From NCBI RefSeq assembly GCF_000424005.1, contig NZ_AUJB01000012.1:124001-188000 (forward strand): a stretch of 64,000 bases of DNA. Reading direction: 5' to 3'. This DNA is from Pseudobutyrivibrio ruminis CF1b (GTDB lineage Bacteria; Bacillota; Clostridia; Lachnospirales; Lachnospiraceae). This document shows, piece after piece, positions 1 through 64,000 of the stretch. Both the position numbers and the translations under genes were made by a program. The notes under the pieces were generated by a model that saw only the letters and a program-made list of their open reading frames with translations, had not been told where the DNA came from and ran no database searches. Within the stretch, counting starts at the first letter, position 1, and each line of letters starts with the position of its first letter.

Positions 1-400
1 CATCCTCTACAGGCTCACGGTTAAAAAATATCACCGGAACATCTGCAGATTTGGCTGTTTCTATAATAACAGACGCGTCTGTTCTGTCCACCAGATTTAC
101 GCAGATTACATCGTAACCCTTATCAATGAAATCCTCCACCTGATCGTTTTGAACCAGCTGATTTGAACCGGCGTAAACCACATTGCAGTCCACATCCAGC
201 TGCAGTTCCTTGGCATCTTCAGAAAGATAATCCAGAATATTTTGCCTGATTTTCTCTGTGAAAGGGTCGAACTCATTGTACATGGTGACCCCGATTTTAA
301 TTGTGTCCTTATCTGCTTTGTCTATTGAAGATTCCCGGATACACAAAATCCCTATCAACAAAAGCAAAACAGCCGCCCCAATGGCAGAATACTTTTTCAT
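1..400 (-). CDS. Galactose/sugar-binding periplasmic protein, partial (C-terminus beyond window)
   Basis: About 133 N-terminal residues are present; the gene runs off the left edge. It starts with MKKYSAIGAAVLLLLIG, a membrane anchor or signal without a good lipobox, then KIGVTMYNEFDPFTEKIRQN and a type-I periplasmic-binding-protein fold (DVICVNLVDR, then VPVIFFNREP) as in MglB-like galactose-binding proteins. The start at 400 has AGGAG upstream. It lies 7 nt after the 408-1247 gene and is the last visible gene of the response regulator/kinase operon. Without a permease next to it, and with a plain anchor, it may be a sugar co-sensor for the kinase and not a transport component; that is inference. 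Confidence 0.75.
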   Translation of the reverse strand, partial: MKKYSAIGAAVLLLLIGILCIRESSIDKADKDTIKIGVTMYNEFDPFTEKIRQNILDYLSEDAKELQLDVDCNVVYAGSNQLVQNDQVEDFIDKGYDVICVNLVDRTDASVIIETAKSADVPVIFFNREPVED

Positions 401-407
401 ACAACTC

Positions 408-1247
408 CTATTTTACAAATGGAAACAATACCTTCTCAAGCTCAGCCGAGTACATACTCTCTCTGTCTGCTATGTAATAGAAGGTTCTGTTCTCAGAAAC
501 TTTTTTTATTTCCCTGTCCTTCAAAAGCTGGCGCACTGCAATATAACCAAGGGAATATTCATCCTCGTAAGCCAAAGCTTCCAGGCCCCCGTTATCCAGA
601 TAATATACAGCCTCGCTGCTGTTATCCATTCCGTAGATTACCACGAACCTGTTGGCTCTGTTATTGGCCTCGCAGGCTGCCTCTATGGATTCCTTATCAA
701 GTGCGATAAAACAGTCAAACAGCCCAGACTGTTCCAAATTGTACATGCTCTGCTTCAGCTTCTTTTCATCTGTTGAGAGAGGTCTATATTCCACATATCT
801 GCCTGCTTCATCAAAACCCGCTTTAAATAAATCTATAATCTTCTGATATTTATCTGTTTCACCTGACGATACAAGAAGAATCCTGTCGCAGTTTTCACTG
901 GCAATCACCCTTTCAGCCAGCTCAGAAACCATAGCCTCTTTGTCTACCGTAAGCGTTCCCTTTGAATAATACAAACTGTTATTTTCCACGGTAACCACTT
1001 CATCGGAATCCACTTTGTCCTCTCTTGATGAACTGACAAAATCGATAATGCAGTTGTTATCCATAGCAGCATTTGTGGCTCCAGCCTTCATGTTTTCATA
1101 ATCCTGAAGCTCCTCTGAATCCACCACAAAAGTTATGGTAAAAGGCCCTTTTTCCTTATTGCTGTAGCTCATGTAAATGATGGCCTCTGCCAAAAGCAAA
1201 ATGCCTACCGCAGCAAAGAACAACATTATCCATCTTCTATTTTTCAT
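408..1247 (-). CDS. Membrane-anchored substrate-binding-like protein, probable co-sensor of the adjacent kinase
   Basis: 279 residues. An N-terminal hydrophobic anchor (about residues 5-27) precedes a type-I periplasmic-binding-protein-like domain (FTITFVVDSEELQDYENMKAG, RILLVSSGETDKYQKIIDLF, RFVVIYGMDNSSEAVYYL). There is no lipobox Cys, so it is probably tethered by the anchor. The longest frame begins at a GTG at 1256, but that GTG is part of the Shine-Dalgarno sequence GGGAGGTGA; the ATG at 1247 is correctly spaced. It overlaps the kinase stop by 11 nt, implying translational coupling. Family knowledge: XylFII-LytS-YesN systems use such a protein to sense sugar outside the cell. Ligand unknown. 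Confidence 0.7.
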   Translation of the reverse strand: MKNRRWIMLFFAAVGILLLAEAIIYMSYSNKEKGPFTITFVVDSEELQDYENMKAGATNAAMDNNCIIDFVSSSREDKVDSDEVVTVENNSLYYSKGTLTVDKEAMVSELAERVIASENCDRILLVSSGETDKYQKIIDLFKAGFDEAGRYVEYRPLSTDEKKLKQSMYNLEQSGLFDCFIALDKESIEAACEANNRANRFVVIYGMDNSSEAVYYLDNGGLEALAYEDEYSLGYIAVRQLLKDREIKKVSENRTFYYIADRESMYSAELEKVLFPFVK

Positions 1248-3054
1248 TGCCTTCACCTCCCATGTATTCTTCCATGGTCATCTTAGGCATGCGGATAGTA
1301 GCTACTGTGCCCTCATCCAATTCACTGGTAATGCTAAGGCCATAATCATTTTTGAAATAGAGATTGATTCTCTGATTAATGTTCCAAAGACCTATTCCAC
1401 TGCCTTTACCCTTGGACTTGGTCTTTTCTGTAAGAAGTCCCTCAAGAACATCCGGTGGGATTCCCATGCCATTGTCCCTGACTTCGATGTAGACATCTCC
1501 ATCCTTCTCGTAGCCCTTGATATCGATAACACCTTCATCATCCAAATCTCCTACCGCATGATAAATGGCATTTTCAATCAGCGGCTGGATAATCAGCTTT
1601 ATAGTAACGCAGTCCTCGATAGCAGGATCCACATCTATATTGGCTTCAAATTTATTCTTATATCTAACTTTTTGGATGGCCAGATAATTTTTCGCGTGGG
1701 TAATCTCATCCCTGATGGTGATGATGTTATTTCCCTTACTAAGACTGATTCTGAAAAGTGAAGCAAGGCTGGTAATCATGGAAATAGCCTCAGGATATTT
1801 TTCCGCTTCAATCATCCATACAACTGAGTCCAGGGTGTTGTAAAGGAAATGAGGATTAATCTGAGCCTGCAGTGCGTTCAATTCGGATTTACGTTTTTCC
1901 TTTTGTTCCTTTACTCTTTCATCCATCAAATCTCTCATCTGCACAACCAGTGACCTGATAGTTCTTCCCAGATGCCTGATTTCATGGGAACCTCCAATGT
2001 ATACCTTTTCAGCATCAAGGCTTCCTTCCTCAATACTCTTGAGAGAATCCTCCAGCTGACGTATTGGATCAGTTACAATCTTCGAAATTACGATATTGCC
2101 GAAAACAATCAGGAAAATGGTAACGGTGAAAATAATCATCATGAAAGCACGAAGCTGATTATATGGTGCAGAAAGCTCTGAAGCCGGCACAACAGAAACA
2201 ATCTTCCAGCCGGTATATCCGATAGTCTTTACCACCACCGCTCTTTCACTTCCATCAAAATTTTCCATGTGACTGCCGTCGTCATAGCTGGCAGCTGTTA
2301 TGTTGTTCTCCTGCATAAGACCGCCATAAATGGCCTTCTGCTTTGGATGATAGATAATGTCTCCATCTGAATCTATAAGATAAACATAGCCTGCCCCCTT
2401 CTCATTTACCCTTGAAAACATCTGCTCAATAGATGAGTAATTCATATCAACAAGAAGAATGCCCCTTCTTGTGTAGCCCATGTAGTTTAGATCCACACTT
2501 CGGCTCAGGGACACTACCCAGTAGTATCTGTAGTTACTGCTTTCGAACATGTTTTGAACGTGGGGTTTTGAGAAATGAAAGTTTTCGATTTTCTCTTCTG
2601 TGCTTGTGAACCACTCCTGCTCTGTGAAATCCACACCAGATTTTCTGGTGGCAATTGGAGCCGCAGAAATAAGAGCACCGTCCTGAGAAATGCAGGCGAT
2701 ACTTATCAAATCATCTTTGTTAGCCTCGTAAAGAATATCCATCTCCCTGTTCATGGAGTCGCTGGTCAAATCCAGATTTTTAATTACTCCATAATACATA
2801 CTGTTGGACACCCCCATCATGTTTCGTAAATAAGAATTGAGGGTCCAGCTCATCTGATCAATCACCTGCTTATTATTTTCTATGGCAGTCTCACGGGCCT
2901 TGTTTATATAAGTGGTATAAAGGGCCAGTGTAACAAATGTCATTGAAACAATAGAAACAATGGTAAATGAAATAGAAATAATCAGCTGAATGCTTCGCCT
3001 TTTAGAGGCACGACGAACTTTTTTAAATTGATTTTGAAAATCAATAGTTCTCAT
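1237..3054 (-). CDS. Sensor histidine kinase, Cache/HAMP/LytS-YehU type
   Basis: 605 residues. TM1 is about 22-50, followed by a large extracellular Cache-like domain (about 51-300), TM2 (about 303-323), a HAMP region (324-380) and a His_kinase domain with QAQINPHFLYNTLDS, putting the phospho-acceptor at His402. The ATPase domain follows, with LIIQPLIENAIYHAV (N box), DNGMGIP and GSGIGLWNINQRI. This is the YesM/LytS-type kinase that normally pairs with YesN. Its start overlaps the response-regulator stop by one base (TAATG). Likely role: sensing an extracellular sugar, perhaps through the downstream binding proteins, and phosphorylating the regulator encoded just upstream. Confidence 0.9.
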   Translation of the reverse strand: MRTIDFQNQFKKVRRASKRRSIQLIISISFTIVSIVSMTFVTLALYTTYINKARETAIENNKQVIDQMSWTLNSYLRNMMGVSNSMYYGVIKNLDLTSDSMNREMDILYEANKDDLISIACISQDGALISAAPIATRKSGVDFTEQEWFTSTEEKIENFHFSKPHVQNMFESSNYRYYWVVSLSRSVDLNYMGYTRRGILLVDMNYSSIEQMFSRVNEKGAGYVYLIDSDGDIIYHPKQKAIYGGLMQENNITAASYDDGSHMENFDGSERAVVVKTIGYTGWKIVSVVPASELSAPYNQLRAFMMIIFTVTIFLIVFGNIVISKIVTDPIRQLEDSLKSIEEGSLDAEKVYIGGSHEIRHLGRTIRSLVVQMRDLMDERVKEQKEKRKSELNALQAQINPHFLYNTLDSVVWMIEAEKYPEAISMITSLASLFRISLSKGNNIITIRDEITHAKNYLAIQKVRYKNKFEANIDVDPAIEDCVTIKLIIQPLIENAIYHAVGDLDDEGVIDIKGYEKDGDVYIEVRDNGMGIPPDVLEGLLTEKTKSKGKGSGIGLWNINQRINLYFKNDYGLSITSELDEGTVATIRMPKMTMEEYMGGEGNEK

Positions 3055-3845
3055 TAATTACCTCTCTGCTGTCTGTACTTGGATGGTGAAATACCGTAGG
3101 CTTTTTTGAATACATAGCTGAAATAATTAGGCTCATCATAGCCAATCATTCCCGCAATCATGTATGCTTTTTCATCTGTATTTTCAAGGAGCCACTTTGC
3201 TTTTTCCATACGAAGATTTGTAAGGTAAGCCACAAAGTTTTTGCCTGTCTGTTTTCTAAATAATGTGGAAAAATAATTTGGAGTGACATTCAAATAAGAG
3301 CAAATCTTATCCACTGATAAATCTGAATCCTTGTAGTGTTCTTTGATGTACTCCAAAGATTTATCAATTAGATTATTTGCTGTGGCCTCAGGAATCTGTT
3401 CCTTAAAGAATTTAAAACTCTCCTGATAATATCGCTCTAGATTTTCAAGATTGCGTCTCTTTTCTGATTCATCATCAAGGCGCACTTTTAAACGTGAAAA
3501 TAGCTGATACAGCTCATCAGAATCCACTGGCTTTAAAATGTACTCCACCACAGCAAGCTCGATGGCTTCCTTGGCGTACTCAAACTCATCATAGCCAGTA
3601 AGGATAACAAATTTAGTGTCTGGAAGTTCTGCCTTCAGTCTCTTTGAAAACTCGAGACCGTTCATGAAAGGCATATTAATATCAGTCAAAACAACATCTG
3701 GATGGCGCTCAAGAGCCATATCCAAAGCATCCCACCCATTACTCGCAGAACCTACTACATTAAAATCCAGCTCCGCCCAGTCAATTTTCTTTTCGATGGC
3801 GAGACGGATTTCCTCCTCGTCATCAACAAGCATAACATTATACAT
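3054..3845 (-). CDS. Response regulator, REC plus AraC-type DNA-binding domain (YesN-like)
   Basis: 263 residues. The N-terminal receiver domain has the acidic pair in LVDDEEE, phospho-acceptor Asp55 in DVVLTDINMPF, and Lys in YILKPVD. After a short linker there is a C-terminal AraC HTH pair (ICSYLNVTPNYFSTLFRKQTGKNF, then AGMIGYDEPNYFSYVFKKAYGISPSKYR). It is the first gene of the two-component operon. An extended -10 promoter lies just upstream, beyond the terminator of the sugar-importer operon. The obvious target, by neighbourhood, is the chvE-mmsA-mmsB operon, whose leader carries repeated AT-rich boxes. Confidence 0.92.
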   Translation of the reverse strand: MYNVMLVDDEEEIRLAIEKKIDWAELDFNVVGSASNGWDALDMALERHPDVVLTDINMPFMNGLEFSKRLKAELPDTKFVILTGYDEFEYAKEAIELAVVEYILKPVDSDELYQLFSRLKVRLDDESEKRRNLENLERYYQESFKFFKEQIPEATANNLIDKSLEYIKEHYKDSDLSVDKICSYLNVTPNYFSTLFRKQTGKNFVAYLTNLRMEKAKWLLENTDEKAYMIAGMIGYDEPNYFSYVFKKAYGISPSKYRQQRGN

Positions 3846-3864
3846 TCCCTATTCCCCCGAATAC

Positions 3865-3890
3865 GTAAAAACTAGGATAATTATAGCAAA
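3865..3890 (-). promoter_or_regulatory. Extended -10 promoter of the response regulator/kinase operon
   Basis: On the minus strand the sequence reads TTTTTTGCTATAATTATCC, with a perfect TATAAT preceded by TGC (extended -10). No good -35 is visible because the preceding DNA is the terminator stem. A nearly identical core lies before the Asp23 gene at about 58460-58485. Confidence 0.55.
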
Positions 3891-3917
3891 AAAGGATGCC
3901 TTACGGCATCCTTTTTT
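3889..3917 (-). terminator. Terminator after mmsB
   Basis: Perfect inverted repeat AAAAAAGGATGCC / TTAC loop / GGCATCCTTTTTT. The stem with a U-run reads as an intrinsic terminator on both strands. On the minus strand it ends the chvE-mmsA-mmsB operon. Confidence 0.85.
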
Positions 3918-3919
3918 GA

Positions 3920-5086
3920 TTAATTCTTTTTACGTTTTGAAAGAACATCTACCGTAACGGCACCGAGAAGTACGGCACCCTTTACAATTTTCTGAATATC
4001 TGTAGACCATCCAAAGAGTGACATACCATTGTTAAGTACACCCATTACGAAGGCACCTACAACTGCACCGAGGATTGTTCCAGAACCACCGGCTACGGCA
4101 GCACCACCAATGTAGCAAGATGCGATGGCATCCATCTCGAAACCATCACCAGCCTTAGGTGTTGAAGATCCGTTTCTTGCTGAGAGGACGATACCTGCGA
4201 TTGCTGCAAGTACACCCATGTTTGTGTATACCCAGAAGAATACTTTGTTTGTATCAATACCTGAAAGATTAGCTGCTTTTCTGTTACCACCAAGAGCGTA
4301 AATCTGACGACCAGCTACTGTCTTTGTAGTAATGAATGCATAGATGGCAATAAGGATTACCATGATAAGAAGTACAAATGGAAGTCCATTGTAACGTGCA
4401 AGCTTGCAAAGGAAGAACCAAAGAATAAATAACTCGATTGCAACCTTTACGATTGTCTGCCATGCTGGTGCAAGTGCGAAGTTATATTTCTTCTTTGTCT
4501 TAACACTCTTAAGCTCTGCCCAGATAATAGCAACTGAAGCGATAATTGCAACAGCTATTGAAACTAAATCGAGAATTCCCTCACCGAAGAAAATCTTATA
4601 GGTTGGAAGGAAACCAGCTCCGATAAAGTTGTAATTTGTAGGGAGAGGGCCTTTTGTCTGTGCCTGTAAAAGTGTATAGGTAAGACCACGGCCCATAAGC
4701 ATAGTAGCAAGTGTTACTACGAAAGGTGGGATGCTCAGGTATGCAATGAAGAAACCTGCAAACATACCAACCAAAAGACCAATAGCGAGAGCTGCAAGAA
4801 TAGCTATCCACATATTCATCTTTAAATCCATCAACATGATGCCAGCTGTGGCACCACAAAGAGCAACTACAGAACCTACACCAAGGTCGACATTACCAGT
4901 TAATACGCAAAGCAACATACCGATTGCAAGAATGACAACGTAGCCGTTCTGCATTACCAGGTTGTTAATGTTCATAGGTGTAAGGTTCTTTCCTCCAGTA
5001 AGGAGGGCAAAGATTAAATAAATAACAATAAGAGCAATGAACATGCCATATTGTTTCATGTCTAAATTAACTCTTTTATTTTCCAT
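3920..5086 (-). CDS. mmsB: Multiple-monosaccharide ABC transporter permease
   Basis: 388 residues with about ten hydrophobic membrane segments, a BPD_transp_2-type sugar permease. Typical pieces are [22 protein letters not shown] near the N-terminus, [18 protein letters not shown] in the cytoplasmic loop, and [18 protein letters not shown]. It is the membrane channel for the ChvE/MmsA system, a close match to the GguB/MmsB group. The longest frame starts at 5095, but the first two ATG codons touch the AAAGGA Shine-Dalgarno; the third ATG, at 5086, has proper spacing. It overlaps mmsA by 11 nt and is followed by a strong terminator. Confidence 0.88.
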
Positions 5087-6638
5087 TTCCATCATCCTTT
5101 CTATTGTGGGCCATTACGCACTGCATAATCTTCTCCTGAGAAACCTCAGCGCTTGTGAGCTCGCCCGCAATCTCTCCCTCATTAATGACATAGATTCTGT
5201 CGCAGGTACCGATAATTTCAGGCATTTCTGATGAAATTACGATTACCGCCTTGCCCTGCTTTGCCAGCTCATTAATGACGCAATAAATCTCGTATTTAGC
5301 ACCTACATCGATGCCTCGTGTTGGCTCATCCAAAATCAAAACATCTGGCTGAGTAAGCATCCACTTTGCAAGTACAACCTTCTGCTGGTTACCACCTGAA
5401 AGAGATCCAACCACCTGATTGATGGAATTCGCTTTTACGTTAATTTTCTTTTTATATTCTTCAGCAGCTAAAATCTCTTCATTACCATTGATTACGCCGC
5501 GCTTTGAGAAGAACTTTGGACGGGCTGCAATAGTCATATTTTCCTTAATATCACCTATCAGGATAAGACCATTTGTCTTTCTGTCCTCAGTAACATAAGC
5601 AAGCTTGTTATCAATGGCATCCTTAACAGTATGAAGATTTACTTCCTTACCATTAATCTTTACTGTACCGGAGATTTTCTGTCCGTAGCTGTGTCCAAAA
5701 ACACTCATGGCAAACTCTGTACGTCCTGCGCCCATAAGTCCTGCCAGACCAACTACCTCTCCTGCCTTAACTTCAATGTTAATGTTCTTAAGAACCTGAC
5801 GCTCTGCATCATCTGGATGATATACATTCCAGTTCTTAACTTCAAAAATTGTATCACCGATAGTGACACCCTCTCTTACAGGATATCTGTTTGTAAGCTC
5901 ACGACCTACCATAGCTTTGATAACCCTGTCCTCAGAGAAATCATCCACTCCCTTAACGAGAGTCTCGATTGTTTTACCATCACGAATGATTGTTACAGCA
6001 TCCGCAACATAGCTAATCTCATTTAACTTATGAGAAATAATGATACAGGTAATTCCCTGCTTTTTAAGCTCTAACATGATATCGAGAAGCTTCTTTGACT
6101 CCTCATCATTTAAAGCTGCGGTAGGCTCATCCAAAATAAGAAGCTCTACCTTCTTTGCCATTGCCTTTGCAATTTCAATCAGCTGCTGTTTACCAACACC
6201 TAGAGAATTTACAGGAGCATTGACATTTTCATTTTCAAGACCAACTCTTGCAAGCATTTCCTGAGCACGTTGTCTGGTCTTTGTCCAATCTATAACGCCC
6301 TTCATGGAAAGCTGCTCGTTACCTAAGAATACATTTTCTGCAATGGAAAGAAGGGGACTTAAAGCAAGTTCCTGATGAATAATAACTATGCCCTTGGCCT
6401 CTGAATCCCTAAGGTTATGGAATTTACAAACCTCCCCATGGTATTCAACGTCACCTTCATAGGTACCGTAAGGATACACTCCGGAAAGAACGTTCATCAG
6501 TGTAGACTTACCAGCTCCATTTTCTCCACAAAGAGCATGGATTTCTCCCTTTTTCACCTGCAGATTAACATCATCAAGGGCCTTCACACCGGAAAACTCT
6601 TTTGTGATATGTTTCATTTCCAAGATGTAATCTGACAT
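5076..6638 (-). CDS. mmsA: Multiple-monosaccharide ABC transporter ATP-binding protein
   Basis: 520 residues with two fused ABC domains, the normal architecture for sugar importers of the RbsA/MglA/GguA group. First domain: Walker [10 protein letters not shown] near residue 40, Walker [12 protein letters not shown]. Second domain: degenerate P-loop GLMGAGRTE, signature LSGGNQQK, and Walker [15 protein letters not shown]. The N-terminal text ([20 protein letters not shown], then IIIHQELAL-type) matches the GguA/MmsA subgroup. It energises uptake of several monosaccharides through MmsB. The ATG at 6638 has GAAGGAG upstream. An 86-bp gap containing a palindromic repeat separates it from chvE. 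Confidence 0.92.
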
Positions 6639-6660
6639 ATTAACTTCTCCTTCTTATAAA

Positions 6661-6715
6661 ACACCCCATCCAGCCTTCCCCATAAGGGGAAGGTGCCCGA
6701 GGGCGGATGAGGTGT
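6661..6715. repeat. Palindromic intergenic repeat, three-way-junction type
   Basis: An outer inverted repeat (ACACCCCATCC at 6661-6671 with GGATGAGGTGT at 6705-6715, one mismatch) encloses two small hairpins: CCTTCCCC/GGGGAAGG (6674-6693) and GCCC-GA-GGGC (6695-6704). Similar CACCTCATCCG...CCTTCCCC palindromes are dispersed in many Clostridia genomes. Its place between chvE and mmsA suggests it may damp read-through or stabilise the chvE message. Confidence 0.7.
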
Positions 6716-6724
6716 CAACTTCAA

Positions 6725-7864
6725 TTATTCTGCTAACTGTTCCTCTGTGTAATAACCACCATCTACAATGATTTCCTTGTAGTTATCCTTATCAACTGCA
6801 ACTGGTGTGCAAAGGTATGAAGGAACGACAAGCTTTCCATTGTCATACTGTGTAGTATCGTTGATTTCTGGCTCTGCACCTTCAAGAACTGCCTGAACCA
6901 TTGTTACGCACTTGTCAGCAAGGAGACGTGTATCTTTGTAGATTGACATTCCCTGTGAACCAGCGATGATGTTCTTTGTAGCCATAAGCTCAGCATCCTG
7001 GCCTGTGATAAGTGGCCAATCCTCGCCAACCTTGTAGCCTGCTCCCTCAAGAGCTGCCTTACATCCATAAGCGAAACCATCAAAAGCTGTTGCACAGATA
7101 TCTAACTTATCGTTAGCATAGAAACCTGTAAGGTAGTTCTCACAGTTCTGCTGTGCTGTTTCCTGAGACCATCTAAGGATACATGTATCCTCGAATGATG
7201 TTCTTCCTGACTTACATACCAATGTACCATTGTCAAGGTATGGCTGAAGAACTTCCATAAGTCCGTTGTAAAGCATTACAGCGTTGTTATCATCTGGAGA
7301 GCCCATGAAGAACTCGATTGTGTATGTCTCAGATGTGTTAGCAAGATCCTTGTTTTCTTCGATGTACTTACCAATAGCTGTACCAACACCCTTGTTATCG
7401 AATGTTGCATAGTAGCTTACAGCATCTGTATCCATAAGAAGTCGATCATAAGCGATGATAGGAATACCAGCTTCCTTAGCCTGTGCCTCTACGTTTACAA
7501 GAGCTGATGAGTCAACAGCTGCGATTACTAAGCAGTCAGCGCCAGCTGCGATCATGTTCTCAATCTGAGATACCTGAGCCTGTACATCATCCTCAGCATA
7601 CTGAAGGTCAACCTCGTAACCTAAAGCTTCCAGCTTCTCCTTCATGTTGCTACCATCATTAATCCATCTCTCAGAAGACTGTGTAGGCATTGCAACTGCA
7701 ACCTTCTTTCCAGTTGAAGCTGCTGGAGCACTTCCCCCATCATCTGTAGCCTCTGTAGCTGCGCCTGAATCTGCAGGAGCACCTGTGTCAGCAGGTCCGC
7801 AACCTACGGCTAACCCCATAGCCATAACAGCAGTGAGCATTAAACTTAAAACTCTTTTTTTCAT
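6725..7864 (-). CDS. chvE: Multiple-monosaccharide-binding lipoprotein (ChvE-like)
   Basis: 379 residues. A lipoprotein signal ends at LAVGC (Cys near residue 22), followed by a low-complexity linker rich in Ala, Asp and Gly. The type-I binding protein then has stretches characteristic of ChvE: VAVAMPTQSSERWINDGSN, LQYAEDDVQAQVSQIENMI and IIAYDRLLMDTDAVSYYATF. It captures monosaccharides outside the membrane and delivers them to MmsA/MmsB encoded downstream. AGGAGGAG precedes the ATG. As first gene of its operon it has a long AT-rich leader with repeated boxes, consistent with control by the neighbouring YesN-type regulator. Confidence 0.93.
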   Translation of the reverse strand: MKKRVLSLMLTAVMAMGLAVGCGPADTGAPADSGAATEATDDGGSAPAASTGKKVAVAMPTQSSERWINDGSNMKEKLEALGYEVDLQYAEDDVQAQVSQIENMIAAGADCLVIAAVDSSALVNVEAQAKEAGIPIIAYDRLLMDTDAVSYYATFDNKGVGTAIGKYIEENKDLANTSETYTIEFFMGSPDDNNAVMLYNGLMEVLQPYLDNGTLVCKSGRTSFEDTCILRWSQETAQQNCENYLTGFYANDKLDICATAFDGFAYGCKAALEGAGYKVGEDWPLITGQDAELMATKNIIAGSQGMSIYKDTRLLADKCVTMVQAVLEGAEPEINDTTQYDNGKLVVPSYLCTPVAVDKDNYKEIIVDGGYYTEEQLAE

Positions 7865-7891
7865 TTCTTCTCCTCCTAAAATTTGTGTTTA

Positions 7892-8127
7892 CAGCCCAAA
7901 CCCCTTGGGCATTTTTACTATATTTAGATATTATCAGCTCTCATATTTGTTTAAAATATAAAATTCTATGTTAAATCTTTGAAATTCTACACACAGAATT
8001 TTCACATACTCTTTTTCCAGTAATATATACTCTCTAGATTTTCAATATATGAATGATATCTTGTTCTGTTGAAAATATATTTCTTGAATTTTCAATATAA
8101 AAAATAAACTCCCATATATTGAAAATC
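7892..8127. promoter_or_regulatory. chvE leader with repeated TTTTCAATATA boxes and a palindrome
   Basis: The 309-bp gene-free stretch 7865-8173 is very AT-rich. Boxes are GATTTTCAATATAT (8037-8050), TTGAAAATATAT (8069-8080), GAATTTTCAATATA (8086-8099) and ATATATTGAAAATC (8114-8127). The last two form an inverted pair. Closer to chvE are a near-palindrome GAAATTCT-ACACAC-AGAATTTTC (7981-8003) and a small GCCCAA/TTGGGC hairpin (7892-7908). They look like binding sites of an AraC-type regulator. The exact promoter is not clear; a minus-strand TGATAATAT is one candidate -10. Confidence 0.5.
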
Positions 8128-8133
8128 CAAAAA

Positions 8134-8158
8134 AGGTCCAGCCTTAAAAGCTGGACCT
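8134..8158 (-). terminator. Terminator after azlD
   Basis: Perfect 9-bp stem AGGTCCAGC / GCTGGACCT with a 7-nt loop, followed on the minus strand by TTTTTT. It ends the azlC-azlD transcript and separates it from chvE. Confidence 0.85.
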
Positions 8159-8173
8159 GGACCTAAGATTTTC

Positions 8174-8479
8174 TTAACATAAAACTAATTCACTTATAAA
8201 CACTACTGCGCAGCAGATGCAGGCCACCTTGAATAGACTCTGATTCAGCAGGGCTGCTATGGTGCCGCAGACAAGTGCAAGTATTCCTGATATTTTACTC
8301 TGTGTGGCATCAATGATGGCTGGAAAAGTCATGACTGCAAGTGTCACATATGGCACATAATAAAGAAATGACCTTACAAAGCGATTCTTTATAGGTTTTC
8401 TAAATACTGTTACTGGGAGCACTCTGATAATGGTACTAACTATTCCTGCCACCAGTATATAAATGTATGTTTTAGTCAT
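8174..8479 (-). CDS. azlD: Branched-chain amino acid exporter small subunit, AzlD
   Basis: 101 residues, four hydrophobic segments, the normal size for AzlD/YgaH-like proteins. The motif around RVLPVTVFRKPIKNRFVRSFLYYVPYVTL-type sequence is family-typical. It pairs with AzlC to export branched-chain amino acids or analogues. The start ATG has GGAGGAAGAGGA upstream and overlaps azlC by 8 nt, so the two subunits are translationally coupled. A terminator follows it. Confidence 0.88.
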   Translation of the reverse strand: MTKTYIYILVAGIVSTIIRVLPVTVFRKPIKNRFVRSFLYYVPYVTLAVMTFPAIIDATQSKISGILALVCGTIAALLNQSLFKVACICCAVVFISELVLC

Positions 8480-9203
8480 CGTCCTCTTCCTCCGGATGTG
8501 GAAATGCTATAGCAGCAATAGATGCAATAACTACTGTAAGAATAATAGTTTTAGTTCCAGAAGAAATGCCTGCAAATAGCGATACTCTCGATGCAATATA
8601 ACTTAGAACAAAACTAATGATAATCAATACTGCTACAATTCTGTGCTTTCTAGCCTCTGGCATAATGCATGCCAAAAACATTCCATACAATGCAACTGAA
8701 AATGCACTGACAAGTCTCAATGGCATCAGTTCTCCTGCAATGATTCCACAGGAAGTTCCAAAGCACCAGCCAAGTACAGCAATGATAAATGCTCCGTAAT
8801 TATAGAATGGCTCTATATGTCCCGGGCGCTTTATCGTAATTGCGAATAATTCATCAGTCACAGTGAAGCCTACACACATTCTGTGAAGCATGGATGTCTT
8901 GGAATCAAATTTCTGGCTGAGAGCTGTGGACATAAGCAGGTATCTGGCATTTACCACAAGAGTCATAATGGCCATCTCCACATAGCTTGCCCCGGCAGCC
9001 ACAACAGTGTAAACTGCATACTCTCCTGCGCTGGCATGATTCAAAAATGAATTGATAAATCCCTGCAGCGGAGTGAAATTTGCATTTCTTGCAAGAATGC
9101 CAAGAGAAAAGGCCACAGCGAAATATCCCAGTGCTATTGGAACACCGTCTTTGGTACCCTCTCTATAAGCTAATGTTTTCGTGCTAATCATAGAATTATT
9201 CAT
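8472..9203 (-). CDS. azlC: Branched-chain amino acid exporter large subunit, AzlC
   Basis: 243 residues with about six to seven membrane segments. It carries AzlC-family pieces: KDGVPIALGYFAVAFSLGIL near the N-terminus, then ASAGEYAVYTVVAAGASYVE, VNARYLLMSTALSQKF and VGFTVTDELFAI. The C-terminus ends in an acidic tail. Together with AzlD it exports branched-chain amino acids. No clear Shine-Dalgarno is seen before the ATG at 9203 (AAAAAACT precedes it), nor before the second ATG at 9191. The short gap to the divergent AP2/HNH gene must hold promoters for both. Confidence 0.9.
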   Translation of the reverse strand: MNNSMISTKTLAYREGTKDGVPIALGYFAVAFSLGILARNANFTPLQGFINSFLNHASAGEYAVYTVVAAGASYVEMAIMTLVVNARYLLMSTALSQKFDSKTSMLHRMCVGFTVTDELFAITIKRPGHIEPFYNYGAFIIAVLGWCFGTSCGIIAGELMPLRLVSAFSVALYGMFLACIMPEARKHRIVAVLIIISFVLSYIASRVSLFAGISSGTKTIILTVVIASIAAIAFPHPEEEDDD

Positions 9204-9271
9204 AGTTTTTTAATACTTTCATTTTCTCAAAAGTGTACAATAATAATTAAGAACACGGGGAGGCAAACAAA

Positions 9272-10081
9272 ATGAAGCCTGGAGTTTATCAAGCAACACG
9301 TAAGAATGGCACTACCTATTATCGAGGTAACATAACCTACAATGGTAAGCACATCAGCATCGGAAGCTTTAACACCGAGGCTCAATGTAATCGCGCCTAT
9401 AAAGAAGCGTGGAAAATTCTAAAGGATAAAAAAATCACTTTACTTTCCTATCAGAATTCAATAAAAGAATTACCATTTGAAAAATGTGTAACTCTTATTA
9501 ATTACAGGGACAATAACATTTACATTAAAAACCCTGTTTACCTTCATCGAAATTACTTTGTTTATTATTTGGACCCATCTACAGTCCTTAAATTTGACAA
9601 TGATGACTTATTCTACTATTCGACTCACAAGATACAGAACCGTGGTGGCCACATGTTTGTGAGCGATTACGGAATGCAGTACAACATTCTCAGTAGATAT
9701 GGAATCAAGCCATATAGTGTAAAGGATCGTGATTATAAATTTGCAAATGGAGACGAAACGGATTTACGATATTCCAATATCATCCTTGTAAATAAATATC
9801 ACGGTGTATCCAAAGAAGAAAAAAAAGGCAAGGTAAAATACGTTGCCAAAATACATCTCAATGGAGACTTTATAGTGGGAAGATACTCCAGCGAAGCAAA
9901 GGCTGCCATCGCCTACAACAAAGCCGTAGACTTATGCCGTTCGCGCGGCATGAAGAGAAAGTTCCCTACAAACTTTGTTTCAGAATATTCACCACGCGAA
10001 TATGCTGACATATATACTGAAATAAAAATATCATCTCACTTATATAAGTTCTTCAGAAATAAAAATTATAGAGAAGCATAA
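9272..10081 (+). CDS. AP2-domain / degenerate HNH DNA-binding protein
   Basis: 269 residues, alone on the plus strand. Two AP2-like DNA-binding modules flank a central region: the first around residues 18-50 (YRGNITYNGKHISIGSFNTE), the second around 185-235 (YHGVSKEEKKGKVKYVAKIH, VGRYSSEAKAAIAYNKAVD). The centre ends with FANGDETDLRYSNIILVN, which matches the end of HNH homing-endonuclease cores (NGD..DLR..NL). A full HNH His pair is not obvious, so nuclease activity is uncertain. GGGGAGG precedes the ATG. No intron, intein or phage gene is visible nearby; a long hairpin follows. Likely a solitary homing-endonuclease-derived gene. Confidence 0.65.
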   Translation: MKPGVYQATRKNGTTYYRGNITYNGKHISIGSFNTEAQCNRAYKEAWKILKDKKITLLSYQNSIKELPFEKCVTLINYRDNNIYIKNPVYLHRNYFVYYLDPSTVLKFDNDDLFYYSTHKIQNRGGHMFVSDYGMQYNILSRYGIKPYSVKDRDYKFANGDETDLRYSNIILVNKYHGVSKEEKKGKVKYVAKIHLNGDFIVGRYSSEAKAAIAYNKAVDLCRSRGMKRKFPTNFVSEYSPREYADIYTEIKISSHLYKFFRNKNYREA

Positions 10082-10183
10082 AAAAGCCACCTGTAGCTAT
10101 CAAGCTCTTAGTGTTACTTAAGCGAAGCTTTCTTCAGCTGAGCGAAGTAATATCTAAGGCTTGAGAGCGTAACAGGTGGTTCT
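10082..10183. terminator. Long imperfect hairpin between the AP2/HNH gene and ilvC
   Basis: CCACCTGT (10087-10094) pairs with ACAGGTGG (10172-10179), TCAAGC with GCTTGA, CTTAG with CTAAG and TTACTT with AAGTAA, giving an arm of about 33 nt. A-rich and T-rich flanks suggest a bidirectional terminator for the two convergent genes. It resembles the hairpin after potD. Confidence 0.65.
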
Positions 10184-10189
10184 TAGTTT

Positions 10190-11242
<1,053 letters not shown>

Positions 11243-11245
11243 TTA

Positions 11246-11746
11246 TTAAAGAATTACAACATCGTCGCTGCCTCGTGTAAGTCCAGTAAGACCTGTGCGG
11301 GCAAGCTCTAAAATATCGTAATCGCCAAGCATGTCTAAAAATGCCTCAAGCTTTCTCTGGCCGCCTGTAATCTCAAGCACCATAGAATCATGAGTGACAT
11401 CAACAACCTTACCATGGAAAATCTCTACTATAGTAAGAACATCCTGTCTGTCTGTGCTTCTTGCAGAAATCTTTACAAGCATAAGCTCTCTGGTAACAGA
11501 TGTACCATGCTCAAGTACCTTTAAATCCACTACGTCTGTGAGCTTTGAAACCTGCTTCTCAATCTGCTCAAGAACCATTTCGTCTCCATGAGTAACAATA
11601 GTAACCCTTGTATATCTTGGGTCTGCAGTAACGCCAGCTGAAAAGCTGTCTATATTGTACCCTCTTCGTGAAAATAAGCCTGAAATGCGGCTTGTGAGAC
11701 CTGGTGTATTCTCAACTAAAATAGAAAGAACTTTTGTAGACTCCAT
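11246..11746 (-). CDS. ilvN: Acetolactate synthase small (regulatory) subunit
   Basis: 166 residues. It has an N-terminal ACT domain (LSILVENTPGLTSRISGLFSRRGYNIDS) and the C-terminal ALS_ss_C domain (about 85-160). It binds valine and gives feedback control to the large subunit, which is not encoded in this window. AAGGAG precedes the ATG with a somewhat long spacer. The 5' leader has a small CTTCAC/GTGAAG hairpin at 11768-11783 and a promoter with TTGACA; no T-box or attenuator is visible in the short leader. Confidence 0.95.
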   Translation of the reverse strand: MESTKVLSILVENTPGLTSRISGLFSRRGYNIDSFSAGVTADPRYTRVTIVTHGDEMVLEQIEKQVSKLTDVVDLKVLEHGTSVTRELMLVKISARSTDRQDVLTIVEIFHGKVVDVTHDSMVLEITGGQRKLEAFLDMLGDYDILELARTGLTGLTRGSDDVVIL

Positions 11747-11799
11747 AAATTATATACTCCTTTTCCACTTCACTACTGTGAAGCATGAAACTAAATAGA

Positions 11800-11827
11800 A
11801 TTCTATCACAAACCATATATATGTCAA
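11800..11827 (-). promoter_or_regulatory. ilvN-ilvC promoter
   Basis: On the minus strand a perfect -35 TTGACA (11822-11827) is followed after 16 nt by TAGAAT (11800-11805), about 55 nt before the ilvN start. Confidence 0.7.
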
Positions 11828-11885
11828 TAAGAACATGAAATATTTATTAAATATTAATATAAAAAAGGAAGCACTCCTATGGTAT

Positions 11886-12542
11886 TTAGTAGTACTTCCC
11901 ATCGTACGGATTATATAAGCCCATCTGAATAGGCTGCCGTTTATCCTCATAGCAAAGGGTAATGTAATAATCTCTGAACTCAAATCCCTGCTTGGTCCAT
12001 TCCACGTTGCCTTTTTCGCAATCACAGTATTCACTGTAATCCACCCACTGAAGCACCTGCATCAAAGGCCTGTCCATCATCTTGCAGGTGGCCTCCTTAA
12101 AGGTCCACACCTCGGTGAATTTCTTATTAACCTCGGTTTTCTTTACTGATTCTAAAAGCTCTAAATCATATTTGGTAAAAAACCGTTTTACTAAATCTGG
12201 GTCATAGGGCCTTATTCTTTCAACATCAATTCCTACTGGCTTGTCTGATATGGCAGCCACCGCAAAAAAATCTGCATGGCTTATACTAAAATCCACATTC
12301 TTAGGTTGTAAGAAAATTGGCTTTCCCTGGGAAGTGTTTGAATAAACATAAGGTCTTTGAATGTGATTCTCCCATAAAAGCTTTTCCAAAAGATGAGAGG
12401 CACCAAGTCGCTCACACTTTCCTTTAAGTGTCTTAGCTTCATCAACGTGCGCCCTACGCTGAGGACTAATCATGTCATACACTTCATCAAAAATAAATGG
12501 ATTCTGTAGTGGTTCGCAATTGTACGCAGCCGCTTTAATCAT
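11886..12542 (-). CDS. 4'-phosphopantetheinyl transferase, Sfp type
   Basis: 218 residues. It transfers the phosphopantetheine arm of CoA to carrier-protein serines. Core motifs are FSISHADFFAVAAIS, VGIDVERIRPYD (Mg2+-binding Asp/Glu) and FTEVWTFKEATCKM (W-KEA-K). The second half is slightly divergent. AAAGGGGAA precedes the ATG. No carrier protein, NRPS or PKS gene lies nearby, so the substrate is unknown; it may serve the fatty-acid carrier protein or a biosynthetic cluster elsewhere. It is followed by a weak hairpin and the separate ilvN promoter. Confidence 0.88.
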   Translation of the reverse strand: MIKAAAYNCEPLQNPFIFDEVYDMISPQRRAHVDEAKTLKGKCERLGASHLLEKLLWENHIQRPYVYSNTSQGKPIFLQPKNVDFSISHADFFAVAAISDKPVGIDVERIRPYDPDLVKRFFTKYDLELLESVKKTEVNKKFTEVWTFKEATCKMMDRPLMQVLQWVDYSEYCDCEKGNVEWTKQGFEFRDYYITLCYEDKRQPIQMGLYNPYDGKYY

Positions 12543-12568
12543 AGATTCCCCTTTCTCTCTTTATACAA

Positions 12569-12577
12569 AGTATAACA
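12569..12577 (-). promoter_or_regulatory. Extended -10 for the phosphopantetheinyl transferase gene
   Basis: The minus strand reads TGTTATACT, an extended -10 (TGn then TATACT), about 30 nt before the ATG. The -35 is poor. Confidence 0.4.
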
Positions 12578-12653
12578 TAGTGGGTATAAAGTATGTTAAA
12601 CTTTAAAGTAAATATGGGGAACAAATTATGAACAATTGGTGAGGTTTTTAGCT

Positions 12654-13808
12654 ATGAACTTTCTTATCTTTGAAATGAAAACAGTATGCTACAACTCTTA
12701 TCTATATTTCGGAGACTCTCTGGGCAATGCTCTTACTAGCCTTGGTCACTCAGTAGAATACTTTAAAGTCGATGAAAATCAATTGGATGATTTAGAGCAA
12801 TATGTTGGTAAGCATTTTGATGCCATGATTGATTTCAATTCTGATTTGCCAAGAGCCCTCATGGATGACGATTCATATTTTCTCGACCACGTGGATGCCC
12901 CATTTTTCGACTTCATTTTAGATCATCCTTTATATCACCACGATTCCCTAAAACATAAACTTCAGAATTTCCATGTGGTATGTCTTGATGACAACCATAA
13001 AAAATATATCGAAAAGTATTATCCTCACATAAAATCAGTTACAGTTACTCCTATGACAGGCGAACTTGCCTTTGGCAAAGAAAAAATAGACTGGGATGAA
13101 TTTGATAAACGTAAATACGATATTCTCTTTTCTGGCACATATACTGCACCAGCCAGGCTTGAAACTGCCATCAATATAATGCCTGCCCCTGTAGCTGAAA
13201 CCGTCTATGAGCTGATAGAAATGTTAAAAGCCGACAGTGACCTTACTATAGAAGAAGCTGTAGATACTTTATCTGAGAACGAAATCTACGACTACATTAA
13301 CTTAGATAAACCACTTCACACCCAGACTTTTTATCTGGCAGATGCTTACGTGCGCTGCCTCAACAGAAAAAAGCTGGTGGAAGCCCTGGATAAATGTGAA
13401 CATGAACTGCACCTTTTTGGAGCCCTTTGGGAGGAGCTTCCACTTAAGCATGCCACCATTCACAGAGAGATTCCTTTCAATCTCACATTTACCGTATTTA
13501 CGAAAGCAAAAATCTCTGTAAATATTATGCCTAATTTCAAGGCAGGAAGTCATGATAGAGTCTTTTCATCACAGCTGAATGGTGCCGTCACTCTCACCGA
13601 CCCTACCACTTTGCTTAGAAATGAATATAAACATGGGGAAAATATACTGTTCTACGACCTGAAAGATATAGATGAATCTACATTTATAGTAGACGAGAAT
13701 TTAAAAGACCTGGATAAGCTCAAAAAAATAGCCCAGAGTGGTTATGAAATTGCTTCCAATAACCACACCTGGGCTGAAATAGCAAAAAAGCTATTAAGCG
13801 CACTATAA
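12654..13808 (+). CDS. CgeB/DUF3880-like glycosyltransferase family protein
   Basis: 384 residues. The N-terminal half is DUF3880-like (YFGDSLGNALTSLGHSVEYF, DFILDHPLYHHDSL); the C-terminal half is a CgeB-like glycosyltransferase fold (HDRVFSSQLNGAVTLTDPT, HGENILFYDLKDIDE). It probably transfers a sugar to a protein or surface polymer; acceptor and donor are unknown. The frame extends upstream to a TTG, but GGTGAGG at 12638-12644 places the start at the ATG 12654. It is convergent with the aldolase gene, only 4 nt apart, with no room for a normal terminator. Confidence 0.75.
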   Translation: MNFLIFEMKTVCYNSYLYFGDSLGNALTSLGHSVEYFKVDENQLDDLEQYVGKHFDAMIDFNSDLPRALMDDDSYFLDHVDAPFFDFILDHPLYHHDSLKHKLQNFHVVCLDDNHKKYIEKYYPHIKSVTVTPMTGELAFGKEKIDWDEFDKRKYDILFSGTYTAPARLETAINIMPAPVAETVYELIEMLKADSDLTIEEAVDTLSENEIYDYINLDKPLHTQTFYLADAYVRCLNRKKLVEALDKCEHELHLFGALWEELPLKHATIHREIPFNLTFTVFTKAKISVNIMPNFKAGSHDRVFSSQLNGAVTLTDPTTLLRNEYKHGENILFYDLKDIDESTFIVDENLKDLDKLKKIAQSGYEIASNNHTWAEIAKKLLSAL

Positions 13809-13812
13809 ATTA

Positions 13813-14790
13813 TTAATCTAAATTCAGCATCTCCTGGTAGAAAGCAAAGTAATCCTTTCTGCCCTGCTTAGTAAACTCTATAGCAGTCCTTGGATGTTGA
13901 TTCAAAAGACCAGTTGTAAGGTACTGCATATCGTAGCCCCATACAACTCCCTGCTCTTTTAGAGGAAGCATAAAGTCCTCTACAAACTTGATGGCATATC
14001 TTTCTTTATACTTAGGATTCTTTAAAAATCCTAAAAGAAGCTCCATTGCACAGTTTCCTGCACCACGTCCCATGCTGCAATATGTAGCATCAAGATAATC
14101 AACATTATCTCCAACTGCCTCTATGGTATTAGCGAATGCAAGCTTTTGATTATCATGAGCATGCATTCCCACACGCTTGCCATATTTTGATGCGATTTCG
14201 TAGTACATATCAGCTATACGCTCTGTCTGTTCAGGATAAAGAGACCCATAACTGTCTACAATGTAAATACAAGAAATTGGAGTCTGACAAACAATATCAA
14301 GGGCTGATTTGATGTCTTCCATAGAGGCTGTAGAAATAGCCATAATATTACAGGTAGTCTCGTAGCCCTTATTATATGCATCCTCAATCATCTGAACAGC
14401 TCCTGGAAGCTGATGAAGATATGTAGCAACTCTAATTAGATCCACAGGGCTTTCAGCCTTTGGACGAATATCTTCCTTGTAATTACATCTTCCTACATCA
14501 GCCATAATAGCAAGCTTTAAATCTGTATCGTTTTCACCAACAATTTTTCTAATATAATCATCAGATGAAAACTTCCAAGGGCCAAATTTGTCCTCATCAA
14601 ACTGCTCTTTATCGGCTCTGTAGCCCATTTCCATATAATCAACTCCAGCCTTTACATTTGTAAGATAAAGAGCCTTTGCAAATTCATCTGTAAAATAAAA
14701 ATCATTTACAAGACCTCCATCACGTAAAGTTGCATCAACAACTCTGACGCTCTCTCTTACCTCTAAAAGCTTAGATATTTCTTTTTTCAT
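13813..14790 (-). CDS. DRE-TIM metallolyase (HMG-CoA lyase-like aldolase domain protein)
   Basis: 325 residues. The TIM-barrel motif DATLRDGG near residue 20 and the metal-binding HAHDNQ near 215 define the family that includes 4-hydroxy-2-oxovalerate aldolase and isopropylmalate or homocitrate synthases. The C-terminal communication domain of DmpG and the leucine-type regulatory domain are not evident, so it is a catalytic-domain-only member of uncertain reaction. Such proteins often sit with glycan or nucleotide-sugar genes; the convergent neighbour is a glycosyltransferase, but this is only suggestive. The terminal sequence QGRKDYFAFYQEMLNLD is complete. Confidence 0.75.
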   Translation of the reverse strand: MKKEISKLLEVRESVRVVDATLRDGGLVNDFYFTDEFAKALYLTNVKAGVDYMEMGYRADKEQFDEDKFGPWKFSSDDYIRKIVGENDTDLKLAIMADVGRCNYKEDIRPKAESPVDLIRVATYLHQLPGAVQMIEDAYNKGYETTCNIMAISTASMEDIKSALDIVCQTPISCIYIVDSYGSLYPEQTERIADMYYEIASKYGKRVGMHAHDNQKLAFANTIEAVGDNVDYLDATYCSMGRGAGNCAMELLLGFLKNPKYKERYAIKFVEDFMLPLKEQGVVWGYDMQYLTTGLLNQHPRTAIEFTKQGRKDYFAFYQEMLNLD

Positions 14791-14832
14791 TTATGTGGTC
14801 CTCCGGTTGCTTTAGTGCTTAAAAGTATTAAA

Positions 14833-14864
14833 GTACCTCCTAGTATAAACATACCAGGAGGCAC
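14833..14864 (-). terminator. Hairpin after chemoreceptor 1
   Basis: CCTCCT-A-GTAT / ATAC-C-AGGAGG stem with an AAAC loop. A weak T-rich tract follows on the minus strand. It lies between the chemoreceptor stop (14898) and the aldolase start. Confidence 0.55.
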
Positions 14865-14897
14865 TGTCAACTATAATATTATTAAGTTCTAAAGGGA

Positions 14898-16754
14898 TTA
14901 TACTATCTCAAACTTCTGAGTGCTAGCATTCAATTGCTTGGTTACATCATTATTCTGATCCATCGCTTCATTAATGCCCTGGATTTCACCAACAATTTCT
15001 GTTGCTGAGGCTGCTGACATACCAATAGCACTAGAGCTTTCTTCTACTGAACGAGAAATAGTTTCAATCTGTCCAGCCATCTCATTCATCACAGCATTTA
15101 GATTGTCAGCTTTTTCAGTAAAAGTAGCAAGCATATCCTCAATCATTGAAGCTGTATCTTCATATTTAGAACCAGTTTCTACAAAGGCATCATAATCAGC
15201 AAGTACATTTTCATTGATAAATTCAATAACCTGAATAGCATTATCTGAAAGTGTCTTAACAGCAGCTGTAACCTTACCGGAAATCTCCTGAATATTACCA
15301 GCTGTATCTCTAGAATTTGCTGCAAGCTTACTAATTTCATCTGCTACTACAGCAAAGCCCTTTCCAGCTTCACCAGCACGAGCTGCTTCAATTGATGCAT
15401 TAAGTGCAAGTAAGTTTGTCTGACTAGCAATATCCAAAATCTCATTAGTCAAATCACTAATCTGGTTAACCTGCTCAGACTCCTTAACAGACTCCTCGAG
15501 AACCTTTGAAAGCTCTTCCATCTTAGCGCCAGTATTATCTTTCTTTTCCGTTGCTTCCTTCTTTATAGAATTAGCAGCTTCTTTAATTTCATCTGCCTTT
15601 TCAGCACCAGCTCTTGCTTCAGAATCAATAGCATCCGTAGCCTCTCTAACTTCCTGAACTTTGTCATTAAGCTCAGAAGTTGTTGCAGAAACATTTTCCA
15701 TAGATGCTGCAAGCTCTTCCATGGCTGCAGATGTATTTGTTACATTATCACTAGCACTTTGAATCTTTACAATAACACTATCTGCAGATGATGTAAGAAC
15801 TGTTGCTCCATCCTTAACATCTCTGATTACACCCTGCAATGTTCCTAAGAACTGATTGATACAATCAGATATAAGTGCAAGCTCTGTTTTTGTTTTTGTG
15901 TTTATTCGGGCAGTTAAATCGCCCTTGCCCTTATTGATATTATTAATGATAGCTTGTAATTCATATGAAATACCAAGTATAGTCTTATTAATTCTAACAA
16001 ATGAAAGCACAAAGCTAAGTATAATCAAGACAACAACCACTGCCATGACTATATATCCCTTTACAGAAACCTGGGCAATGTAACCATCCAAATAAGCGCT
16101 AAAGCCCTCGCTTAGAGAATTAATTCCCTCATCAACAGCATCTAAAGCATCATTTGTTGCAACAAGGCTTGTTCCGTAATCACCAGATACACAGCCAATT
16201 GCTCCCGTCAAATCACCTGATTTGATAAAGTTTTCCATAGCACCAGCTGCAGCAACTAATGCCTCTGCGCTAGCTCTGAGATTATCAACTCTCTCCTGCC
16301 CATCTGGTAGGTTTCCAACCAGTATACTAGCATCCAAATAATCAAGATGAGAGCCAATATCATTCATATAACCTTCCATCTCCGCAAATTCTTCAGCTGG
16401 CATTTCCTTGCCTGCCTCAAGTTGTCCTAATGTACGATTAATTTCAGCTGAAATATGAACTACATCTTGACGTAATGCAGCCGATTCCTGTGCGCAAATA
16501 AGTTCATTTTCACTTGCTACTAAAGCCAGTGACTTTACGCTTTGCATAGCTGAGTTGGAAATCACTGCATATATTATAAATGCCGCAAGTATAGCAACAT
16601 TTACAATTATGTTTTGAAAAGAAATTGATTGGAAAAAGTTGCCTTTATTATTTTCAACAACCTTTCCAACAGCTTTAAGATTTTCCTTTTGCTCAGCTGT
16701 AAGATTTTTATCAAGCCTCTGTTTTATTTTCTCTTGCCTTTCTTCTGTTCCCAT
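14898..16754 (-). CDS. Methyl-accepting chemotaxis protein 1
   Basis: 618 residues. A cytoplasmic N-tail of about 45 residues precedes TM1 (46-66). A helical extracellular sensor (about 67-232) follows, then TM2 (about 233-255), a HAMP region and the signalling domain. The hairpin tip is canonical ([37 protein letters not shown]). It senses an unknown ligand and controls CheA. GGGGGTG precedes the ATG. The TM1 segment is closely copied in the relic downstream of chemoreceptor 2. Confidence 0.93.
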
Positions 16755-16929
16755 TGCGCACCCCCATTTAAATTAATGGCTAATTAATGGCTAATAAAAT
16801 TATATACCCATACGTTTTAATTGGTTAAGAGGTGTCACAAAAAAAACATATAATGTTTAAAAAATGTACAATTTCTATGGATTTTTATGAGATAAAACAT
16901 TTGATTAATCTCATTTTAAAAACTAAAAA

Positions 16930-16957
16930 AGAGCTCTTGGATAAACCAAGAGCTCTA
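16930..16957 (-). terminator. Terminator in the chemoreceptor intergenic region
   Basis: Perfect 11-bp stem AGAGCTCTTGG / CCAAGAGCTCT with loop ATAAA, then TTTTTT on the minus strand. It ends transcription coming from chemoreceptor 2 and the relic. Confidence 0.85.
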
Positions 16958-16981
16958 AAATACAATATAACAATGACAGTC

Positions 16982-17064
16982 GGGCTCATTTAAAGAAATC
17001 TCCTTTGGAGATTTGAGCCCTCCAGTACATTTTTGTGAAAGCTTTCAGCTTCCCCAAAAATGTA
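16982..17064. repeat. Two further hairpins in the relic region
   Basis: GGGCTC...GAGCCC (16982-17020) encloses AAATCTCC-TTT-GGAGATTT with an 8-nt bulge. TACATTTTTG (17026-17035) pairs with CAAAAATGTA (17055-17064) around GAAAGCTTTC. Together with the terminator they fill the gap between the relic and chemoreceptor 1. Confidence 0.6.
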
Positions 17065-17066
17065 AT

Positions 17067-17112
17067 TTAGAACTTACCAGCAGTAGCAGCTTCCTCAACT
17101 GAAACTGCAACT
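17067..17112 (-). pseudogene. Duplicated 3' end of the GGGtGRT gene (fragment)
   Basis: These 46 nt match 20535-20580, the last 15 codons and stop of the GGGtGRT gene, at 45 positions (one A/T difference near 17081). In frame it reads VAVSVEEAATAGKF and stop. Nothing else of that gene precedes it; upstream on the minus strand it is joined directly to a chemoreceptor N-terminus relic. Confidence 0.9.
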
Positions 17113-17214
17113 TACATTATTCATGTCATTGTTTGAAACAATTGCATAGATAATAAATGCAGCTAGAATAACTGCATTTACAACAATATTTTGGAAGGTA
17201 ATTGAAATCAATTA
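17113..17214 (-). pseudogene. Relic of a chemoreceptor N-terminal membrane segment
   Basis: Just after the TAG stop of chemoreceptor 2 the minus strand reads TAA TTG ATT TCA, then an in-frame [18 protein letters not shown] segment. That segment is about 70% identical to TM1 of chemoreceptor 1 ([18 protein letters not shown]). After about 30 residues it runs into the GGGtGRT fragment and stops. It is not expected to be translated. Confidence 0.85.
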
Positions 17215-18939
17215 CTAAATCTTTGTAAAAATAGCTGTTTCCTCTTCAAGCTCTCCAGCTATCTTCTGGTTCTCGTCCATACGTTTAGAAATATTATCCA
17301 TATCATATACCAGATTCTGAGTGCTTTCGGCTGCAGAAGAAACGCCCTTAACACCATCTTCTATGGCCGAGGTAATACTACTAATGGATTCTGCTATCTC
17401 AGTGAATTTATCTTTAAATCCTTCTGTTATATCAGTAAAATCAGCCATAACCGATTCAATATAATCAGCATTATCCTTATACTTTTCACCATCTTCTACG
17501 AAACGTTCAAATTCTGGAAGAATAGAATTCTGCATGTAATCTACTAACTCATTTGCATTATCTGCGAGGTTATGAACCGCATTAACTACTACAGAGTTAA
17601 TCTCCTGAATATTAGCAGCAGTCTGACGGCTGTTTTCTGCAAGACCACCAATCTCATCTGCAACAACAGCAAAACCTTTTCCTGCCTCTCCCGCTCTGGC
17701 AGCTTCAATTGAAGCATTTAAAGAAAGCAAATTGGTCTGGCTTGCGATACTCATAATATCATCTGTAAGTGAGTTTACCTGATCTACACTTTGGCTATCT
17801 GTAATAGCCTGATTTAAAGCTGCAAGAATGTTATCAACCTTTTTATTTGTTTCATCCATGTTCTCTCGAGCATTCTGTTCCATAACATCAGCATGCTCCT
17901 TCATAGTCTTAGAATATTCGTTGATTTCACGGCTCTTATTCGCCATCTCATCAACTTCGATTCTTACCTGCTCTGTGTTGTTATTTATCATGCCAGCACT
18001 ATTTGCCACCTCCTGCATGGTAGCAGAAAGCTCTTCTGTTAATGCTGACAAATCCGAAGCACTGTCATTTGATGTTTTGACACTTCCCATAACATCATTA
18101 ACTACCTTGTCCATGGCTGTTGAATTGTTAGTAATCATGATAAAAATACCCTGAAGACGTTCTATAAACTCATTAATACCACGACTAAGCATTCCTATTT
18201 CATCGTTGGACTCAATAGTTAATCTTCTTGTCAAATCACCTTCTCTACTATTTATACCATCAATAATTTCATGGAGTTCTGATTCTGCCTTAGTAACAGG
18301 GCGCAATATTTTTCTTGCAACAACTATAACAGCCGCAATTACTGAAATTATACTTATAATTACAATTATCAAACTTGCAAAACTTGCAACCATGTTTGCG
18401 GTAGATAAAGCCTGTCTTTGAACATCTGATTCAGTGTGAATTGCTGCAATGACATTATCTATATCCTGATTAAGTTTCTGTGCACTTTCAGCTACCTGTC
18501 CGTTTGCAGTAGCATATGCATCCTTCGTTCTCTGATTAGCACTCTGTGCCAGAAGAATCATTATAGAATCCTTAAAGCTTTGGAAGTCAGCTTTCATAGT
18601 TTCAAAATTTGTATCTTCAGCCGCAAACTGATTTCCATACTCGACCATGGCATTATCTAATACAGCTTCCTCTTCTTCTATCTTTGATACCACTGAAGTC
18701 ATTGTCTCAAAATCAGTAGCAACAATATGAGAAAGAGCAAGTGAATGAATATCCTTTGCTGTTTGGCCAATTGTATCAAGTTCTGTAATAGCAACCATAT
18801 ATTCATCTGCAATTTTTGTAGCAGTATGATTAACCTTGCTCAAATTAAAGAGTGCCATAACATTAGAAAAAATAGATAGAATTCCCAATAAAAGGACTGG
18901 GATTAAAATATATAATCTAATACTTGTTTTCTTACTCAT
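17215..18939 (-). CDS. Methyl-accepting chemotaxis protein 2
   Basis: 574 residues. TM1 is about 9-30, followed by a four-helix-bundle sensor, TM2 (about 175-208), HAMP ([18 protein letters not shown]) and the signalling domain with the canonical tip [20 protein letters not shown] and [13 protein letters not shown]. It lies 13 nt after an orphan solute-binding lipoprotein gene and is therefore likely to sense that protein in its ligand-bound state, as with MalE and Tar. The stop TAG is followed at once by TAA and the relic. Confidence 0.93.
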
Positions 18940-18951
18940 CCTGACGCCCTC

Positions 18952-20403
18952 CTATTGCTTATTTTCCTCTGAATTTTCTGTTGTAGTTTCTTCTATAATT
19001 TCCTCTGTTGTTTCTTCTGTTGTTTCTTCTGTTGTTTCTTCTGTTGTCTCTTCTGTAGCTTCTTCTACAACATCTTCAGTTGCTTCTTCTTTATTTTCTT
19101 CTGGAGCAGCTTCACCTTCTTCTGTTACCAGGTCACCAGTAGATTCCTCTCCAGTAATTTCTGTTACCATTTCATTTAAAAGAACCTGAACATCTTTACC
19201 CGAAGGATTACCCTGGCTCATAAGCGTTCCAAAGTTAGCTGCCGGATCCCAATAGGTTCCGCCAACTCTCTGCAAGCTTGAATATTCTGCCTGCTGTTGT
19301 AATGCCTGAATAGCTTTAGATTCTGCAACAGCACCTGAGCCTGAAGCATTTGTATTAGATGGTCCCTGTCCTCTCATTTCAAATCTTAAAGTCTGATTTT
19401 GCTCATTGGTCATCCAATCTGCAAATTTCGCTGCCCAAGCCTGATTTTTAGAATAAGAATTAACGCCTACAAGCTTATATCCTGCATAGCTGGACATCTG
19501 AACCTGCTGTCCTGCCACAGTATACGTAGGAAGCTTGCATGCAGCATAATTATCACCCCAAGCTTCCTTTATTCCATTTTCATCCCAAATACCACTAACA
19601 CCAGCAGCAAAGGTGCCATCAGCTGCCCCACCTACAAATCCATCATTACTCTCACATGTAAATGCTGGATTTCTACCAATTGCAGCCATAGCCTCTGCAA
19701 CATCTCGACCAGTTATATTTGTGTATTTTGCATTCCAATTGCAGTAGGTAGAAATTCCGTCATCATTAAGACCAATCTCCATGTCTGTGTTTCCAAAAAA
19801 CGCATACATGTACCAACCAGAATTCATCTCCATAAATACCTTTTGTCCTGCAGCACCTGCAGCTGCCATAAGACTATCCATAGACTGAACTGCTTCATCA
19901 CTTATAACCGCTTTATTATAAAATAAGAAATATCCATTATCTGCTGTCAATGGGTAAGCATATAATGTTCCATTTACGGAAGCAGCGTCACTTGCAGCTG
20001 CTAAATTTCTACCTGAAATCTCACTGTCATTTTCAACTTTTTTAAGGACACCAGAAGCAACTAAAGCCATGAGCTGATCATCAGCAAAAGTGAATACATC
20101 TGGAGCATTTAACACATCTCCAAGTATTTCATCCTTAGCACTGGATTCACTATGAGCCTCAAAGGTAATTTTGAAATTTGCCATACTACCATACTCTTTA
20201 ATGAAGCCACTAATTATTTGATTAACCAGCTCTTCATCTTCATCGGCTCCCCAAACTCTTAGAGAAACATCACCCGATGGCAATCCAGTCTCTTCCTCAG
20301 GAGCTTCGGCTGTTACTGCAGTCTCCTCCTTGGAACCACATCCTGCGAAAAGAGCTGTGATTAACAATAAAGAAACAAAAAAACTAAAAAACCTTTTGCT
20401 CAT
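18952..20403 (-). CDS. Solute-binding lipoprotein (MalE-like family 1) with acidic repeat tail
   Basis: 483 residues. Signal and lipobox LFAGC near residue 20. An extracellular solute-binding domain (about 45-410) follows with maltose-binding-protein-like pieces (LRVWGADEDEELVNQII, LYAYPLTADNGYFLFYNK, GVSGIWDENGIKEAWGDNYA). The last 55-60 residues are a Glu/Thr repeat tail (EETTEETTEETT...). The frame opens at a GTG at 20424 that contains AGGAGG; the ATG at 20403 is the likely start. No permease or ATPase lies nearby; chemoreceptor 2 follows in the operon, suggesting a sensory role. Confidence 0.87.
   Translation of the reverse strand: MSKRFFSFFVSLLLITALFAGCGSKEETAVTAEAPEEETGLPSGDVSLRVWGADEDEELVNQIISGFIKEYGSMANFKITFEAHSESSAKDEILGDVLNAPDVFTFADDQLMALVASGVLKKVENDSEISGRNLAAASDAASVNGTLYAYPLTADNGYFLFYNKAVISDEAVQSMDSLMAAAGAAGQKVFMEMNSGWYMYAFFGNTDMEIGLNDDGISTYCNWNAKYTNITGRDVAEAMAAIGRNPAFTCESNDGFVGGAADGTFAAGVSGIWDENGIKEAWGDNYAACKLPTYTVAGQQVQMSSYAGYKLVGVNSYSKNQAWAAKFADWMTNEQNQTLRFEMRGQGPSNTNASGSGAVAESKAIQALQQQAEYSSLQRVGGTYWDPAANFGTLMSQGNPSGKDVQVLLNEMVTEITGEESTGDLVTEEGEAAPEENKEEATEDVVEEATEETTEETTEETTEETTEEIIEETTTENSEENKQ
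18990..19065. repeat. Tandem 12-nt repeat encoding Glu-Thr-Thr-Glu units
   Basis: On the plus strand the unit TTTCTTCTGTTG recurs with minor changes, about four to five copies. It lies inside the binding-protein tail, stays in frame (12 nt), and could change copy number by slippage without frameshift. Confidence 0.8.
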
Positions 20404-20445
20404 AGAAAAACCTCCTACATGCACAAATCAATTGCTAGCAATAGA

Positions 20446-20474
20446 ATAGCATATAAATGTTACAGAATTGTCAA
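20446..20474 (-). promoter_or_regulatory. Promoter of the binding-protein/chemoreceptor operon
   Basis: A perfect TTGACA (20469-20474, minus strand) lies just after the GGGtGRT terminator. The -10 is imperfect: ATGCTA or TATTCT at 16-20 nt. Confidence 0.5.
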
Positions 20475-20489
20475 CAAGGGCAATAAAAA

Positions 20490-20516
20490 AGAGCCCTCAG
20501 GAAGCCTGAGAGCTCT
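20490..20516 (-). terminator. Terminator after the GGGtGRT gene
   Basis: AGAGC-c-CTCAGG / AAG / CCTGAG-a-GCTCT stem, followed on the minus strand by TTTTTT. Confidence 0.88.
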
Positions 20517-20534
20517 TTAATAATTTAAGTATAA

Positions 20535-21545
20535 TTAGAACTTACCAGCTGTAGCAGCTTCCTCAACTGAAACTGCAACTGCAACTGTAGCACCAACCAT
20601 TGGGTTGTTACCCATACCGATAAGCCCCATCATCTCAACGTGTGCAGGAACTGAAGATGAACCAGCGAACTGAGCATCTGAGTGCATACGTCCAAGAGTA
20701 TCTGTCATACCGTATGAAGCAGGACCTGCTGCCATGTTATCTGGGTGAAGTGTACGTCCTGTACCACCACCTGATGCAACTGAGAAGTACTTCTTACCAA
20801 GGTCTACGCACTCCTTCTTGTATGTACCAGCTACTGGATGCTGGAAACGTGTAGGGTTTGTAGAGTTACCTGTGATAGAAACACCAACGTTCTCGTGGTG
20901 CATGATAGCAACACCTTCCTGAACATCATCAGCGCCGTAGCACTTAACTGTTGCACGAAGACCATTTGAGTATGCCTTCTCAGAAACGATGTTAAGCTTT
21001 GCTTCCTTATAATCGTACTTTGTCTCAACAAATGTGAAACCGTTGATACGTGAGATAATCTGTGCAGCGTCCTTACCAAGACCGTTAAGGATAACACGAA
21101 GAGGCTTCTGACGAACCTTGTTAGCCTTCTCAGCGATACCGATAGCACCCTCAGCTGCAGCGAATGACTCGTGACCTGCGAGGAAGCAGAAGCACTCTGT
21201 CTCCTCCTCAAGGAGCATCTTACCAAGGTTACCATGGCCAAGACCTACCTTACGGTGATCAGCTACAGAACCAGGGATACAGAAAGCCTGAAGACCCTCT
21301 CCGATTGCAGCAGCTGCATCAGCAGCCTTACGGCAATCCTTCTTAATTGCGATTGCAGCACCTACAGTGTAAGCCCAGCAAGCGTTCTCGAAGCAGATAG
21401 GCTGAATCTTCTTAACCTGCTCGTATACATCAAGACCAGCGTCCTTTGTAATCTTCTCAGCTTCTTCGATTGAGCTGATACCATACTTATTAAGAACAGC
21501 ATTGATCTGATCAATTCTTCTCTCATATGATTCAAATAAAGACAT
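20535..21545 (-). CDS. GGGtGRT protein (conserved partner of a NifU-like scaffold)
   Basis: 336 residues, full length. The naming motif is present in SVASGGGTGRTLHPDNMAAG near residue 260; other conserved-looking pieces are HGNLGKMLLEEETECFCFLAGHE and VAVSVEEAATAGKF at the C-terminus. The biochemical role is not known. It is always described beside an Fe-S scaffold-like gene, here 21 nt upstream in the same operon. GAAAGGAG precedes the ATG. The GC content and codon choice (many TAC, CTT, GTT) suggest high expression. Its last 46 nt are duplicated at 17067-17112. Confidence 0.9.
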   Translation of the reverse strand: MSLFESYERRIDQINAVLNKYGISSIEEAEKITKDAGLDVYEQVKKIQPICFENACWAYTVGAAIAIKKDCRKAADAAAAIGEGLQAFCIPGSVADHRKVGLGHGNLGKMLLEEETECFCFLAGHESFAAAEGAIGIAEKANKVRQKPLRVILNGLGKDAAQIISRINGFTFVETKYDYKEAKLNIVSEKAYSNGLRATVKCYGADDVQEGVAIMHHENVGVSITGNSTNPTRFQHPVAGTYKKECVDLGKKYFSVASGGGTGRTLHPDNMAAGPASYGMTDTLGRMHSDAQFAGSSSVPAHVEMMGLIGMGNNPMVGATVAVAVSVEEAATAGKF

Positions 21546-21566
21546 TATTGTTTCTCCTTTCTATAA

Positions 21567-22259
21567 TTATTCCTGACGTGGATCGATAATCTTAACAGCA
21601 TCGTCAACACGACCGTACTGGCCCTTTGCCTTCTCCCATGCTGTGTTAGGATCATCACCCTTCTTAATGAAGTCTGTCATCTTTCCAAGAGAAACAAACT
21701 GGTAACCGATAACTTCGTTATCAGCATCAAGTGCGATACCTGTTACATAGCCTTCAGCCATCTCAAGGTAACGAACACCCTTTTCCTTTGTTGCGTACAT
21801 TGTACCAACCTGTGAACGAAGACCCTTTCCAAGATCCTCAAGACCAGCACCAACTGCAAGTCCGTCATCAGAGAATGCAGACTGTGTACGTCCGTAAACA
21901 ATCTGAAGGAAAAGCTCTCTCATAGCTGTATTGATAGCATCACAAACAAGGTCTGTATTAAGAGCCTCAAGGATTGTCTTTCCCTGAAGGATCTCTGCTG
22001 CCATAGCAGCTGAATGTGTCATACCTGAGCAACCAATTGTCTCAACAAGAGCTTCCTCAATAACACCATTCTTAACATTTAAAGATAATTTGCAGGCACC
22101 CTGCTGTGGAGCACACCAGCCTACACCGTGTGTGAAACCGCTAATATCAGAAATCTGCTTAGCGTGTACCCATTTTCCCTCTTCAGGGATAGGAGCTGGT
22201 TCATGCTTTGCGCCCTTAGCTACAGGACACATGTTTTCTACTTCTTTTGTGTAAATCAT
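21567..22259 (-). CDS. NifU/IscU-like iron-sulfur scaffold family protein
   Basis: 230 residues. Cysteines at GVGWCAPQQGACKL, in VETIGCSGMTHSAAM and in TDLVCDAINTAMREL are spaced like the IscU/NifU_N cluster-binding cysteines. The C-terminal third (about 150-230) is extra compared with IscU. It probably binds or transfers an Fe-S cluster together with the downstream GGGtGRT protein; the target is unknown. AAAGGAG precedes the ATG. A hairpin lies in its leader. No nifS/iscS gene is adjacent. Confidence 0.85.
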   Translation of the reverse strand: MIYTKEVENMCPVAKGAKHEPAPIPEEGKWVHAKQISDISGFTHGVGWCAPQQGACKLSLNVKNGVIEEALVETIGCSGMTHSAAMAAEILQGKTILEALNTDLVCDAINTAMRELFLQIVYGRTQSAFSDDGLAVGAGLEDLGKGLRSQVGTMYATKEKGVRYLEMAEGYVTGIALDADNEVIGYQFVSLGKMTDFIKKGDDPNTAWEKAKGQYGRVDDAVKIIDPRQE

Positions 22260-22288
22260 TGTAGAACTCCTTTCTTCGTTCGATTAAT

Positions 22289-22324
22289 GACCATTAAAAT
22301 GTAATTGCTACTTACATTAATGAC
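22289..22324 (-). promoter_or_regulatory. Inverted repeat in the leader of the NifU-like gene
   Basis: GACCATTAAAATGTAA, TTGCTAC loop, TTACATTAATGAC: a 13-bp arm with small bulges, 30 nt before the start codon. It could be an operator or an mRNA hairpin; no promoter is clearly tied to it. Confidence 0.45.
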
Positions 22325-22462
22325 ATAATTTAGAACGTGCTTATAAACATAAGCGCGCTATCGAGAATATTTTCTCATTTTTTGTTTATTTAGTAAAGTA
22401 TTCTTTTGAACTTTTTGTTAAAAATTTGACTAAGAGTTATGCATATAACCTAACTCATCATT

Positions 22463-24844
22463 CTATTCATAAATTCTAATGTCCGTAATGGCACATTGGT
22501 CACCTGTAATAGAAAAATATAGTTTTTCTGGCATAAGAAGAAACATAGTTTTATTCTTGATTTTAAAATCAGAATTTTCAATGGCCATCTCCAGAGTGTC
22601 GCCAGATATCCTAAACGAAATATGGCATTCCATTCCCTTTTTATTTTTCTCTTTCCAGGTATCCCAATTCTTAAACTCCCTAGTTTTTTTAACTATAGGA
22701 TCATTGGTAGCAAGTGTTGAATCACTCTTAAGCTCTCCATTCATTTGAATAAGTGCATATTCCAAATAATTTTCCCCATCAACCTTGCCATCATCTGAAG
22801 AGTACACGACTATAAAAGGGCAATTCCAAATGAAATTTGCCATTGGAAGGCTCATTGTATGGAATTCACAATTCAATCCATCCGTTATAAGAGTACCATC
22901 AGACGATGCCGAACGGAAACGATCAATCTGAAGATTAGGTAAATCTCCTTCAAGTCTGTTAATGTAATTGTTGGCTGGAGCAATTCGTGTGAACTGATCA
23001 TCTGTAAATATCTCTTCTGTACGTTCTATATTTATGTTACTAATATTACAATATTCACCTGTGATGCCTATATAGGCGTACTTTGAATTCTCAGGTAAAG
23101 CCATAATAACATCTATAACTTCAGAATCACTTGATATGCTTATCTTTAGATGATCCCCACATTTAGCTGCAGTCATCTCATAGGCAGCACCGTAAAACTC
23201 CGAAATGCTTCCACCTTTTTGAGAAATTGTAACTTCCATGTTCTTAGCCTTAGTGGAATTATAGTGCCCATTAAACCAAATCTCCCCAAATTCTAAATAC
23301 CCAAACGCGCTTATACTCTTCTCATCAGAATGGATTCTTCCATCGTAAGCATCAAAAACAATAATTGATGGTGCCGAAAATCCCGTTGGCGAATCGCTAT
23401 TAAGGCTCCATTCAAAACCGATTTTTGTAAACTTATCATCAATAAGAATTCCCTTTGTAACATTACTTCTATATTCATTAACAGAGAGGTATTCATCAGG
23501 CTTATTATCTATATCTTCCACATTTTCACGTAACTTATAGTCCTTATCGCTGTCAATAAGACTAATCATAATAGCTGCAAAACGTGGATCAAATGCTGTT
23601 CCTGATTTTTTTAAAAATTCTTCTCTAACAATCACTTGAGGATACGCATCCCTGTCACTTTTTCTTGAAGTCATATTGTCATAATAATCTGCAACAGCAA
23701 TTATTCTGGCTATCTCTGGAATCTCATCACCTTTTAAATGGTCAGGATACCCACTTCCATCATATCTTTCATGATGATAATGTGCTCCATCCTTTAAGAA
23801 AGGATATTCAGTAATATTAGAAAGAATATCTGCGCCAATAACCGTCTTTCTTCGATAGATTTTTAATTCTTCATCATTTAAATCCTTGCCCTTACTAACA
23901 ATGGATTCTGGAAGTCCAACCTTTCCAATATCATGTAATAAGGCAGCAGAATATATTTCATCACATTCCTTATCACTCTTCCCACAGGTTTTTGCTATTG
24001 CCTTTGCATAATTTGCAACACGATCCGAATGACCTAATGTATATACATCCTTAGCCTCAATAGCCCCCATGAAAGCAGATGATGTCTGATAGAAAAGACG
24101 TTGCATACTCTCCTGCTCTTTTTTCAAAAAGTCAATCTCGCTACGCTTGCCCTCCTCCATTTCTCGATTAAGCTTAAATAAAGCTACTACGTAAATAAAT
24201 ATGCAAGTAATAATAATTCCTATATTGGTCATTGATGTTCCCGCTATAAATAATTGAGCAATTGAGCAGATTAAAGGAACAACAATAAAAAGAGTATTTG
24301 AAAGATTAATTATCCAATCTAAATATCTTTTATATTTTATAATTGCAGTCAATTGAATCAAAGGCACGAAGAATGGGAAAATATAACTTATAATATATCC
24401 CGGTCCTCTGCTATAAATATTATTTGAATCAAATGTATAATATATTCCTGATAAGCCACAGAAAATACAAAGTATAATTCCAATAATCATAAATATCGTG
24501 CAAAAATCCAGTCGTAGCGGAGTCTTCTTCATCTTTCCTTCATTCTTATATAAATCAATAAGATATAGATTGAATGCCAATACAATAACATCAGTAAATA
24601 GGTAATCCATGAAAATAGAAAGACGATGCATGAAAAGACCTAATTGGGATATATCACCATTGTAGAAGTATGAAAGTCTATCAGAATAAAGCAAAGTCAT
24701 TGCGCTTAGTTCCAAAAACAACAGCGTAATTCTTCTGCTTAAAGGCAAAGCTCTAGCAACAATTACAAAAATTGCTATTGTTCCGCAAATACTGCTTAGA
24801 GCCAGCATCAGATCCAATTGATGTTTGATAAAAAATTCTAACAT
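22463..24844 (-). CDS. Membrane HD-GYP phosphodiesterase with duplicated C-terminal domain
   Basis: 793 residues. Seven or eight membrane helices (about 10-225) precede a short coiled segment. The HD-GYP domain (about 255-430) has HSDRVANYAKAIA, LLHDIGKVGLPE and HHERYDGSGYP, all expected for cyclic-di-GMP hydrolysis. The C-terminal 320 residues hold two copies of an unrecognised domain (about 470-607 and 635-793), each with a V-DA/SS-DG block and ending in IGITGEYCNISNINIE or FSITGDQCAITDIRIYE. Third gene of an operon, 16 nt after the hybrid kinase stop. Downstream gap 22260-22462 shows no terminator. Confidence 0.85.
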   Translation of the reverse strand: MLEFFIKHQLDLMLALSSICGTIAIFVIVARALPLSRRITLLFLELSAMTLLYSDRLSYFYNGDISQLGLFMHRLSIFMDYLFTDVIVLAFNLYLIDLYKNEGKMKKTPLRLDFCTIFMIIGIILCIFCGLSGIYYTFDSNNIYSRGPGYIISYIFPFFVPLIQLTAIIKYKRYLDWIINLSNTLFIVVPLICSIAQLFIAGTSMTNIGIIITCIFIYVVALFKLNREMEEGKRSEIDFLKKEQESMQRLFYQTSSAFMGAIEAKDVYTLGHSDRVANYAKAIAKTCGKSDKECDEIYSAALLHDIGKVGLPESIVSKGKDLNDEELKIYRRKTVIGADILSNITEYPFLKDGAHYHHERYDGSGYPDHLKGDEIPEIARIIAVADYYDNMTSRKSDRDAYPQVIVREEFLKKSGTAFDPRFAAIMISLIDSDKDYKLRENVEDIDNKPDEYLSVNEYRSNVTKGILIDDKFTKIGFEWSLNSDSPTGFSAPSIIVFDAYDGRIHSDEKSISAFGYLEFGEIWFNGHYNSTKAKNMEVTISQKGGSISEFYGAAYEMTAAKCGDHLKISISSDSEVIDVIMALPENSKYAYIGITGEYCNISNINIERTEEIFTDDQFTRIAPANNYINRLEGDLPNLQIDRFRSASSDGTLITDGLNCEFHTMSLPMANFIWNCPFIVVYSSDDGKVDGENYLEYALIQMNGELKSDSTLATNDPIVKKTREFKNWDTWKEKNKKGMECHISFRISGDTLEMAIENSDFKIKNKTMFLLMPEKLYFSITGDQCAITDIRIYE

Positions 24845-24860
24845 CCTTCTTTCATCCTCT

Positions 24861-27800
24861 CTACAATGAGTGTAATTTTGTAAGCTTGGTATATAGACTT
24901 CTACATTCAGATAGGAAACTGTCTGTATTATCTGCTATATAATCTAAATCATTACGATTTCCTGCAGCCTCCAAAGACTCTGCAACTGCCACCAAATCAT
25001 TAGCGCCTACAATTGAACAGGAGGTTCTTAAACTATGCATTTTAATAGTGTATAGCTTGATATCTAAATTCTTATAAGCATCATCAATACCGTTAACATA
25101 TTTATTTATGGCATCCATAAATGTAAGCAATGATGTCAGATATTGACCAGCCCCACCATTATCTCTAATTCCATCTCGTACATTAAGTTCCTTAATGTTA
25201 TAAAGCCATTCTTTATCTTTTGGAAGTTCAGAATCCTCTTCATAACCATCCGTATCAGATAGCTTCATGTAAATTTTTGTTGGAATGTGCTTTAAAATTG
25301 TTTTTTCCAACAATTTGCTATCAACAGGTTTTAACAATACACCATTAAAACCTTTAGACTGATAGAATTCTTCATCCTCTATTGGTACGGAAGAAATAGC
25401 ATAAACAGGAATATCGGGAACAATATCACGTACACGAATTAAAAGTTCTGAAGCAGTTATGTCAGGCATATGATAATCCATCAATACAAGGTTATAGCTT
25501 CCAAATTTTATTTTCTCAAGGCATTCTTCACCTGTTGTGGCTATTCCTACAAACATCCTTGTTTCTTTCAGAATGTTCTTGACAATATTCAAGCTTTTCA
25601 TATTGTTATCTACAACAAGAACTTCCGCCTCTGGAGCAACAAAACTAGGAATATAAAGTCCCTGGGTTACCCTGTTCTCTTTTTCCTTAAATAAACTAAC
25701 TGGTGTTGAATTAACTATTTTTTGTCTAACCTTAAAAGTGAAGGTTGCCCCTTGCCCCTCTTCACTGGAAACCTCGATTGTTCCATTCATTAGATTAGCG
25801 AACATTCTAGATAAAGTAAGTCCCAATCCAAATTCATAAGGAAGACCTACCGTCATATATCCAATAGTTTCAAAGGAGTTAAATATAACATCCTTGAATT
25901 CATCACTAATTCCTGCTCCTGTATCCTTTACAGAAATGCTCAAATCACAATAATTATTCTCTATTGAATCAACTGTTGCCCGTATAGTCACACCGCCATC
26001 AGAAGTATACTTAACCCCATTATTAATCAATGTCCAAATAATCTGGCTTAATTTATCAACATCTCCAAAAAGGCGGACTGGCATCTTTTCATCCACTTCG
26101 AACTCAAAAGATAGGCCTTTTTCATTGCAAAGATGTCTCGTTATTGATATTGCGCTTTGCATAGCCTCCACAGTATCGTATTCCTTTTCATTAACTGTAG
26201 CCTTTCCTGATTCTATATTGGATATATATATTAACGAATCAATTAACTCCAATAGATTTTCAGATTCATTTTTTATTTCCATAGCATCATTAATAACTGA
26301 GAAGAAATATTCATTAGAAGAAACTGTAGGATCTCTTCTAAGAATCATTTCATCGGCACCCATAATCGTAATCAATGGGGTCCTAAGGAAATTTGAAATA
26401 TTAGCAAGGAATCGTTCTTTTACGCTATTTGCTCTTGCCAGTTCATCAGTGGTTTCCTGTAATTTTTCATACTGTTTACTTATAGTTGTTTTAAACAATA
26501 TTCTCCATGCCAAAACACCACCTATAATTAGGAACAATAATAAAATAACAGCCTGAACAAAAGCCATTTCATAAAGTAATGGTTTCTTTTCAATGAGAAA
26601 CTTTTTTTCCCGAAGAATTTCGTTTCCACTTTGATTCAGCATTTGAAGATGTAGATTGTATGTTCCATATCTAAGACCGGTAAATTCCAACGGTCTAAGT
26701 TTATTAAGAAGCTCAGTTGCCCCCTGATCCTTCACTCCCTCTAGACATATATGTATCTTAGGATTAGTTTCAGAATAATCCAAAATAGCTGGAACAAAAG
26801 TAATTCGATTAGCCCCTGCTGGAATGATATATTTTCCATTTTTATCGGGATAAATGTATTTGCCGTCACATATAACCGAACGTAATTCAAAATTTAAATC
26901 AACATATTCTTCCACAAACTTTTCTATGTTAAATTTACAAACACCCTTATGACTTGATACATATAAATTTGAATTCTCATCTAAAGAACTGTAACTATTT
27001 CCCGTAGGAATACTTGGCAAGCCATTCAAAAGATTATAATGTATATATTCATTAACATTATCATCAATCATACTCTGAGCATTTACGCAATAAATACCAT
27101 CAGAAGCAAGAACCCATAAGTCCTTACCATTTTCTTTAAAATATACATCATAACAATTGTTGTAAGGGAAAGATGTTACATTAACAATAATGTCGTTTTT
27201 AATATATTGTATGGAGTTTGAAGTAATTACCCAAAATACTTCCCTTGTTTTGTCCCAGATAATTCGCATAACAATATCAGAGGTCAAACCATTGTTGATA
27301 CTATAATGTCTTAGACCTCTTTCGTTCAAAATATATATTCCGTTTCCATTTGTGCCTATATATAAATCTTTATCTTTTTCATAAAGAGACAAAATACTGT
27401 CATCTATTCTTAAGCTTTCAATATTCTTCTTCGATTGGACTTTAAAATCCTTAATATAACTTATTCCTTTATTACCACCAACTACTATTGTGCCATCGGA
27501 TAACTCTAATGAGCAGCGAACCTGCACACTAGGTAATCCCTCTTTCGTAGTAAAGTTTATAATTTCACCACTTTTTTTCTGACATACAAGGCCTAATCCA
27601 TTGTTGTATACGCATAACCATAAATTATCCTGTGAATCACTCATTATATGCCGAACACAAGATTTTCCTATATACTCTGTTAGTTTATTTGTAACTTGAT
27701 TTCCATAAACATCTAATATATAAAGGCCTTCCTCTGTTCCCATATAAAGGTAACTTTTATTTATATAATTTGCGTAAACCACAAGATTATTAAAATCATA

Positions 27801-28889
27801 ACGACTGGTAACGCTGGTAAAATTGCAGGTAACTATTTTCATAACACCTGCTGTAGATGAAGCAATCCAAAGATTCCCCTGGTAATCAGACGTGAGCATT
27901 TCTATATCCGTATTCAGCGGAAGATCTTTTATTTCCTTGAAATTTTTATGTTCATCTATATAACCAATAGAAGTGTGTGATGCTGCCCATACCCTGTCGC
28001 AATCAATACTAAGCCAATAAATGTAATCTAGTGGCTTCGCATTAATCTTTCGTAAATCCGAATAGGAATCACCAAAATTTCCGTAGTAGATTAATCCCGA
28101 TTCTGTACCTATATATACCTTTCCAACATCATTAGGATCAGCAATAATTGTGGTAATAAAATCCAAATCTAAATCTGAAGCTCTAAGAATTTGTTCTACT
28201 TTTCCATCTATAAGTTTGAATATATTACCATTATCGCAATATCCATATATATCGCCATAATAATCTCGTGTAAGTCTGACTATCCTTCCAGAATCTAATC
28301 TACTGTCATCAATATATTTAATATTGTCATCTTTATCGATAACAGCAATACCTTTTGAGGTTCCAATAATAAAGTTTCCTCTACCATCCTCAATTATGGA
28401 CATAATGCATCGGGAAGGCAGGCCGTCTTCATCTGTAATATGTCTTCTATTCCTCTGTTCATCAAGAATAACCAAGCCATTATCATTTGTACCCACCCAC
28501 ATACGGCCATTTCTGTCCTGATACAGGGTTCTACTACTAGTAAGTCCATCGTATGAATCGAGCCTTTCAAAATCAGCTCCGTCATATCTTATTATTCCAC
28601 TATATCCTCCTATCCAAATATAACCAGAATCAGAACACAAAATATAATTAGCATCTGAAGTAGGTAGACCATTTGTCGAATCATATACTTTTGCCGTATA
28701 TCCAAAACCGTTGAGCTGATTAGAGGCAGCATATCCACCGCCGCCTTTTTTCTCCGTTTTCTCCTGCTTTATCTCAGTATCTTTTCCATAGACATAAGGT
28801 TTCTTTTCGAAAGAAACCATCAAAGCAAAAATCAATATTAATAATGGCAATACTTTTATTCTTCGACTCATACTATAAATTGCCCCCAT
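24861..28889 (-). CDS. Propeller-type hybrid sensor kinase with a degenerate H-box
   Basis: 1342 residues. An N-terminal signal anchor leads to many Reg_prop blades (about 60-650; for example GLPSRCIMSIIEDGRGNFIIGT) and a Y_Y_Y domain (about 690-770). A TM (about 778-800), HisKA, HATPase_c, REC and Hpt domains follow. The H-box reads FLANISNFLRTPL: Asn replaces the phospho-acceptor His. The ATPase boxes are mostly intact (TLINNGVKY, DTGAGIS). REC has LVVDNN and phospho-acceptor LMDYHMPD; Hpt has MHSLRTSCSIVGA. The start ATG overlaps the previous stop (TGATG); an ATG at 28868 is an alternative. Confidence 0.85.
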   Translation of the reverse strand: MGAIYSMSRRIKVLPLLILIFALMVSFEKKPYVYGKDTEIKQEKTEKKGGGGYAASNQLNGFGYTAKVYDSTNGLPTSDANYILCSDSGYIWIGGYSGIIRYDGADFERLDSYDGLTSSRTLYQDRNGRMWVGTNDNGLVILDEQRNRRHITDEDGLPSRCIMSIIEDGRGNFIIGTSKGIAVIDKDDNIKYIDDSRLDSGRIVRLTRDYYGDIYGYCDNGNIFKLIDGKVEQILRASDLDLDFITTIIADPNDVGKVYIGTESGLIYYGNFGDSYSDLRKINAKPLDYIYWLSIDCDRVWAASHTSIGYIDEHKNFKEIKDLPLNTDIEMLTSDYQGNLWIASSTAGVMKIVTCNFTSVTSRYDFNNLVVYANYINKSYLYMGTEEGLYILDVYGNQVTNKLTEYIGKSCVRHIMSDSQDNLWLCVYNNGLGLVCQKKSGEIINFTTKEGLPSVQVRCSLELSDGTIVVGGNKGISYIKDFKVQSKKNIESLRIDDSILSLYEKDKDLYIGTNGNGIYILNERGLRHYSINNGLTSDIVMRIIWDKTREVFWVITSNSIQYIKNDIIVNVTSFPYNNCYDVYFKENGKDLWVLASDGIYCVNAQSMIDDNVNEYIHYNLLNGLPSIPTGNSYSSLDENSNLYVSSHKGVCKFNIEKFVEEYVDLNFELRSVICDGKYIYPDKNGKYIIPAGANRITFVPAILDYSETNPKIHICLEGVKDQGATELLNKLRPLEFTGLRYGTYNLHLQMLNQSGNEILREKKFLIEKKPLLYEMAFVQAVILLLFLIIGGVLAWRILFKTTISKQYEKLQETTDELARANSVKERFLANISNFLRTPLITIMGADEMILRRDPTVSSNEYFFSVINDAMEIKNESENLLELIDSLIYISNIESGKATVNEKEYDTVEAMQSAISITRHLCNEKGLSFEFEVDEKMPVRLFGDVDKLSQIIWTLINNGVKYTSDGGVTIRATVDSIENNYCDLSISVKDTGAGISDEFKDVIFNSFETIGYMTVGLPYEFGLGLTLSRMFANLMNGTIEVSSEEGQGATFTFKVRQKIVNSTPVSLFKEKENRVTQGLYIPSFVAPEAEVLVVDNNMKSLNIVKNILKETRMFVGIATTGEECLEKIKFGSYNLVLMDYHMPDITASELLIRVRDIVPDIPVYAISSVPIEDEEFYQSKGFNGVLLKPVDSKLLEKTILKHIPTKIYMKLSDTDGYEEDSELPKDKEWLYNIKELNVRDGIRDNGGAGQYLTSLLTFMDAINKYVNGIDDAYKNLDIKLYTIKMHSLRTSCSIVGANDLVAVAESLEAAGNRNDLDYIADNTDSFLSECRSLYTKLTKLHSL

Positions 28890-31024
28890 CAATATCTTCT
28901 AAAATTACTGTTGTTTATAACTGTTTTAACATCACTGATACATTCCAATAATGCATCAACACATTTAGGATCAAACTTTTTTCCCGACTCAGATTTAATA
29001 ATCTCTATAGCTTCATCCAATGTGCAGGAGATTTTAAAGCCTCTAGGTGAGATTAATTCATCAAGTTCATTAGCCAGTCCCATAACTCTTGCTGACAGCG
29101 GTATAACTTCTCCGTGAAGTCCCTCAGGAAAGCCCTTTCCATCCCATCTTTCATGGTGATAAGCTGCCATATTTCTGGCTTCTTTCAGATACGTATCATC
29201 ATTTACTATTGTTATAGCCTTTTCCATAATGCGTCTTCCGTAAACCGTATGTAATTTGTATATCTCCTCTTCCTCATTAGTAAGTTCATCTCGCTTATTT
29301 ATAATAGAATCAGAAATCTGAATCTTTCCTATATCATGAAGAGGCGCAGACATTTCAACCTCCTCCATATACTCATCAGAAAGCTTTTCAGAATAATAGC
29401 CCTTTTTCTTTAAACCATTTAATATAATTCGAACATATGCTGCTGTATTATGAACATGAGAAGTAGAATTGATGTCTCTACTCTCAACAATACCTGCCAA
29501 AGTAATAATAAGCCCCGTCTGAGTTTTTCTCGTTGTATCCGCAAAATGCCGTAAATCTCTAACATATTCAGCCATTTCTGATTCCATTTGACATATAGTT
29601 CTATAAAGCTGTTCTACCTCATCCCCTGTGCAAATGCCTATTGAACGTGTCTTTCGAACATTTTCATCTAATGCATTTTGATTGCCATGACTATCCAGAA
29701 ACTCACATGCAGCATTTGTAATACAATTAATAGGAATAACAAGCTCATATCCTGCCAGAGTAAAACCAAAAATCATAATCATAACAACAAATCCAGAAAA
29801 ACATAGGAAAATTTTCATCAAATAATCCCTGGCATATTCGGAAAGAAATGACATATACACGTCAGAAATAGCATAACAAACTATTTCCCCATTGGAATTT
29901 CTTACAGGGTAAGAAGCAAACATAACGGATTTATCACTATTAAACATAATCTCATTGATTACTTCTTTATTTTTAAAATAATCATTGTACTTAGAAAACT
30001 CATCATAATAAGGAATGATTATTCCATTATCTGAAAGAGTAACCCCTTCTTTTCCTACCTGAAATAGGTATAAAAAACCATTCTGTTCAGGAATAAAAAA
30101 TGAAAGTTTTACAACACCCTGCGTGTTGTTTAACAGCATTTTCATTTGTTTTTCTACATCATGATACCCTTTGGCTTTGTCACCCCACTTTACATATTCA
30201 TATATTTCATCACCATCTAAGATTGATGCAGCGTTTTCTACTATTGCAAAAGCCTCATCTGAATACTCTTCTTTACAATCTTCATAATAGAAAGTAATAC
30301 TAATCCAAATCATAATAATGCTTAGTAAACAAATTGTTGTAGAAAGCATAACACTTATTTTTTTATGAATAGCTTTATTGGTACTTATATTTCTGGTTTC
30401 TCTGATTTCCTGTAATGTTAATGGTTTTTGTTTCCATCCATAATTTGCAATATAGTCTCTCGTTCTTTCTGGAATAAGGTGGAAAAATAAGGTAGCCAAT
30501 CCAATAGCAATACCTTTATCAACGATATTTAGTAAAAAAACAGCAAAAATAACAACAAGCATATAGCTAAATTCATTTTTCACATTTACATACTGGAATA
30601 TTTCTTCAACATATTCTTCAAAAGGAAGGCCAGAAATGTAGTTCTGAATAAAAGCTCCGAAAACAGAACATACCAGTGCTGCCGTTAGAACAGAATATAG
30701 AAATTTTAGAATTTTTGAAGACTTTGAGTAACGGAAAAACCAGCCTGCTAAAATAGCGATAATGACTGTAATTAAAGAATAATATAGATATCCAGGAGAA
30801 AAAATATTTAAAAGCATGCTTGTTATCAAACTAACAATAATGCCAGGCAAAACGCCTCCAAGAAATGTGACAAAAATGGTTCCTACAGTATCTAAGTACA
30901 TAGGAAGATTCATTTTTATAGCAAGATAATTTAAGCAGACATTCAATAATATACCTGCAACACTAAAGATAATAAGATAATATTTGCTATAGTTTCTTTT
31001 AGTATAGTGAAAGCTCAAAACCAC
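28889..31024 (-). CDS. Membrane sensor HD-GYP protein
   Basis: 711 residues. An N-terminal membrane domain of about six helices (about 15-190; LPMYLDTVGTIFVTFLGGVLPG) resembles ECF-transporter S components or related sensor modules. A TM, an extracellular sensor (about 245-400), another TM and a HAMP-like linker follow. The HD-GYP domain (about 500-700) has HVHNTAAYVR, LHDIGKIQIS and HHERWDGKGFP. The GYP box is GFP, a common variant. No ATG fits the start; GTG at 31024 or TTG at 31018 is used, with GGGGG nearby. It is the first gene of the HD-GYP/kinase/HD-GYP operon. Confidence 0.82.
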   Translation of the reverse strand: MVLSFHYTKRNYSKYYLIIFSVAGILLNVCLNYLAIKMNLPMYLDTVGTIFVTFLGGVLPGIIVSLITSMLLNIFSPGYLYYSLITVIIAILAGWFFRYSKSSKILKFLYSVLTAALVCSVFGAFIQNYISGLPFEEYVEEIFQYVNVKNEFSYMLVVIFAVFLLNIVDKGIAIGLATLFFHLIPERTRDYIANYGWKQKPLTLQEIRETRNISTNKAIHKKISVMLSTTICLLSIIMIWISITFYYEDCKEEYSDEAFAIVENAASILDGDEIYEYVKWGDKAKGYHDVEKQMKMLLNNTQGVVKLSFFIPEQNGFLYLFQVGKEGVTLSDNGIIIPYYDEFSKYNDYFKNKEVINEIMFNSDKSVMFASYPVRNSNGEIVCYAISDVYMSFLSEYARDYLMKIFLCFSGFVVMIMIFGFTLAGYELVIPINCITNAACEFLDSHGNQNALDENVRKTRSIGICTGDEVEQLYRTICQMESEMAEYVRDLRHFADTTRKTQTGLIITLAGIVESRDINSTSHVHNTAAYVRIILNGLKKKGYYSEKLSDEYMEEVEMSAPLHDIGKIQISDSIINKRDELTNEEEEIYKLHTVYGRRIMEKAITIVNDDTYLKEARNMAAYHHERWDGKGFPEGLHGEVIPLSARVMGLANELDELISPRGFKISCTLDEAIEIIKSESGKKFDPKCVDALLECISDVKTVINNSNFRRY

Positions 31025-31108
31025 ACCCCCGCAAAAAACCTAGAGTACACAGTACATAAATATCTTATAACAATAATATGTTTATTTTGTTTATTAAATA
31101 TTAAAAAA

Positions 31109-31175
31109 GCCTGTCCAAGAGATTGGTATCCTTCTCCTAATTTATTAGTGGAAGGATTCAATCACCTGAGCAGGC
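31109..31175 (-). terminator. Long hairpin terminator after the beta-helix gene
   Basis: GCCTG/CAGGC outer stem and a long inner stem (GATTGGTATCCTTC with GGAAGGATTCAATC), then TTTTTT on the minus strand. It separates the topB operon from the HD-GYP operon. Confidence 0.8.
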
Positions 31176-31202
31176 GTATTAATATATTAATATTGATTTA
31201 GT

Positions 31203-31871
31203 TTAATTCTTTTTTACAATATTATCCTGTGACTTAAAAATACTGTCAGATTCGATGACACCACGAACTGGTGAAAGAGGATAAATATTAGAACGAGGAC
31301 AAACAACTGTGCCAGGGTTAAGTACAGAATTGCAACCAACCTCCACATTGTCTCCAAGCATAGCTCCAAATTTCTTAAGACCAGTCTCAATCTGCTCTCC
31401 ATCACGAGCCTTTACTACAACTAATGTCTTATCAGACTTAACATTTGAAGTAATAGAGCCAGCTCCCATGTGAGATTTGTAGCCTAATATTGAATCACCT
31501 ACGTAATTGTAGTGAGGAACCTGAACATTATTGAAAAGAACAACATTCTTAAGCTCTGTAGAATTTCCTACTACGCAGTTTTTACCAACAATTGCTGAAC
31601 CTCTAACAAAAGCACACTGACGAACCTCAGCATCCTCATCAATAATAAGTGGGCCATTAAGATATGCTGAATCAAAAACCTTTGCAGACTTTGCAACCCA
31701 GATATCCTCTCCACGCTGTTCAAACTTCTCTGGATCAAGAGTAGGTCCTAACTTCTTAATAAAATCAGAAATCTCTGGAAGAACCTCCCAAGGATAATCC
31801 TTGCCCTCGAATAAATCTGCAGCAATAGTTTCATTTAAATTATACATAGATTTAATTTTAGCTTGTTCCAT
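31203..31871 (-). CDS. Left-handed beta-helix (GlmU C-terminal-like) protein
   Basis: 222 residues. Hexapeptide-repeat turns run from about residue 55 to 205 (IWVAKSAKVFDSAYLNGPL, VGKNCVVGNSTELKNVVLF, GDNVEVGCNSVLNPGTVV). Relatives are often labelled UDP-N-acetylglucosamine pyrophosphorylase, but the nucleotidyltransferase domain is absent; only an acyltransferase-like beta-helix exists. Substrate unknown. It starts 19 nt after the topB stop with TAGGAG upstream, so it is probably cotranscribed with topB. Confidence 0.75.
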   Translation of the reverse strand: MEQAKIKSMYNLNETIAADLFEGKDYPWEVLPEISDFIKKLGPTLDPEKFEQRGEDIWVAKSAKVFDSAYLNGPLIIDEDAEVRQCAFVRGSAIVGKNCVVGNSTELKNVVLFNNVQVPHYNYVGDSILGYKSHMGAGSITSNVKSDKTLVVVKARDGEQIETGLKKFGAMLGDNVEVGCNSVLNPGTVVCPRSNIYPLSPVRGVIESDSIFKSQDNIVKKN

Positions 31872-31889
31872 TGTAAACTCCTATCTTAA

Positions 31890-34800
31890 TTAGTTTTGAC
31901 CATTAAAGTTCTCAAAATCAAACTCTGTTCTAAACTCATCATTAAGTTTTAATCTCGCATCAAAGAATAAACCTTTTTTGCTCAAAAATCCAGTGATAAC
32001 ATCAGTACGTTTTTCCTTGATTAATTTTGTAAACTGATCTTCTGGAATATCTACACCTGCTACCTTACCTACAAAGAAGCTGCAGCTATCCACGTTTCCC
32101 TGAATATTATTCTTACATTTATATCCAAAATGATTCTTGATAATAGGACTGCCGCACTTAGGACATGTTAATCCTGGCATCTCTTTTGTTTCATCTTCAA
32201 ACACAAATCCTATTCCAGTTACCTTGCCATTCTCATCCTTTGAAAGGGTAAGCTTCGCATCAAATTTAGTGCCCTTCTTGGATTTAAAGCCTGATATGGT
32301 ATCTGTTATACCATTAGAAAGAAGTTCTTTAACCTGAGCTTCCTTAAGCTTCACTCCAGCCACCTGACCAATATTAAATTTGCAGGAATTATCTGGGTCG
32401 TCTTTATTGTAATTGCTGCATCCGTATCCAAATGGAGTAACCACAATCTTACCACCACAGATTGGGCAGGCAACATCCTTGATTTCTTTTGCCTCCACAT
32501 TGTCAAAATCAAAGGAGATTTCGTGCTTTCCTGATTCTTCATTCTTCTTTAAAACAAGGCAGGCGTCAAACTTTTTACCAGACTTTCCCTTAAATCCTCT
32601 GACTGTCTTTGTACTTCCTGTTGAAAGCAACTCCTTAACATCAGCATCTGTAAGCTTTTTAGATGCAATTTCACCAATTACAAAATCACATTTGTTTTCT
32701 TTATCAAAATACTTTTCGCATGCAAATCCAAAATTAGTCTTTACTATTTTGCTTCCGCAATCAGGACAAACAATATCAGGAACAAAATTAGGCTCAGCAT
32801 TATCAAAGTCAAACACAACCTCAGTCCTGCCGGACTCTTCATTCTTTTTAAGAATCAGTACCGCATCGAATTTCTTTCCAGATTTTCCTTTAAAGCCTCT
32901 TAAAGTATCTGTTTTGCCTTCTTTTAAAAGCTGTGTAGCAACCTGTGGGCTAATATTCTTTCCTGCAATAGTCTTTCCAATGTAGAATTTGCAGGAATTT
33001 TCATCTGAAGAGCTGTAGTTTACACAGCCATAGCCTGACATTTTTACAGCAATATCTCCGCCACAGTCTGGACACTTGCAACCTTCCAGCTTGGTAGCTT
33101 CAATCCCATCAAAATCGAAGGAAATTACCTTTTTCCCTTCTTCGTTAGTTTTAATTCGAAGCTTTGCATCAAATTTTTGATTAGTCTTTGATTTAAAACC
33201 ACTAAGTACAGGAGTAACTCCTTCTTTAATAAGAGCACTGAACTCATCTACAGTAAGTTTTCTTCCTGCAACCTCTCCGATTGAGAAATAACATTGATTT
33301 TCCTCCTGGAATCTATGCTCGCAGGCAAAACCATAAGCCGTCTGGAAAATTCTTCCACCGCAGGCAGGGCAATTTAAGCCTTCTATGAATTCTGTAGGTG
33401 TCTCAGAAAAATCAAATGAAGTAACAAATTCTCCATCTTCGTTCTTTTCCATTTTAAGGACTGATTTAAAAGGCTTACCTGATTTACTCTTAAAGCCTTC
33501 TATTAAATCTGTCTTACCTTCAGTGACTAATTTCTTAAATTGTTCTTCTGGAACATCAACTCCAGCAACCTGTCCTAAATTAAATTTACATTTTATATTA
33601 TCATCGAAGTAGTTTGTACAGCCATATCCGAAGGATGTAGTTGTAAGTTCTCCTCCACATTTAGGACACTTGATTCCAAGAGGCTTTCTAGTAGCCACAC
33701 CCTTAGAATCCTTGCCAGTAAACTGATTAATGTTCATGGCAATGTTCTGTGTCAAATCCTGATCAATCATATTCTTTGTTTCATTTCGAATATAATCTTC
33801 CAGCTGGCTGCGGTAATCTGTAAATTCAACAGAACCATTTATAATTCCTTCCAATCCCTTTTCCCAGTTTGCTGTCTGCTCTGGCTTTAAAAGTGATGGT
33901 GTTGTAAGAAGAACAACTTCGTATATCATTTCACCAAGCTTTTCTGGTGTAATGACCTGGGTCTTATTATTTTGATTAAGGTATCCAATACGTACTAATT
34001 TTTCGAGGATTTCACCTCTTGTAGCTGAAGTACCAATACCTGTAGTCTTTATCTGCTCTCTAAGCTCTTCATCCTCTATAAGCTTTCCTGCATTTTCCAT
34101 AGCAAGAATAAGTGAACCCGAAGTATATCTCTTAGGTGGTGAAGTTTTGCCTTCTTTTAGGTCAAAACCATTGACAGAAACTTCATCTCCGATATTTGCA
34201 GATTCTACAAATTTAACGAAATCTTCCTTAGAAAAGCTGTCTTCACTTTCCTCAGAATCCTCTCCATCATTATCTGCGGAATCCTTCGCCTTTGGAATAC
34301 CTGCAATTTCCAAATAGCCAGGTTTAACAAGTACCTTTGCTCCGGCAAAGAACTTTTCATCCCCCACCTGAACAGTAACCTTTACGTTTTTGTACTCTGC
34401 AGGAGGATAAAAGATAGATAAGAAACGACGTACTATCAAATCATATACTCTCTGGCTAAGTGGAGATAGTTTATCAATGCCATTACACTGACCAGTAGGT
34501 ATAATAGCGTAGTGATCAGTAACCTTGCTGTCATCAGTATATGAAGTCTTTTCTATACCAACAAACTTTTGATTACCTATAATGTCTTTAACGAAATTTG
34601 CTGTAGGGCCATAATTCTGAAGGCCATATAGATTCTTTCTGATTTCCTTTGCTACAGCTGTAGTAAGTACTCTGGCATCAGTTCTAGGATATGTAGTATA
34701 TTTCTTTTCGTATAATTCCTGAATAATATCAAGAGTCTGTGCTGGAGAAATCTTGAATCTCTTGGAACACTCAGACTGAAGCTCCGCAAGGTTAAATAAA

Positions 34801-35699
34801 AGAGGAGCTTTTTTCTTTGAAATACCAGTATCTTTATCTACTAATTTGGCAGAAAGATTTGTTAATTCTGCAATTAATTTCTCTGCACTTTCCTTTTCTT
34901 TAAAGCCATTTCCTTTGTCGCCGTATAACAATGGTGACTCGAAATATTTAGATCCTTCTACTGCCTTCCACTCCGCTGGGAAAGCACCTTCTGAAAACTT
35001 TCCAATAACCTTAAAGAATGGATCTTCATTGAAATTACGGATTTCTCGCTCACGCTCTACTACCATGCCAAGAACACATGTCATAACGCGGCCAATAGCA
35101 ATAGCTGAATAACCTGAAGTAGCAGCTGCATCATTTATTAATCTTCCATATTTAACTGAAAGAGCTCTGGAAAAGTTAATACCAAGACTATAATCCTCTA
35201 TAGTACGCATAATTCCAGAAGCTCCAAGCCTTGCATAATCGCTCATAGGCTTTGCTTCGCGAATTCCTCTAAGGATTTCGTCATCAGTCTGAGAATCAAT
35301 CCATACACGAAGCTCTGTCATTCCTTCACGAACGCCACCATAATTACGGATATTTTCCTCAATAGTCTGTCCTTCTTTTCCCGAGTCACCTGCCCAGTAA
35401 ACAGTATCTATATCTTCTCTATGTAAAAGGGAATTAACTACCTTGTACTGCTCTTTTGCAGATTCAACAACGCCATATTTATAATTCTGAGGAAGGAAAG
35501 GCAAATCCTCAAGATTCCATTTTTTATATTTAATGTCGTATTCCTCTGGATAAACCATCTGAACCAGATGGCCATAGCACCAGCTAACGACATACTCACC
35601 ATTTTCAATATAACCATTATTATTACCGCTGACCTTAAGCACTCTGGCAAAATCTCTGGCAACTGATGGTTTCTCAGTGATGATAAGCTTTTTTCCCAA
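31890..35699 (-). CDS. topB: DNA topoisomerase III with six zinc-ribbon/C-terminal repeat units
   Basis: 1269 residues, much longer than E. coli TopB (653). TOPRIM is at the N-terminus (LIITEKPSVA; WAGDSGKEGQTI, the D-x-G-x-E variant of the usual DxDxE). The type IA core carries the catalytic Tyr in TTYPRTD. From about residue 680 to the end lie six tandem units of about 98 residues. Each has a four-Cys ribbon (CPxCG...C...C.F.IG) and a Toprim_Crpt repeat (GFKSKSGKKFDA-like). It removes negative supercoils and decatenates DNA. The start is TTG at 35699 after AGGGAG; the nearby ATG is out of frame. Confidence 0.92.
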   Translation of the reverse strand: MGKKLIITEKPSVARDFARVLKVSGNNNGYIENGEYVVSWCYGHLVQMVYPEEYDIKYKKWNLEDLPFLPQNYKYGVVESAKEQYKVVNSLLHREDIDTVYWAGDSGKEGQTIEENIRNYGGVREGMTELRVWIDSQTDDEILRGIREAKPMSDYARLGASGIMRTIEDYSLGINFSRALSVKYGRLINDAAATSGYSAIAIGRVMTCVLGMVVEREREIRNFNEDPFFKVIGKFSEGAFPAEWKAVEGSKYFESPLLYGDKGNGFKEKESAEKLIAELTNLSAKLVDKDTGISKKKAPLLFNLAELQSECSKRFKISPAQTLDIIQELYEKKYTTYPRTDARVLTTAVAKEIRKNLYGLQNYGPTANFVKDIIGNQKFVGIEKTSYTDDSKVTDHYAIIPTGQCNGIDKLSPLSQRVYDLIVRRFLSIFYPPAEYKNVKVTVQVGDEKFFAGAKVLVKPGYLEIAGIPKAKDSADNDGEDSEESEDSFSKEDFVKFVESANIGDEVSVNGFDLKEGKTSPPKRYTSGSLILAMENAGKLIEDEELREQIKTTGIGTSATRGEILEKLVRIGYLNQNNKTQVITPEKLGEMIYEVVLLTTPSLLKPEQTANWEKGLEGIINGSVEFTDYRSQLEDYIRNETKNMIDQDLTQNIAMNINQFTGKDSKGVATRKPLGIKCPKCGGELTTTSFGYGCTNYFDDNIKCKFNLGQVAGVDVPEEQFKKLVTEGKTDLIEGFKSKSGKPFKSVLKMEKNEDGEFVTSFDFSETPTEFIEGLNCPACGGRIFQTAYGFACEHRFQEENQCYFSIGEVAGRKLTVDEFSALIKEGVTPVLSGFKSKTNQKFDAKLRIKTNEEGKKVISFDFDGIEATKLEGCKCPDCGGDIAVKMSGYGCVNYSSSDENSCKFYIGKTIAGKNISPQVATQLLKEGKTDTLRGFKGKSGKKFDAVLILKKNEESGRTEVVFDFDNAEPNFVPDIVCPDCGSKIVKTNFGFACEKYFDKENKCDFVIGEIASKKLTDADVKELLSTGSTKTVRGFKGKSGKKFDACLVLKKNEESGKHEISFDFDNVEAKEIKDVACPICGGKIVVTPFGYGCSNYNKDDPDNSCKFNIGQVAGVKLKEAQVKELLSNGITDTISGFKSKKGTKFDAKLTLSKDENGKVTGIGFVFEDETKEMPGLTCPKCGSPIIKNHFGYKCKNNIQGNVDSCSFFVGKVAGVDIPEDQFTKLIKEKRTDVITGFLSKKGLFFDARLKLNDEFRTEFDFENFNGQN

Positions 35700-35740
35700 A
35701 ACATAACTCCCTAAAAATTATTTCTAGATTCAACAAAATC

Positions 35741-35773
35741 GAAGCCTCTGCAAATCAGATTTGCAAAGGCTTC
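35741..35773 (-). terminator. Terminator after the ATPase gene
   Basis: GAAGCCT-c-TGCAAATC / A / GATTTGCA-a-AGGCTTC stem, followed on the minus strand by CGATTTTGTTG. It ends the 35804-37165 gene, or the transcript of the response genes, before topB. Confidence 0.75.
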
Positions 35774-35803
35774 TACCTGTAAAATTCCTATTAATTATAT
35801 CAA

Positions 35804-37165
35804 TTATAGCTCTGTCATGTCTACCAGAACTACAGATTTATTTTCCTTAGAAAGTTCTATGAGCTTATCATCAAACTTGGTAGCTGAGAAGAGATAAATT
35901 GTATTTGCTGTGATGCGGGCCTTCTTCATAGACTCAAGCAATTCCTCGTATCTCTTGTAGCTCATCTGCTTGTCAGCCCAGTTACAAATACCAACCACAT
36001 TCTCGCGGTTAGAACTCTGACCGATAACATCGATATTGCCCTCTTTACCTACCCATGTACCAATCTTCACAAGCTTGATTGGAAGCTGGTCAACTACATT
36101 GAGCAGATGTAAGTACTCACGGCAAACATCAATAAAATATGTTTGCAAGTATCTATCAAGATGAGGGTAAATAAACTCGTTATAGAAAGACTCAGGTGTA
36201 CGGGAAATCAGCTCTGACAAATGAGGATAAACAAATGTAAACCAGAAATTGATGTATGGATCTACTATTCTGTAAACACCCTTTTTAGTATTATCCCATC
36301 CACCTGTCTCAAATGAAACAACCTTATCAACTACATCAAATGCAGCAAGATTCTTCATATAAACAGAAATCTTAGCGCGGGAATATCCTGTATCTTCGAA
36401 TAAATCATTAAGTTTTTCATTTCCACTGGCAATTGAACCAAGGATTGTATTGTAACAAGAAAGTTCACGAAGCTCTGATGAAATATATCCTTCAGCCTCC
36501 TTATATAAAAATCCTGTAGGACTAAGGATATGCTCACAGACATTTGCCTTAATGTTTTTACGGCCATCCCATCTGTCCACATAGTCAGCTACGCCACCGA
36601 TAATACCGTAGGTGCTGACACACTGTGCAACTGAATAGCTTGGGAATGCTCTAACCACATCAAGGAATGAAAGATTTTCAAGCTTAATAGTCTCATCCAC
36701 TGATGACTTGAGAGAACCTACTACCTCTGGGAAAGTGTTCTCTGCCCATACGATAGATGAACTGACAACAATTATCATAACCTTACCAGGGTAAAGCTTA
36801 CGGTTCTTAAGAGAACAAAGTGCATAGAACAGTTCTGTATTCTTCTTAATAGCAAACTGAGCCTCATCAATAATGACAACAAGCTTTGAACCATCCTTTG
36901 AGCGGAAGTTCTTAAAGCTCTCCTCGAAGCTCTGGCTTGCCTTGAGAAAACTATATGTTTCGCGCATCTGCTTATCTAAATAGAAAAGCTGCTTAGCGTC
37001 CGAACACTGTCTGCTTCTGTAATAGAAATAAGACTTGCCTGTTGTAAAGGAATCCAAAAGGGCTTCCTTTGCGCTACCGGTTCTACCATACATAAGAACC
37101 AGATTATTAGTATTACTTTGGTAAATAGCATCTAACTTCTTGAGTTCGTTTGTTCTAGTAACCAT
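35804..37165 (-). CDS. Archaeal-type AAA ATPase (ATPase_2/DUF234 family) with degenerate P-loop
   Basis: 453 residues. The N-terminal ATPase (about 1-230) has a Walker B box KLVVIIDEAQF; its Walker A position reads GRTGSAKEAL, lacking the last Gly and the Ser/Thr of GxxxxGK[ST]. A winged-helix section (about 250-320) and a DUF234 nuclease-like C-terminus (about 330-450, VGKEGNIDVIGQ) follow. Members may be NTPase toxins or regulators; the role here is unknown. The longest frame starts at a TTG, but AGGGAG fits the ATG at 37165. Confidence 0.75.
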   Translation of the reverse strand: MVTRTNELKKLDAIYQSNTNNLVLMYGRTGSAKEALLDSFTTGKSYFYYRSRQCSDAKQLFYLDKQMRETYSFLKASQSFEESFKNFRSKDGSKLVVIIDEAQFAIKKNTELFYALCSLKNRKLYPGKVMIIVVSSSIVWAENTFPEVVGSLKSSVDETIKLENLSFLDVVRAFPSYSVAQCVSTYGIIGGVADYVDRWDGRKNIKANVCEHILSPTGFLYKEAEGYISSELRELSCYNTILGSIASGNEKLNDLFEDTGYSRAKISVYMKNLAAFDVVDKVVSFETGGWDNTKKGVYRIVDPYINFWFTFVYPHLSELISRTPESFYNEFIYPHLDRYLQTYFIDVCREYLHLLNVVDQLPIKLVKIGTWVGKEGNIDVIGQSSNRENVVGICNWADKQMSYKRYEELLESMKKARITANTIYLFSATKFDDKLIELSKENKSVVLVDMTEL

Positions 37166-37283
37166 AACAATTCTCCCTAGCAATTTTCTTCAATATATCA
37201 GTACGGCTACTATAATAACACATTTCACTTTAGCAGACTACACCAAAAAAGAATTTTATTCAAATTTAATAATTTGTAGATTT

Positions 37284-38048
37284 TTAATAACTCTTTGCCT
37301 TCTCCTTCTCAAAAAATTCATTAATGGACTTAAGGACTTCCATAGGCTTCATTGTCTTTAATAAGTACTTTTCTGGCTTTAAATCAACTGCTGCTATAAC
37401 AGATTCCCTGTCACTTTTATTTGTAAGGAACATAACTGGAATATGTGATGTAGCAGGATCTGACCTAAGCATCTCTAGAACCTGTGGTCCTGGTGTTACT
37501 GGCATTTCATAATCCAGCAAAATCAAATCGACTTTATTCTTTGCCAAAAATGTAATGGCTGCCATTCCAGAATTAACCATAAACACCTGATAGTATCCTT
37601 CCAACCAGCTCTTAATGGTTCTAAGCATGGTTCCGTCATCATCAACAACAAGAATTTTCTTATTTTGAAGACGCTCATCCTCAGCCTGTAATACTTTATC
37701 CATGGCCACCGCCATATCTTTTACGTTAATTGGACGTAAGAAAGATGCAGCAAGAGGAGTATTTGGCATAAGATTCTTAACACTGTCTATATCATTTTGG
37801 GAACCAATAACAGACAGTGATATGTCTCCTTCTAGGGTGCTGTCCTTCAAATAAACAAACAAATCCTTTATTTCTCCAAAGTCATCGATATAAACAAGAA
37901 ATACCGAAGGACGATTGGCGATCTGACTCAAAGCATCCACGTTATAGGATGCCTTAATGACATCAAAGCCATTGTCTGTCAGCTCCTTTGCAATTGATGA
38001 AACCATAAAGCTTTTTGAATCACCAACCAGAACAAGTCTCTTTTCCAT
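37284..38048 (-). CDS. Tandem-receiver response regulator
   Basis: 254 residues made of two receiver domains and nothing else. Domain 1 (about 5-118) is degenerate at the acidic pocket (LVGDSKS) and the signature Lys (LRPI), though an Asp pair YIDDFG remains. Domain 2 (about 130-250) is complete (VVDDDGTML, LLDYEMPV, LLKTMKP). It has no output domain, so it likely works by protein contact with the hybrid kinase encoded 22 nt upstream. AGAGGA fits the ATG at 38048; a TTG at 38054 is not needed. Confidence 0.85.
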   Translation of the reverse strand: MEKRLVLVGDSKSFMVSSIAKELTDNGFDVIKASYNVDALSQIANRPSVFLVYIDDFGEIKDLFVYLKDSTLEGDISLSVIGSQNDIDSVKNLMPNTPLAASFLRPINVKDMAVAMDKVLQAEDERLQNKKILVVDDDGTMLRTIKSWLEGYYQVFMVNSGMAAITFLAKNKVDLILLDYEMPVTPGPQVLEMLRSDPATSHIPVMFLTNKSDRESVIAAVDLKPEKYLLKTMKPMEVLKSINEFFEKEKAKSY

Positions 38049-38075
38049 AGTCAAATCCTCTTAAGAAAACAATAG

Positions 38076-41018
38076 TTACAACAACTCTAAAATTCTATCT
38101 CTATCTACCGCAACTGTTAATTGTTTGATTTTATTATAGGTATCCTTATAATCCTCAGGAATACTGTATTCTCCAAGCATTGAAAGAATATAATCTATAG
38201 CGTCATAATTATATGCTTCAGCCAATTCTTTAATATCCTTAAATGCTCGCTTCAAATCATCCTCTGGAATCAGTGGTTTGTCTGTATTATCCTCATCTTC
38301 CATAGCAGCCTTTAAATGTTCTTTATAGCTTCTGTATTTTTCAAGTAAAGCAGGTGTCCTTTCATGAATAGCGATAAAATTACCTTCATTTCCTTCTGCC
38401 TCTAAATCTGCAGCCATCTTTGAAAGCTCCATAGCTCCGATTAATCTTGCCGAGCTCTTTAGGGCATGGACATAAACTGTATAATTTCTTAAATCACCAT
38501 CATTCAAATATTTTTCAATAGCATCCGCTTTATTATCCAGAGAAACAAGGAAGTCTTTAACAACATTTTCAAGCACCTCTGCCCCACCGCAATTAGTGAT
38601 AGCTTGCTTCAAATCAATTTCTTTAAGGTTAGCAAGGAAGCTTCCTTCCGGAATATCTAATTTTCCATCAAAATACTTTTCAAAACCATTGTCGATAGCT
38701 ACGGATTCTATCTTTTCTGGAGGTAAATAGAACTCCATCATCTTTTCCAGCTCTACGGAGTTAACAGGTTTTGCCAGATAGTCATTAAAGCCTATATTCT
38801 GATACTCCTGCTTTGCACCTGATACAGCATTTGCGGTAAGGGCAATTACAGGTGTTGCCTTATTAATATTTCCATTTAAAACCTTCATCTTTTCAAAGGT
38901 TTCGATACCATCCATTTCCGGCATTCGATGATCCAGGAAGATGATATCGTATTTCTTTTCTTTAACCTTATCTAAGGTTTCAAATCCACTAATAGCTGTA
39001 TCTACATTTACAAGGGTCTTCTTTAAAAGACTCTTTATAACAGTAAGGTTCATTTCAGTATCATCTACCACAAGAATATTGGCAGTAGGTGCCTGGAATC
39101 TCTGATGATATTTTTCTGCTGAATTAATAAATTCCTTGTATTTGTCTTTGAAATCACCGATTTCATCCCAGGAAACAACCTCCTGTTTAACGAAAAATCT
39201 AAAGGATGAACCTTTGCCGTACTCACTTTCAACAATAAGCTTTGTATCCATCAAAGCTAAAAGCTTACGAACAATACTCATACCAAGGCCAGTGCCTTCG
39301 ATTGTTCTATTTCTAATCTCTTCAATTCGCTCGAATGGGGAATAAAGCTTTGCTAAATCACTTTCTTTAATACCTATACCTGTATCACTTACCTCGAAAT
39401 GAAGAATTATATTGTTCTCATCACTCTTTTCATAAGAAACGCTTAAAGCTACAATTCCTTTTTCTGTATATTTGACAGCATTAGTAAGCAAATTTGTAAC
39501 AACCTGCTTTAGTCTAATTTCATCTCCAATGAGAAGTGAAGGTATAGAACTATCTACATTTATTTCTAAATCAAGGCCCTTTTCTTCCGCTCTTGCCGCA
39601 ATAAGATTTACCAAATCATTTACCATGGAAGCAAGATCGTACTGAACTGGTAAAATCTCCATTTTGCCAGCCTCAATTTTTGAAAAGTCCAAAATATCAT
39701 TTACAAGAGAAAGAAGCGAGTTTCCAGCTGATTTGGCATTATTGGCATACTCCAGTATCTGTTCATCAGTACATTCCCTGATAATCATCTCATTCATACC
39801 GATGATAGCATTAATAGGAGTACGTATTTCATGAGACATATTTGATAGGAAGCTTGATTTAGCTTCACTAGCCTGTTTTGTAATTTCAAGCTCTGTCTCC
39901 AGCTTTTGCTGTTTCTCATATCTTTCAATATAATCGGCCATTTCCAGAAGTGTAGACTTTGCATAATCCGACAACACCTCTATCTCATCGCCTGTTTTTA
40001 TTTCCATATTGCTAATCTGTCTTATGACCTTCAGCTTGTCCTCATCCTTGGTAAGAACAAAAGAATGCATAAAGTCAGACATAAGTCCCAATGGTCCACC
40101 TATAGATGTCTTTGTATAGTAATTTGCAATGGCTGCCAGAGGAACACCAACACACATCATCAAAAGGCTCATCTTTATATCAAATATGATAGCCATATCA
40201 TTCATTTTGTAATTGGCATCTGATATATATGAGTAAACATTACCATTCATATTATCTATAGTTTCACTTTTGTTTTGGACATCAATGGTATCAATCATCA
40301 TTGCCTTCAAATCCGGAAATAAAATCGGTATAAAGAAGGCTACTGATATGCTCAATACTAACTCAACTGCAATAATAATTGTTGTTATTTTAATACTTAC
40401 TTTTGTTTTTCTGTTGTATCTATGATAAAACTCATTTCTTTGATACTCCTTTGTATATCCATAAGCTAATGGAAAAAGAGTTTTAGAGGTATCTGATCCA
40501 AAATTAAAAAAAATAGCTAATATAAGAGTTGCAGTAGATACTAATATAAAGGTTCCACAAAAATAGCCTAAAATAACCATCCAAAATGGATCTGATAAAT
40601 CATTTCTACTTACAACCGGAAAACAGAGTATTGCTATAATTGTTGTCAAAGTGGATGTTATCAGTACCGCTAAAACAGATTTGACAGCACTTTTAAACCA
40701 AAAATATTGAGAAAAAAGAGAATAACCAAACATAGCTATTAGAAAAACGGCCATAGAATATGCTTGTTCACTATTAAAAATCAAGGAAACAAGAAAACAT
40801 ACTATAAAAGAAAACATGCTTATAAGATATCCATATAAGCCTGCAATAAGCAAAAAAGGAAAAAGAAAAATTATTATATATATATACCCCAATTTGTACA
40901 CAGGATGGGAATGAAAAACAATAGAAAGCACACAAATAAGAGTAAAAAAAGCCCATATAGTCGAACTAATTATTGTTAAATTTTTGTTAGCTACATATTT
41001 GCTTTTAATTGTCCCCAT
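38076..41018 (-). CDS. Hybrid sensor histidine kinase
   Basis: 980 residues. A polytopic N-terminus has about six helices (20-185), then two more helices around residues 210 and 285, the latter pair enclosing a short extracytoplasmic loop. Cytoplasmic coils lead to HisKA (NMSHEIRTPINAIIGM, canonical His), HATPase_c (TNLLTNAVKYT, DTGIGIK, GTGLGMSIVRKL), REC (VVDDTEMNL, FLDHRMPEMDG) and Hpt (VHALKSSARLIGAMEL). The relay is complete, unlike the propeller kinase. A long C-terminal extension of about 100 residues follows Hpt. It pairs with the tandem-receiver gene downstream. AGAGG precedes the ATG. Confidence 0.92.
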   Translation of the reverse strand: MGTIKSKYVANKNLTIISSTIWAFFTLICVLSIVFHSHPVYKLGYIYIIIFLFPFLLIAGLYGYLISMFSFIVCFLVSLIFNSEQAYSMAVFLIAMFGYSLFSQYFWFKSAVKSVLAVLITSTLTTIIAILCFPVVSRNDLSDPFWMVILGYFCGTFILVSTATLILAIFFNFGSDTSKTLFPLAYGYTKEYQRNEFYHRYNRKTKVSIKITTIIIAVELVLSISVAFFIPILFPDLKAMMIDTIDVQNKSETIDNMNGNVYSYISDANYKMNDMAIIFDIKMSLLMMCVGVPLAAIANYYTKTSIGGPLGLMSDFMHSFVLTKDEDKLKVIRQISNMEIKTGDEIEVLSDYAKSTLLEMADYIERYEKQQKLETELEITKQASEAKSSFLSNMSHEIRTPINAIIGMNEMIIRECTDEQILEYANNAKSAGNSLLSLVNDILDFSKIEAGKMEILPVQYDLASMVNDLVNLIAARAEEKGLDLEINVDSSIPSLLIGDEIRLKQVVTNLLTNAVKYTEKGIVALSVSYEKSDENNIILHFEVSDTGIGIKESDLAKLYSPFERIEEIRNRTIEGTGLGMSIVRKLLALMDTKLIVESEYGKGSSFRFFVKQEVVSWDEIGDFKDKYKEFINSAEKYHQRFQAPTANILVVDDTEMNLTVIKSLLKKTLVNVDTAISGFETLDKVKEKKYDIIFLDHRMPEMDGIETFEKMKVLNGNINKATPVIALTANAVSGAKQEYQNIGFNDYLAKPVNSVELEKMMEFYLPPEKIESVAIDNGFEKYFDGKLDIPEGSFLANLKEIDLKQAITNCGGAEVLENVVKDFLVSLDNKADAIEKYLNDGDLRNYTVYVHALKSSARLIGAMELSKMAADLEAEGNEGNFIAIHERTPALLEKYRSYKEHLKAAMEDEDNTDKPLIPEDDLKRAFKDIKELAEAYNYDAIDYILSMLGEYSIPEDYKDTYNKIKQLTVAVDRDRILELL

Positions 41019-41045
41019 AAAAACCTCTTAAACCGCAGTCAAAAA

Positions 41046-41077
41046 TACCCCTTCTTATCTTAGCATAAGAAGGGGTA
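41046..41077 (-). terminator. Terminator after asd
   Basis: Perfect 13-bp stem TACCCCTTCTTAT / CTTAGC / ATAAGAAGGGGTA, with TATTTTTG following on the minus strand. Confidence 0.88.
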
Positions 41078-41129
41078 ATAACTTGTGAATTAGCTGTTAA
41101 ATAAGTGTCAACAAACAAGTGCTAATATT

Positions 41130-42215
41130 CTATTTCTTTGTGATGTAGCCCTGAGCCTTAAGAAGCTCTGCGCAAAGTACAGCGCCGCCTGCAGCACCAC
41201 GAACTGTGTTGTGTGAAAGTCCAACGAACTTCCAATCGTAGATGCTATCCTCACGGATACGTCCAACAGAAACGCCCATACCGTTCTCGTAATCAACGTC
41301 GAGAGATACCTGAGGTCTGTTGTCCTCTTCCATATAACGGATGAACTGCTTTGGTGCGCTAGGAAGCTTAAGCTCCTGTGGAACACCTGAGAAGTTGTTG
41401 ATTGCATCGATAAGCTGCTGCTTTGTAGGCTGCTTTCTAAACTTAACAAATACTGCAGCTGTGTGACCATTGAGAACTGGTACACGGATACACTGGCATG
41501 TAATCTTTACATCATCAGCTGGAACGATAACTCCGTCCTTGATTTCGCCCCAGATTCTAAGTGGCTCCTTCTCTGACTTCTCTTCCTCACCTGAGATAAA
41601 TGGGATGATGTTGCCTTCCATCTCTGGCCAATCCTTAAATGTCTTACCTGCACCTGAGATAGCCTGGTATGTTGTAGCTACTACCTCGTATGGCTCGAAT
41701 TCCTTCCAAGCTGTAAGAACTGGTGCATATGACTGGATTGAGCAGTTTGGCTTAACTGCAACGAAACCACGTGTTGTACCAAGTCTCTTCTTCTGGAACT
41801 CGATAACTTCCATGTGCTGTGGATTGATTTCAGGCACTACCATAGGAACATCTGGAGTCCATCTATGTGCTGAGTTGTTTGAAACTACTGGAGTCTCAGT
41901 CTTTGCATAAGCTTCTTCAATGGCCTTGATCTCGTCCTTAGACATATCAACAGCTGAGAATACAAAATCAACCTCTGAAGCTACTTCCTCAACCTCGTTT
42001 ACGTTCTTTACGATGATGTCCTTCACTGCTTCTGGCATTGGAGTAGTCATTTTCCATCTTCCGCCTACTGCATCCTCGTATCTCTGACCGGCACTTCTTG
42101 GGCTGGCAGCAATTGTAGTAACCTCAAACCAAGGATGGTTTTCTAATAGAGAAATAAATCTCTGACCAACCATACCAGTTCCACCAAGAATTCCGACTCT
42201 TAATTTCTCGCTCAT
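41130..42215 (-). CDS. asd: Aspartate-semialdehyde dehydrogenase
   Basis: 361 residues. It reduces aspartyl phosphate to the semialdehyde for lysine, methionine and threonine synthesis. The Rossmann motif GILGGTGMVGQRF is at the N-terminus and the active-site Cys is in KPNCSIQ near residue 150. The form matches the archaeal/fungal-type enzyme. The reading frame opens at GTG 42224, but AAGGAG fits the ATG at 42215. It follows argH by 67 nt with a GC-rich palindrome between, and is terminated by a strong hairpin. Confidence 0.95.
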   Translation of the reverse strand: MSEKLRVGILGGTGMVGQRFISLLENHPWFEVTTIAASPRSAGQRYEDAVGGRWKMTTPMPEAVKDIIVKNVNEVEEVASEVDFVFSAVDMSKDEIKAIEEAYAKTETPVVSNNSAHRWTPDVPMVVPEINPQHMEVIEFQKKRLGTTRGFVAVKPNCSIQSYAPVLTAWKEFEPYEVVATTYQAISGAGKTFKDWPEMEGNIIPFISGEEEKSEKEPLRIWGEIKDGVIVPADDVKITCQCIRVPVLNGHTAAVFVKFRKQPTKQQLIDAINNFSGVPQELKLPSAPKQFIRYMEEDNRPQVSLDVDYENGMGVSVGRIREDSIYDWKFVGLSHNTVRGAAGGAVLCAELLKAQGYITKK

Positions 42216-42248
42216 TTCAAACACTCTCCTTAAATTTGTTTTTCTGTC

Positions 42249-42264
42249 GCGGACATTTGTCCGC
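42249..42264. repeat. GC-rich palindrome between argH and asd
   Basis: GCGGACA TT TGTCCGC, a perfect 7-bp stem. It lacks a T-run on the minus strand, so it is unlikely to be a terminator; it could be an operator or processing site. Confidence 0.45.
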
Positions 42265-42282
42265 CGCAGTCGTTATACGGCA

Positions 42283-43662
42283 TTATAAACTATTAAGGAA
42301 CTCCTTGCAAGCATTAATTTCCCCAATCATAGCGTCATGTCCAGGAGCACCTGTTGTAAGTCGCTTATTTACGCAGGTTTCCATGGAAATTGAATCGTAA
42401 ATATCTTCTTCAAAAACTGGAGAAATTGCCTTTAATTCCTCTAATGAAAGCTCATCGATAGACTTGTCCCTGTCTATGCAGTAAAGAACAAGCTGACCAA
42501 TGATACCGTGTGCATCTCTGAAAGGCACACCTCTATTAACTAAATAATCGGCAGCATCAGTGGCATTTGTGAAGCCCTTCTTAGCAGATTCTGCCATTAC
42601 CTCTTTGTTGAATGTCATAGTGGCAAGCATGCCATCAAAGAGAACGATACAGTTCTGTACTGTCTCCATGGCGTCGAATGCCATCTCCTTGTCCTCCTGC
42701 ATATCCTTATTGTAAGCAAGAGGGATACCCTTCATAGTGGTAAGAAGTGATGTAAGTGCACCGTAAACACGGCCTGTCTTACCACGAACAAGCTCTGCAA
42801 TATCTGGGTTCTTCTTCTGTGGCATGATAGATGAGCCTGTAGAGTAAGCATCGTCAATCTCTACGAAACGATACTCATTACTGTTCCAGATAATAACTTC
42901 CTCTGAAAAACGAGAAAGATGCATTTGAATTGTAGCAAGGGCTGATAAAAACTCGATAAGATAATCTCTGTCAGAAACACCGTCCATGGAATTTAAAGTA
43001 GGACCATCAAATTCCAAAAGCTCTGCTGTCATATCTCTGTTAAGTGGATATGTGGTACCAGCAAGGGCTCCCGAACCAAGTGGACAGTAATTCATGCGAA
43101 CTCTGATATCGGAAAGACGAAGTACGTCTCTTCTGAACATCTCAAAGTAAGCACCCATATGATGTGCAAGTGTGATAGGCTGAGCCTTCTGAAGATGTGT
43201 GAAACCAGGCATGATAGTGTCGATGTGCTCTTCCATGATACCAAGAATGGTCTGAAGTAAATGTGTAAGAGCCTGAGATGTGGCATCGACCTGGTCACGT
43301 GTGTAAAGACGCATATCAAGAGCCACCTGGTCATTACGGCTGCGGCCTGTGTGAAGCTTCTTTCCTGCGTCTCCTATTCTATCGATAAGGTTAGCTTCGA
43401 CAAAGCTGTGGACATCCTCGTACTCAGAGGTAATCTCAAGTGCCCCTGAATTAACATCATTTTCAATGCTGTCGAGACCAGCCAAAATCTGGTCACGCTC
43501 ATCGTCAGTGATAACTCCAACAGAAGCAAGCATTTTAACATGTGCTCGGCTACCGCGGACATCCTGCGCAAACAGTTTTTTATCAAAACTGATTGAAGCA
43601 TTGAAATCATAAACCATCTGATCGGTAGATTTTGTGAATCTACCTCCCCACAACTGTGCCAT
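42283..43662 (-). CDS. argH: Argininosuccinate lyase
   Basis: 459 residues. The last step of arginine synthesis: argininosuccinate to arginine and fumarate. Family signature SSIMPQKKNPD near residue 275 and catalytic-region pieces HTGRSRNDQVALDMR and TIMPGFTHLQKAQP are intact. The open frame extends 32 codons upstream into queH, but GGAGGATTAGTT places the start at 43662 (MAQLWGGRF). Separated from queH by 19 nt. No other arginine gene is adjacent, apart from argR further along. Confidence 0.96.
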   Translation of the reverse strand: MAQLWGGRFTKSTDQMVYDFNASISFDKKLFAQDVRGSRAHVKMLASVGVITDDERDQILAGLDSIENDVNSGALEITSEYEDVHSFVEANLIDRIGDAGKKLHTGRSRNDQVALDMRLYTRDQVDATSQALTHLLQTILGIMEEHIDTIMPGFTHLQKAQPITLAHHMGAYFEMFRRDVLRLSDIRVRMNYCPLGSGALAGTTYPLNRDMTAELLEFDGPTLNSMDGVSDRDYLIEFLSALATIQMHLSRFSEEVIIWNSNEYRFVEIDDAYSTGSSIMPQKKNPDIAELVRGKTGRVYGALTSLLTTMKGIPLAYNKDMQEDKEMAFDAMETVQNCIVLFDGMLATMTFNKEVMAESAKKGFTNATDAADYLVNRGVPFRDAHGIIGQLVLYCIDRDKSIDELSLEELKAISPVFEEDIYDSISMETCVNKRLTTGAPGHDAMIGEINACKEFLNSL

Positions 43663-43681
43663 AACTAATCCTCCGTGTTTC

Positions 43682-44317
43682 TTAAGTCTGTTCTTTTTGT
43701 AACTGTCTTTCATTATATGAATAAACGCATCCACAGTAGTCCTGTCGATACATATCATATTCCGCTGATAACTCTGTAGACCTCTTAAAGCCCTCCTTCT
43801 TTTTGAAGTCGGATGGAAGCCATGCCACTCCCAATTCTTCGCCTATACGAATCCCGATTTCATTGAGAACCTGAGAATCTTTCATTGGAGATATTGTAAG
43901 CGTTGTTGTGAAAAAGTCAAAGCTTTTTTCTAAAGCAACTTCAGCTGTCCGTCTGAGACGGAGTTCGTAGCACTTGTGACAACGTGCTCCCTTTTCTGGT
44001 TCGTGCTCTAGGCCTTTGGCCATTTCGTAAAAACGAAGCTTATCATAATCTCCTTCAATGAAGCTGACAGGATGCTTTGCAGGGAAAGCCTCGATGAAAC
44101 GCTGCTGCTCCTTCACCCTGTGATAGTATTCCTCGTCCGGATATATATTAGGATTGTAATAAAACACTGTGATATTGAAATACTGAGATAAATACTCAAT
44201 ACAATAACTGCTACATGGCCCACAACAGCTATGTAGCAATAAAGAAGGCACGCGGCCTTCTTTTTCAAGTTCTGCTATTAACTTATCTAATTCTTTTTGA
44301 TAATTAATCTTTACCAT
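43682..44317 (-). CDS. queH: Epoxyqueuosine reductase QueH
   Basis: 211 residues. It reduces epoxyqueuosine to queuosine in tRNA, the metal-cluster enzyme that replaces QueG. Conserved Cys groups are HSCCGPCSSY near residue 30, RCHKCYELRL near 115, and CGCVYS near the C-terminus, ready to hold an Fe-S cluster and a second metal. YYNPNIYPDEEY is also family-typical. The start overlaps the previous stop (TAATG). Confidence 0.92.
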   Translation of the reverse strand: MVKINYQKELDKLIAELEKEGRVPSLLLHSCCGPCSSYCIEYLSQYFNITVFYYNPNIYPDEEYYHRVKEQQRFIEAFPAKHPVSFIEGDYDKLRFYEMAKGLEHEPEKGARCHKCYELRLRRTAEVALEKSFDFFTTTLTISPMKDSQVLNEIGIRIGEELGVAWLPSDFKKKEGFKRSTELSAEYDMYRQDYCGCVYSYNERQLQKEQT

Positions 44318-44664
44318 TATCTACTTGCCCAAATAAATAAAAATGCAATGGCGAAAACATAAATGAACGCCATAAGTACCATAAATGCAACCTGTGATGC
44401 AAGGATGCCGATAACAATCTGCGCGATAAACACAAGACCATGAATCCAGATAGGGATTCTGTTAAGGCATGCAGCAAGAGCAGCCTCAAGCACTACCATC
44501 ACACAGGCAACCACAACATTAATATCGAAAGCTACGCAGGAAACGATGATGGCCACAACCGAAAAAACAACCAGCCATATAAGTGCTATCAATGGAAGAT
44601 TATCCTTATTAATATAGGATTTAAGAACTGATGTAGGTAATGTCTTTTTAGTATTCTGAGCCAT
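44317..44664 (-). CDS. Small membrane protein of unknown function
   Basis: 115 residues with four predicted membrane segments (about 23-43, 46-65, 72-90 and 91-112) and a basic N-tail. No family recognised. AGGAG precedes the ATG; the stop overlaps queH by one base. First gene of the queH-argH-asd run, and divergent from the tRNA-Thr/pot transcript. It could be a membrane partner of the queH step or unrelated. Confidence 0.7.
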   Translation of the reverse strand: MAQNTKKTLPTSVLKSYINKDNLPLIALIWLVVFSVVAIIVSCVAFDINVVVACVMVVLEAALAACLNRIPIWIHGLVFIAQIVIGILASQVAFMVLMAFIYVFAIAFLFIWASR

Positions 44665-44811
44665 GTTATTCTCCTAACCTTTTTAATCATTTTTTTACAA
44701 GTGTCATTATAATAAAATAGCCCGATTTTCTCAACAATATAATTGATTTTTTTAGGTAATTATATTAGACTAAAAACCGCAGTTACATATATAAATTGCT
44801 TGTTTTTTATT

Positions 44812-44884
44812 GCTCCGATAGCTCAGTTGGTAGAGCACCTCACTCGTAATGAGGGGGTCGTCAGTTCGAGTCTGATTCGGAGCT
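44812..44884 (+). tRNA. tRNA-Thr (anticodon CGU)
   Basis: 73 nt. The acceptor GCTCCGA pairs with TCGGAGC, with T as discriminator; the D-arm is AGCTCAGTTGGTAGAGC. The anticodon arm CCTCA-CTCGTAA-TGAGG has CGT as anticodon (reads ACG), and the T-arm contains TTCGAGT. CCA is not encoded. It lies only 16 nt before the potA Shine-Dalgarno with no terminator between. Confidence 0.95.
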
Positions 44885-44913
44885 CTTTTCATATAGATAA
44901 GGAGGATGAAAAA

Positions 44914-45981
44914 TTGGAATTTATTCAATTCGATCACGTATCAAAAAGCTACGACAAACAGCTTGTCTTAGATGAGCTGGATTTATACATCAAGGAGAAC
45001 ACCTTCGTGACTCTTCTTGGCCCATCAGGTTGTGGTAAGACTACCACTCTCCGCCTTTTAGGTGGTTTTGAAAAGCCTGATTCAGGACGCATCTATCTCA
45101 ACGGAAACGACATCACCATGCTTCCAGCGAACCTTCGTCCTATCAACACAGTATTCCAGAAGTATGCTCTTTTCCCACACATGACTATCGAGGAAAATAT
45201 CGCATTTGGTCTCAACATCCAGAAGAAATCAAAGGAATACATCAACGACAAGATTAAATACGCTTTAAAGCTTGTAAACTTAGACGGCTTCGAGAAGCGT
45301 TCCATCGATTCACTTTCAGGTGGCCAGCAGCAGCGTATCGCCATTGCCCGCGCCATCGTAAATGAGCCAAAGGTTCTTCTTTTAGATGAGCCACTTGGCG
45401 CCCTTGATTTAAAGCTTCGTCAGAACATGCAGTACGAGCTTATGAAGATTAAGCAGGAGCTTGGCATCACATTCCTTTACGTTACACACGATCAGGAAGA
45501 GGCTCTTACCATGTCTGACACTATCGTAGTTATGAACCAGGGTTACATTCAGCAGATTGGTTCTCCAGAGGACATCTACAACGAGCCTGGAAATGCTTTC
45601 GTTGCGGATTTCATCGGCGAGAGCAATATCATAGAAGGAATCATGATTAAGGATGAGCTTGTTTCATTCCTTGGCGTTCAGGTTCCTTGTGTTGACCGTG
45701 GATTTGGTACCATGAAGCCAGTCGACGTTGTTATCCGTCCTGAGGATGTGGAGCTTGGGGCTCCTGGAAAGGGATTCATGGATGGCGTCATCACAGACTG
45801 TCTCTTCAAGGGTGTTCACTACGAGCTTGATGTTCAGTGTGGTGAATACGAGTGGCTAGTTCACACTACCAAGTACTTCGAGGTTGGCCAGCACGTTTCA
45901 TTAAATGTAATACCATTTAACATCCAGATTATGAACAAGCCTGAATCAGAGGATGAGGAGGTAATGAAGGAAGATGATTAA
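44914..45981 (+). CDS. potA: Spermidine/putrescine ABC transporter ATP-binding protein
   Basis: 355 residues. Walker A GPSGCGKTT, signature LSGGQQQR and Walker B VLLLDEPLGALD; a C-terminal TOBE-like domain (about 270-345). It powers polyamine import with PotB/C/D. The frame is open back to 44743 through the tRNA, so the real start must be chosen: AAGGAGG (44899-44905) with an 8-nt spacer points to TTG 44914 (LEFIQFDHVSKSYD). The nearby ATG at 44906 is out of frame. It overlaps potB by 8 nt. Confidence 0.93.
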   Translation: MEFIQFDHVSKSYDKQLVLDELDLYIKENTFVTLLGPSGCGKTTTLRLLGGFEKPDSGRIYLNGNDITMLPANLRPINTVFQKYALFPHMTIEENIAFGLNIQKKSKEYINDKIKYALKLVNLDGFEKRSIDSLSGGQQQRIAIARAIVNEPKVLLLDEPLGALDLKLRQNMQYELMKIKQELGITFLYVTHDQEEALTMSDTIVVMNQGYIQQIGSPEDIYNEPGNAFVADFIGESNIIEGIMIKDELVSFLGVQVPCVDRGFGTMKPVDVVIRPEDVELGAPGKGFMDGVITDCLFKGVHYELDVQCGEYEWLVHTTKYFEVGQHVSLNVIPFNIQIMNKPESEDEEVMKEDD

Positions 45982-46801
45982 TCGCTTTAGAACAAGCTTC
46001 CTTGCAGCACCTTATGCAGTCTGGGTATTGATTTGCACTATTCTTCCACTGTTTTACATCTTAGGATATGCCCTGACAAATGACGCAGGAGGCTTCACCC
46101 TTGCAAACTTACTTGCAATCACCGATGCAGTTCATCTGAAGTCACTTTGGCTTTCCATCGAGGTTGCTTTTGTCACCACAATAATCTGCCTGATTATTGC
46201 TTATCCAGTTGCGCTTATTTTGCATAACCTGAAAATCACAAACAAAGGATTCGTAGTATTCCTTTTTATCCTTCCAATGTGGATGAACTTCATGCTTCGT
46301 ATTCTTGCATGGCAGATCATCCTTTCAAACAACGGAATTTTAAACAGCATTCTTTCAGCTATTGGCCTTCCAACAGTCCATATTTTATACACTAAGGCTG
46401 CTGTTACACTTGGTATGGTATACGATTTCCTGCCTTACATGATTCTGCCTATTTACAACGCTTTATCAAAGGTAAGCGATTCTGTAGTAGAGGCTGCTGC
46501 CGACCTGGGTGCCAATTGGTGGACTACTTTCATTAAGATTACTGTTCCACTTTCAAAGGATGGCATCATCTCAGGCATCATTATGGTATTCGTACCAGCC
46601 CTTTCTTCATTCGTTGTTTCCAACCTTTTAGGTGGAGGAAAGGTTCTCCTTATCGGTAATGTTATCGAGCAGGAATTCACTCTTGCAAGAAACTGGAATT
46701 TAGGTTCCGGCCTTTCAATCATTCTCATGATATTCGTGCTTCTTTCTATGTCTATCATGAACAGGATTGATGATTCTGAGAATGGAGGTATGCTTGTATG
46801 A
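45974..46801 (+). CDS. potB: Spermidine/putrescine ABC transporter permease
   Basis: 275 residues with six membrane segments. The inner-membrane permease EAA loop is visible (VEAAADLGANWWTTFIKITVPLS-type, near 175-195). Starts at ATG 45974 inside the end of potA, so translation is coupled. It overlaps potC by 4 nt (ATGA). Works as a heterodimer with PotC. Confidence 0.93.
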   Translation: MINRFRTSFLAAPYAVWVLICTILPLFYILGYALTNDAGGFTLANLLAITDAVHLKSLWLSIEVAFVTTIICLIIAYPVALILHNLKITNKGFVVFLFILPMWMNFMLRILAWQIILSNNGILNSILSAIGLPTVHILYTKAAVTLGMVYDFLPYMILPIYNALSKVSDSVVEAAADLGANWWTTFIKITVPLSKDGIISGIIMVFVPALSSFVVSNLLGGGKVLLIGNVIEQEFTLARNWNLGSGLSIILMIFVLLSMSIMNRIDDSENGGMLV

Positions 46802-47583
46802 CAAAGATTAAAAAAGGTACATCCTACTTCTATCTCGGGCTTGTATTTTTGTTTTTATACGCACCTATCTTAGTGCTTATTGTTTTATCATTTAACGACT
46901 CAATGTCACGTACAGTATGGGGCGGATTCACATTTAAGTGGTACATGAATCTCACCTCAAACGACAACATAATGGGAGCCCTTGGCACCACCATCAGAAT
47001 CACTCTCACATCTTCAATACTGGCTACCATCCTTGGCACATCAGCTGCCATCGGTATCCACTACATGAAGAAGAGACATGCTGCAGTTATGCTTGGTGCC
47101 ACCAACATCCCACTTTTAAATGCAGATATCGTTACAGGTATCTCACTGATGCTTCTATTCACCAGATTCACTCCACTTGGAGAGTTTTCAGTAGTGCTTG
47201 CACATATCGCATTTTCGGTACCATATGTAATCTTCAATGTACTTCCTAGATTACAGTCACTTTCCGAGGCATGCTTTGAGGCAGCCATGGATTTGGGAGC
47301 CACACCAAGCTACGCTTTCTACAAGGTAGTATGGCCAGAGATTTTCCCTGGTGTTTTATCAGGATTCTTAATGGCTCTTACAATGTCACTTGACGATTTC
47401 ACCATCACCTACTTTACAAAGGGTGCCGGTGTTAACACTCTTTCTACTATGCTTTACACACAGCTTAGGAAGGGAATCCAGCCAGAGCTTTACGCCCTGT
47501 CTACTATCCTGTTCTTACTTGCATTCATTCTTCTGCTTGTAATGAACTTCAAAAAGGATGTTAGAAAGGAGGCTGCAAAATAA
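46798..47583 (+). CDS. potC: Spermidine/putrescine ABC transporter permease
   Basis: 261 residues, six membrane segments, with the EAA loop in FEAAMDLGATPSYAFYKVVWPE. Paired with PotB to form the channel. Overlaps potB by ATGA and potD by TAATG. Complete, with a basic C-terminus (FKKDVRKEAAK). Confidence 0.93.
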   Translation: MTKIKKGTSYFYLGLVFLFLYAPILVLIVLSFNDSMSRTVWGGFTFKWYMNLTSNDNIMGALGTTIRITLTSSILATILGTSAAIGIHYMKKRHAAVMLGATNIPLLNADIVTGISLMLLFTRFTPLGEFSVVLAHIAFSVPYVIFNVLPRLQSLSEACFEAAMDLGATPSYAFYKVVWPEIFPGVLSGFLMALTMSLDDFTITYFTKGAGVNTLSTMLYTQLRKGIQPELYALSTILFLLAFILLLVMNFKKDVRKEAAK

Positions 47584-48650
47584 TGAAAAAGAAATTTATT
47601 AGCCTTCTTAGTATTTTTGTTTTGTGTGCTACCCCAGTTCTCAGCTTTACAGGCTGCGGTTCTGATGCAGAAGCCACTGACACACTTGTTGTTTTAAATT
47701 ATGGAAAATACATCGAAGCTGATGTTCTGAAAAGATTCCAGCAGGAAACTGGAATTAAAGTTAAATACGAAGAGTACGAATCTGTTGAAGATATGTACGC
47801 TAAATACAAGGCAGGTTCCATCAATTATGACGTTATCTGCACTTCCGACTACATGATTGAGACTATGCGTCAGGAAGGTGAGCTCATCCCTATCGATTAC
47901 AACTCTCTTCCAAATTATGAAAACATAGACCCAGATATCATCGAGTCTTCAGCAGCCTTCGACCCTACCCACAAGTACACCGTTCCTTATTTCTACGGTA
48001 CAGTTGGTATCCTTTACAACACCAACATGGTAGATAAAAAAACTGTTTCATCCTGGGATTGCCTCTGGGATCCAGCATTTAACAACCGCATCGTAATGAT
48101 AAATTCTCAGCGCGATGCATTTATGGTTGCCCAGAAAAAGCTGGGATACGACATCAACACCACAGACAGAAAAGAGCTGGATGACACCTTCAATCTTCTC
48201 TGTGATGAAAAGAAATACGTATATGCGTACCTTCAGGACGAGACCTATGAGTGTATGATTTCCGAGGATGCTGCCATGGCAGTATGCTACTCCGGAGAAG
48301 CAGCCATGGGTATGGAATACAATGATGATTTGGATTACATCGTGCCTGATGAAGGTGGAAACCTTTGGATTGATTCCTGGTTCGTGCCTCGCACCTGCAA
48401 GCACTATGATGCAGCCATGAAATGGATAGACTTTATGTGTGAGGAACAAGCTGCCACAGAAAACTTTGAGTACGTATGGTACGCTACACCAAATACAAAA
48501 GTTGCACAGCACGAGGATGAAGAGACTCTCGCTGATGAGACTGTGTTCCCAACAAAAGAGACTCTGTCACGCTGCAAGCTTTATGAAGCTTACGATAAAG
48601 ACACCCTCGACTATACAACTACATTATGGAAGAAGCTTAAAGCTTACTAG
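47583..48650 (+). CDS. potD: Spermidine/putrescine-binding lipoprotein
   Basis: 355 residues. Signal peptide and lipobox SFTGC (Cys near 25). Binding-protein fold with VVLNYGKYIEADVLKRFQQETG, AKYKAGSINYDVICTSDYM and DSWFVPRTCKHYDAAMKWIDF. It captures polyamines outside the membrane. AGGAGG precedes the ATG, which overlaps the potC stop. A long hairpin with TTATTTTT follows. Confidence 0.93.
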   Translation: MKKKFISLLSIFVLCATPVLSFTGCGSDAEATDTLVVLNYGKYIEADVLKRFQQETGIKVKYEEYESVEDMYAKYKAGSINYDVICTSDYMIETMRQEGELIPIDYNSLPNYENIDPDIIESSAAFDPTHKYTVPYFYGTVGILYNTNMVDKKTVSSWDCLWDPAFNNRIVMINSQRDAFMVAQKKLGYDINTTDRKELDDTFNLLCDEKKYVYAYLQDETYECMISEDAAMAVCYSGEAAMGMEYNDDLDYIVPDEGGNLWIDSWFVPRTCKHYDAAMKWIDFMCEEQAATENFEYVWYATPNTKVAQHEDEETLADETVFPTKETLSRCKLYEAYDKDTLDYTTTLWKKLKAY

Positions 48651-48657
48651 AACCTAC

Positions 48658-48748
48658 GCTGGTTACGGTAACAAGCATTAGTATTTCCCCGCTCAACTAA
48701 CATGTTTCGCTAAGGAAATCTAATAGCTTGTTACCTACCAGCTTATTT
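48658..48748 (+). terminator. Long hairpin terminator after potD
   Basis: GCTGGT (48658-48663) pairs with ACCAGC (48737-48742), GGTAACAAGC (48667-48676) with GCTTGTTACC (48726-48735), and ATTTCC with GGAAAT, then TTATTTTT. It resembles the long hairpin next to ilvC. Confidence 0.82.
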
Positions 48749-49384
48749 TTATGCAACCAAACTTACTTTATTTTCTTTTCTATTATAAAAATATAGATTG
48801 TCTGATAAAACTTCATCACTAGGTAAGTCAAACCTATTTACATCCTCGATGAGACTTTTCAACGCTTTAACGTCCAGCCCCTCGCACTCTGATGACGCTA
48901 CCAGGATGAGCTCATGAATAGAACATGGAATAATGTAAAGATCTGACTTTTTTCTGGCTGCGAAAGCCTTTAGCATATCTTTGTAAAGGACCACACCGGC
49001 CCCGTAAGTGGCAATGTTGTTTGTGGCAACATATAAAGGTGTGTACTTATCCTCCTGCTCTGCTATCTCTGTGAGAGCCTCATCATCCATGTATGAAGCA
49101 ATTGTACTGAAGATTCCTCTAATCTTGAGTCCAAGAAGTCTAGGTGTGTTCTCCAATGCGTGCTCCATAAGAGTATCCACATCAATTCCCCACTTCTCCA
49201 TCAGCTGATTGTCCACCAGCATGCTGGCATTGCCATCGTCGATTTTCACCTCAGTGAAATAAGCATAAAAAATCACAGCCATATCAAGATAATCCTTGTG
49301 TGGCACATTGCTTAAAAGTTCCTGATGCTTTTCCTTATTAATCAAAGAAAAAACAATAGATTTATTAAATTTTTCAAATGTCAT
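48749..49384 (-). CDS. DUF5688 family protein
   Basis: 211 residues, soluble, no signal. It has the layout of the DUF5688 family common in Lachnospiraceae: an N-terminal helical part, then VATNNIATYGAGVVLYKDML, DLYIIPCSIHELILV and a C-terminal DEVLSDNLYFYNRKENKVSLV. No biochemical role is known. The frame opens 21 codons earlier, but CGGAGG fits the ATG at 49384. It stands alone, convergent with potD and transcribed like recN. Confidence 0.75.
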   Translation of the reverse strand: MTFEKFNKSIVFSLINKEKHQELLSNVPHKDYLDMAVIFYAYFTEVKIDDGNASMLVDNQLMEKWGIDVDTLMEHALENTPRLLGLKIRGIFSTIASYMDDEALTEIAEQEDKYTPLYVATNNIATYGAGVVLYKDMLKAFAARKKSDLYIIPCSIHELILVASSECEGLDVKALKSLIEDVNRFDLPSDEVLSDNLYFYNRKENKVSLVA

Positions 49385-49429
49385 ATAGCCTCCGCTTATG
49401 ACACAAATCAAATGGGAATAAAACGAAAA

Positions 49430-49455
49430 AAGTCTGCATGGGACCATGCAGACTT
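49430..49455 (-). terminator. Terminator after recN
   Basis: AAGTCTGCATG / GGAC / CATGCAGACTT stem with TTTTTTCG following on the minus strand. Confidence 0.88.
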
Positions 49456-49480
49456 CATTATATCATCAAAATTTTATAAA

Positions 49481-51160
49481 TCAAGCTCTTTCTTTATAAC
49501 TTTTTGCCATATCCTTCATTTCCTTGGCATTAGTCATAACAGCCTCAGTGATAGCACTACCACCAAGCATTCTTGCAAGCTCATCGATTGTCTCATCACC
49601 AAGAAGCTTCTTGATACCAGAGATAGTATGGCCATTCTCCACACTCTTCTCGATAAGGAAATGTGTGTCAGCCATCGCAGCAATCTGAGGTAAGTGTGTG
49701 ATACAGATAACCTGATGATTTGCAGCTACTGTAGAAAGCTTCTCTGAAACAGCCTGTGCTGTACGGCCTGAAATACCAGCATCAATCTCATCAAAGATAA
49801 GTGTGTCTATTCCACCATCAGAAGCCAAAACAGTCTTGATAGCAAGCATTATTCGGCTCATTTCACCACCTGATGCTATGTCCTTAAGTGGACGAAGTGG
49901 CTCACCTGGGTTGGTGCTGATAACAAACTGCCCGTCATCCACACCGTTATCTGTGAAATGATCCAAACGATTCAGCTCCATATCAAACTCACAGTTAAGG
50001 AAATTCAAATCGCTCATAGCAGCCTGCATTTTTACAGCCAGCTCCTTAGCTGCCTTATGACGGATATCAGAAAGCTTTCCTGACAATGACTCCAGCTCAG
50101 CTGTAGCATCATCCACCTTTTTCTTAAGCTCTGACAAGTACTCATCAAAGCTTTCGAACTTTGCTTTCTTCTCCTGACGAGCTTTAAGCTCCTCTAAAAT
50201 AATCTCGATGGAAGGACCGTATTTATCCTTTAGACGGTTGATTTCGTTAAGACGAACCTCCACCTCATTGAAACGTCCTGCATCGAAAGATGTATCTGCC
50301 ATGTAGCTTGAAAGCTCACGGTTAAAATCGGAAATGATGCTGTCGGCGTCATTTAACATTGAAAGTAAATCTGCCGCCTTCTCATCGATTGACTCTATAT
50401 ATCGTAAATCCGAAATAGCTGAACTGAGGGCATCTGAAGCTCCACCTTCACCGGACATAGCCTCGTGTGCTCTCTGGAAATGATCCATTGTCTTGCTGAA
50501 ATTAGAAAGACGTCTGTACTCATCTTCCAGCTCCTCGTCCTCGCCAGACTTAAGATTTGCTGATTCGATTTCATTTATCTCATGGTCAAGAAGAACAATC
50601 TCACGTTCCTTTGAGATATCACTCTTCTTTGCATCCTCAAGCTCCTGCATAAGAGCACGGTAATTCTTGTAGCTCTCAGCTATCTGTGCCTTTAAATCGC
50701 CGATTTGATTCTTGGCAAACTCGTCGAGAAACTCCATGTGCTTGTGTGTATTAAGAAGAGACTGGTGCTCCTTTTGGCCGTAAATATCCAGAAGGATGTC
50801 TCCAACCTCCTTCATCTTTGCCGCAGGAACCTGCTCCCCATTAATTTTGGCAACACTTCTAGACTCGGTAATCTTTCTGCTCATGATTACCTCATCATCG
50901 TATGGCTCCACGCCTAAATCACGAAGTGCCTCTTTTGTTTTTTCATCATCTACGAGATATACCGCCTCAACAAAGGCCTCAGAATCAGAATCTCTAAGAA
51001 AATCCTTAGATGCCTTATCACCCAAGCTAAGGTGAAGTGCGCCCAAGATAATTGATTTACCTGCTCCGGTCTCGCCCGACAGAATGTTTAGCCCCTTTGA
51101 AAAGATGATTTCTTCTTCATCTATTAAAGCCAAATTTTTAACGTGCAAACTAGCTAGCAT
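49481..51160 (-). CDS. recN: DNA repair protein RecN
   Basis: 559 residues. SMC-like ABC ATPase: Walker A GETGAGKSI near residue 30, coiled coils (about 160-350), signature ASGGEMSRIMLAI, Walker B TLIFDEIDAGISG. It acts in double-strand break repair. The frame extends 10 codons upstream; AAGGAG fits the ATG at 51160. Its position after argR is the usual Firmicute order. Confidence 0.94.
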   Translation of the reverse strand: MLASLHVKNLALIDEEEIIFSKGLNILSGETGAGKSIILGALHLSLGDKASKDFLRDSDSEAFVEAVYLVDDEKTKEALRDLGVEPYDDEVIMSRKITESRSVAKINGEQVPAAKMKEVGDILLDIYGQKEHQSLLNTHKHMEFLDEFAKNQIGDLKAQIAESYKNYRALMQELEDAKKSDISKEREIVLLDHEINEIESANLKSGEDEELEDEYRRLSNFSKTMDHFQRAHEAMSGEGGASDALSSAISDLRYIESIDEKAADLLSMLNDADSIISDFNRELSSYMADTSFDAGRFNEVEVRLNEINRLKDKYGPSIEIILEELKARQEKKAKFESFDEYLSELKKKVDDATAELESLSGKLSDIRHKAAKELAVKMQAAMSDLNFLNCEFDMELNRLDHFTDNGVDDGQFVISTNPGEPLRPLKDIASGGEMSRIMLAIKTVLASDGGIDTLIFDEIDAGISGRTAQAVSEKLSTVAANHQVICITHLPQIAAMADTHFLIEKSVENGHTISGIKKLLGDETIDELARMLGGSAITEAVMTNAKEMKDMAKSYKERA

Positions 51161-51213
51161 CTTATTCTCCTTTTTAACCCATTTCGCCAACCTTAGGAAT
51201 GCACCTTTCCTAA

Positions 51214-51669
51214 TTAATGCTGCTCAATAATCTTCTTAAGCTTCCCCATAATCGCAACCGTGTCATCTAATGAGCGGATGGCGCACATAATAGTATCGTC
51301 ACCTGCAATGACACCAACAACCTCTGGATAATCAAAATGGTCCATAGCGGCAGCAACAGCCATCGCCATACCAGAAACTGTCTTAATAACCAATATATTT
51401 CCAGCATTGTCCATAGACACAAAACCATCTAAGAAAATGCGAATATATTTCTCATTCATATCTTCCTCTGTGGACTTGAATGCCACATAACGAAGCTTTC
51501 CTGTACTGTCGGCAATCTTAGTAAGCTTCATCTCCCGGATATCGCGGGAAACTGTAGCCTGTGTAGCATTAAATCCAGCATCCTCAAGACGTGCAGTCAG
51601 CTCTTCCTGAGTACCGATTTCATTTTTAACTATTAATTCTAATATTTTTGCCTGTCTTTCAATCTTCAT
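51214..51669 (-). CDS. argR: Arginine repressor ArgR
   Basis: 151 residues. A winged-helix N-domain (ATQATVSRDIREMKLTKI) and the C-terminal oligomerising, arginine-binding domain (about 80-150, with VGVIAGDDTIMCA). It controls arginine genes and arginine-linked metabolism. Its ATG directly follows the nadK TAA; the Shine-Dalgarno lies within nadK. The argH gene in this window is a likely target, though no ARG box was identified. Confidence 0.94.
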   Translation of the reverse strand: MKIERQAKILELIVKNEIGTQEELTARLEDAGFNATQATVSRDIREMKLTKIADSTGKLRYVAFKSTEEDMNEKYIRIFLDGFVSMDNAGNILVIKTVSGMAMAVAAAMDHFDYPEVVGVIAGDDTIMCAIRSLDDTVAIMGKLKKIIEQH

Positions 51670-52515
51670 TTAGATCTCCTGCATTCTTGCTCTTATTCGT
51701 TCCAAGAAATTAACATTTTCAAGCATTACCATATGTGATGTGGTGTTAGAACGGTAAATTCTAAGTGTCTCACCCTTTTTCAATGTCTGTCGAAGGGTGC
51801 CATCATATACAATGTTTGCCTGAGGATCGTCCTCATCGTGACGGGCCTCTATAGTCACCTCAACCTCATCACTAGAAGCAAGTATGATGCTTCGGGAATT
51901 AAGTGTATGAGGATTTATCGGTGTAAGAATAATACAATCTGCATGTGGGCTCACAATTGGGCCGTTTGCAGAAAGATTGTAGGCTGTAGAACCTGTAGGT
52001 GTGGCCACAATAAGGCCATCGCAATTGTGATTGTAAAGCTGAATTCCATTAACCTTTACGGTAAGATTCAGTACATACAGACCTGCCGCAACAGGCGCCA
52101 CCACAATATCATTAAGCGCTCTGTAATGATTGCCCGAATCATTTGAACAATCACCTTCAAGCATCATTCGTGTATCTAACTTATAATTGTCGTTAAGGAG
52201 CTGATCAAGGCAGTGCTCGATATTGTCCACTGTCATATCACATAAGTAACCCAGGTGGCCACAGTTTAGACCAACTATCGGTACCTCTCTATTGGTGACA
52301 TTCTGAGCCACACGGACTACTGTGCCATCGCCACCAACAGTGATAATGCACTGAACATCATCTGCTACCGTAATAGGCTCTTCTGAACTATCAGCACAGG
52401 TATCCAAATCCAGGATACACATTCCGCCGTGTGCCTTGATATAATCACGAATTATACTGATGTATTCTTCATGTAAATCGCTAAAAGACCTTGCAACAAT
52501 TAAAAAGTTTTTCAT
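51670..52515 (-). CDS. nadK: NAD kinase
   Basis: 281 residues. Phosphorylates NAD to NADP. The GGDGT motif near residue 62 and NCGHLGYL, plus DGLIVATPTGSTAYNLSANGPI, are canonical. Start overlaps the tlyA stop (TAATG). Part of the ispA-dxs-tlyA-nadK-argR-recN run. Confidence 0.95.
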   Translation of the reverse strand: MKNFLIVARSFSDLHEEYISIIRDYIKAHGGMCILDLDTCADSSEEPITVADDVQCIITVGGDGTVVRVAQNVTNREVPIVGLNCGHLGYLCDMTVDNIEHCLDQLLNDNYKLDTRMMLEGDCSNDSGNHYRALNDIVVAPVAAGLYVLNLTVKVNGIQLYNHNCDGLIVATPTGSTAYNLSANGPIVSPHADCIILTPINPHTLNSRSIILASSDEVEVTIEARHDEDDPQANIVYDGTLRQTLKKGETLRIYRSNTTSHMVMLENVNFLERIRARMQEI

Positions 52516-53312
52516 TATTTGTCCAAGCTACCATGAGCTGCAGCTACAGTGGCAGCAACATCAATAGCATCCCCCTCTTTTTCTGAGTTAGAAATGTGAA
52601 TTAAGTATTCAATATTACCTTCTGGCCCCTTGATTGGAGAAAATTCCAAATGGAGCACATAAAAACCTATCTCTTTAACAAAATCTATTATTTTATTAAT
52701 AACTTCTTCGTGTACTGCAGGGTCACGGACTACGCCCTTCTTTCCTACCTTCTCACGACCAGCCTCAAACTGTGGCTTGATGAGACAAACCATCTCAGCA
52801 TCGTCATTGAGAAGTGCCTTTGCAGGGCCAAGTACCTTTGTAAGGCTGATGAAGGAAACATCCACTGATGCAAAATCTAACTTCTCGCCGATGTCCTCAA
52901 GTGTGACATAACGGATGTTAGTCTTTTCCATGCAGACTACACGTGGGTCCTGTCGAAGCTTCCATGCGAACTGGCCATAGCCTACGTCCACTGAAAATAC
53001 CTTGCTGGCGCCATTTTGGAGCATGCAGTCTGTGAAACCTCCTGTGGAAGCTCCAATGTCCATGCATACCTTGCCATCAAGTGTGATATCAAAATGAGTC
53101 ATGGCCTTTTCAAGCTTCAGACCACCACGGCTAACATATTTAAGCTGCTGACCGTGGATTTCGATATCTGCATCTACGTCTATTTTTGTGCCTGCCTTAT
53201 CCTCGCGATTACCTTTAACAAAAACATTACCGGCCATAATCATAGTCTTGGCCTTTTCGCGGGATGGAGCAAAGCCCCTGTCTACTAAAACAATATCAAG
53301 TCTTTCTTTCAT
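52515..53312 (-). CDS. tlyA: TlyA family rRNA methyltransferase
   Basis: 265 residues. An N-terminal S4 RNA-binding domain (about 1-60) and an FtsJ-like methyltransferase domain (VCMDIGASTGGFTDCMLQNGA, DFASVDVSFISL, LIKPQFEAGREKVGKKGVV). It likely methylates 2'-O positions in rRNA. Gap of 9 nt from dxs. Confidence 0.92.
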   Translation of the reverse strand: MKERLDIVLVDRGFAPSREKAKTMIMAGNVFVKGNREDKAGTKIDVDADIEIHGQQLKYVSRGGLKLEKAMTHFDITLDGKVCMDIGASTGGFTDCMLQNGASKVFSVDVGYGQFAWKLRQDPRVVCMEKTNIRYVTLEDIGEKLDFASVDVSFISLTKVLGPAKALLNDDAEMVCLIKPQFEAGREKVGKKGVVRDPAVHEEVINKIIDFVKEIGFYVLHLEFSPIKGPEGNIEYLIHISNSEKEGDAIDVAATVAAAHGSLDK

Positions 53313-53321
53313 TCTTATTTC

Positions 53322-55178
53322 CTATAAAACTTCTAATATACGCTCTGTGATTGACTCGGCATCCATTCTAAGCTCCTTGAAAAGAAGTGTGACGCTGCCG
53401 TGCTGAACGAACTCATCAGGGATGGCAATCTTTAGTACCTTTCCCTTGTAATCAATGTCACTGAGATATGACTGCACCTGCTGACCAAAGCCGCCAGTGT
53501 AAACATTCTCTTCCATTGTGACAATCAAATCGTAACGGTCCTTGATAGCCTGAAGGTATTCCTTGTCAAATGGCTTTGCGAAACGGGCGTTGCAGATACC
53601 TGCATCGATTCCGTGAGACTGTAAAAGCTGCTCCACTTCCTCGGCCTTCTTCACCATTGAACCAAAGGCAAAAAGCATAACCTTTGAACCGTCCTTAATC
53701 TCCTCTGCTCTACCAAGCTGGATTGGAGCACGCTGCTCCTTCAGGCCGCAATAAGCCTCGCCCCTTGGATATCTGATGGCGATAGGGCCATCGTGATTAG
53801 AGACTGCAAACTTCATCATATCTGAAAGCTCCCATTTATTCTTTGGAGCCATCACTGTCATATTAGGCATTGCTGTAAGGAATGACACATCAAAAACACC
53901 CTGATGTGTGCTTCCGTCGGCACCAACAAGACCTGCTCTGTCGATTGCGAAAATCACGTGCAGATTCTGGAGACATACATCCTCAAGAATCTGGTCGTAT
54001 GCTCTCTGAAGGAATGATGAGTACACTGCAAATACAGGTGTCCTTCCGCCTAAAGCAAGACCAGCTGCAAATGTAACTGCATGCTCCTCAGCGATACCTA
54101 CATCAAAGAACCTCTCAGGGAACATATTTCTGAAACGCTTGAGACCTGCGCCCTCAGCCATAGCTGCTGTAATGGCAACTACCTCAGGATTTCTGTCTCC
54201 CATCTTACGCATAACGGTAGAGAAAACGTCTGTGTAACCAGGATTATTGCTTCTCTTAGGAAGACCTGTCTCAATCTCGAAAATATCTGTACCATGGAAA
54301 CGAGATGGATGACGCTCAGCTGGCTCGTAACCATTACCCTTCTTGGTGATGACATGTACCAGGACTGGTCCTTCTATACGAACTGCCATCTTGAAGGTAT
54401 CAAGCATAGCCTTAATATCATGTCCATCAACAGGTCCAAGGTACATAACGCCAAGGTCCTCGAAAACCATGTTAGGAACCATTAATGATTTGATGCCATT
54501 TTTGGTGCTGCGAATCTTGCGAATGATACGCTCACCATTTGGCCATGCTTCCAGTGACGAAAGCACGTCATTTTTAAGGCCTACATACTTAGAGCTGGTG
54601 CGAAGTCTCTCAAGATTGACAGACATACCACCTACGTTCTTTGAGATAGACATCTCATTATCATTAAGAATAATGAGCATGTTTGATTTCTTAAGGCGTG
54701 ATGCGTTGTTTAAAGCCTCGTATGCAAGGCCTCCTGTAAGGGCACCATCACCGATAACTGCTGCCACTTTGTAGTGCTGGTCGGCTAAGTCTCTGGCCAT
54801 ACAATAGCCAAGAGCAGCTGAAAGGGATGTGGAGCTGTGACCAGTATCAAAACTGTCGCAATCACTCTCATCTCTCTTTGGGAAACCGCTCATTCCACCA
54901 TACTGACGAAGATGCTCAAACTCATCTGCACGACCTGTAAGGATTTTGTGTGTATACGCCTGATGTCCAACATCCCAGATCAACTTGTCCTGAGGGAAAT
55001 CAAGAAGCAAATGCAAAGCGATAGTGAGCTCTACTGTACCCAGATTGGAAGCAAGATGGCCTCCAGTCTTTGAAAGATGCTCAATCAAAAATGTTCTGAT
55101 TTCCTGTGGCAGAGCCTGAAGCTCTTCCTCTGTTAAGTTTTTTACATCATTTGGCTGCTTTATTTTTTCAAGAACCAT
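53322..55178 (-). CDS. dxs: 1-deoxy-D-xylulose-5-phosphate synthase
   Basis: 618 residues. Thiamine-dependent first step of the MEP isoprenoid pathway. Catalytic and cofactor motifs include FDTGHSSTSLSAALG, GDGALTGGLAYEALNNA, and the C-terminal domains (GLVGADGSTHQGVFDVSFL). Weak Shine-Dalgarno (AGAGA); probably coupled to ispA, 5 nt upstream. Confidence 0.96.
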   Translation of the reverse strand: MVLEKIKQPNDVKNLTEEELQALPQEIRTFLIEHLSKTGGHLASNLGTVELTIALHLLLDFPQDKLIWDVGHQAYTHKILTGRADEFEHLRQYGGMSGFPKRDESDCDSFDTGHSSTSLSAALGYCMARDLADQHYKVAAVIGDGALTGGLAYEALNNASRLKKSNMLIILNDNEMSISKNVGGMSVNLERLRTSSKYVGLKNDVLSSLEAWPNGERIIRKIRSTKNGIKSLMVPNMVFEDLGVMYLGPVDGHDIKAMLDTFKMAVRIEGPVLVHVITKKGNGYEPAERHPSRFHGTDIFEIETGLPKRSNNPGYTDVFSTVMRKMGDRNPEVVAITAAMAEGAGLKRFRNMFPERFFDVGIAEEHAVTFAAGLALGGRTPVFAVYSSFLQRAYDQILEDVCLQNLHVIFAIDRAGLVGADGSTHQGVFDVSFLTAMPNMTVMAPKNKWELSDMMKFAVSNHDGPIAIRYPRGEAYCGLKEQRAPIQLGRAEEIKDGSKVMLFAFGSMVKKAEEVEQLLQSHGIDAGICNARFAKPFDKEYLQAIKDRYDLIVTMEENVYTGGFGQQVQSYLSDIDYKGKVLKIAIPDEFVQHGSVTLLFKELRMDAESITERILEVL

Positions 55179-55183
55179 ATATT

Positions 55184-56077
55184 TTATTTGTCTCTATAAA
55201 CTAAGTAGTTAAGAAGCTCATTTAAGAACTCGTTCTTCTCTGGAAGGCTGTTAAGCTCCTCAAGTGCTTCATCTGTGAGACGTTTTACCTCTTCTTTGGA
55301 TTTTTCAATACCTGCAAATGTAACAAATGTACATTTCTCATTTCTCTCATCTGAGCCGATTGGCTTTCCGAGAGTGGCCTCATCGCCTTCGATATCAAGG
55401 ATGTCATCCTGAATCTGGAAAGCAAGACCAATTTTCTTGGCTACGTTCTCAACAGTCTCTACCTGTTCTTCCGTAGCGCCAGCAAGCACCGCTCCTATCA
55501 TCATGGAAGCTTCGATAAGTGCTCCTGTCTTAAGCTCGTATATGAAATCCAGCTTTTCTTTTGTCATTTCAAGCTGCTTTTTTTCTGATTCTACGTCGAC
55601 CACCTGACCACCAATCATACCGAATACTCCGGCTTTTCTAGCAAGAAGCCTCATGGCCTCTGTCACTCTGACGGTGTCAACATCTGCATCGTAGGCATTT
55701 AAAGCGGTCTCGAATGCGTAGTTTAAAAGTGCATCTCCTGCAAGTACACCCATGGCCTCACCGTAAACTGCGTGAGTGGTAGGCTTGCCGCGGCGAAGCA
55801 TATCATTATCCATGGCTGGCAAATCATCATGAACAAGAGAATATGTGTGGATGAGTTCGATAGCTGCCATAAATGGCTCAATCACATCTCCTTCTCCACC
55901 AAATAACTGGAAAGTCTCGTTCATAAGAATTGGGCGGAGTCTCTTACCTCCAGCCGTGACGCTGTACTGCATCGCATCAAAAATGGAGCTCTGCATTCCT
56001 TCAACGTCTGGTAAGAATCTGATAACTACATCCTCTGCTGATTCCGCTCTAAGGTTAAGTTCGTTTTTAATATCCAT
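55184..56077 (-). CDS. ispA: Polyprenyl (farnesyl) diphosphate synthase
   Basis: 297 residues. Prenyltransferase with both Asp-rich motifs: DDLPAMDNDMLRRG (FARM) and FQIQDDILDIEGD (SARM). Makes geranyl/farnesyl diphosphate. The frame opens at TTG 56095, but AGAGGA fits the ATG at 56077, one base after the xseB stop. Exact chain length not determined from sequence. Confidence 0.93.
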   Translation of the reverse strand: MDIKNELNLRAESAEDVVIRFLPDVEGMQSSIFDAMQYSVTAGGKRLRPILMNETFQLFGGEGDVIEPFMAAIELIHTYSLVHDDLPAMDNDMLRRGKPTTHAVYGEAMGVLAGDALLNYAFETALNAYDADVDTVRVTEAMRLLARKAGVFGMIGGQVVDVESEKKQLEMTKEKLDFIYELKTGALIEASMMIGAVLAGATEEQVETVENVAKKIGLAFQIQDDILDIEGDEATLGKPIGSDERNEKCTFVTFAGIEKSKEEVKRLTDEALEELNSLPEKNEFLNELLNYLVYRDK

Positions 56078-56078
56078 G

Positions 56079-56312
56079 CTAGTCTTCCTCTTCAAAAACC
56101 TCTAAACCGCCATCTTTACTGATAGCCATAACAGCTTTTTTTGTCTGTTCGATTTTGGCATTGGCATGCTGTAGTTCTTCCATGCCGGCCTTATATAGCG
56201 CAAAGGAATCATCCAAAGATATGTCTGCCGACTCCATCTTCGAAATGATTTCCTCTAATGCTTCAAAGCTCTGTTCAATTGTAGTTTCCTGATTATCCTT
56301 TTTCTGAGCCAT
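56079..56312 (-). CDS. xseB: Exodeoxyribonuclease VII small subunit
   Basis: 77 residues, the usual size. Family pattern SFEALEEIISKMESADISLDDSFALYKAGMEE-type helix. It binds XseA to form exonuclease VII. The open frame begins earlier (56381), but ACAGGAG fits the ATG at 56312 (MAQKKDNQ). It overlaps xseA by 20 nt. Confidence 0.92.
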   Translation of the reverse strand: MAQKKDNQETTIEQSFEALEEIISKMESADISLDDSFALYKAGMEELQHANAKIEQTKKAVMAISKDGGLEVFEEED

Positions 56313-57513
56313 ATAATCTCCTGTCTGTAACCTGACCGGTAAGTTCACCATCCTTGATTCTGATATTGATGCTGTCTCCAACAGAAATCTGTTCTATGGA
56401 ATCCACTCTGTTTCCAGTCTGGTCGGTAATATATCCGAAACCTGCCGCCAGCTTTTTCGCTGGTGAAAGTCCATCCAGACGACCTGATAAAGCAACAAGT
56501 CTGTTCTCGTATCTGTCCAGCTTTACCTGAATCAGATTCTGAAGTCTGATGGAAATATTTGAAAGCCTCTCTTCGTTGGCTTTGATTTTATTTTCTGGGC
56601 GCAACAGCTGCAGTCTCTGTCTGTAGCCATTAAGGCGCTCCTGATAGGCCTGAAGTCTGAAATCAAGATTGCGCTCCAGCTTGTCTGAATATCTGGTAAT
56701 CTGGTTTGCAAAATCCTGATATACAAAGTTTGCAAGCTCTGCCGCCTGTGAAGGTGTGGCAGCACGTCTGTCTGCAACAAAATCCGCAATGGTAACATCT
56801 GTCTCGTGACCTACTGCGGAAATAATAGGGGTGTTTGCCCTGAAAATCGCTCTGGCAACTTCCTCTTCGTTGAAGGCCCATAAATCCTCGATGGAACCAC
56901 CGCCTCGGCCGACGATGATGACATCCAACCCCATCTCATCCAGGCACTGAATACCTGATATAATGGATGGTGCTGCTCCCTCCCCCTGAACCTGTGCAGG
57001 ATAAAGGATAATCTGAACAAATGGATTACGAGTCTTAGATACGCGGATGATATCGTGAACTGCCGCGCCGGTAGGAGCTGTAACTACTCCGATGCGCATG
57101 GCGTGTGTAGACAGCGGCTTTTTATACATAGAATCGAACATGCCACTCTCGGCCAGCTCTTCCTTGAGAGCCTCGAATCGCTGATATAAATCACCAACAC
57201 CCTGCAGTTCTATTTCATTTGCATATACCTGGTAAGTCCCGTAGGGCTTATAGACACCTACGTAACCTGTAACCACAACCTGGTCGCCGTCCTTCATTTG
57301 GAACTTAAGACCGCGAGCACGCTTCCCTGCAAACATAACACAGGAAATAGCTGCCCCTTCATCCTTCAGCGTGAAATAAATGTGGCCAGTGTGATTGTAC
57401 TTGCAATTGCTGACCTCACCTGAAAGAGAAAGATTTCCAAGCATAAAATCGTCGGAAAACATCCGCTCGATATATGTATTTACCTGGGAAACACTATATA
57501 CATTTTTATTCAT
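56293..57513 (-). CDS. xseA: Exodeoxyribonuclease VII large subunit
   Basis: 406 residues. An N-terminal OB-fold (about 5-100), then the catalytic domain with VTAPTGAAVHDII, VGRGGGSIEDLWAFN and SAVGHETDVTIADFVADRRAATPS, and a coiled-coil tail. Degrades single-stranded DNA. Starts 3 nt from the nusB stop with weak Shine-Dalgarno, likely coupled. Confidence 0.95.
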   Translation of the reverse strand: MNKNVYSVSQVNTYIERMFSDDFMLGNLSLSGEVSNCKYNHTGHIYFTLKDEGAAISCVMFAGKRARGLKFQMKDGDQVVVTGYVGVYKPYGTYQVYANEIELQGVGDLYQRFEALKEELAESGMFDSMYKKPLSTHAMRIGVVTAPTGAAVHDIIRVSKTRNPFVQIILYPAQVQGEGAAPSIISGIQCLDEMGLDVIIVGRGGGSIEDLWAFNEEEVARAIFRANTPIISAVGHETDVTIADFVADRRAATPSQAAELANFVYQDFANQITRYSDKLERNLDFRLQAYQERLNGYRQRLQLLRPENKIKANEERLSNISIRLQNLIQVKLDRYENRLVALSGRLDGLSPAKKLAAGFGYITDQTGNRVDSIEQISVGDSINIRIKDGELTGQVTDRRLYGSEKG

Positions 57514-57516
57514 GTC

Positions 57517-57939
57517 TTATACTAATTTAGCTAATGCTCCGTTTACGAAACCTGCTGAGCTGTCTGTACCGAATTCGTCTGCCAAAGAAACAGCCTCATT
57601 GATAGCTACACCAACTGGCAAGCTCTCGTACTTAATCTCGTATAAAGCGAGACGAATAAGTGTAAGATCAACCTTAGCCATACGTGTAGTCTTCCAACCG
57701 TCTACTGACTTATTAATAAGCTCATCAATCTCTGGAATCTTTGAAATAATATCCTCAGACTTAGTCTTGATATATTCCTCGTCCTCAGGTGTCTTATTGT
57801 TCTTAGCCAAGTCCTCTGTCTCGGCATTGTTACGACCCTGAAGGAAAGTATTTATAACGCTCTCCATGTCATCAGTGTCATGAAACTCGTTCATGAAAAC
57901 TGCCTTGAATACTTCTTTTCTGACTTCATGTCTATTCAT
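57517..57939 (-). CDS. nusB: Transcription antitermination factor NusB
   Basis: 140 residues. Helical NusB fold; conserved C-terminal region LIRLALYEIKYESLPVGVAINEAVSLADEFG. Helps antitermination of rRNA transcription. AGGAG precedes the ATG. First gene of the nusB-xseA-...-recN run. Confidence 0.95.
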   Translation of the reverse strand: MNRHEVRKEVFKAVFMNEFHDTDDMESVINTFLQGRNNAETEDLAKNNKTPEDEEYIKTKSEDIISKIPEIDELINKSVDGWKTTRMAKVDLTLIRLALYEIKYESLPVGVAINEAVSLADEFGTDSSAGFVNGALAKLV

Positions 57940-57981
57940 AAAATAATACTCCTAAAAAATGTTGATATTTAGAATAATATA

Positions 57982-58008
57982 GGGATGCTACCATAATGAT
58001 AGCACCCC
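57982..58008 (-). terminator. Hairpin between the Asp23 gene and nusB
   Basis: GGGATGCTA / CCATAATGA / TAGCACCCC, one mismatch. The following T-run is weak (CTATATTATTC), so it may be a partial terminator of the Asp23 transcript. Confidence 0.55.
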
Positions 58009-58051
58009 ATAATTATACATTAATATGCATAAAAAATAAATAACTGCAGGA

Positions 58052-58429
58052 TTAGTTGTTAGAAGAAACACTAACTGTTGCAATACGGATATCTACTGCT
58101 GTAACAACAAGACCTGTCATAGTCTCAACAGCCTGCTTAACCTTCTCCTGAACCATTCCTGAAACCTTTGGAATCTCATAGCCATATTTCATATTGATAG
58201 CCATGCGAACAATAATCTTTCCAGGATCAGCATCAACAACTCTCACTGCCTTTGCAAGCTTTCCCTGGCCAGCCTTTGAGATATTTTCAGCTGTAAGATT
58301 ACCAGCTAATGACTGAACGCCCTCTACCTCAACTGCACCAAGACCAGCGATGATGCCAATTACCTCTTCTGAGATGTTTACTCCGCCATCGCCATTAACA
58401 TTTATTACAAAATTCTTATTTTCTGCCAT
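58052..58429 (-). CDS. Asp23/Gls24 family envelope-stress protein
   Basis: 125 residues. Asp23 fold: GGVNISEEVIGIIAGLGAVEVEGVQSLAG near the N-terminus and IIVRMAINMKYGYEIPKVSGMVQ in the middle. Members are cell-envelope-associated proteins of Firmicutes, of unclear exact function. AGGAGG precedes the ATG. A near-consensus promoter precedes it. The upstream neighbour, surE, is 200 nt away. Confidence 0.88.
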   Translation of the reverse strand: MAENKNFVINVNGDGGVNISEEVIGIIAGLGAVEVEGVQSLAGNLTAENISKAGQGKLAKAVRVVDADPGKIIVRMAINMKYGYEIPKVSGMVQEKVKQAVETMTGLVVTAVDIRIATVSVSSNN

Positions 58430-58456
58430 GTCTGCCTCCTAAATACTTATAGAAAA

Positions 58457-58507
58457 ACTAGAATAATTATAGCAAACTAGGGGTAATTGGTAAACCTGTT
58501 TTCAAAT
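58457..58507 (-). promoter_or_regulatory. Promoter of the Asp23 gene
   Basis: On the minus strand TTTACC, a 17-nt spacer, then TATAAT in TTTGCTATAATTATTC (extended -10 with TGC). The core and the next 10 nt match the promoter before the response regulator at about 3865-3890. Confidence 0.65.
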
Positions 58508-58521
58508 TCATTTTATTTCTA

Positions 58522-58605
58522 GGGGCAAACTGCTGGCCGCGCTGGATAATAATCTCCGTCCTTGCCCTGTCAGCTGGCCATGGCTCCATTGCTAAATTTT
58601 AGCAA
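58522..58605. other. GC-rich structured intergenic segment
   Basis: GGGCAA (58523-58528) pairs with TTGCCC (58562-58567), CTGGCC occurs twice, GCCATGGC is palindromic, and TTGCTAA-ATT-TTAGCAA (58589-58605) forms a 7-bp stem. Its base composition differs from its AT-rich flanks. It may be a small structured RNA, a regulatory leader or a decayed repeat; identity unknown. Confidence 0.35.
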
Positions 58606-58632
58606 AGATGTGTGGCTTAATTATGAATATTT

Positions 58633-59349
58633 CTAGAATCCAATATTGTTCACAACTCCGACAGATACGTAGTTGTTAAGAACTGCGTGATAATCAGAAT
58701 CCTCTTCTGCCTCAGGAGTGTACACTCCCTCCACCATGTATCTGACTCCGCCGTCATCCAGCTCCTCTACTACATTGTAATGATCCTTGTAAAACATACC
58801 CTGTGAAACAGTTCTGTTGTAAAGGATTCCCTTGCAGTCGGGAAGTGGACAGTCTGGGAAATTGACATTGTGAATATGACCAGGCTTTAATGGCTGGTCT
58901 AAAAGTCTTTTTAAAATATCACGGATGTATTTGTCGGTGACATCCTGGAAATGACAGCCCTCGGAAAAAGCGATGGCGTGATATCCCTGGAAAGTAGCCT
59001 CGAAAGCCGCACCTGCTGTGGCTGAATACTGGATATCCGATGCCACATTGAGACCAAAGTTAATGCCTGAGAGAACCACATCAGGCTTTTCAGGCATCAC
59101 ATTAAGACCTCCTACCCTGACACAGTCCCCTGGTGTGCCGCTGCATGAATATGCATGAACACCGTCGATAGGAAAATCTTCACATGGATATATATCAATA
59201 GCACTGTGTAGGCTGATGCTGTGGCTGGCAGCACTGCGCTGACTTTCTGGAGCCACAACCCAGACCTCCCCAAATTCTCTGGCTACTCTGGCAAGTCTTA
59301 TGATGCCAGATGCCTCAATGCCATCATCATTAGTAATTAAGATTCGCAT
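58633..59349 (-). CDS. surE: 5'-nucleotidase SurE
   Basis: 238 residues. Metal-dependent nucleotidase: MRILITNDDGIEASGI (metal-binding Asp pair), AAVSHSI-type region AASHSISL, and SGINFGLNVASDI. Removes phosphate from nucleoside monophosphates and helps in stress survival. GGGAG precedes the ATG. It follows the SDR gene by 12 nt. Confidence 0.93.
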   Translation of the reverse strand: MRILITNDDGIEASGIIRLARVAREFGEVWVVAPESQRSAASHSISLHSAIDIYPCEDFPIDGVHAYSCSGTPGDCVRVGGLNVMPEKPDVVLSGINFGLNVASDIQYSATAGAAFEATFQGYHAIAFSEGCHFQDVTDKYIRDILKRLLDQPLKPGHIHNVNFPDCPLPDCKGILYNRTVSQGMFYKDHYNVVEELDDGGVRYMVEGVYTPEAEEDSDYHAVLNNYVSVGVVNNIGF

Positions 59350-59361
59350 AAATATCTCCCT

Positions 59362-60120
59362 TTAACCCAGCTTTTTCTTCTGCTGGCGACCTGTCATCTT
59401 CACAAGGATTGGGTATGGAACCAGATGTGAAAATGTACAGGCAAGCTTCATTCTGATAGATGGAACAATAATCAGTTTCTTCTTGTCCATTCCCTTTAAG
59501 GCTTCCTTCACGCACTGCTGTGGAGTGATTCCCTTTAGTGAGAAAACCACATCTGCGTTCTCGTTGAATTCTGTATCTACTGGGCCTGGACAAAGGGCAC
59601 TGATCCTTACTGGGCTTCCCATTTCCTTAAGCTCCACTGCCACTGCTCTTGTAAGGCTGACCACGTAAGCTTTTGATGCATAATAGCCTGCCATGTAAGG
59701 ACCACCTGGAAGAAGACCTGCCGATGATGCCACATTTAAAATATGTCCTGAGCCTGCCTCCTCCATATTTTGAAGGATTCCTTTGAACAGGATGTGCATA
59801 GCCACATCGTTGACCTTGAGCATCTGAAGCTCTTTTTTGATATCTGTCTGGGTAAATGCTCCTGCCAAGCCAAGGCCAGCATTGTTTATAAAGACATCGA
59901 TATTTTCATCCTGAAGCTTTTCCAAAAGATTGAAGCATTCCTTCTTTTTGCTAAGATCCACCGGAATAATTTCCACTGGAACAGAAAGCTGTTCCTTCAG
60001 CTCTTCAAGGCGCTCCACTCTTCGTCCTGTGACGATGAGCCTATAGCCTCTGTTTGCCAGCTGAATGGCAAACTCCTTGCCGATACCAGATGTTGCTCCC
60101 GTAATCAGTGCAGTTTTCAT
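59362..60120 (-). CDS. Short-chain dehydrogenase/reductase
   Basis: 252 residues. Cofactor motif TGATSGIGKEFA near residue 7, NNAGLG near 80, catalytic Ser in NVASSAG and YxxxK in YYASKAYV. Resembles DltE/YqjQ-like SDRs, with a basic C-terminus (GRQQKKKLG). Substrate unknown. ATGA overlap with the HD gene upstream. Confidence 0.9.
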   Translation of the reverse strand: MKTALITGATSGIGKEFAIQLANRGYRLIVTGRRVERLEELKEQLSVPVEIIPVDLSKKKECFNLLEKLQDENIDVFINNAGLGLAGAFTQTDIKKELQMLKVNDVAMHILFKGILQNMEEAGSGHILNVASSAGLLPGGPYMAGYYASKAYVVSLTRAVAVELKEMGSPVRISALCPGPVDTEFNENADVVFSLKGITPQQCVKEALKGMDKKKLIIVPSIRMKLACTFSHLVPYPILVKMTGRQQKKKLG

Positions 60121-60704
60121 TCTTTGATATTCCCCTTTTCTATATTGCTTTGAATAATATCGTTAACAACTTCAAAAAGCTTTTCAGAACCAAGCTTTGT
60201 CTTGTCCTGACGTCCGTGAACCTGCGCTGATGTGACTCCGTGCTGACGCCAGTCCTCTCCGCCATTGCTGTTATTGAGCATCAGCGGCTGTAAGTTATCC
60301 ATTGCGTGAGCAAACTTTGACTCTGGAGTCTCGTAAGCTTCGAATTCATCAAAAAGAGCTATCAATTCTGCCTTCTGGTCTTCTGGAAGAAGGGAGTAAA
60401 TCTTTTCTTTTGCGGCATCCTCTCTGGCCTTCTGAGTCTGAAGATTTACCTCGTCGTAGGCGTAGGTATCCCCGGCCTCTATCTCCACGATATCGTGAAT
60501 GAGACACATGAGCATTACCCTTGAGATGTCCACCTCTTCATTGGCATATTCCCTTAAAATATATGCCATGATAGCCATATGCCATGCGTGTTCCGCATCA
60601 TTTTCATTACGGCCATGACCTGAAAGATGGGTCTGCCTGAAGATATTTTTCTCCTTGTCGATTTCTAGTGCAAAATCAAGTTGTTTCTTAAGTCTTTCGT
60701 CCAT
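60117..60704 (-). CDS. HD-domain hydrolase (YfbR/HDDC2-like)
   Basis: 195 residues. HD metal motif in AEHAWHMAIMAYIL, LMCLIHDIVEIEAGD and a C-terminal KFAHAMDNLQPL, as in 5'-deoxynucleotidases of this group. Likely a nucleotide phosphohydrolase. Two possible ATG codons (60710, 60704); the second suits the AGCAGGG spacing better. First gene of HD-SDR-surE. Confidence 0.82.
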   Translation of the reverse strand: MDERLKKQLDFALEIDKEKNIFRQTHLSGHGRNENDAEHAWHMAIMAYILREYANEEVDISRVMLMCLIHDIVEIEAGDTYAYDEVNLQTQKAREDAAKEKIYSLLPEDQKAELIALFDEFEAYETPESKFAHAMDNLQPLMLNNSNGGEDWRQHGVTSAQVHGRQDKTKLGSEKLFEVVNDIIQSNIEKGNIKE

Positions 60705-60725
60705 GGTCATGTCCCTGCTGTAATT

Positions 60726-61277
60726 TTATTCTTCCTCATCTACTCTGAAGAAATTGTTATATTCTATCTGGGCTTCGGCCAATTCACCTCTGCCGAATGC
60801 ACAAAGCTTTACATCAATTGAATAATCTGGGAAATCTTTGTTGAATTTATCATATGCCCTGCAACACTGCTTGGCAGATTCCGCTGCTGGATGTGCTAAA
60901 TTCCCCCCGAAGATTCCTGAACTGATAAGTGGAAATGAAATGCTGTGATACTCATTTTCCTTAAGTGTAATCAATGAATTGTAGTAGGCATTAAATAACT
61001 CCTGATATGCCTTAGGTGTAACGGAAAAGTTTGGTCCTACGGCATGAATTATAGCCTTTGCATTTGTAAGTCTGAATGATGGTGTGATTACTGCGTCGCC
61101 ATCATTAAGTGGAGTGTCGATCTTATCGCAGGCATCCATCAGTTCATTCATTCCTGCCTTTGAAAAAATAACTCCGCAAATTCCTCCCCCGGCCCACAGG
61201 CCCTTGTTTGCTGCATTAACTACTGCATCCACCTCCTGTTCTGCACAGGATCCGTGGATTAATTCGATATTGCTCAT
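60726..61277 (-). CDS. Macrodomain protein (O-acetyl-ADP-ribose deacetylase type)
   Basis: 183 residues. ADP-ribose-binding macrodomain: VDAVVNAANKGLWAGGGICGVIF and FPLISSGIFGGNLAHPA. Likely removes ADP-ribose-linked acetyl or related groups. GGGGG precedes the ATG. It lies just upstream of the HD gene, 21 nt apart, so likely cotranscribed. Confidence 0.9.
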   Translation of the reverse strand: MSNIELIHGSCAEQEVDAVVNAANKGLWAGGGICGVIFSKAGMNELMDACDKIDTPLNDGDAVITPSFRLTNAKAIIHAVGPNFSVTPKAYQELFNAYYNSLITLKENEYHSISFPLISSGIFGGNLAHPAAESAKQCCRAYDKFNKDFPDYSIDVKLCAFGRGELAEAQIEYNNFFRVDEEE

Positions 61278-61377
61278 TGTATTCCCCCATAAAACTAAAA
61301 ATATTTCTTAATACTGTACTATATTACCATAACTTTATCGTTTGAGTTACCCTCTATACCACAATATGTTAAAAAAA

Positions 61378-61404
61378 TGACACCTTATCAAAGATAAAGT
61401 GCCA
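61378..61404 (-). terminator. Terminator after the PAP2 gene
   Basis: TGACACCTTATC / AAA / GATAAAGTGCCA stem (two mismatches), then TTTTTTT on the minus strand. Confidence 0.82.
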
Positions 61405-61414
61405 TTAAATATTC

Positions 61415-62251
61415 TTAAGCCTTATAAGTCTTCTCCACGTACCAGTTTGTCAGAGATATTGTAAACAGTGTCAGGAAACATCCTGCCCACACATCAGTAG
61501 CATAATGCACTCCTAAAAGCATACGGGATATCATGGTGGATAGCGTAATAAATATTGCCACCGCCCACAGCGCTATATCCCATTTTGGAGTCCTTAGCTT
61601 TGGCAAAAATTTCTTTAAAAATACCAGCATAAAACTAAGTGCAGACTGGGCTGCATGGCCCGATGGAAATGAGGAATCATGCGCTATTGGATAATGAACA
61701 AACCAATAGGTAAACTGTGTGTCCGGATCTGTAAGTGTAATAAAACGTGGTCTGTTAAAGCCGTACTTTATAATGGTCTGCCCCAGCACTGCTACCAGGG
61801 TAGCCACAAGGCCTACCATCATAACCTTTCTAAGCTCTACTACCTGGGCATAGCTGCAAATAAATCTGTTTGCCCACATAGAAAAACGAATGAATAATAG
61901 ATCACATAAAAATATAACTCCCAGCCAGCGACTATTTAGCATTCCTACAGAAAGCAGATTAAACCCTACAAATACAATCAAAGCCAGCCAACCTAAAATA
62001 ATAGAAAGTATTCTTTTACGGGCAACTCTGAGGGTAAGGAAATTGCTGATTGCAAAAAATATTCCTGCCATCGGAGTAGTAATCAGACCAATTATTTCAA
62101 AAAATCGACCATAGGCACTGTCGATAGAATAAACTTCCTTAGCAATGGGCAGGTCATAAAAAGTAAATATCAGCATTCCTACTGCAAAAACAATAATCCA
62201 TAATGCAGAATTCCATACCACCGCTTTGATACCTGATTTTTGTTCACCCAT
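61415..62251 (-). CDS. PAP2-family membrane phosphatase
   Basis: 278 residues with about six membrane segments. All three PAP2 motifs are present: KYGFNRPR, PSGHAAQSA, and SRMLLGVHYATDVWAG. It probably dephosphorylates a lipid phosphate or undecaprenyl diphosphate. GAGGGG precedes the ATG. Its own terminator follows; 22 nt separate it from the AlkZ-related gene. Confidence 0.92.
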   Translation of the reverse strand: MGEQKSGIKAVVWNSALWIIVFAVGMLIFTFYDLPIAKEVYSIDSAYGRFFEIIGLITTPMAGIFFAISNFLTLRVARKRILSIILGWLALIVFVGFNLLSVGMLNSRWLGVIFLCDLLFIRFSMWANRFICSYAQVVELRKVMMVGLVATLVAVLGQTIIKYGFNRPRFITLTDPDTQFTYWFVHYPIAHDSSFPSGHAAQSALSFMLVFLKKFLPKLRTPKWDIALWAVAIFITLSTMISRMLLGVHYATDVWAGCFLTLFTISLTNWYVEKTYKA

Positions 62252-62273
62252 AAAAGCCCCTCATAAAAATTAA

Positions 62274-63050
62274 CTATGACTTTTTCTTGCGCTTTGCTAC
62301 TTTTCTCTCCCCAGGCTTCAGCCCAATAATGTTTCTAATCTGATCTTCGCTAGCTATTGGGTAAACCTCGCGAAGATGCTCAGCGATCCTTTCAGCTGAA
62401 TCGTCCGCCTTCTCTTTGTATGCAGATGTCACATGGTCGTATCCCCACAGATGCTCTGGGGTAGAATATACAGCTATTGGCCATCCATATTCCTCGCCGC
62501 GCTTGTTCTTCCTCTGCCTGAAATCCCTGACACACAGATACATCTGCATCTGCAATAAGGCTATTACTCCATCAAATCCCTTCTCGCCTTCTTTTCCAAA
62601 TCCGGCTTTCTTCTTCAGCTCATTGGAATAGTATTCCTCATCCATCAAATCATCCAGATACAAATCCATGATTTTCTTCTGCCTTGCAGATGCTTTTCCA
62701 TCCTCCCAAAGAGAATCAAAATCATATCCGTCACGACGATAATTTGCAAAATACGGCATCCATTCCTTGGAAATAAATCCCGCCTTCTGCTCGAAAAACT
62801 TTCCGTAAGCAATGCCACCTCGTCTGGCTATAATCTCTCGCCACTCCCAAGGATCCACTTCCGGGTCACCTGACCACCAATACTCTGGAACTGTGCGCTC
62901 CTCCAAAGAAAATCCCGGAATATCATTCTTAAATAAAGGTAGAAATCCCACTTCGTTTATGTAATCTATGGCATCATCCACAGTATGTAAACACTCTGGA
63001 TCATCCCATTCCACTCCATACATTATCCAAGTACCATTTTCATTTGGCAT
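62274..63050 (-). CDS. AlkZ-related protein
   Basis: 258 residues, soluble. Typical text: VDDAIDYINEVGFLPLFKN, WWSGDPEVDPWEWREIIARRGGIAYGK and GYDFDSLWEDGKASARQKKI. It resembles proteins labelled AlkZ-related (winged-helix glycosylase-like), but the glycosylase QxQ core is not evident, and the role is unclear. Ends in a basic tail. GGGAG fits the ATG at 63050; an earlier frame is ignored. Confidence 0.65.
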   Translation of the reverse strand: MPNENGTWIMYGVEWDDPECLHTVDDAIDYINEVGFLPLFKNDIPGFSLEERTVPEYWWSGDPEVDPWEWREIIARRGGIAYGKFFEQKAGFISKEWMPYFANYRRDGYDFDSLWEDGKASARQKKIMDLYLDDLMDEEYYSNELKKKAGFGKEGEKGFDGVIALLQMQMYLCVRDFRQRKNKRGEEYGWPIAVYSTPEHLWGYDHVTSAYKEKADDSAERIAEHLREVYPIASEDQIRNIIGLKPGERKVAKRKKKS

Positions 63051-63075
63051 AATCCATCTCCCTCTAATCAACCCA

Positions 63076-63255
63076 CTATGAGCAGTTTATACTCACAGAA
63101 CTGCTATTTCCCAGCTCAGCCTGAGTCGCCTTGTAGTTATTATAAACCTCTGCTATCTCTTCCTTTGAAAAATCCTGAAAGCAGGAATAAAGCGTCTCCA
63201 AATCCATTCCTGTACTAACAAAATTCTCTACCGTCATTTGGTCTTTTTTGTTCAT
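63076..63255 (-). CDS. Small hypothetical protein, 59 residues
   Basis: Starts at ATG 63255 after AGGGGGAAGG and ends with TAG at 63076, 25 nt before the AlkZ-related start. The N-terminus reads MNKKDQMTVENFVSTGMDLE and the rest is helical and soluble (TLYSCFQDFSKEEIAEVYNN). No family recognised. The strong ribosome site and tight spacing favour a real gene. Confidence 0.6.
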   Translation of the reverse strand: MNKKDQMTVENFVSTGMDLETLYSCFQDFSKEEIAEVYNNYKATQAELGNSSSVSINCS

Positions 63256-63280
63256 AATACCTTCCCCCTATATAAAAAAT

Positions 63281-63303
63281 GCTGCCAAGCCGACCTTGGC
63301 AGC
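63281..63303 (-). terminator. Terminator after the XRE gene
   Basis: GCTGCCAAG / CCGAC / CTTGGCAGC stem, then ATTTTTTATA on the minus strand. Confidence 0.88.
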
Positions 63304-63310
63304 TGCTAAT

Positions 63311-63670
63311 CTAATCTCTATTATTCTGCATATTCTTAAAAGCTTCAATGTATCCTAAAAGATAAGTTTTATCTCTGCCCTGCATATTATTAAAAGCATC
63401 AATAAGTCTTCCCTGATCTGAATTCTTCTCTACTATAAAATAATCCAAAGGCTTGCTTCTGCCACCATCAGCATCTATTCCTGAAAGAATCCACTCAGGT
63501 GTCACATCCAGTGCTTTACAAATGACTAAAATCTTATCTGCAGTTGGATTAGTCTTCTTCTTTCTCCAGTCACTGACTGTGCTCTCAGGAATCCCAGTCA
63601 AAGAAGCGAACTCCTTCTGAGTCATTCCTTTTTCCTGAAGCTTTTCAAATATTCTATCGCTAATTGTCAT
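63311..63670 (-). CDS. XRE-family transcriptional regulator
   Basis: 119 residues. N-terminal HTH (about 8-62; GMTQKEFASLTGIPESTVSDW) followed by a short C-terminal helical part. Target unknown. Ends at a strong terminator. The small genes around it may be a regulated unit, but there is no direct evidence. Confidence 0.85.
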   Translation of the reverse strand: MTISDRIFEKLQEKGMTQKEFASLTGIPESTVSDWRKKKTNPTADKILVICKALDVTPEWILSGIDADGGRSKPLDYFIVEKNSDQGRLIDAFNNMQGRDKTYLLGYIEAFKNMQNNRD

Positions 63671-63690
63671 AATGTCCTCACGTAATATGC

Positions 63691-63990
63691 CTATTTCACC
63701 TTACTGGCTTCAAACTCTTTGAATAACTTGTCTCTAAGCTCTACATTTTCTTTATCCATAACAGCTATAGCTTCATCAAGACGACCTGATGCTTTTAACC
63801 ATGCAAAAATATCCATCAACAAATCTTGCCCCTCGCCTCTAGCCTCATCCATCGAACTTTCCCATGCGTAGCACATATTCGTAGTCTCCTCCAACTCATT
63901 TACTTGTATATATGAGTCTATACTTGAATTATATATCAACTCCCTATACTTCTCCAGCACATCATATATCCCATCCTCAGACAGAATCAC
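63691..63990 (-). CDS. Hypothetical acidic protein, start uncertain
   Basis: 99 residues at most, mostly helical, acidic. The start is GTG 63990 or a GTG a few codons later; an in-frame stop lies just upstream, so the gene does not extend outside the window. No family recognised. A short reading tail (MIRDSV and stop at 63977) at the edge may be the end of another gene. Confidence 0.5.
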   Translation of the reverse strand: MILSEDGIYDVLEKYRELIYNSSIDSYIQVNELEETTNMCYAWESSMDEARGEGQDLLMDIFAWLKASGRLDEAIAVMDKENVELRDKLFKEFEASKVK

Positions 63991-64000
63991 GAATCATTGT

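Follow-up and report, generated by a model that had tools for sequence, protein, structure and literature searches.

The window analysed here, a stretch of 64,000 nucleotides from Pseudobutyrivibrio ruminis CF1b, carries on its minus strand a cluster of genes in the order NifU_N-like protein (21567-22259), GGGtGRT (20535..21545; PF14057), extracellular solute-binding protein (SBP; 18952..20424), chemoreceptor 2 (MCP2; 17215..18939), a short chimeric scar (17067-17214), chemoreceptor 1 (MCP1; 14898..16754) and, last, an HMGL-like gene (13813-14790). The GGGtGRT gene, next to the NifU_N-like gene, is intact and was recognised by Pfam and alignment, SBP and MCP2 (bearing 4HB, HAMP and MCPsignal domains) by Pfam scan, and MCP1 by Pfam scan together with locus comparison. 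The terminator that now lies 3' of the intact GGGtGRT gene (20485..20516, minus strand) is common to four relatives, G019, G023, G025 and G027. The scar is 3.4 kb distant from the intact gene, and the only long genes within the insert that separates them (17215-20424) are SBP and MCP2; a Pfam scan of these two long frames revealed no integrase or transposase gene.

Comparisons were made within a sample of 29 Pseudobutyrivibrio genomes, that of the window included, which are cited by G numbers and their loci by L numbers. The content of the interval between the GGGtGRT and HMGL-like genes (13813 to 20535 in the window; L039-L063) ranges from no chemoreceptor, for example in G007, G020 and G016, up to an SBP and two chemoreceptors, and the interval is a hot spot of variable chemoreceptor content, with or without an SBP according to species. 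Among named organisms, a GGGtGRT search gave Butyrivibrio fibrisolvens 16/4 and Pseudobutyrivibrio ruminis as the nearest. Across the GGGtGRT pair from this interval, ~8.8 kb (22424-31203) is missing from G028, G025, G023, G007, G021 and G006, the alignment of which skips this stretch with at most ~4.6 kb of other DNA in its place; the GGGtGRT-side part of it is present in G019, G027 and G001.

The scar is composed of three pieces, all read on the minus strand. MCP2 ends in TAG (17217-17215) followed at once by TAA (17214-17212), as the original prediction had it, and the first bases after its stop (TAATTGATT; 17206..17214) align with those found downstream of MCP2 in G013 and G023. The second piece (17113..17205) is a fragment of the chemoreceptor-1 family comprising codons ~43-73 and the first membrane helix, identified by protein match and codon-position counts; its 31 codons (17205-17113) match residues 43-73 of MCP1 with 68% identity (E 2.5e-8, for a search of one whole genome), and with 76% identity over 75 nt at the DNA level, in agreement with the resemblance to the first transmembrane segment reported earlier. 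The third piece (17067..17112) is a GGGtGRT 3' end of hybrid haplotype, recognised by alignment and from a table of 23 intact tails. As had also been noticed, it repeats the end of the intact gene, here measured as 14 sense codons and the TAA stop, with 17112-17067 equal to 20580-20535 at 45/46 nt (98%; E 9.5e-16). Both the tail and the helix matches are far above chance. The helix fragment ends at 17113 and directly abuts the tail at 17112, and comparison with known alleles, among which the donor allele itself does not figure, would allow 1-3 bp of microhomology at most.

The helix frame indeed continues that of MCP2, but the GGGtGRT tail, which had been placed in the same frame, lies in a different one, and the helix frame meets a TGA 38 codons from a TTG. 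It is very improbable that this frame, which starts 3 nt after the MCP2 stop, is translated into a small membrane peptide: it is open, is shared with G019 at 100% identity, and begins near the preceding stop, but its start codon is weak, no ribosome-binding site is visible by eye, its last part is out-of-frame GGGtGRT sequence, and its conservation is uninformative because the only two copies are identical. The scar in itself displays no sign of function. A 20-nt pattern spanning the joint gave 0 exact matches in viral_contigs, and a phage or viral origin of the joint was set aside.

The family to which the helix fragment belongs is widespread in the genus, with its first transmembrane segment matched in 22 of the 29 genomes, the match in G019 being to the scar alone; MCP1 itself went undetected in that genome by this segment. 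Apart from the two scars, the 22 matches listed occupy reading frames that stay open for 369 to 652 codons. Relative to MCP1, the fragment shows 27 differences in 30 codons, distributed 6, 5 and 16 by codon position, and this excess at the third position (16/27; binomial p 0.005) indicates that the fragment diverged as part of a working gene before it was cut. Its closest match in the genus reaches 71% protein identity, while a search of 397 family genomes matched seven, its own included, of which the best other shares 78% over 60 nt; no donor of the fragment was thus found among the 29 genus or 397 family genomes. The third chemoreceptor supposed by the original prediction can be retained in so far as the joint does hold a chemoreceptor fragment, which is of the MCP1 family, and as a member of this family stands whole directly behind MCP2 in G013 and G010. 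In G013, ~115 nt lie between the MCP2 stop and the whole MCP1-family gene. Since the window keeps nine bases after this stop and then resumes at codon 43, ~225 bp are missing relative to G013, and a second deletion of this size lies between MCP2 and the helix fragment.

Traces of possible rearrangement were also met with at chemoreceptor loci of other genomes. The G001 chemoreceptor at L053:7127-8848 has a C-terminal half with 87% DNA identity to MCP1 of the window over 1086 nt and an unmatched sensor half, possibly a sensor-domain swap at the same locus; a 2.7-kb insertion in a chemoreceptor gene of G001 (L053) was only apparent, being a run of N. In G023 (L064:3350-3420), a near-identical MCP2 is followed by a KIKERLD piece that resembles the N-terminus of an MCP1-type protein and runs into a resident-type terminator, and this stretch is, as judged by eye, a second and different scar.

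Nearly all of the sampled genomes (27/29) match 16900-17214 at E 0.001 or better, mostly by the GGGtGRT tail alone, and the longer matches indicate where that tail belongs. The homologous stretch exceeds the segment originally noted: 16900-17111, which runs from the GGGtGRT 3' end across the 3'UTR and terminator into DNA beyond, is 98% identical to G028, in which the match extends over 212 nt (tail, two hairpins, terminator and MCP1 upstream region) and in which the intact gene ends there and is followed by MCP1. The gene end and hairpins match at 95% in G007, with no MCP1 behind; in G004, G024 and G026, GGGtGRT is likewise followed by hairpins, which have diverged, then by the terminator and MCP1; and G006 shows the hairpins, MCP1 being absent from the 14 kb read. 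A second arrangement, GGGtGRT, SBP, MCP2, MCP1, is found in G027, G013 and G010, and in both G013 and G023 the end of MCP2 continues as TTGATTTT..CTGTG. The window and G019 combine both arrangements, and the joint is shared by these two of the 29 genomes and by no other, with 100% identity over 285 bp. The comparison with sister strains proposed along with the original prediction accordingly returned the same scar in G019 and, in G013 and G010, MCP2 followed by MCP1 without a break.

Since the GGGtGRT gene of relatives finishes at this point and has the same 3'UTR, which in G028 adjoins chemoreceptor 1, the site of the scar is where the gene originally ended. The original locus thus comprises the right part of the tail and all that follows it, and what was replaced is the downstream side of the intact gene. 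The earlier proposal that unrelated genes had been joined is sound in that the chimeric joint records recombination, but these comparisons do not support a simple copying of the GGGtGRT end into a foreign place 3 kb away. Over the 46 nt, the scar tail is 97.8% identical to the intact copy of the window, 93.3% to G007 and 91.1% to G028. In the 14 relative loci that contain it, the GGGtGRT gene itself runs without interruption, at 95.2-99.7% identity.

The haplotypes of the tails bear on how the joint arose. Among 25 GGGtGRT loci of the genus, 23 tails were readable (G008 and G017 were not). A left part GTTGCAGTTTCAG is accompanied by ACA in 8/8 intact tails, and a left part GTAGC[CT]GTATCAG, present in 10 intact tails, by ACT in nine and by ACA in G023; five further tails have other forms. 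The combination of GTTGCAGTTTCAG with ACT occurs in the scar alone, its left part being that of the intact copy and its right part being ACT continued by a 3'UTR of the G028/G007 type. The intact gene of G023 is the reciprocal hybrid and carries the foreign terminator, with its MCP2 on another contig, and the intact gene of the window has the foreign left haplotype, as do G027, G019 and G025. On this pattern of alleles, the scar tail would be the product of a crossover within ~20 identical bases of two GGGtGRT 3' ends. The six hairpin-3'UTR genomes besides the window have the GTAGC left part in five cases and GTTGCAGTTTCCG in G006, and G013 combines the SBP-MCP2-MCP1 order with a GTAGCC...ACT tail; haplotype and arrangement are therefore not strictly linked, which weakens the argument. 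It consists, moreover, of three synonymous sites on the left and one on the right inside the gene, and an unsampled resident allele could carry the combination.

The segment is very probably a scar left at this locus by insertion and displacement. What is observed directly is the three pieces, the place at which the gene end and 3'UTR originally lay, the hybrid haplotype and the presence in two genomes, and from these the course of events may be reconstructed. In the ancestor, GGGtGRT would have been followed directly by the hairpin 3'UTR, the terminator and chemoreceptor 1, while the incoming foreign DNA would have carried GGGtGRT, the other terminator, SBP, chemoreceptor 2 and a chemoreceptor-1-type gene. 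The far end of this DNA, broken within the chemoreceptor-1-type gene, may have been fused end to end with a foreign-haplotype GGGtGRT 3' end, either in a circularised fragment or in a tandem duplication. A homologous crossover between the two GGGtGRT 3' ends, within the ~20 bases in which they agree, would then have spliced the joint to the resident gene end and 3'UTR. Such a sequence of events would leave an intact GGGtGRT gene that has acquired new genes on its downstream side, beyond which the resident gene end persists, and the ~225 bp deletion would have trimmed the chemoreceptor fragment. Taken as a whole, a non-functional recombination scar made by a foreign joint, a crossover at the GGGtGRT 3' end and trimming by ~225 bp is the best explanation, and a likely one; that the joint in particular arose in foreign DNA, with the crossover in the tail coming afterwards, is favoured tentatively. 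The order of the steps, and a circle or duplication rather than linear end-joining, are inferred.

A 46-nt direct repeat flanks the insert, as integration of a circularised fragment by a single crossover requires, and one side is joined by homology, the GGGtGRT gene being continuous across relatives. In comparison with G028, the resident gene end, 3'UTR, terminator and MCP1 are all present, such that no deletion is coupled to the insertion and 46 nt are duplicated instead. Of the repeat copies, that in the scar is hybrid, the intact copy of the window is not, and the intact copy of G023 is. A circle would be expected to leave the resident left haplotype in the intact gene of this lineage, and the foreign one found there calls for a later exchange or for the route through a tandem duplication.

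The same repeat of a gene 3' end around a 3.4-kb insert is reminiscent of an integrative element that uses the GGGtGRT 3' end as its attachment site, with the 46 nt as attL and attR. This is hardly credible, given that the insert has no integrase, its long genes being SBP and MCP2 only, and that in G027 and G013, where SBP-MCP2 also adjoins GGGtGRT, no second tail intervenes between MCP2 and MCP1. A doubtful though more serious possibility is that a linear fragment entered by homology-facilitated illegitimate recombination, anchored in GGGtGRT and joined by its non-homologous far end to the resident tail. One homologous side, one illegitimate joint and resident sequence displaced behind the insert are what has been proposed for Vibrio cholerae effector arrays (PMC5361080), and G006 is a hairpin-type genome with a left haplotype close to that of the scar. 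Linear joining predicts a purely resident tail, however, and the left part of the scar tail has the haplotype of the intact copy. Linear events, as characterised in the Escherichia coli work (PMC3240628), also generally delete resident DNA and mostly show 3-10 bp of microhomology, whereas here no resident DNA is lost relative to G028, 46 nt are duplicated, and microhomology, from the known alleles, would not exceed the 1-3 bp given above.

It is also conceivable, if rather unlikely, that a full chemoreceptor-1-type gene between MCP2 and the tail was eroded stepwise, with lineage-specific small deletions leaving different remnants. In G023, a longer part of the native spacer persists behind the MCP2 (99.5-99.9% identical), and a 22-nt KIKERLD piece comes next, before the resident-type terminator, and the window retains a different part, codons 43-73; the 22-nt remnant is nevertheless short, and its match was made by eye and is unscored. 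Since an insertion joint is still required, erosion would complement a foreign joint followed by crossover in the tail and not substitute for it.

Once made, the joint seems to have travelled. MCP2 and the scar are 99.7-100% identical between the window and G019, and MCP2 is 99.5-99.9% identical to that of G023, yet ilvC has diverged to 94% in G019 and 89% in G023 (96% in G027, in which MCP2 is 84-86% identical); the identities of the segments are strongly mosaic. The near-identity of MCP2 and the scar beside a diverged ilvC suggests that, once the joint existed, homologous exchange probably carried the block from species to species.

Events of this kind are already known. In E. coli, entering linear DNA can be partly degraded, re-circularised and integrated by a single crossover, and 14 sequenced clones of such integrants had 109-950 bp of the target duplicated (PMC3240628). 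The present locus resembles that case in that part of a homologous locus is duplicated and foreign DNA is added without an integrase, and differs in its 46-nt duplication, its natural setting and the reconstructed nature of its steps. In the type VI secretion system arrays of V. cholerae, incoming modules displace effector genes, for which homology-facilitated illegitimate recombination was proposed, with homologous exchange as the suggested route by which a finished array spreads (PMC5361080). There, as here, a module anchored in conserved sequence displaces resident sequence downstream, and the block in the present genomes likewise appears to have spread; the genes here, by contrast, encode chemoreceptors and an SBP at the end of a conserved gene, and the scar is not an orphan gene. 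The displacement of Rhs C-termini (cited in PMC5361080) places displaced 3' ends downstream of the new one, as here, but in this locus the displaced and new 3' ends encode the same protein end. Among the titles listed of papers on GGGtGRT, on Pseudobutyrivibrio chemotaxis or horizontal gene transfer and on 3'UTR RNA motifs, none concerned this locus. Recombination has left at this variable chemoreceptor locus a real, well-resolved scar, and a clean example of its kind: an unusually readable intermediate in the exchange of chemoreceptor sets among gut Lachnospiraceae, with an insert devoid of mobile-element genes. The scar suggests that the end of a conserved gene can act as an anchor for exchange. 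The finished joint is common to two species, and its value is mainly that of an example and a marker.

The DNA behind the tail, originally the 3'UTR of GGGtGRT, may merit a study of its own for its structured RNA. On the minus strand, it comprises a variable hairpin predicted by folding (17026..17064), a conserved bulged-hairpin motif (ACTGGA ... GACTGTC; 16967..17029) supported by the covariance model R1 and by covariation, and the stem-loop of an intrinsic terminator found by terminator scan (16930..16956). The predicted fold of 16920-17130 greatly exceeds those of shuffled sequences in stability (z -7.6), and one terminator-like site was found in 16700-17300 where 0.2 were expected from shuffles. 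Because this is the only such site there, the SBP-MCP2 transcript today probably ends at the hairpins and terminator thus captured. In G019 (L038:1-443), a DDE transposase fragment (PF13751) at the start of the contig meets the captured terminator at the equivalent of window position 16930, with loss of the T run.

The motif is laid out as ACTGGA, a stem of 6-7 pairs, a stem of 4-7 pairs, a three-base loop, a 3'-side bulge of about eight bases and GACTGTC. In an alignment of eight distinct sequences, padded by hand to the structure and therefore favouring it, 98/98 countable cells pair and both sides change in 9/14 pairs, a value reached by 4/500 shuffles; the number of further pair types, 12, was reached by 154/500 shuffles, and sliding the partners lowers pairing to 29-46%. 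Motifs with compensatory changes also occur at L232, L236, L238, L174, L182, L169 and L178. Model R1, by which 16967..17029, one of the model's own sequences, scores 81.6 bits, gave 24 matches in 16 of the 29 genus genomes at E 0.05 or better and 17 matches in 12 at E 1e-4 or better, the model's own sequences included in each count. The exact motif pattern matched 13/29 genus genomes, the match in G012 not being a hairpin, against 3 for a control pattern. Among 397 family genomes, this exact pattern matched 23 and a reversed control ~45; since the control matches more genomes, the other family matches are taken as chance, and by eye no hairpin besides the window's own was found with it. At gathering thresholds, no Rfam family matched the motif at eight loci, four of which have the strict motif, and the best Rfam score in 16700-17300 was RsaF at 27.7 bits, below its cut-off of 60.

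The genes directly upstream of the motif in different loci are GGGtGRT, glutamate dehydrogenase, flavodoxin and solute-binding protein, as assigned by Pfam, and IlvC, the translation of which begins as that of the window's IlvC; two others are presumably a glucose-6-phosphate isomerase-like protein and an HtrA-like protein. It is unlikely, though worth stating, that a structured RNA from the 3'UTRs of metabolic genes (GGGtGRT, glutamate dehydrogenase, IlvC and the glucose-6-phosphate isomerase-like gene), belonging to no Rfam family and seen in this genus only, was handed by displacement to the chemoreceptor operon, where it would exert 3'-end control, perhaps by stabilisation of the mRNA; if so, sensory genes would have come under the 3'-end control of a metabolic gene. 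A different RNA, TwoAYGGAY (RF01731, 75.8 bits), lies between GGGtGRT and the HMGL-like gene in G007 (L040:7339-7498).
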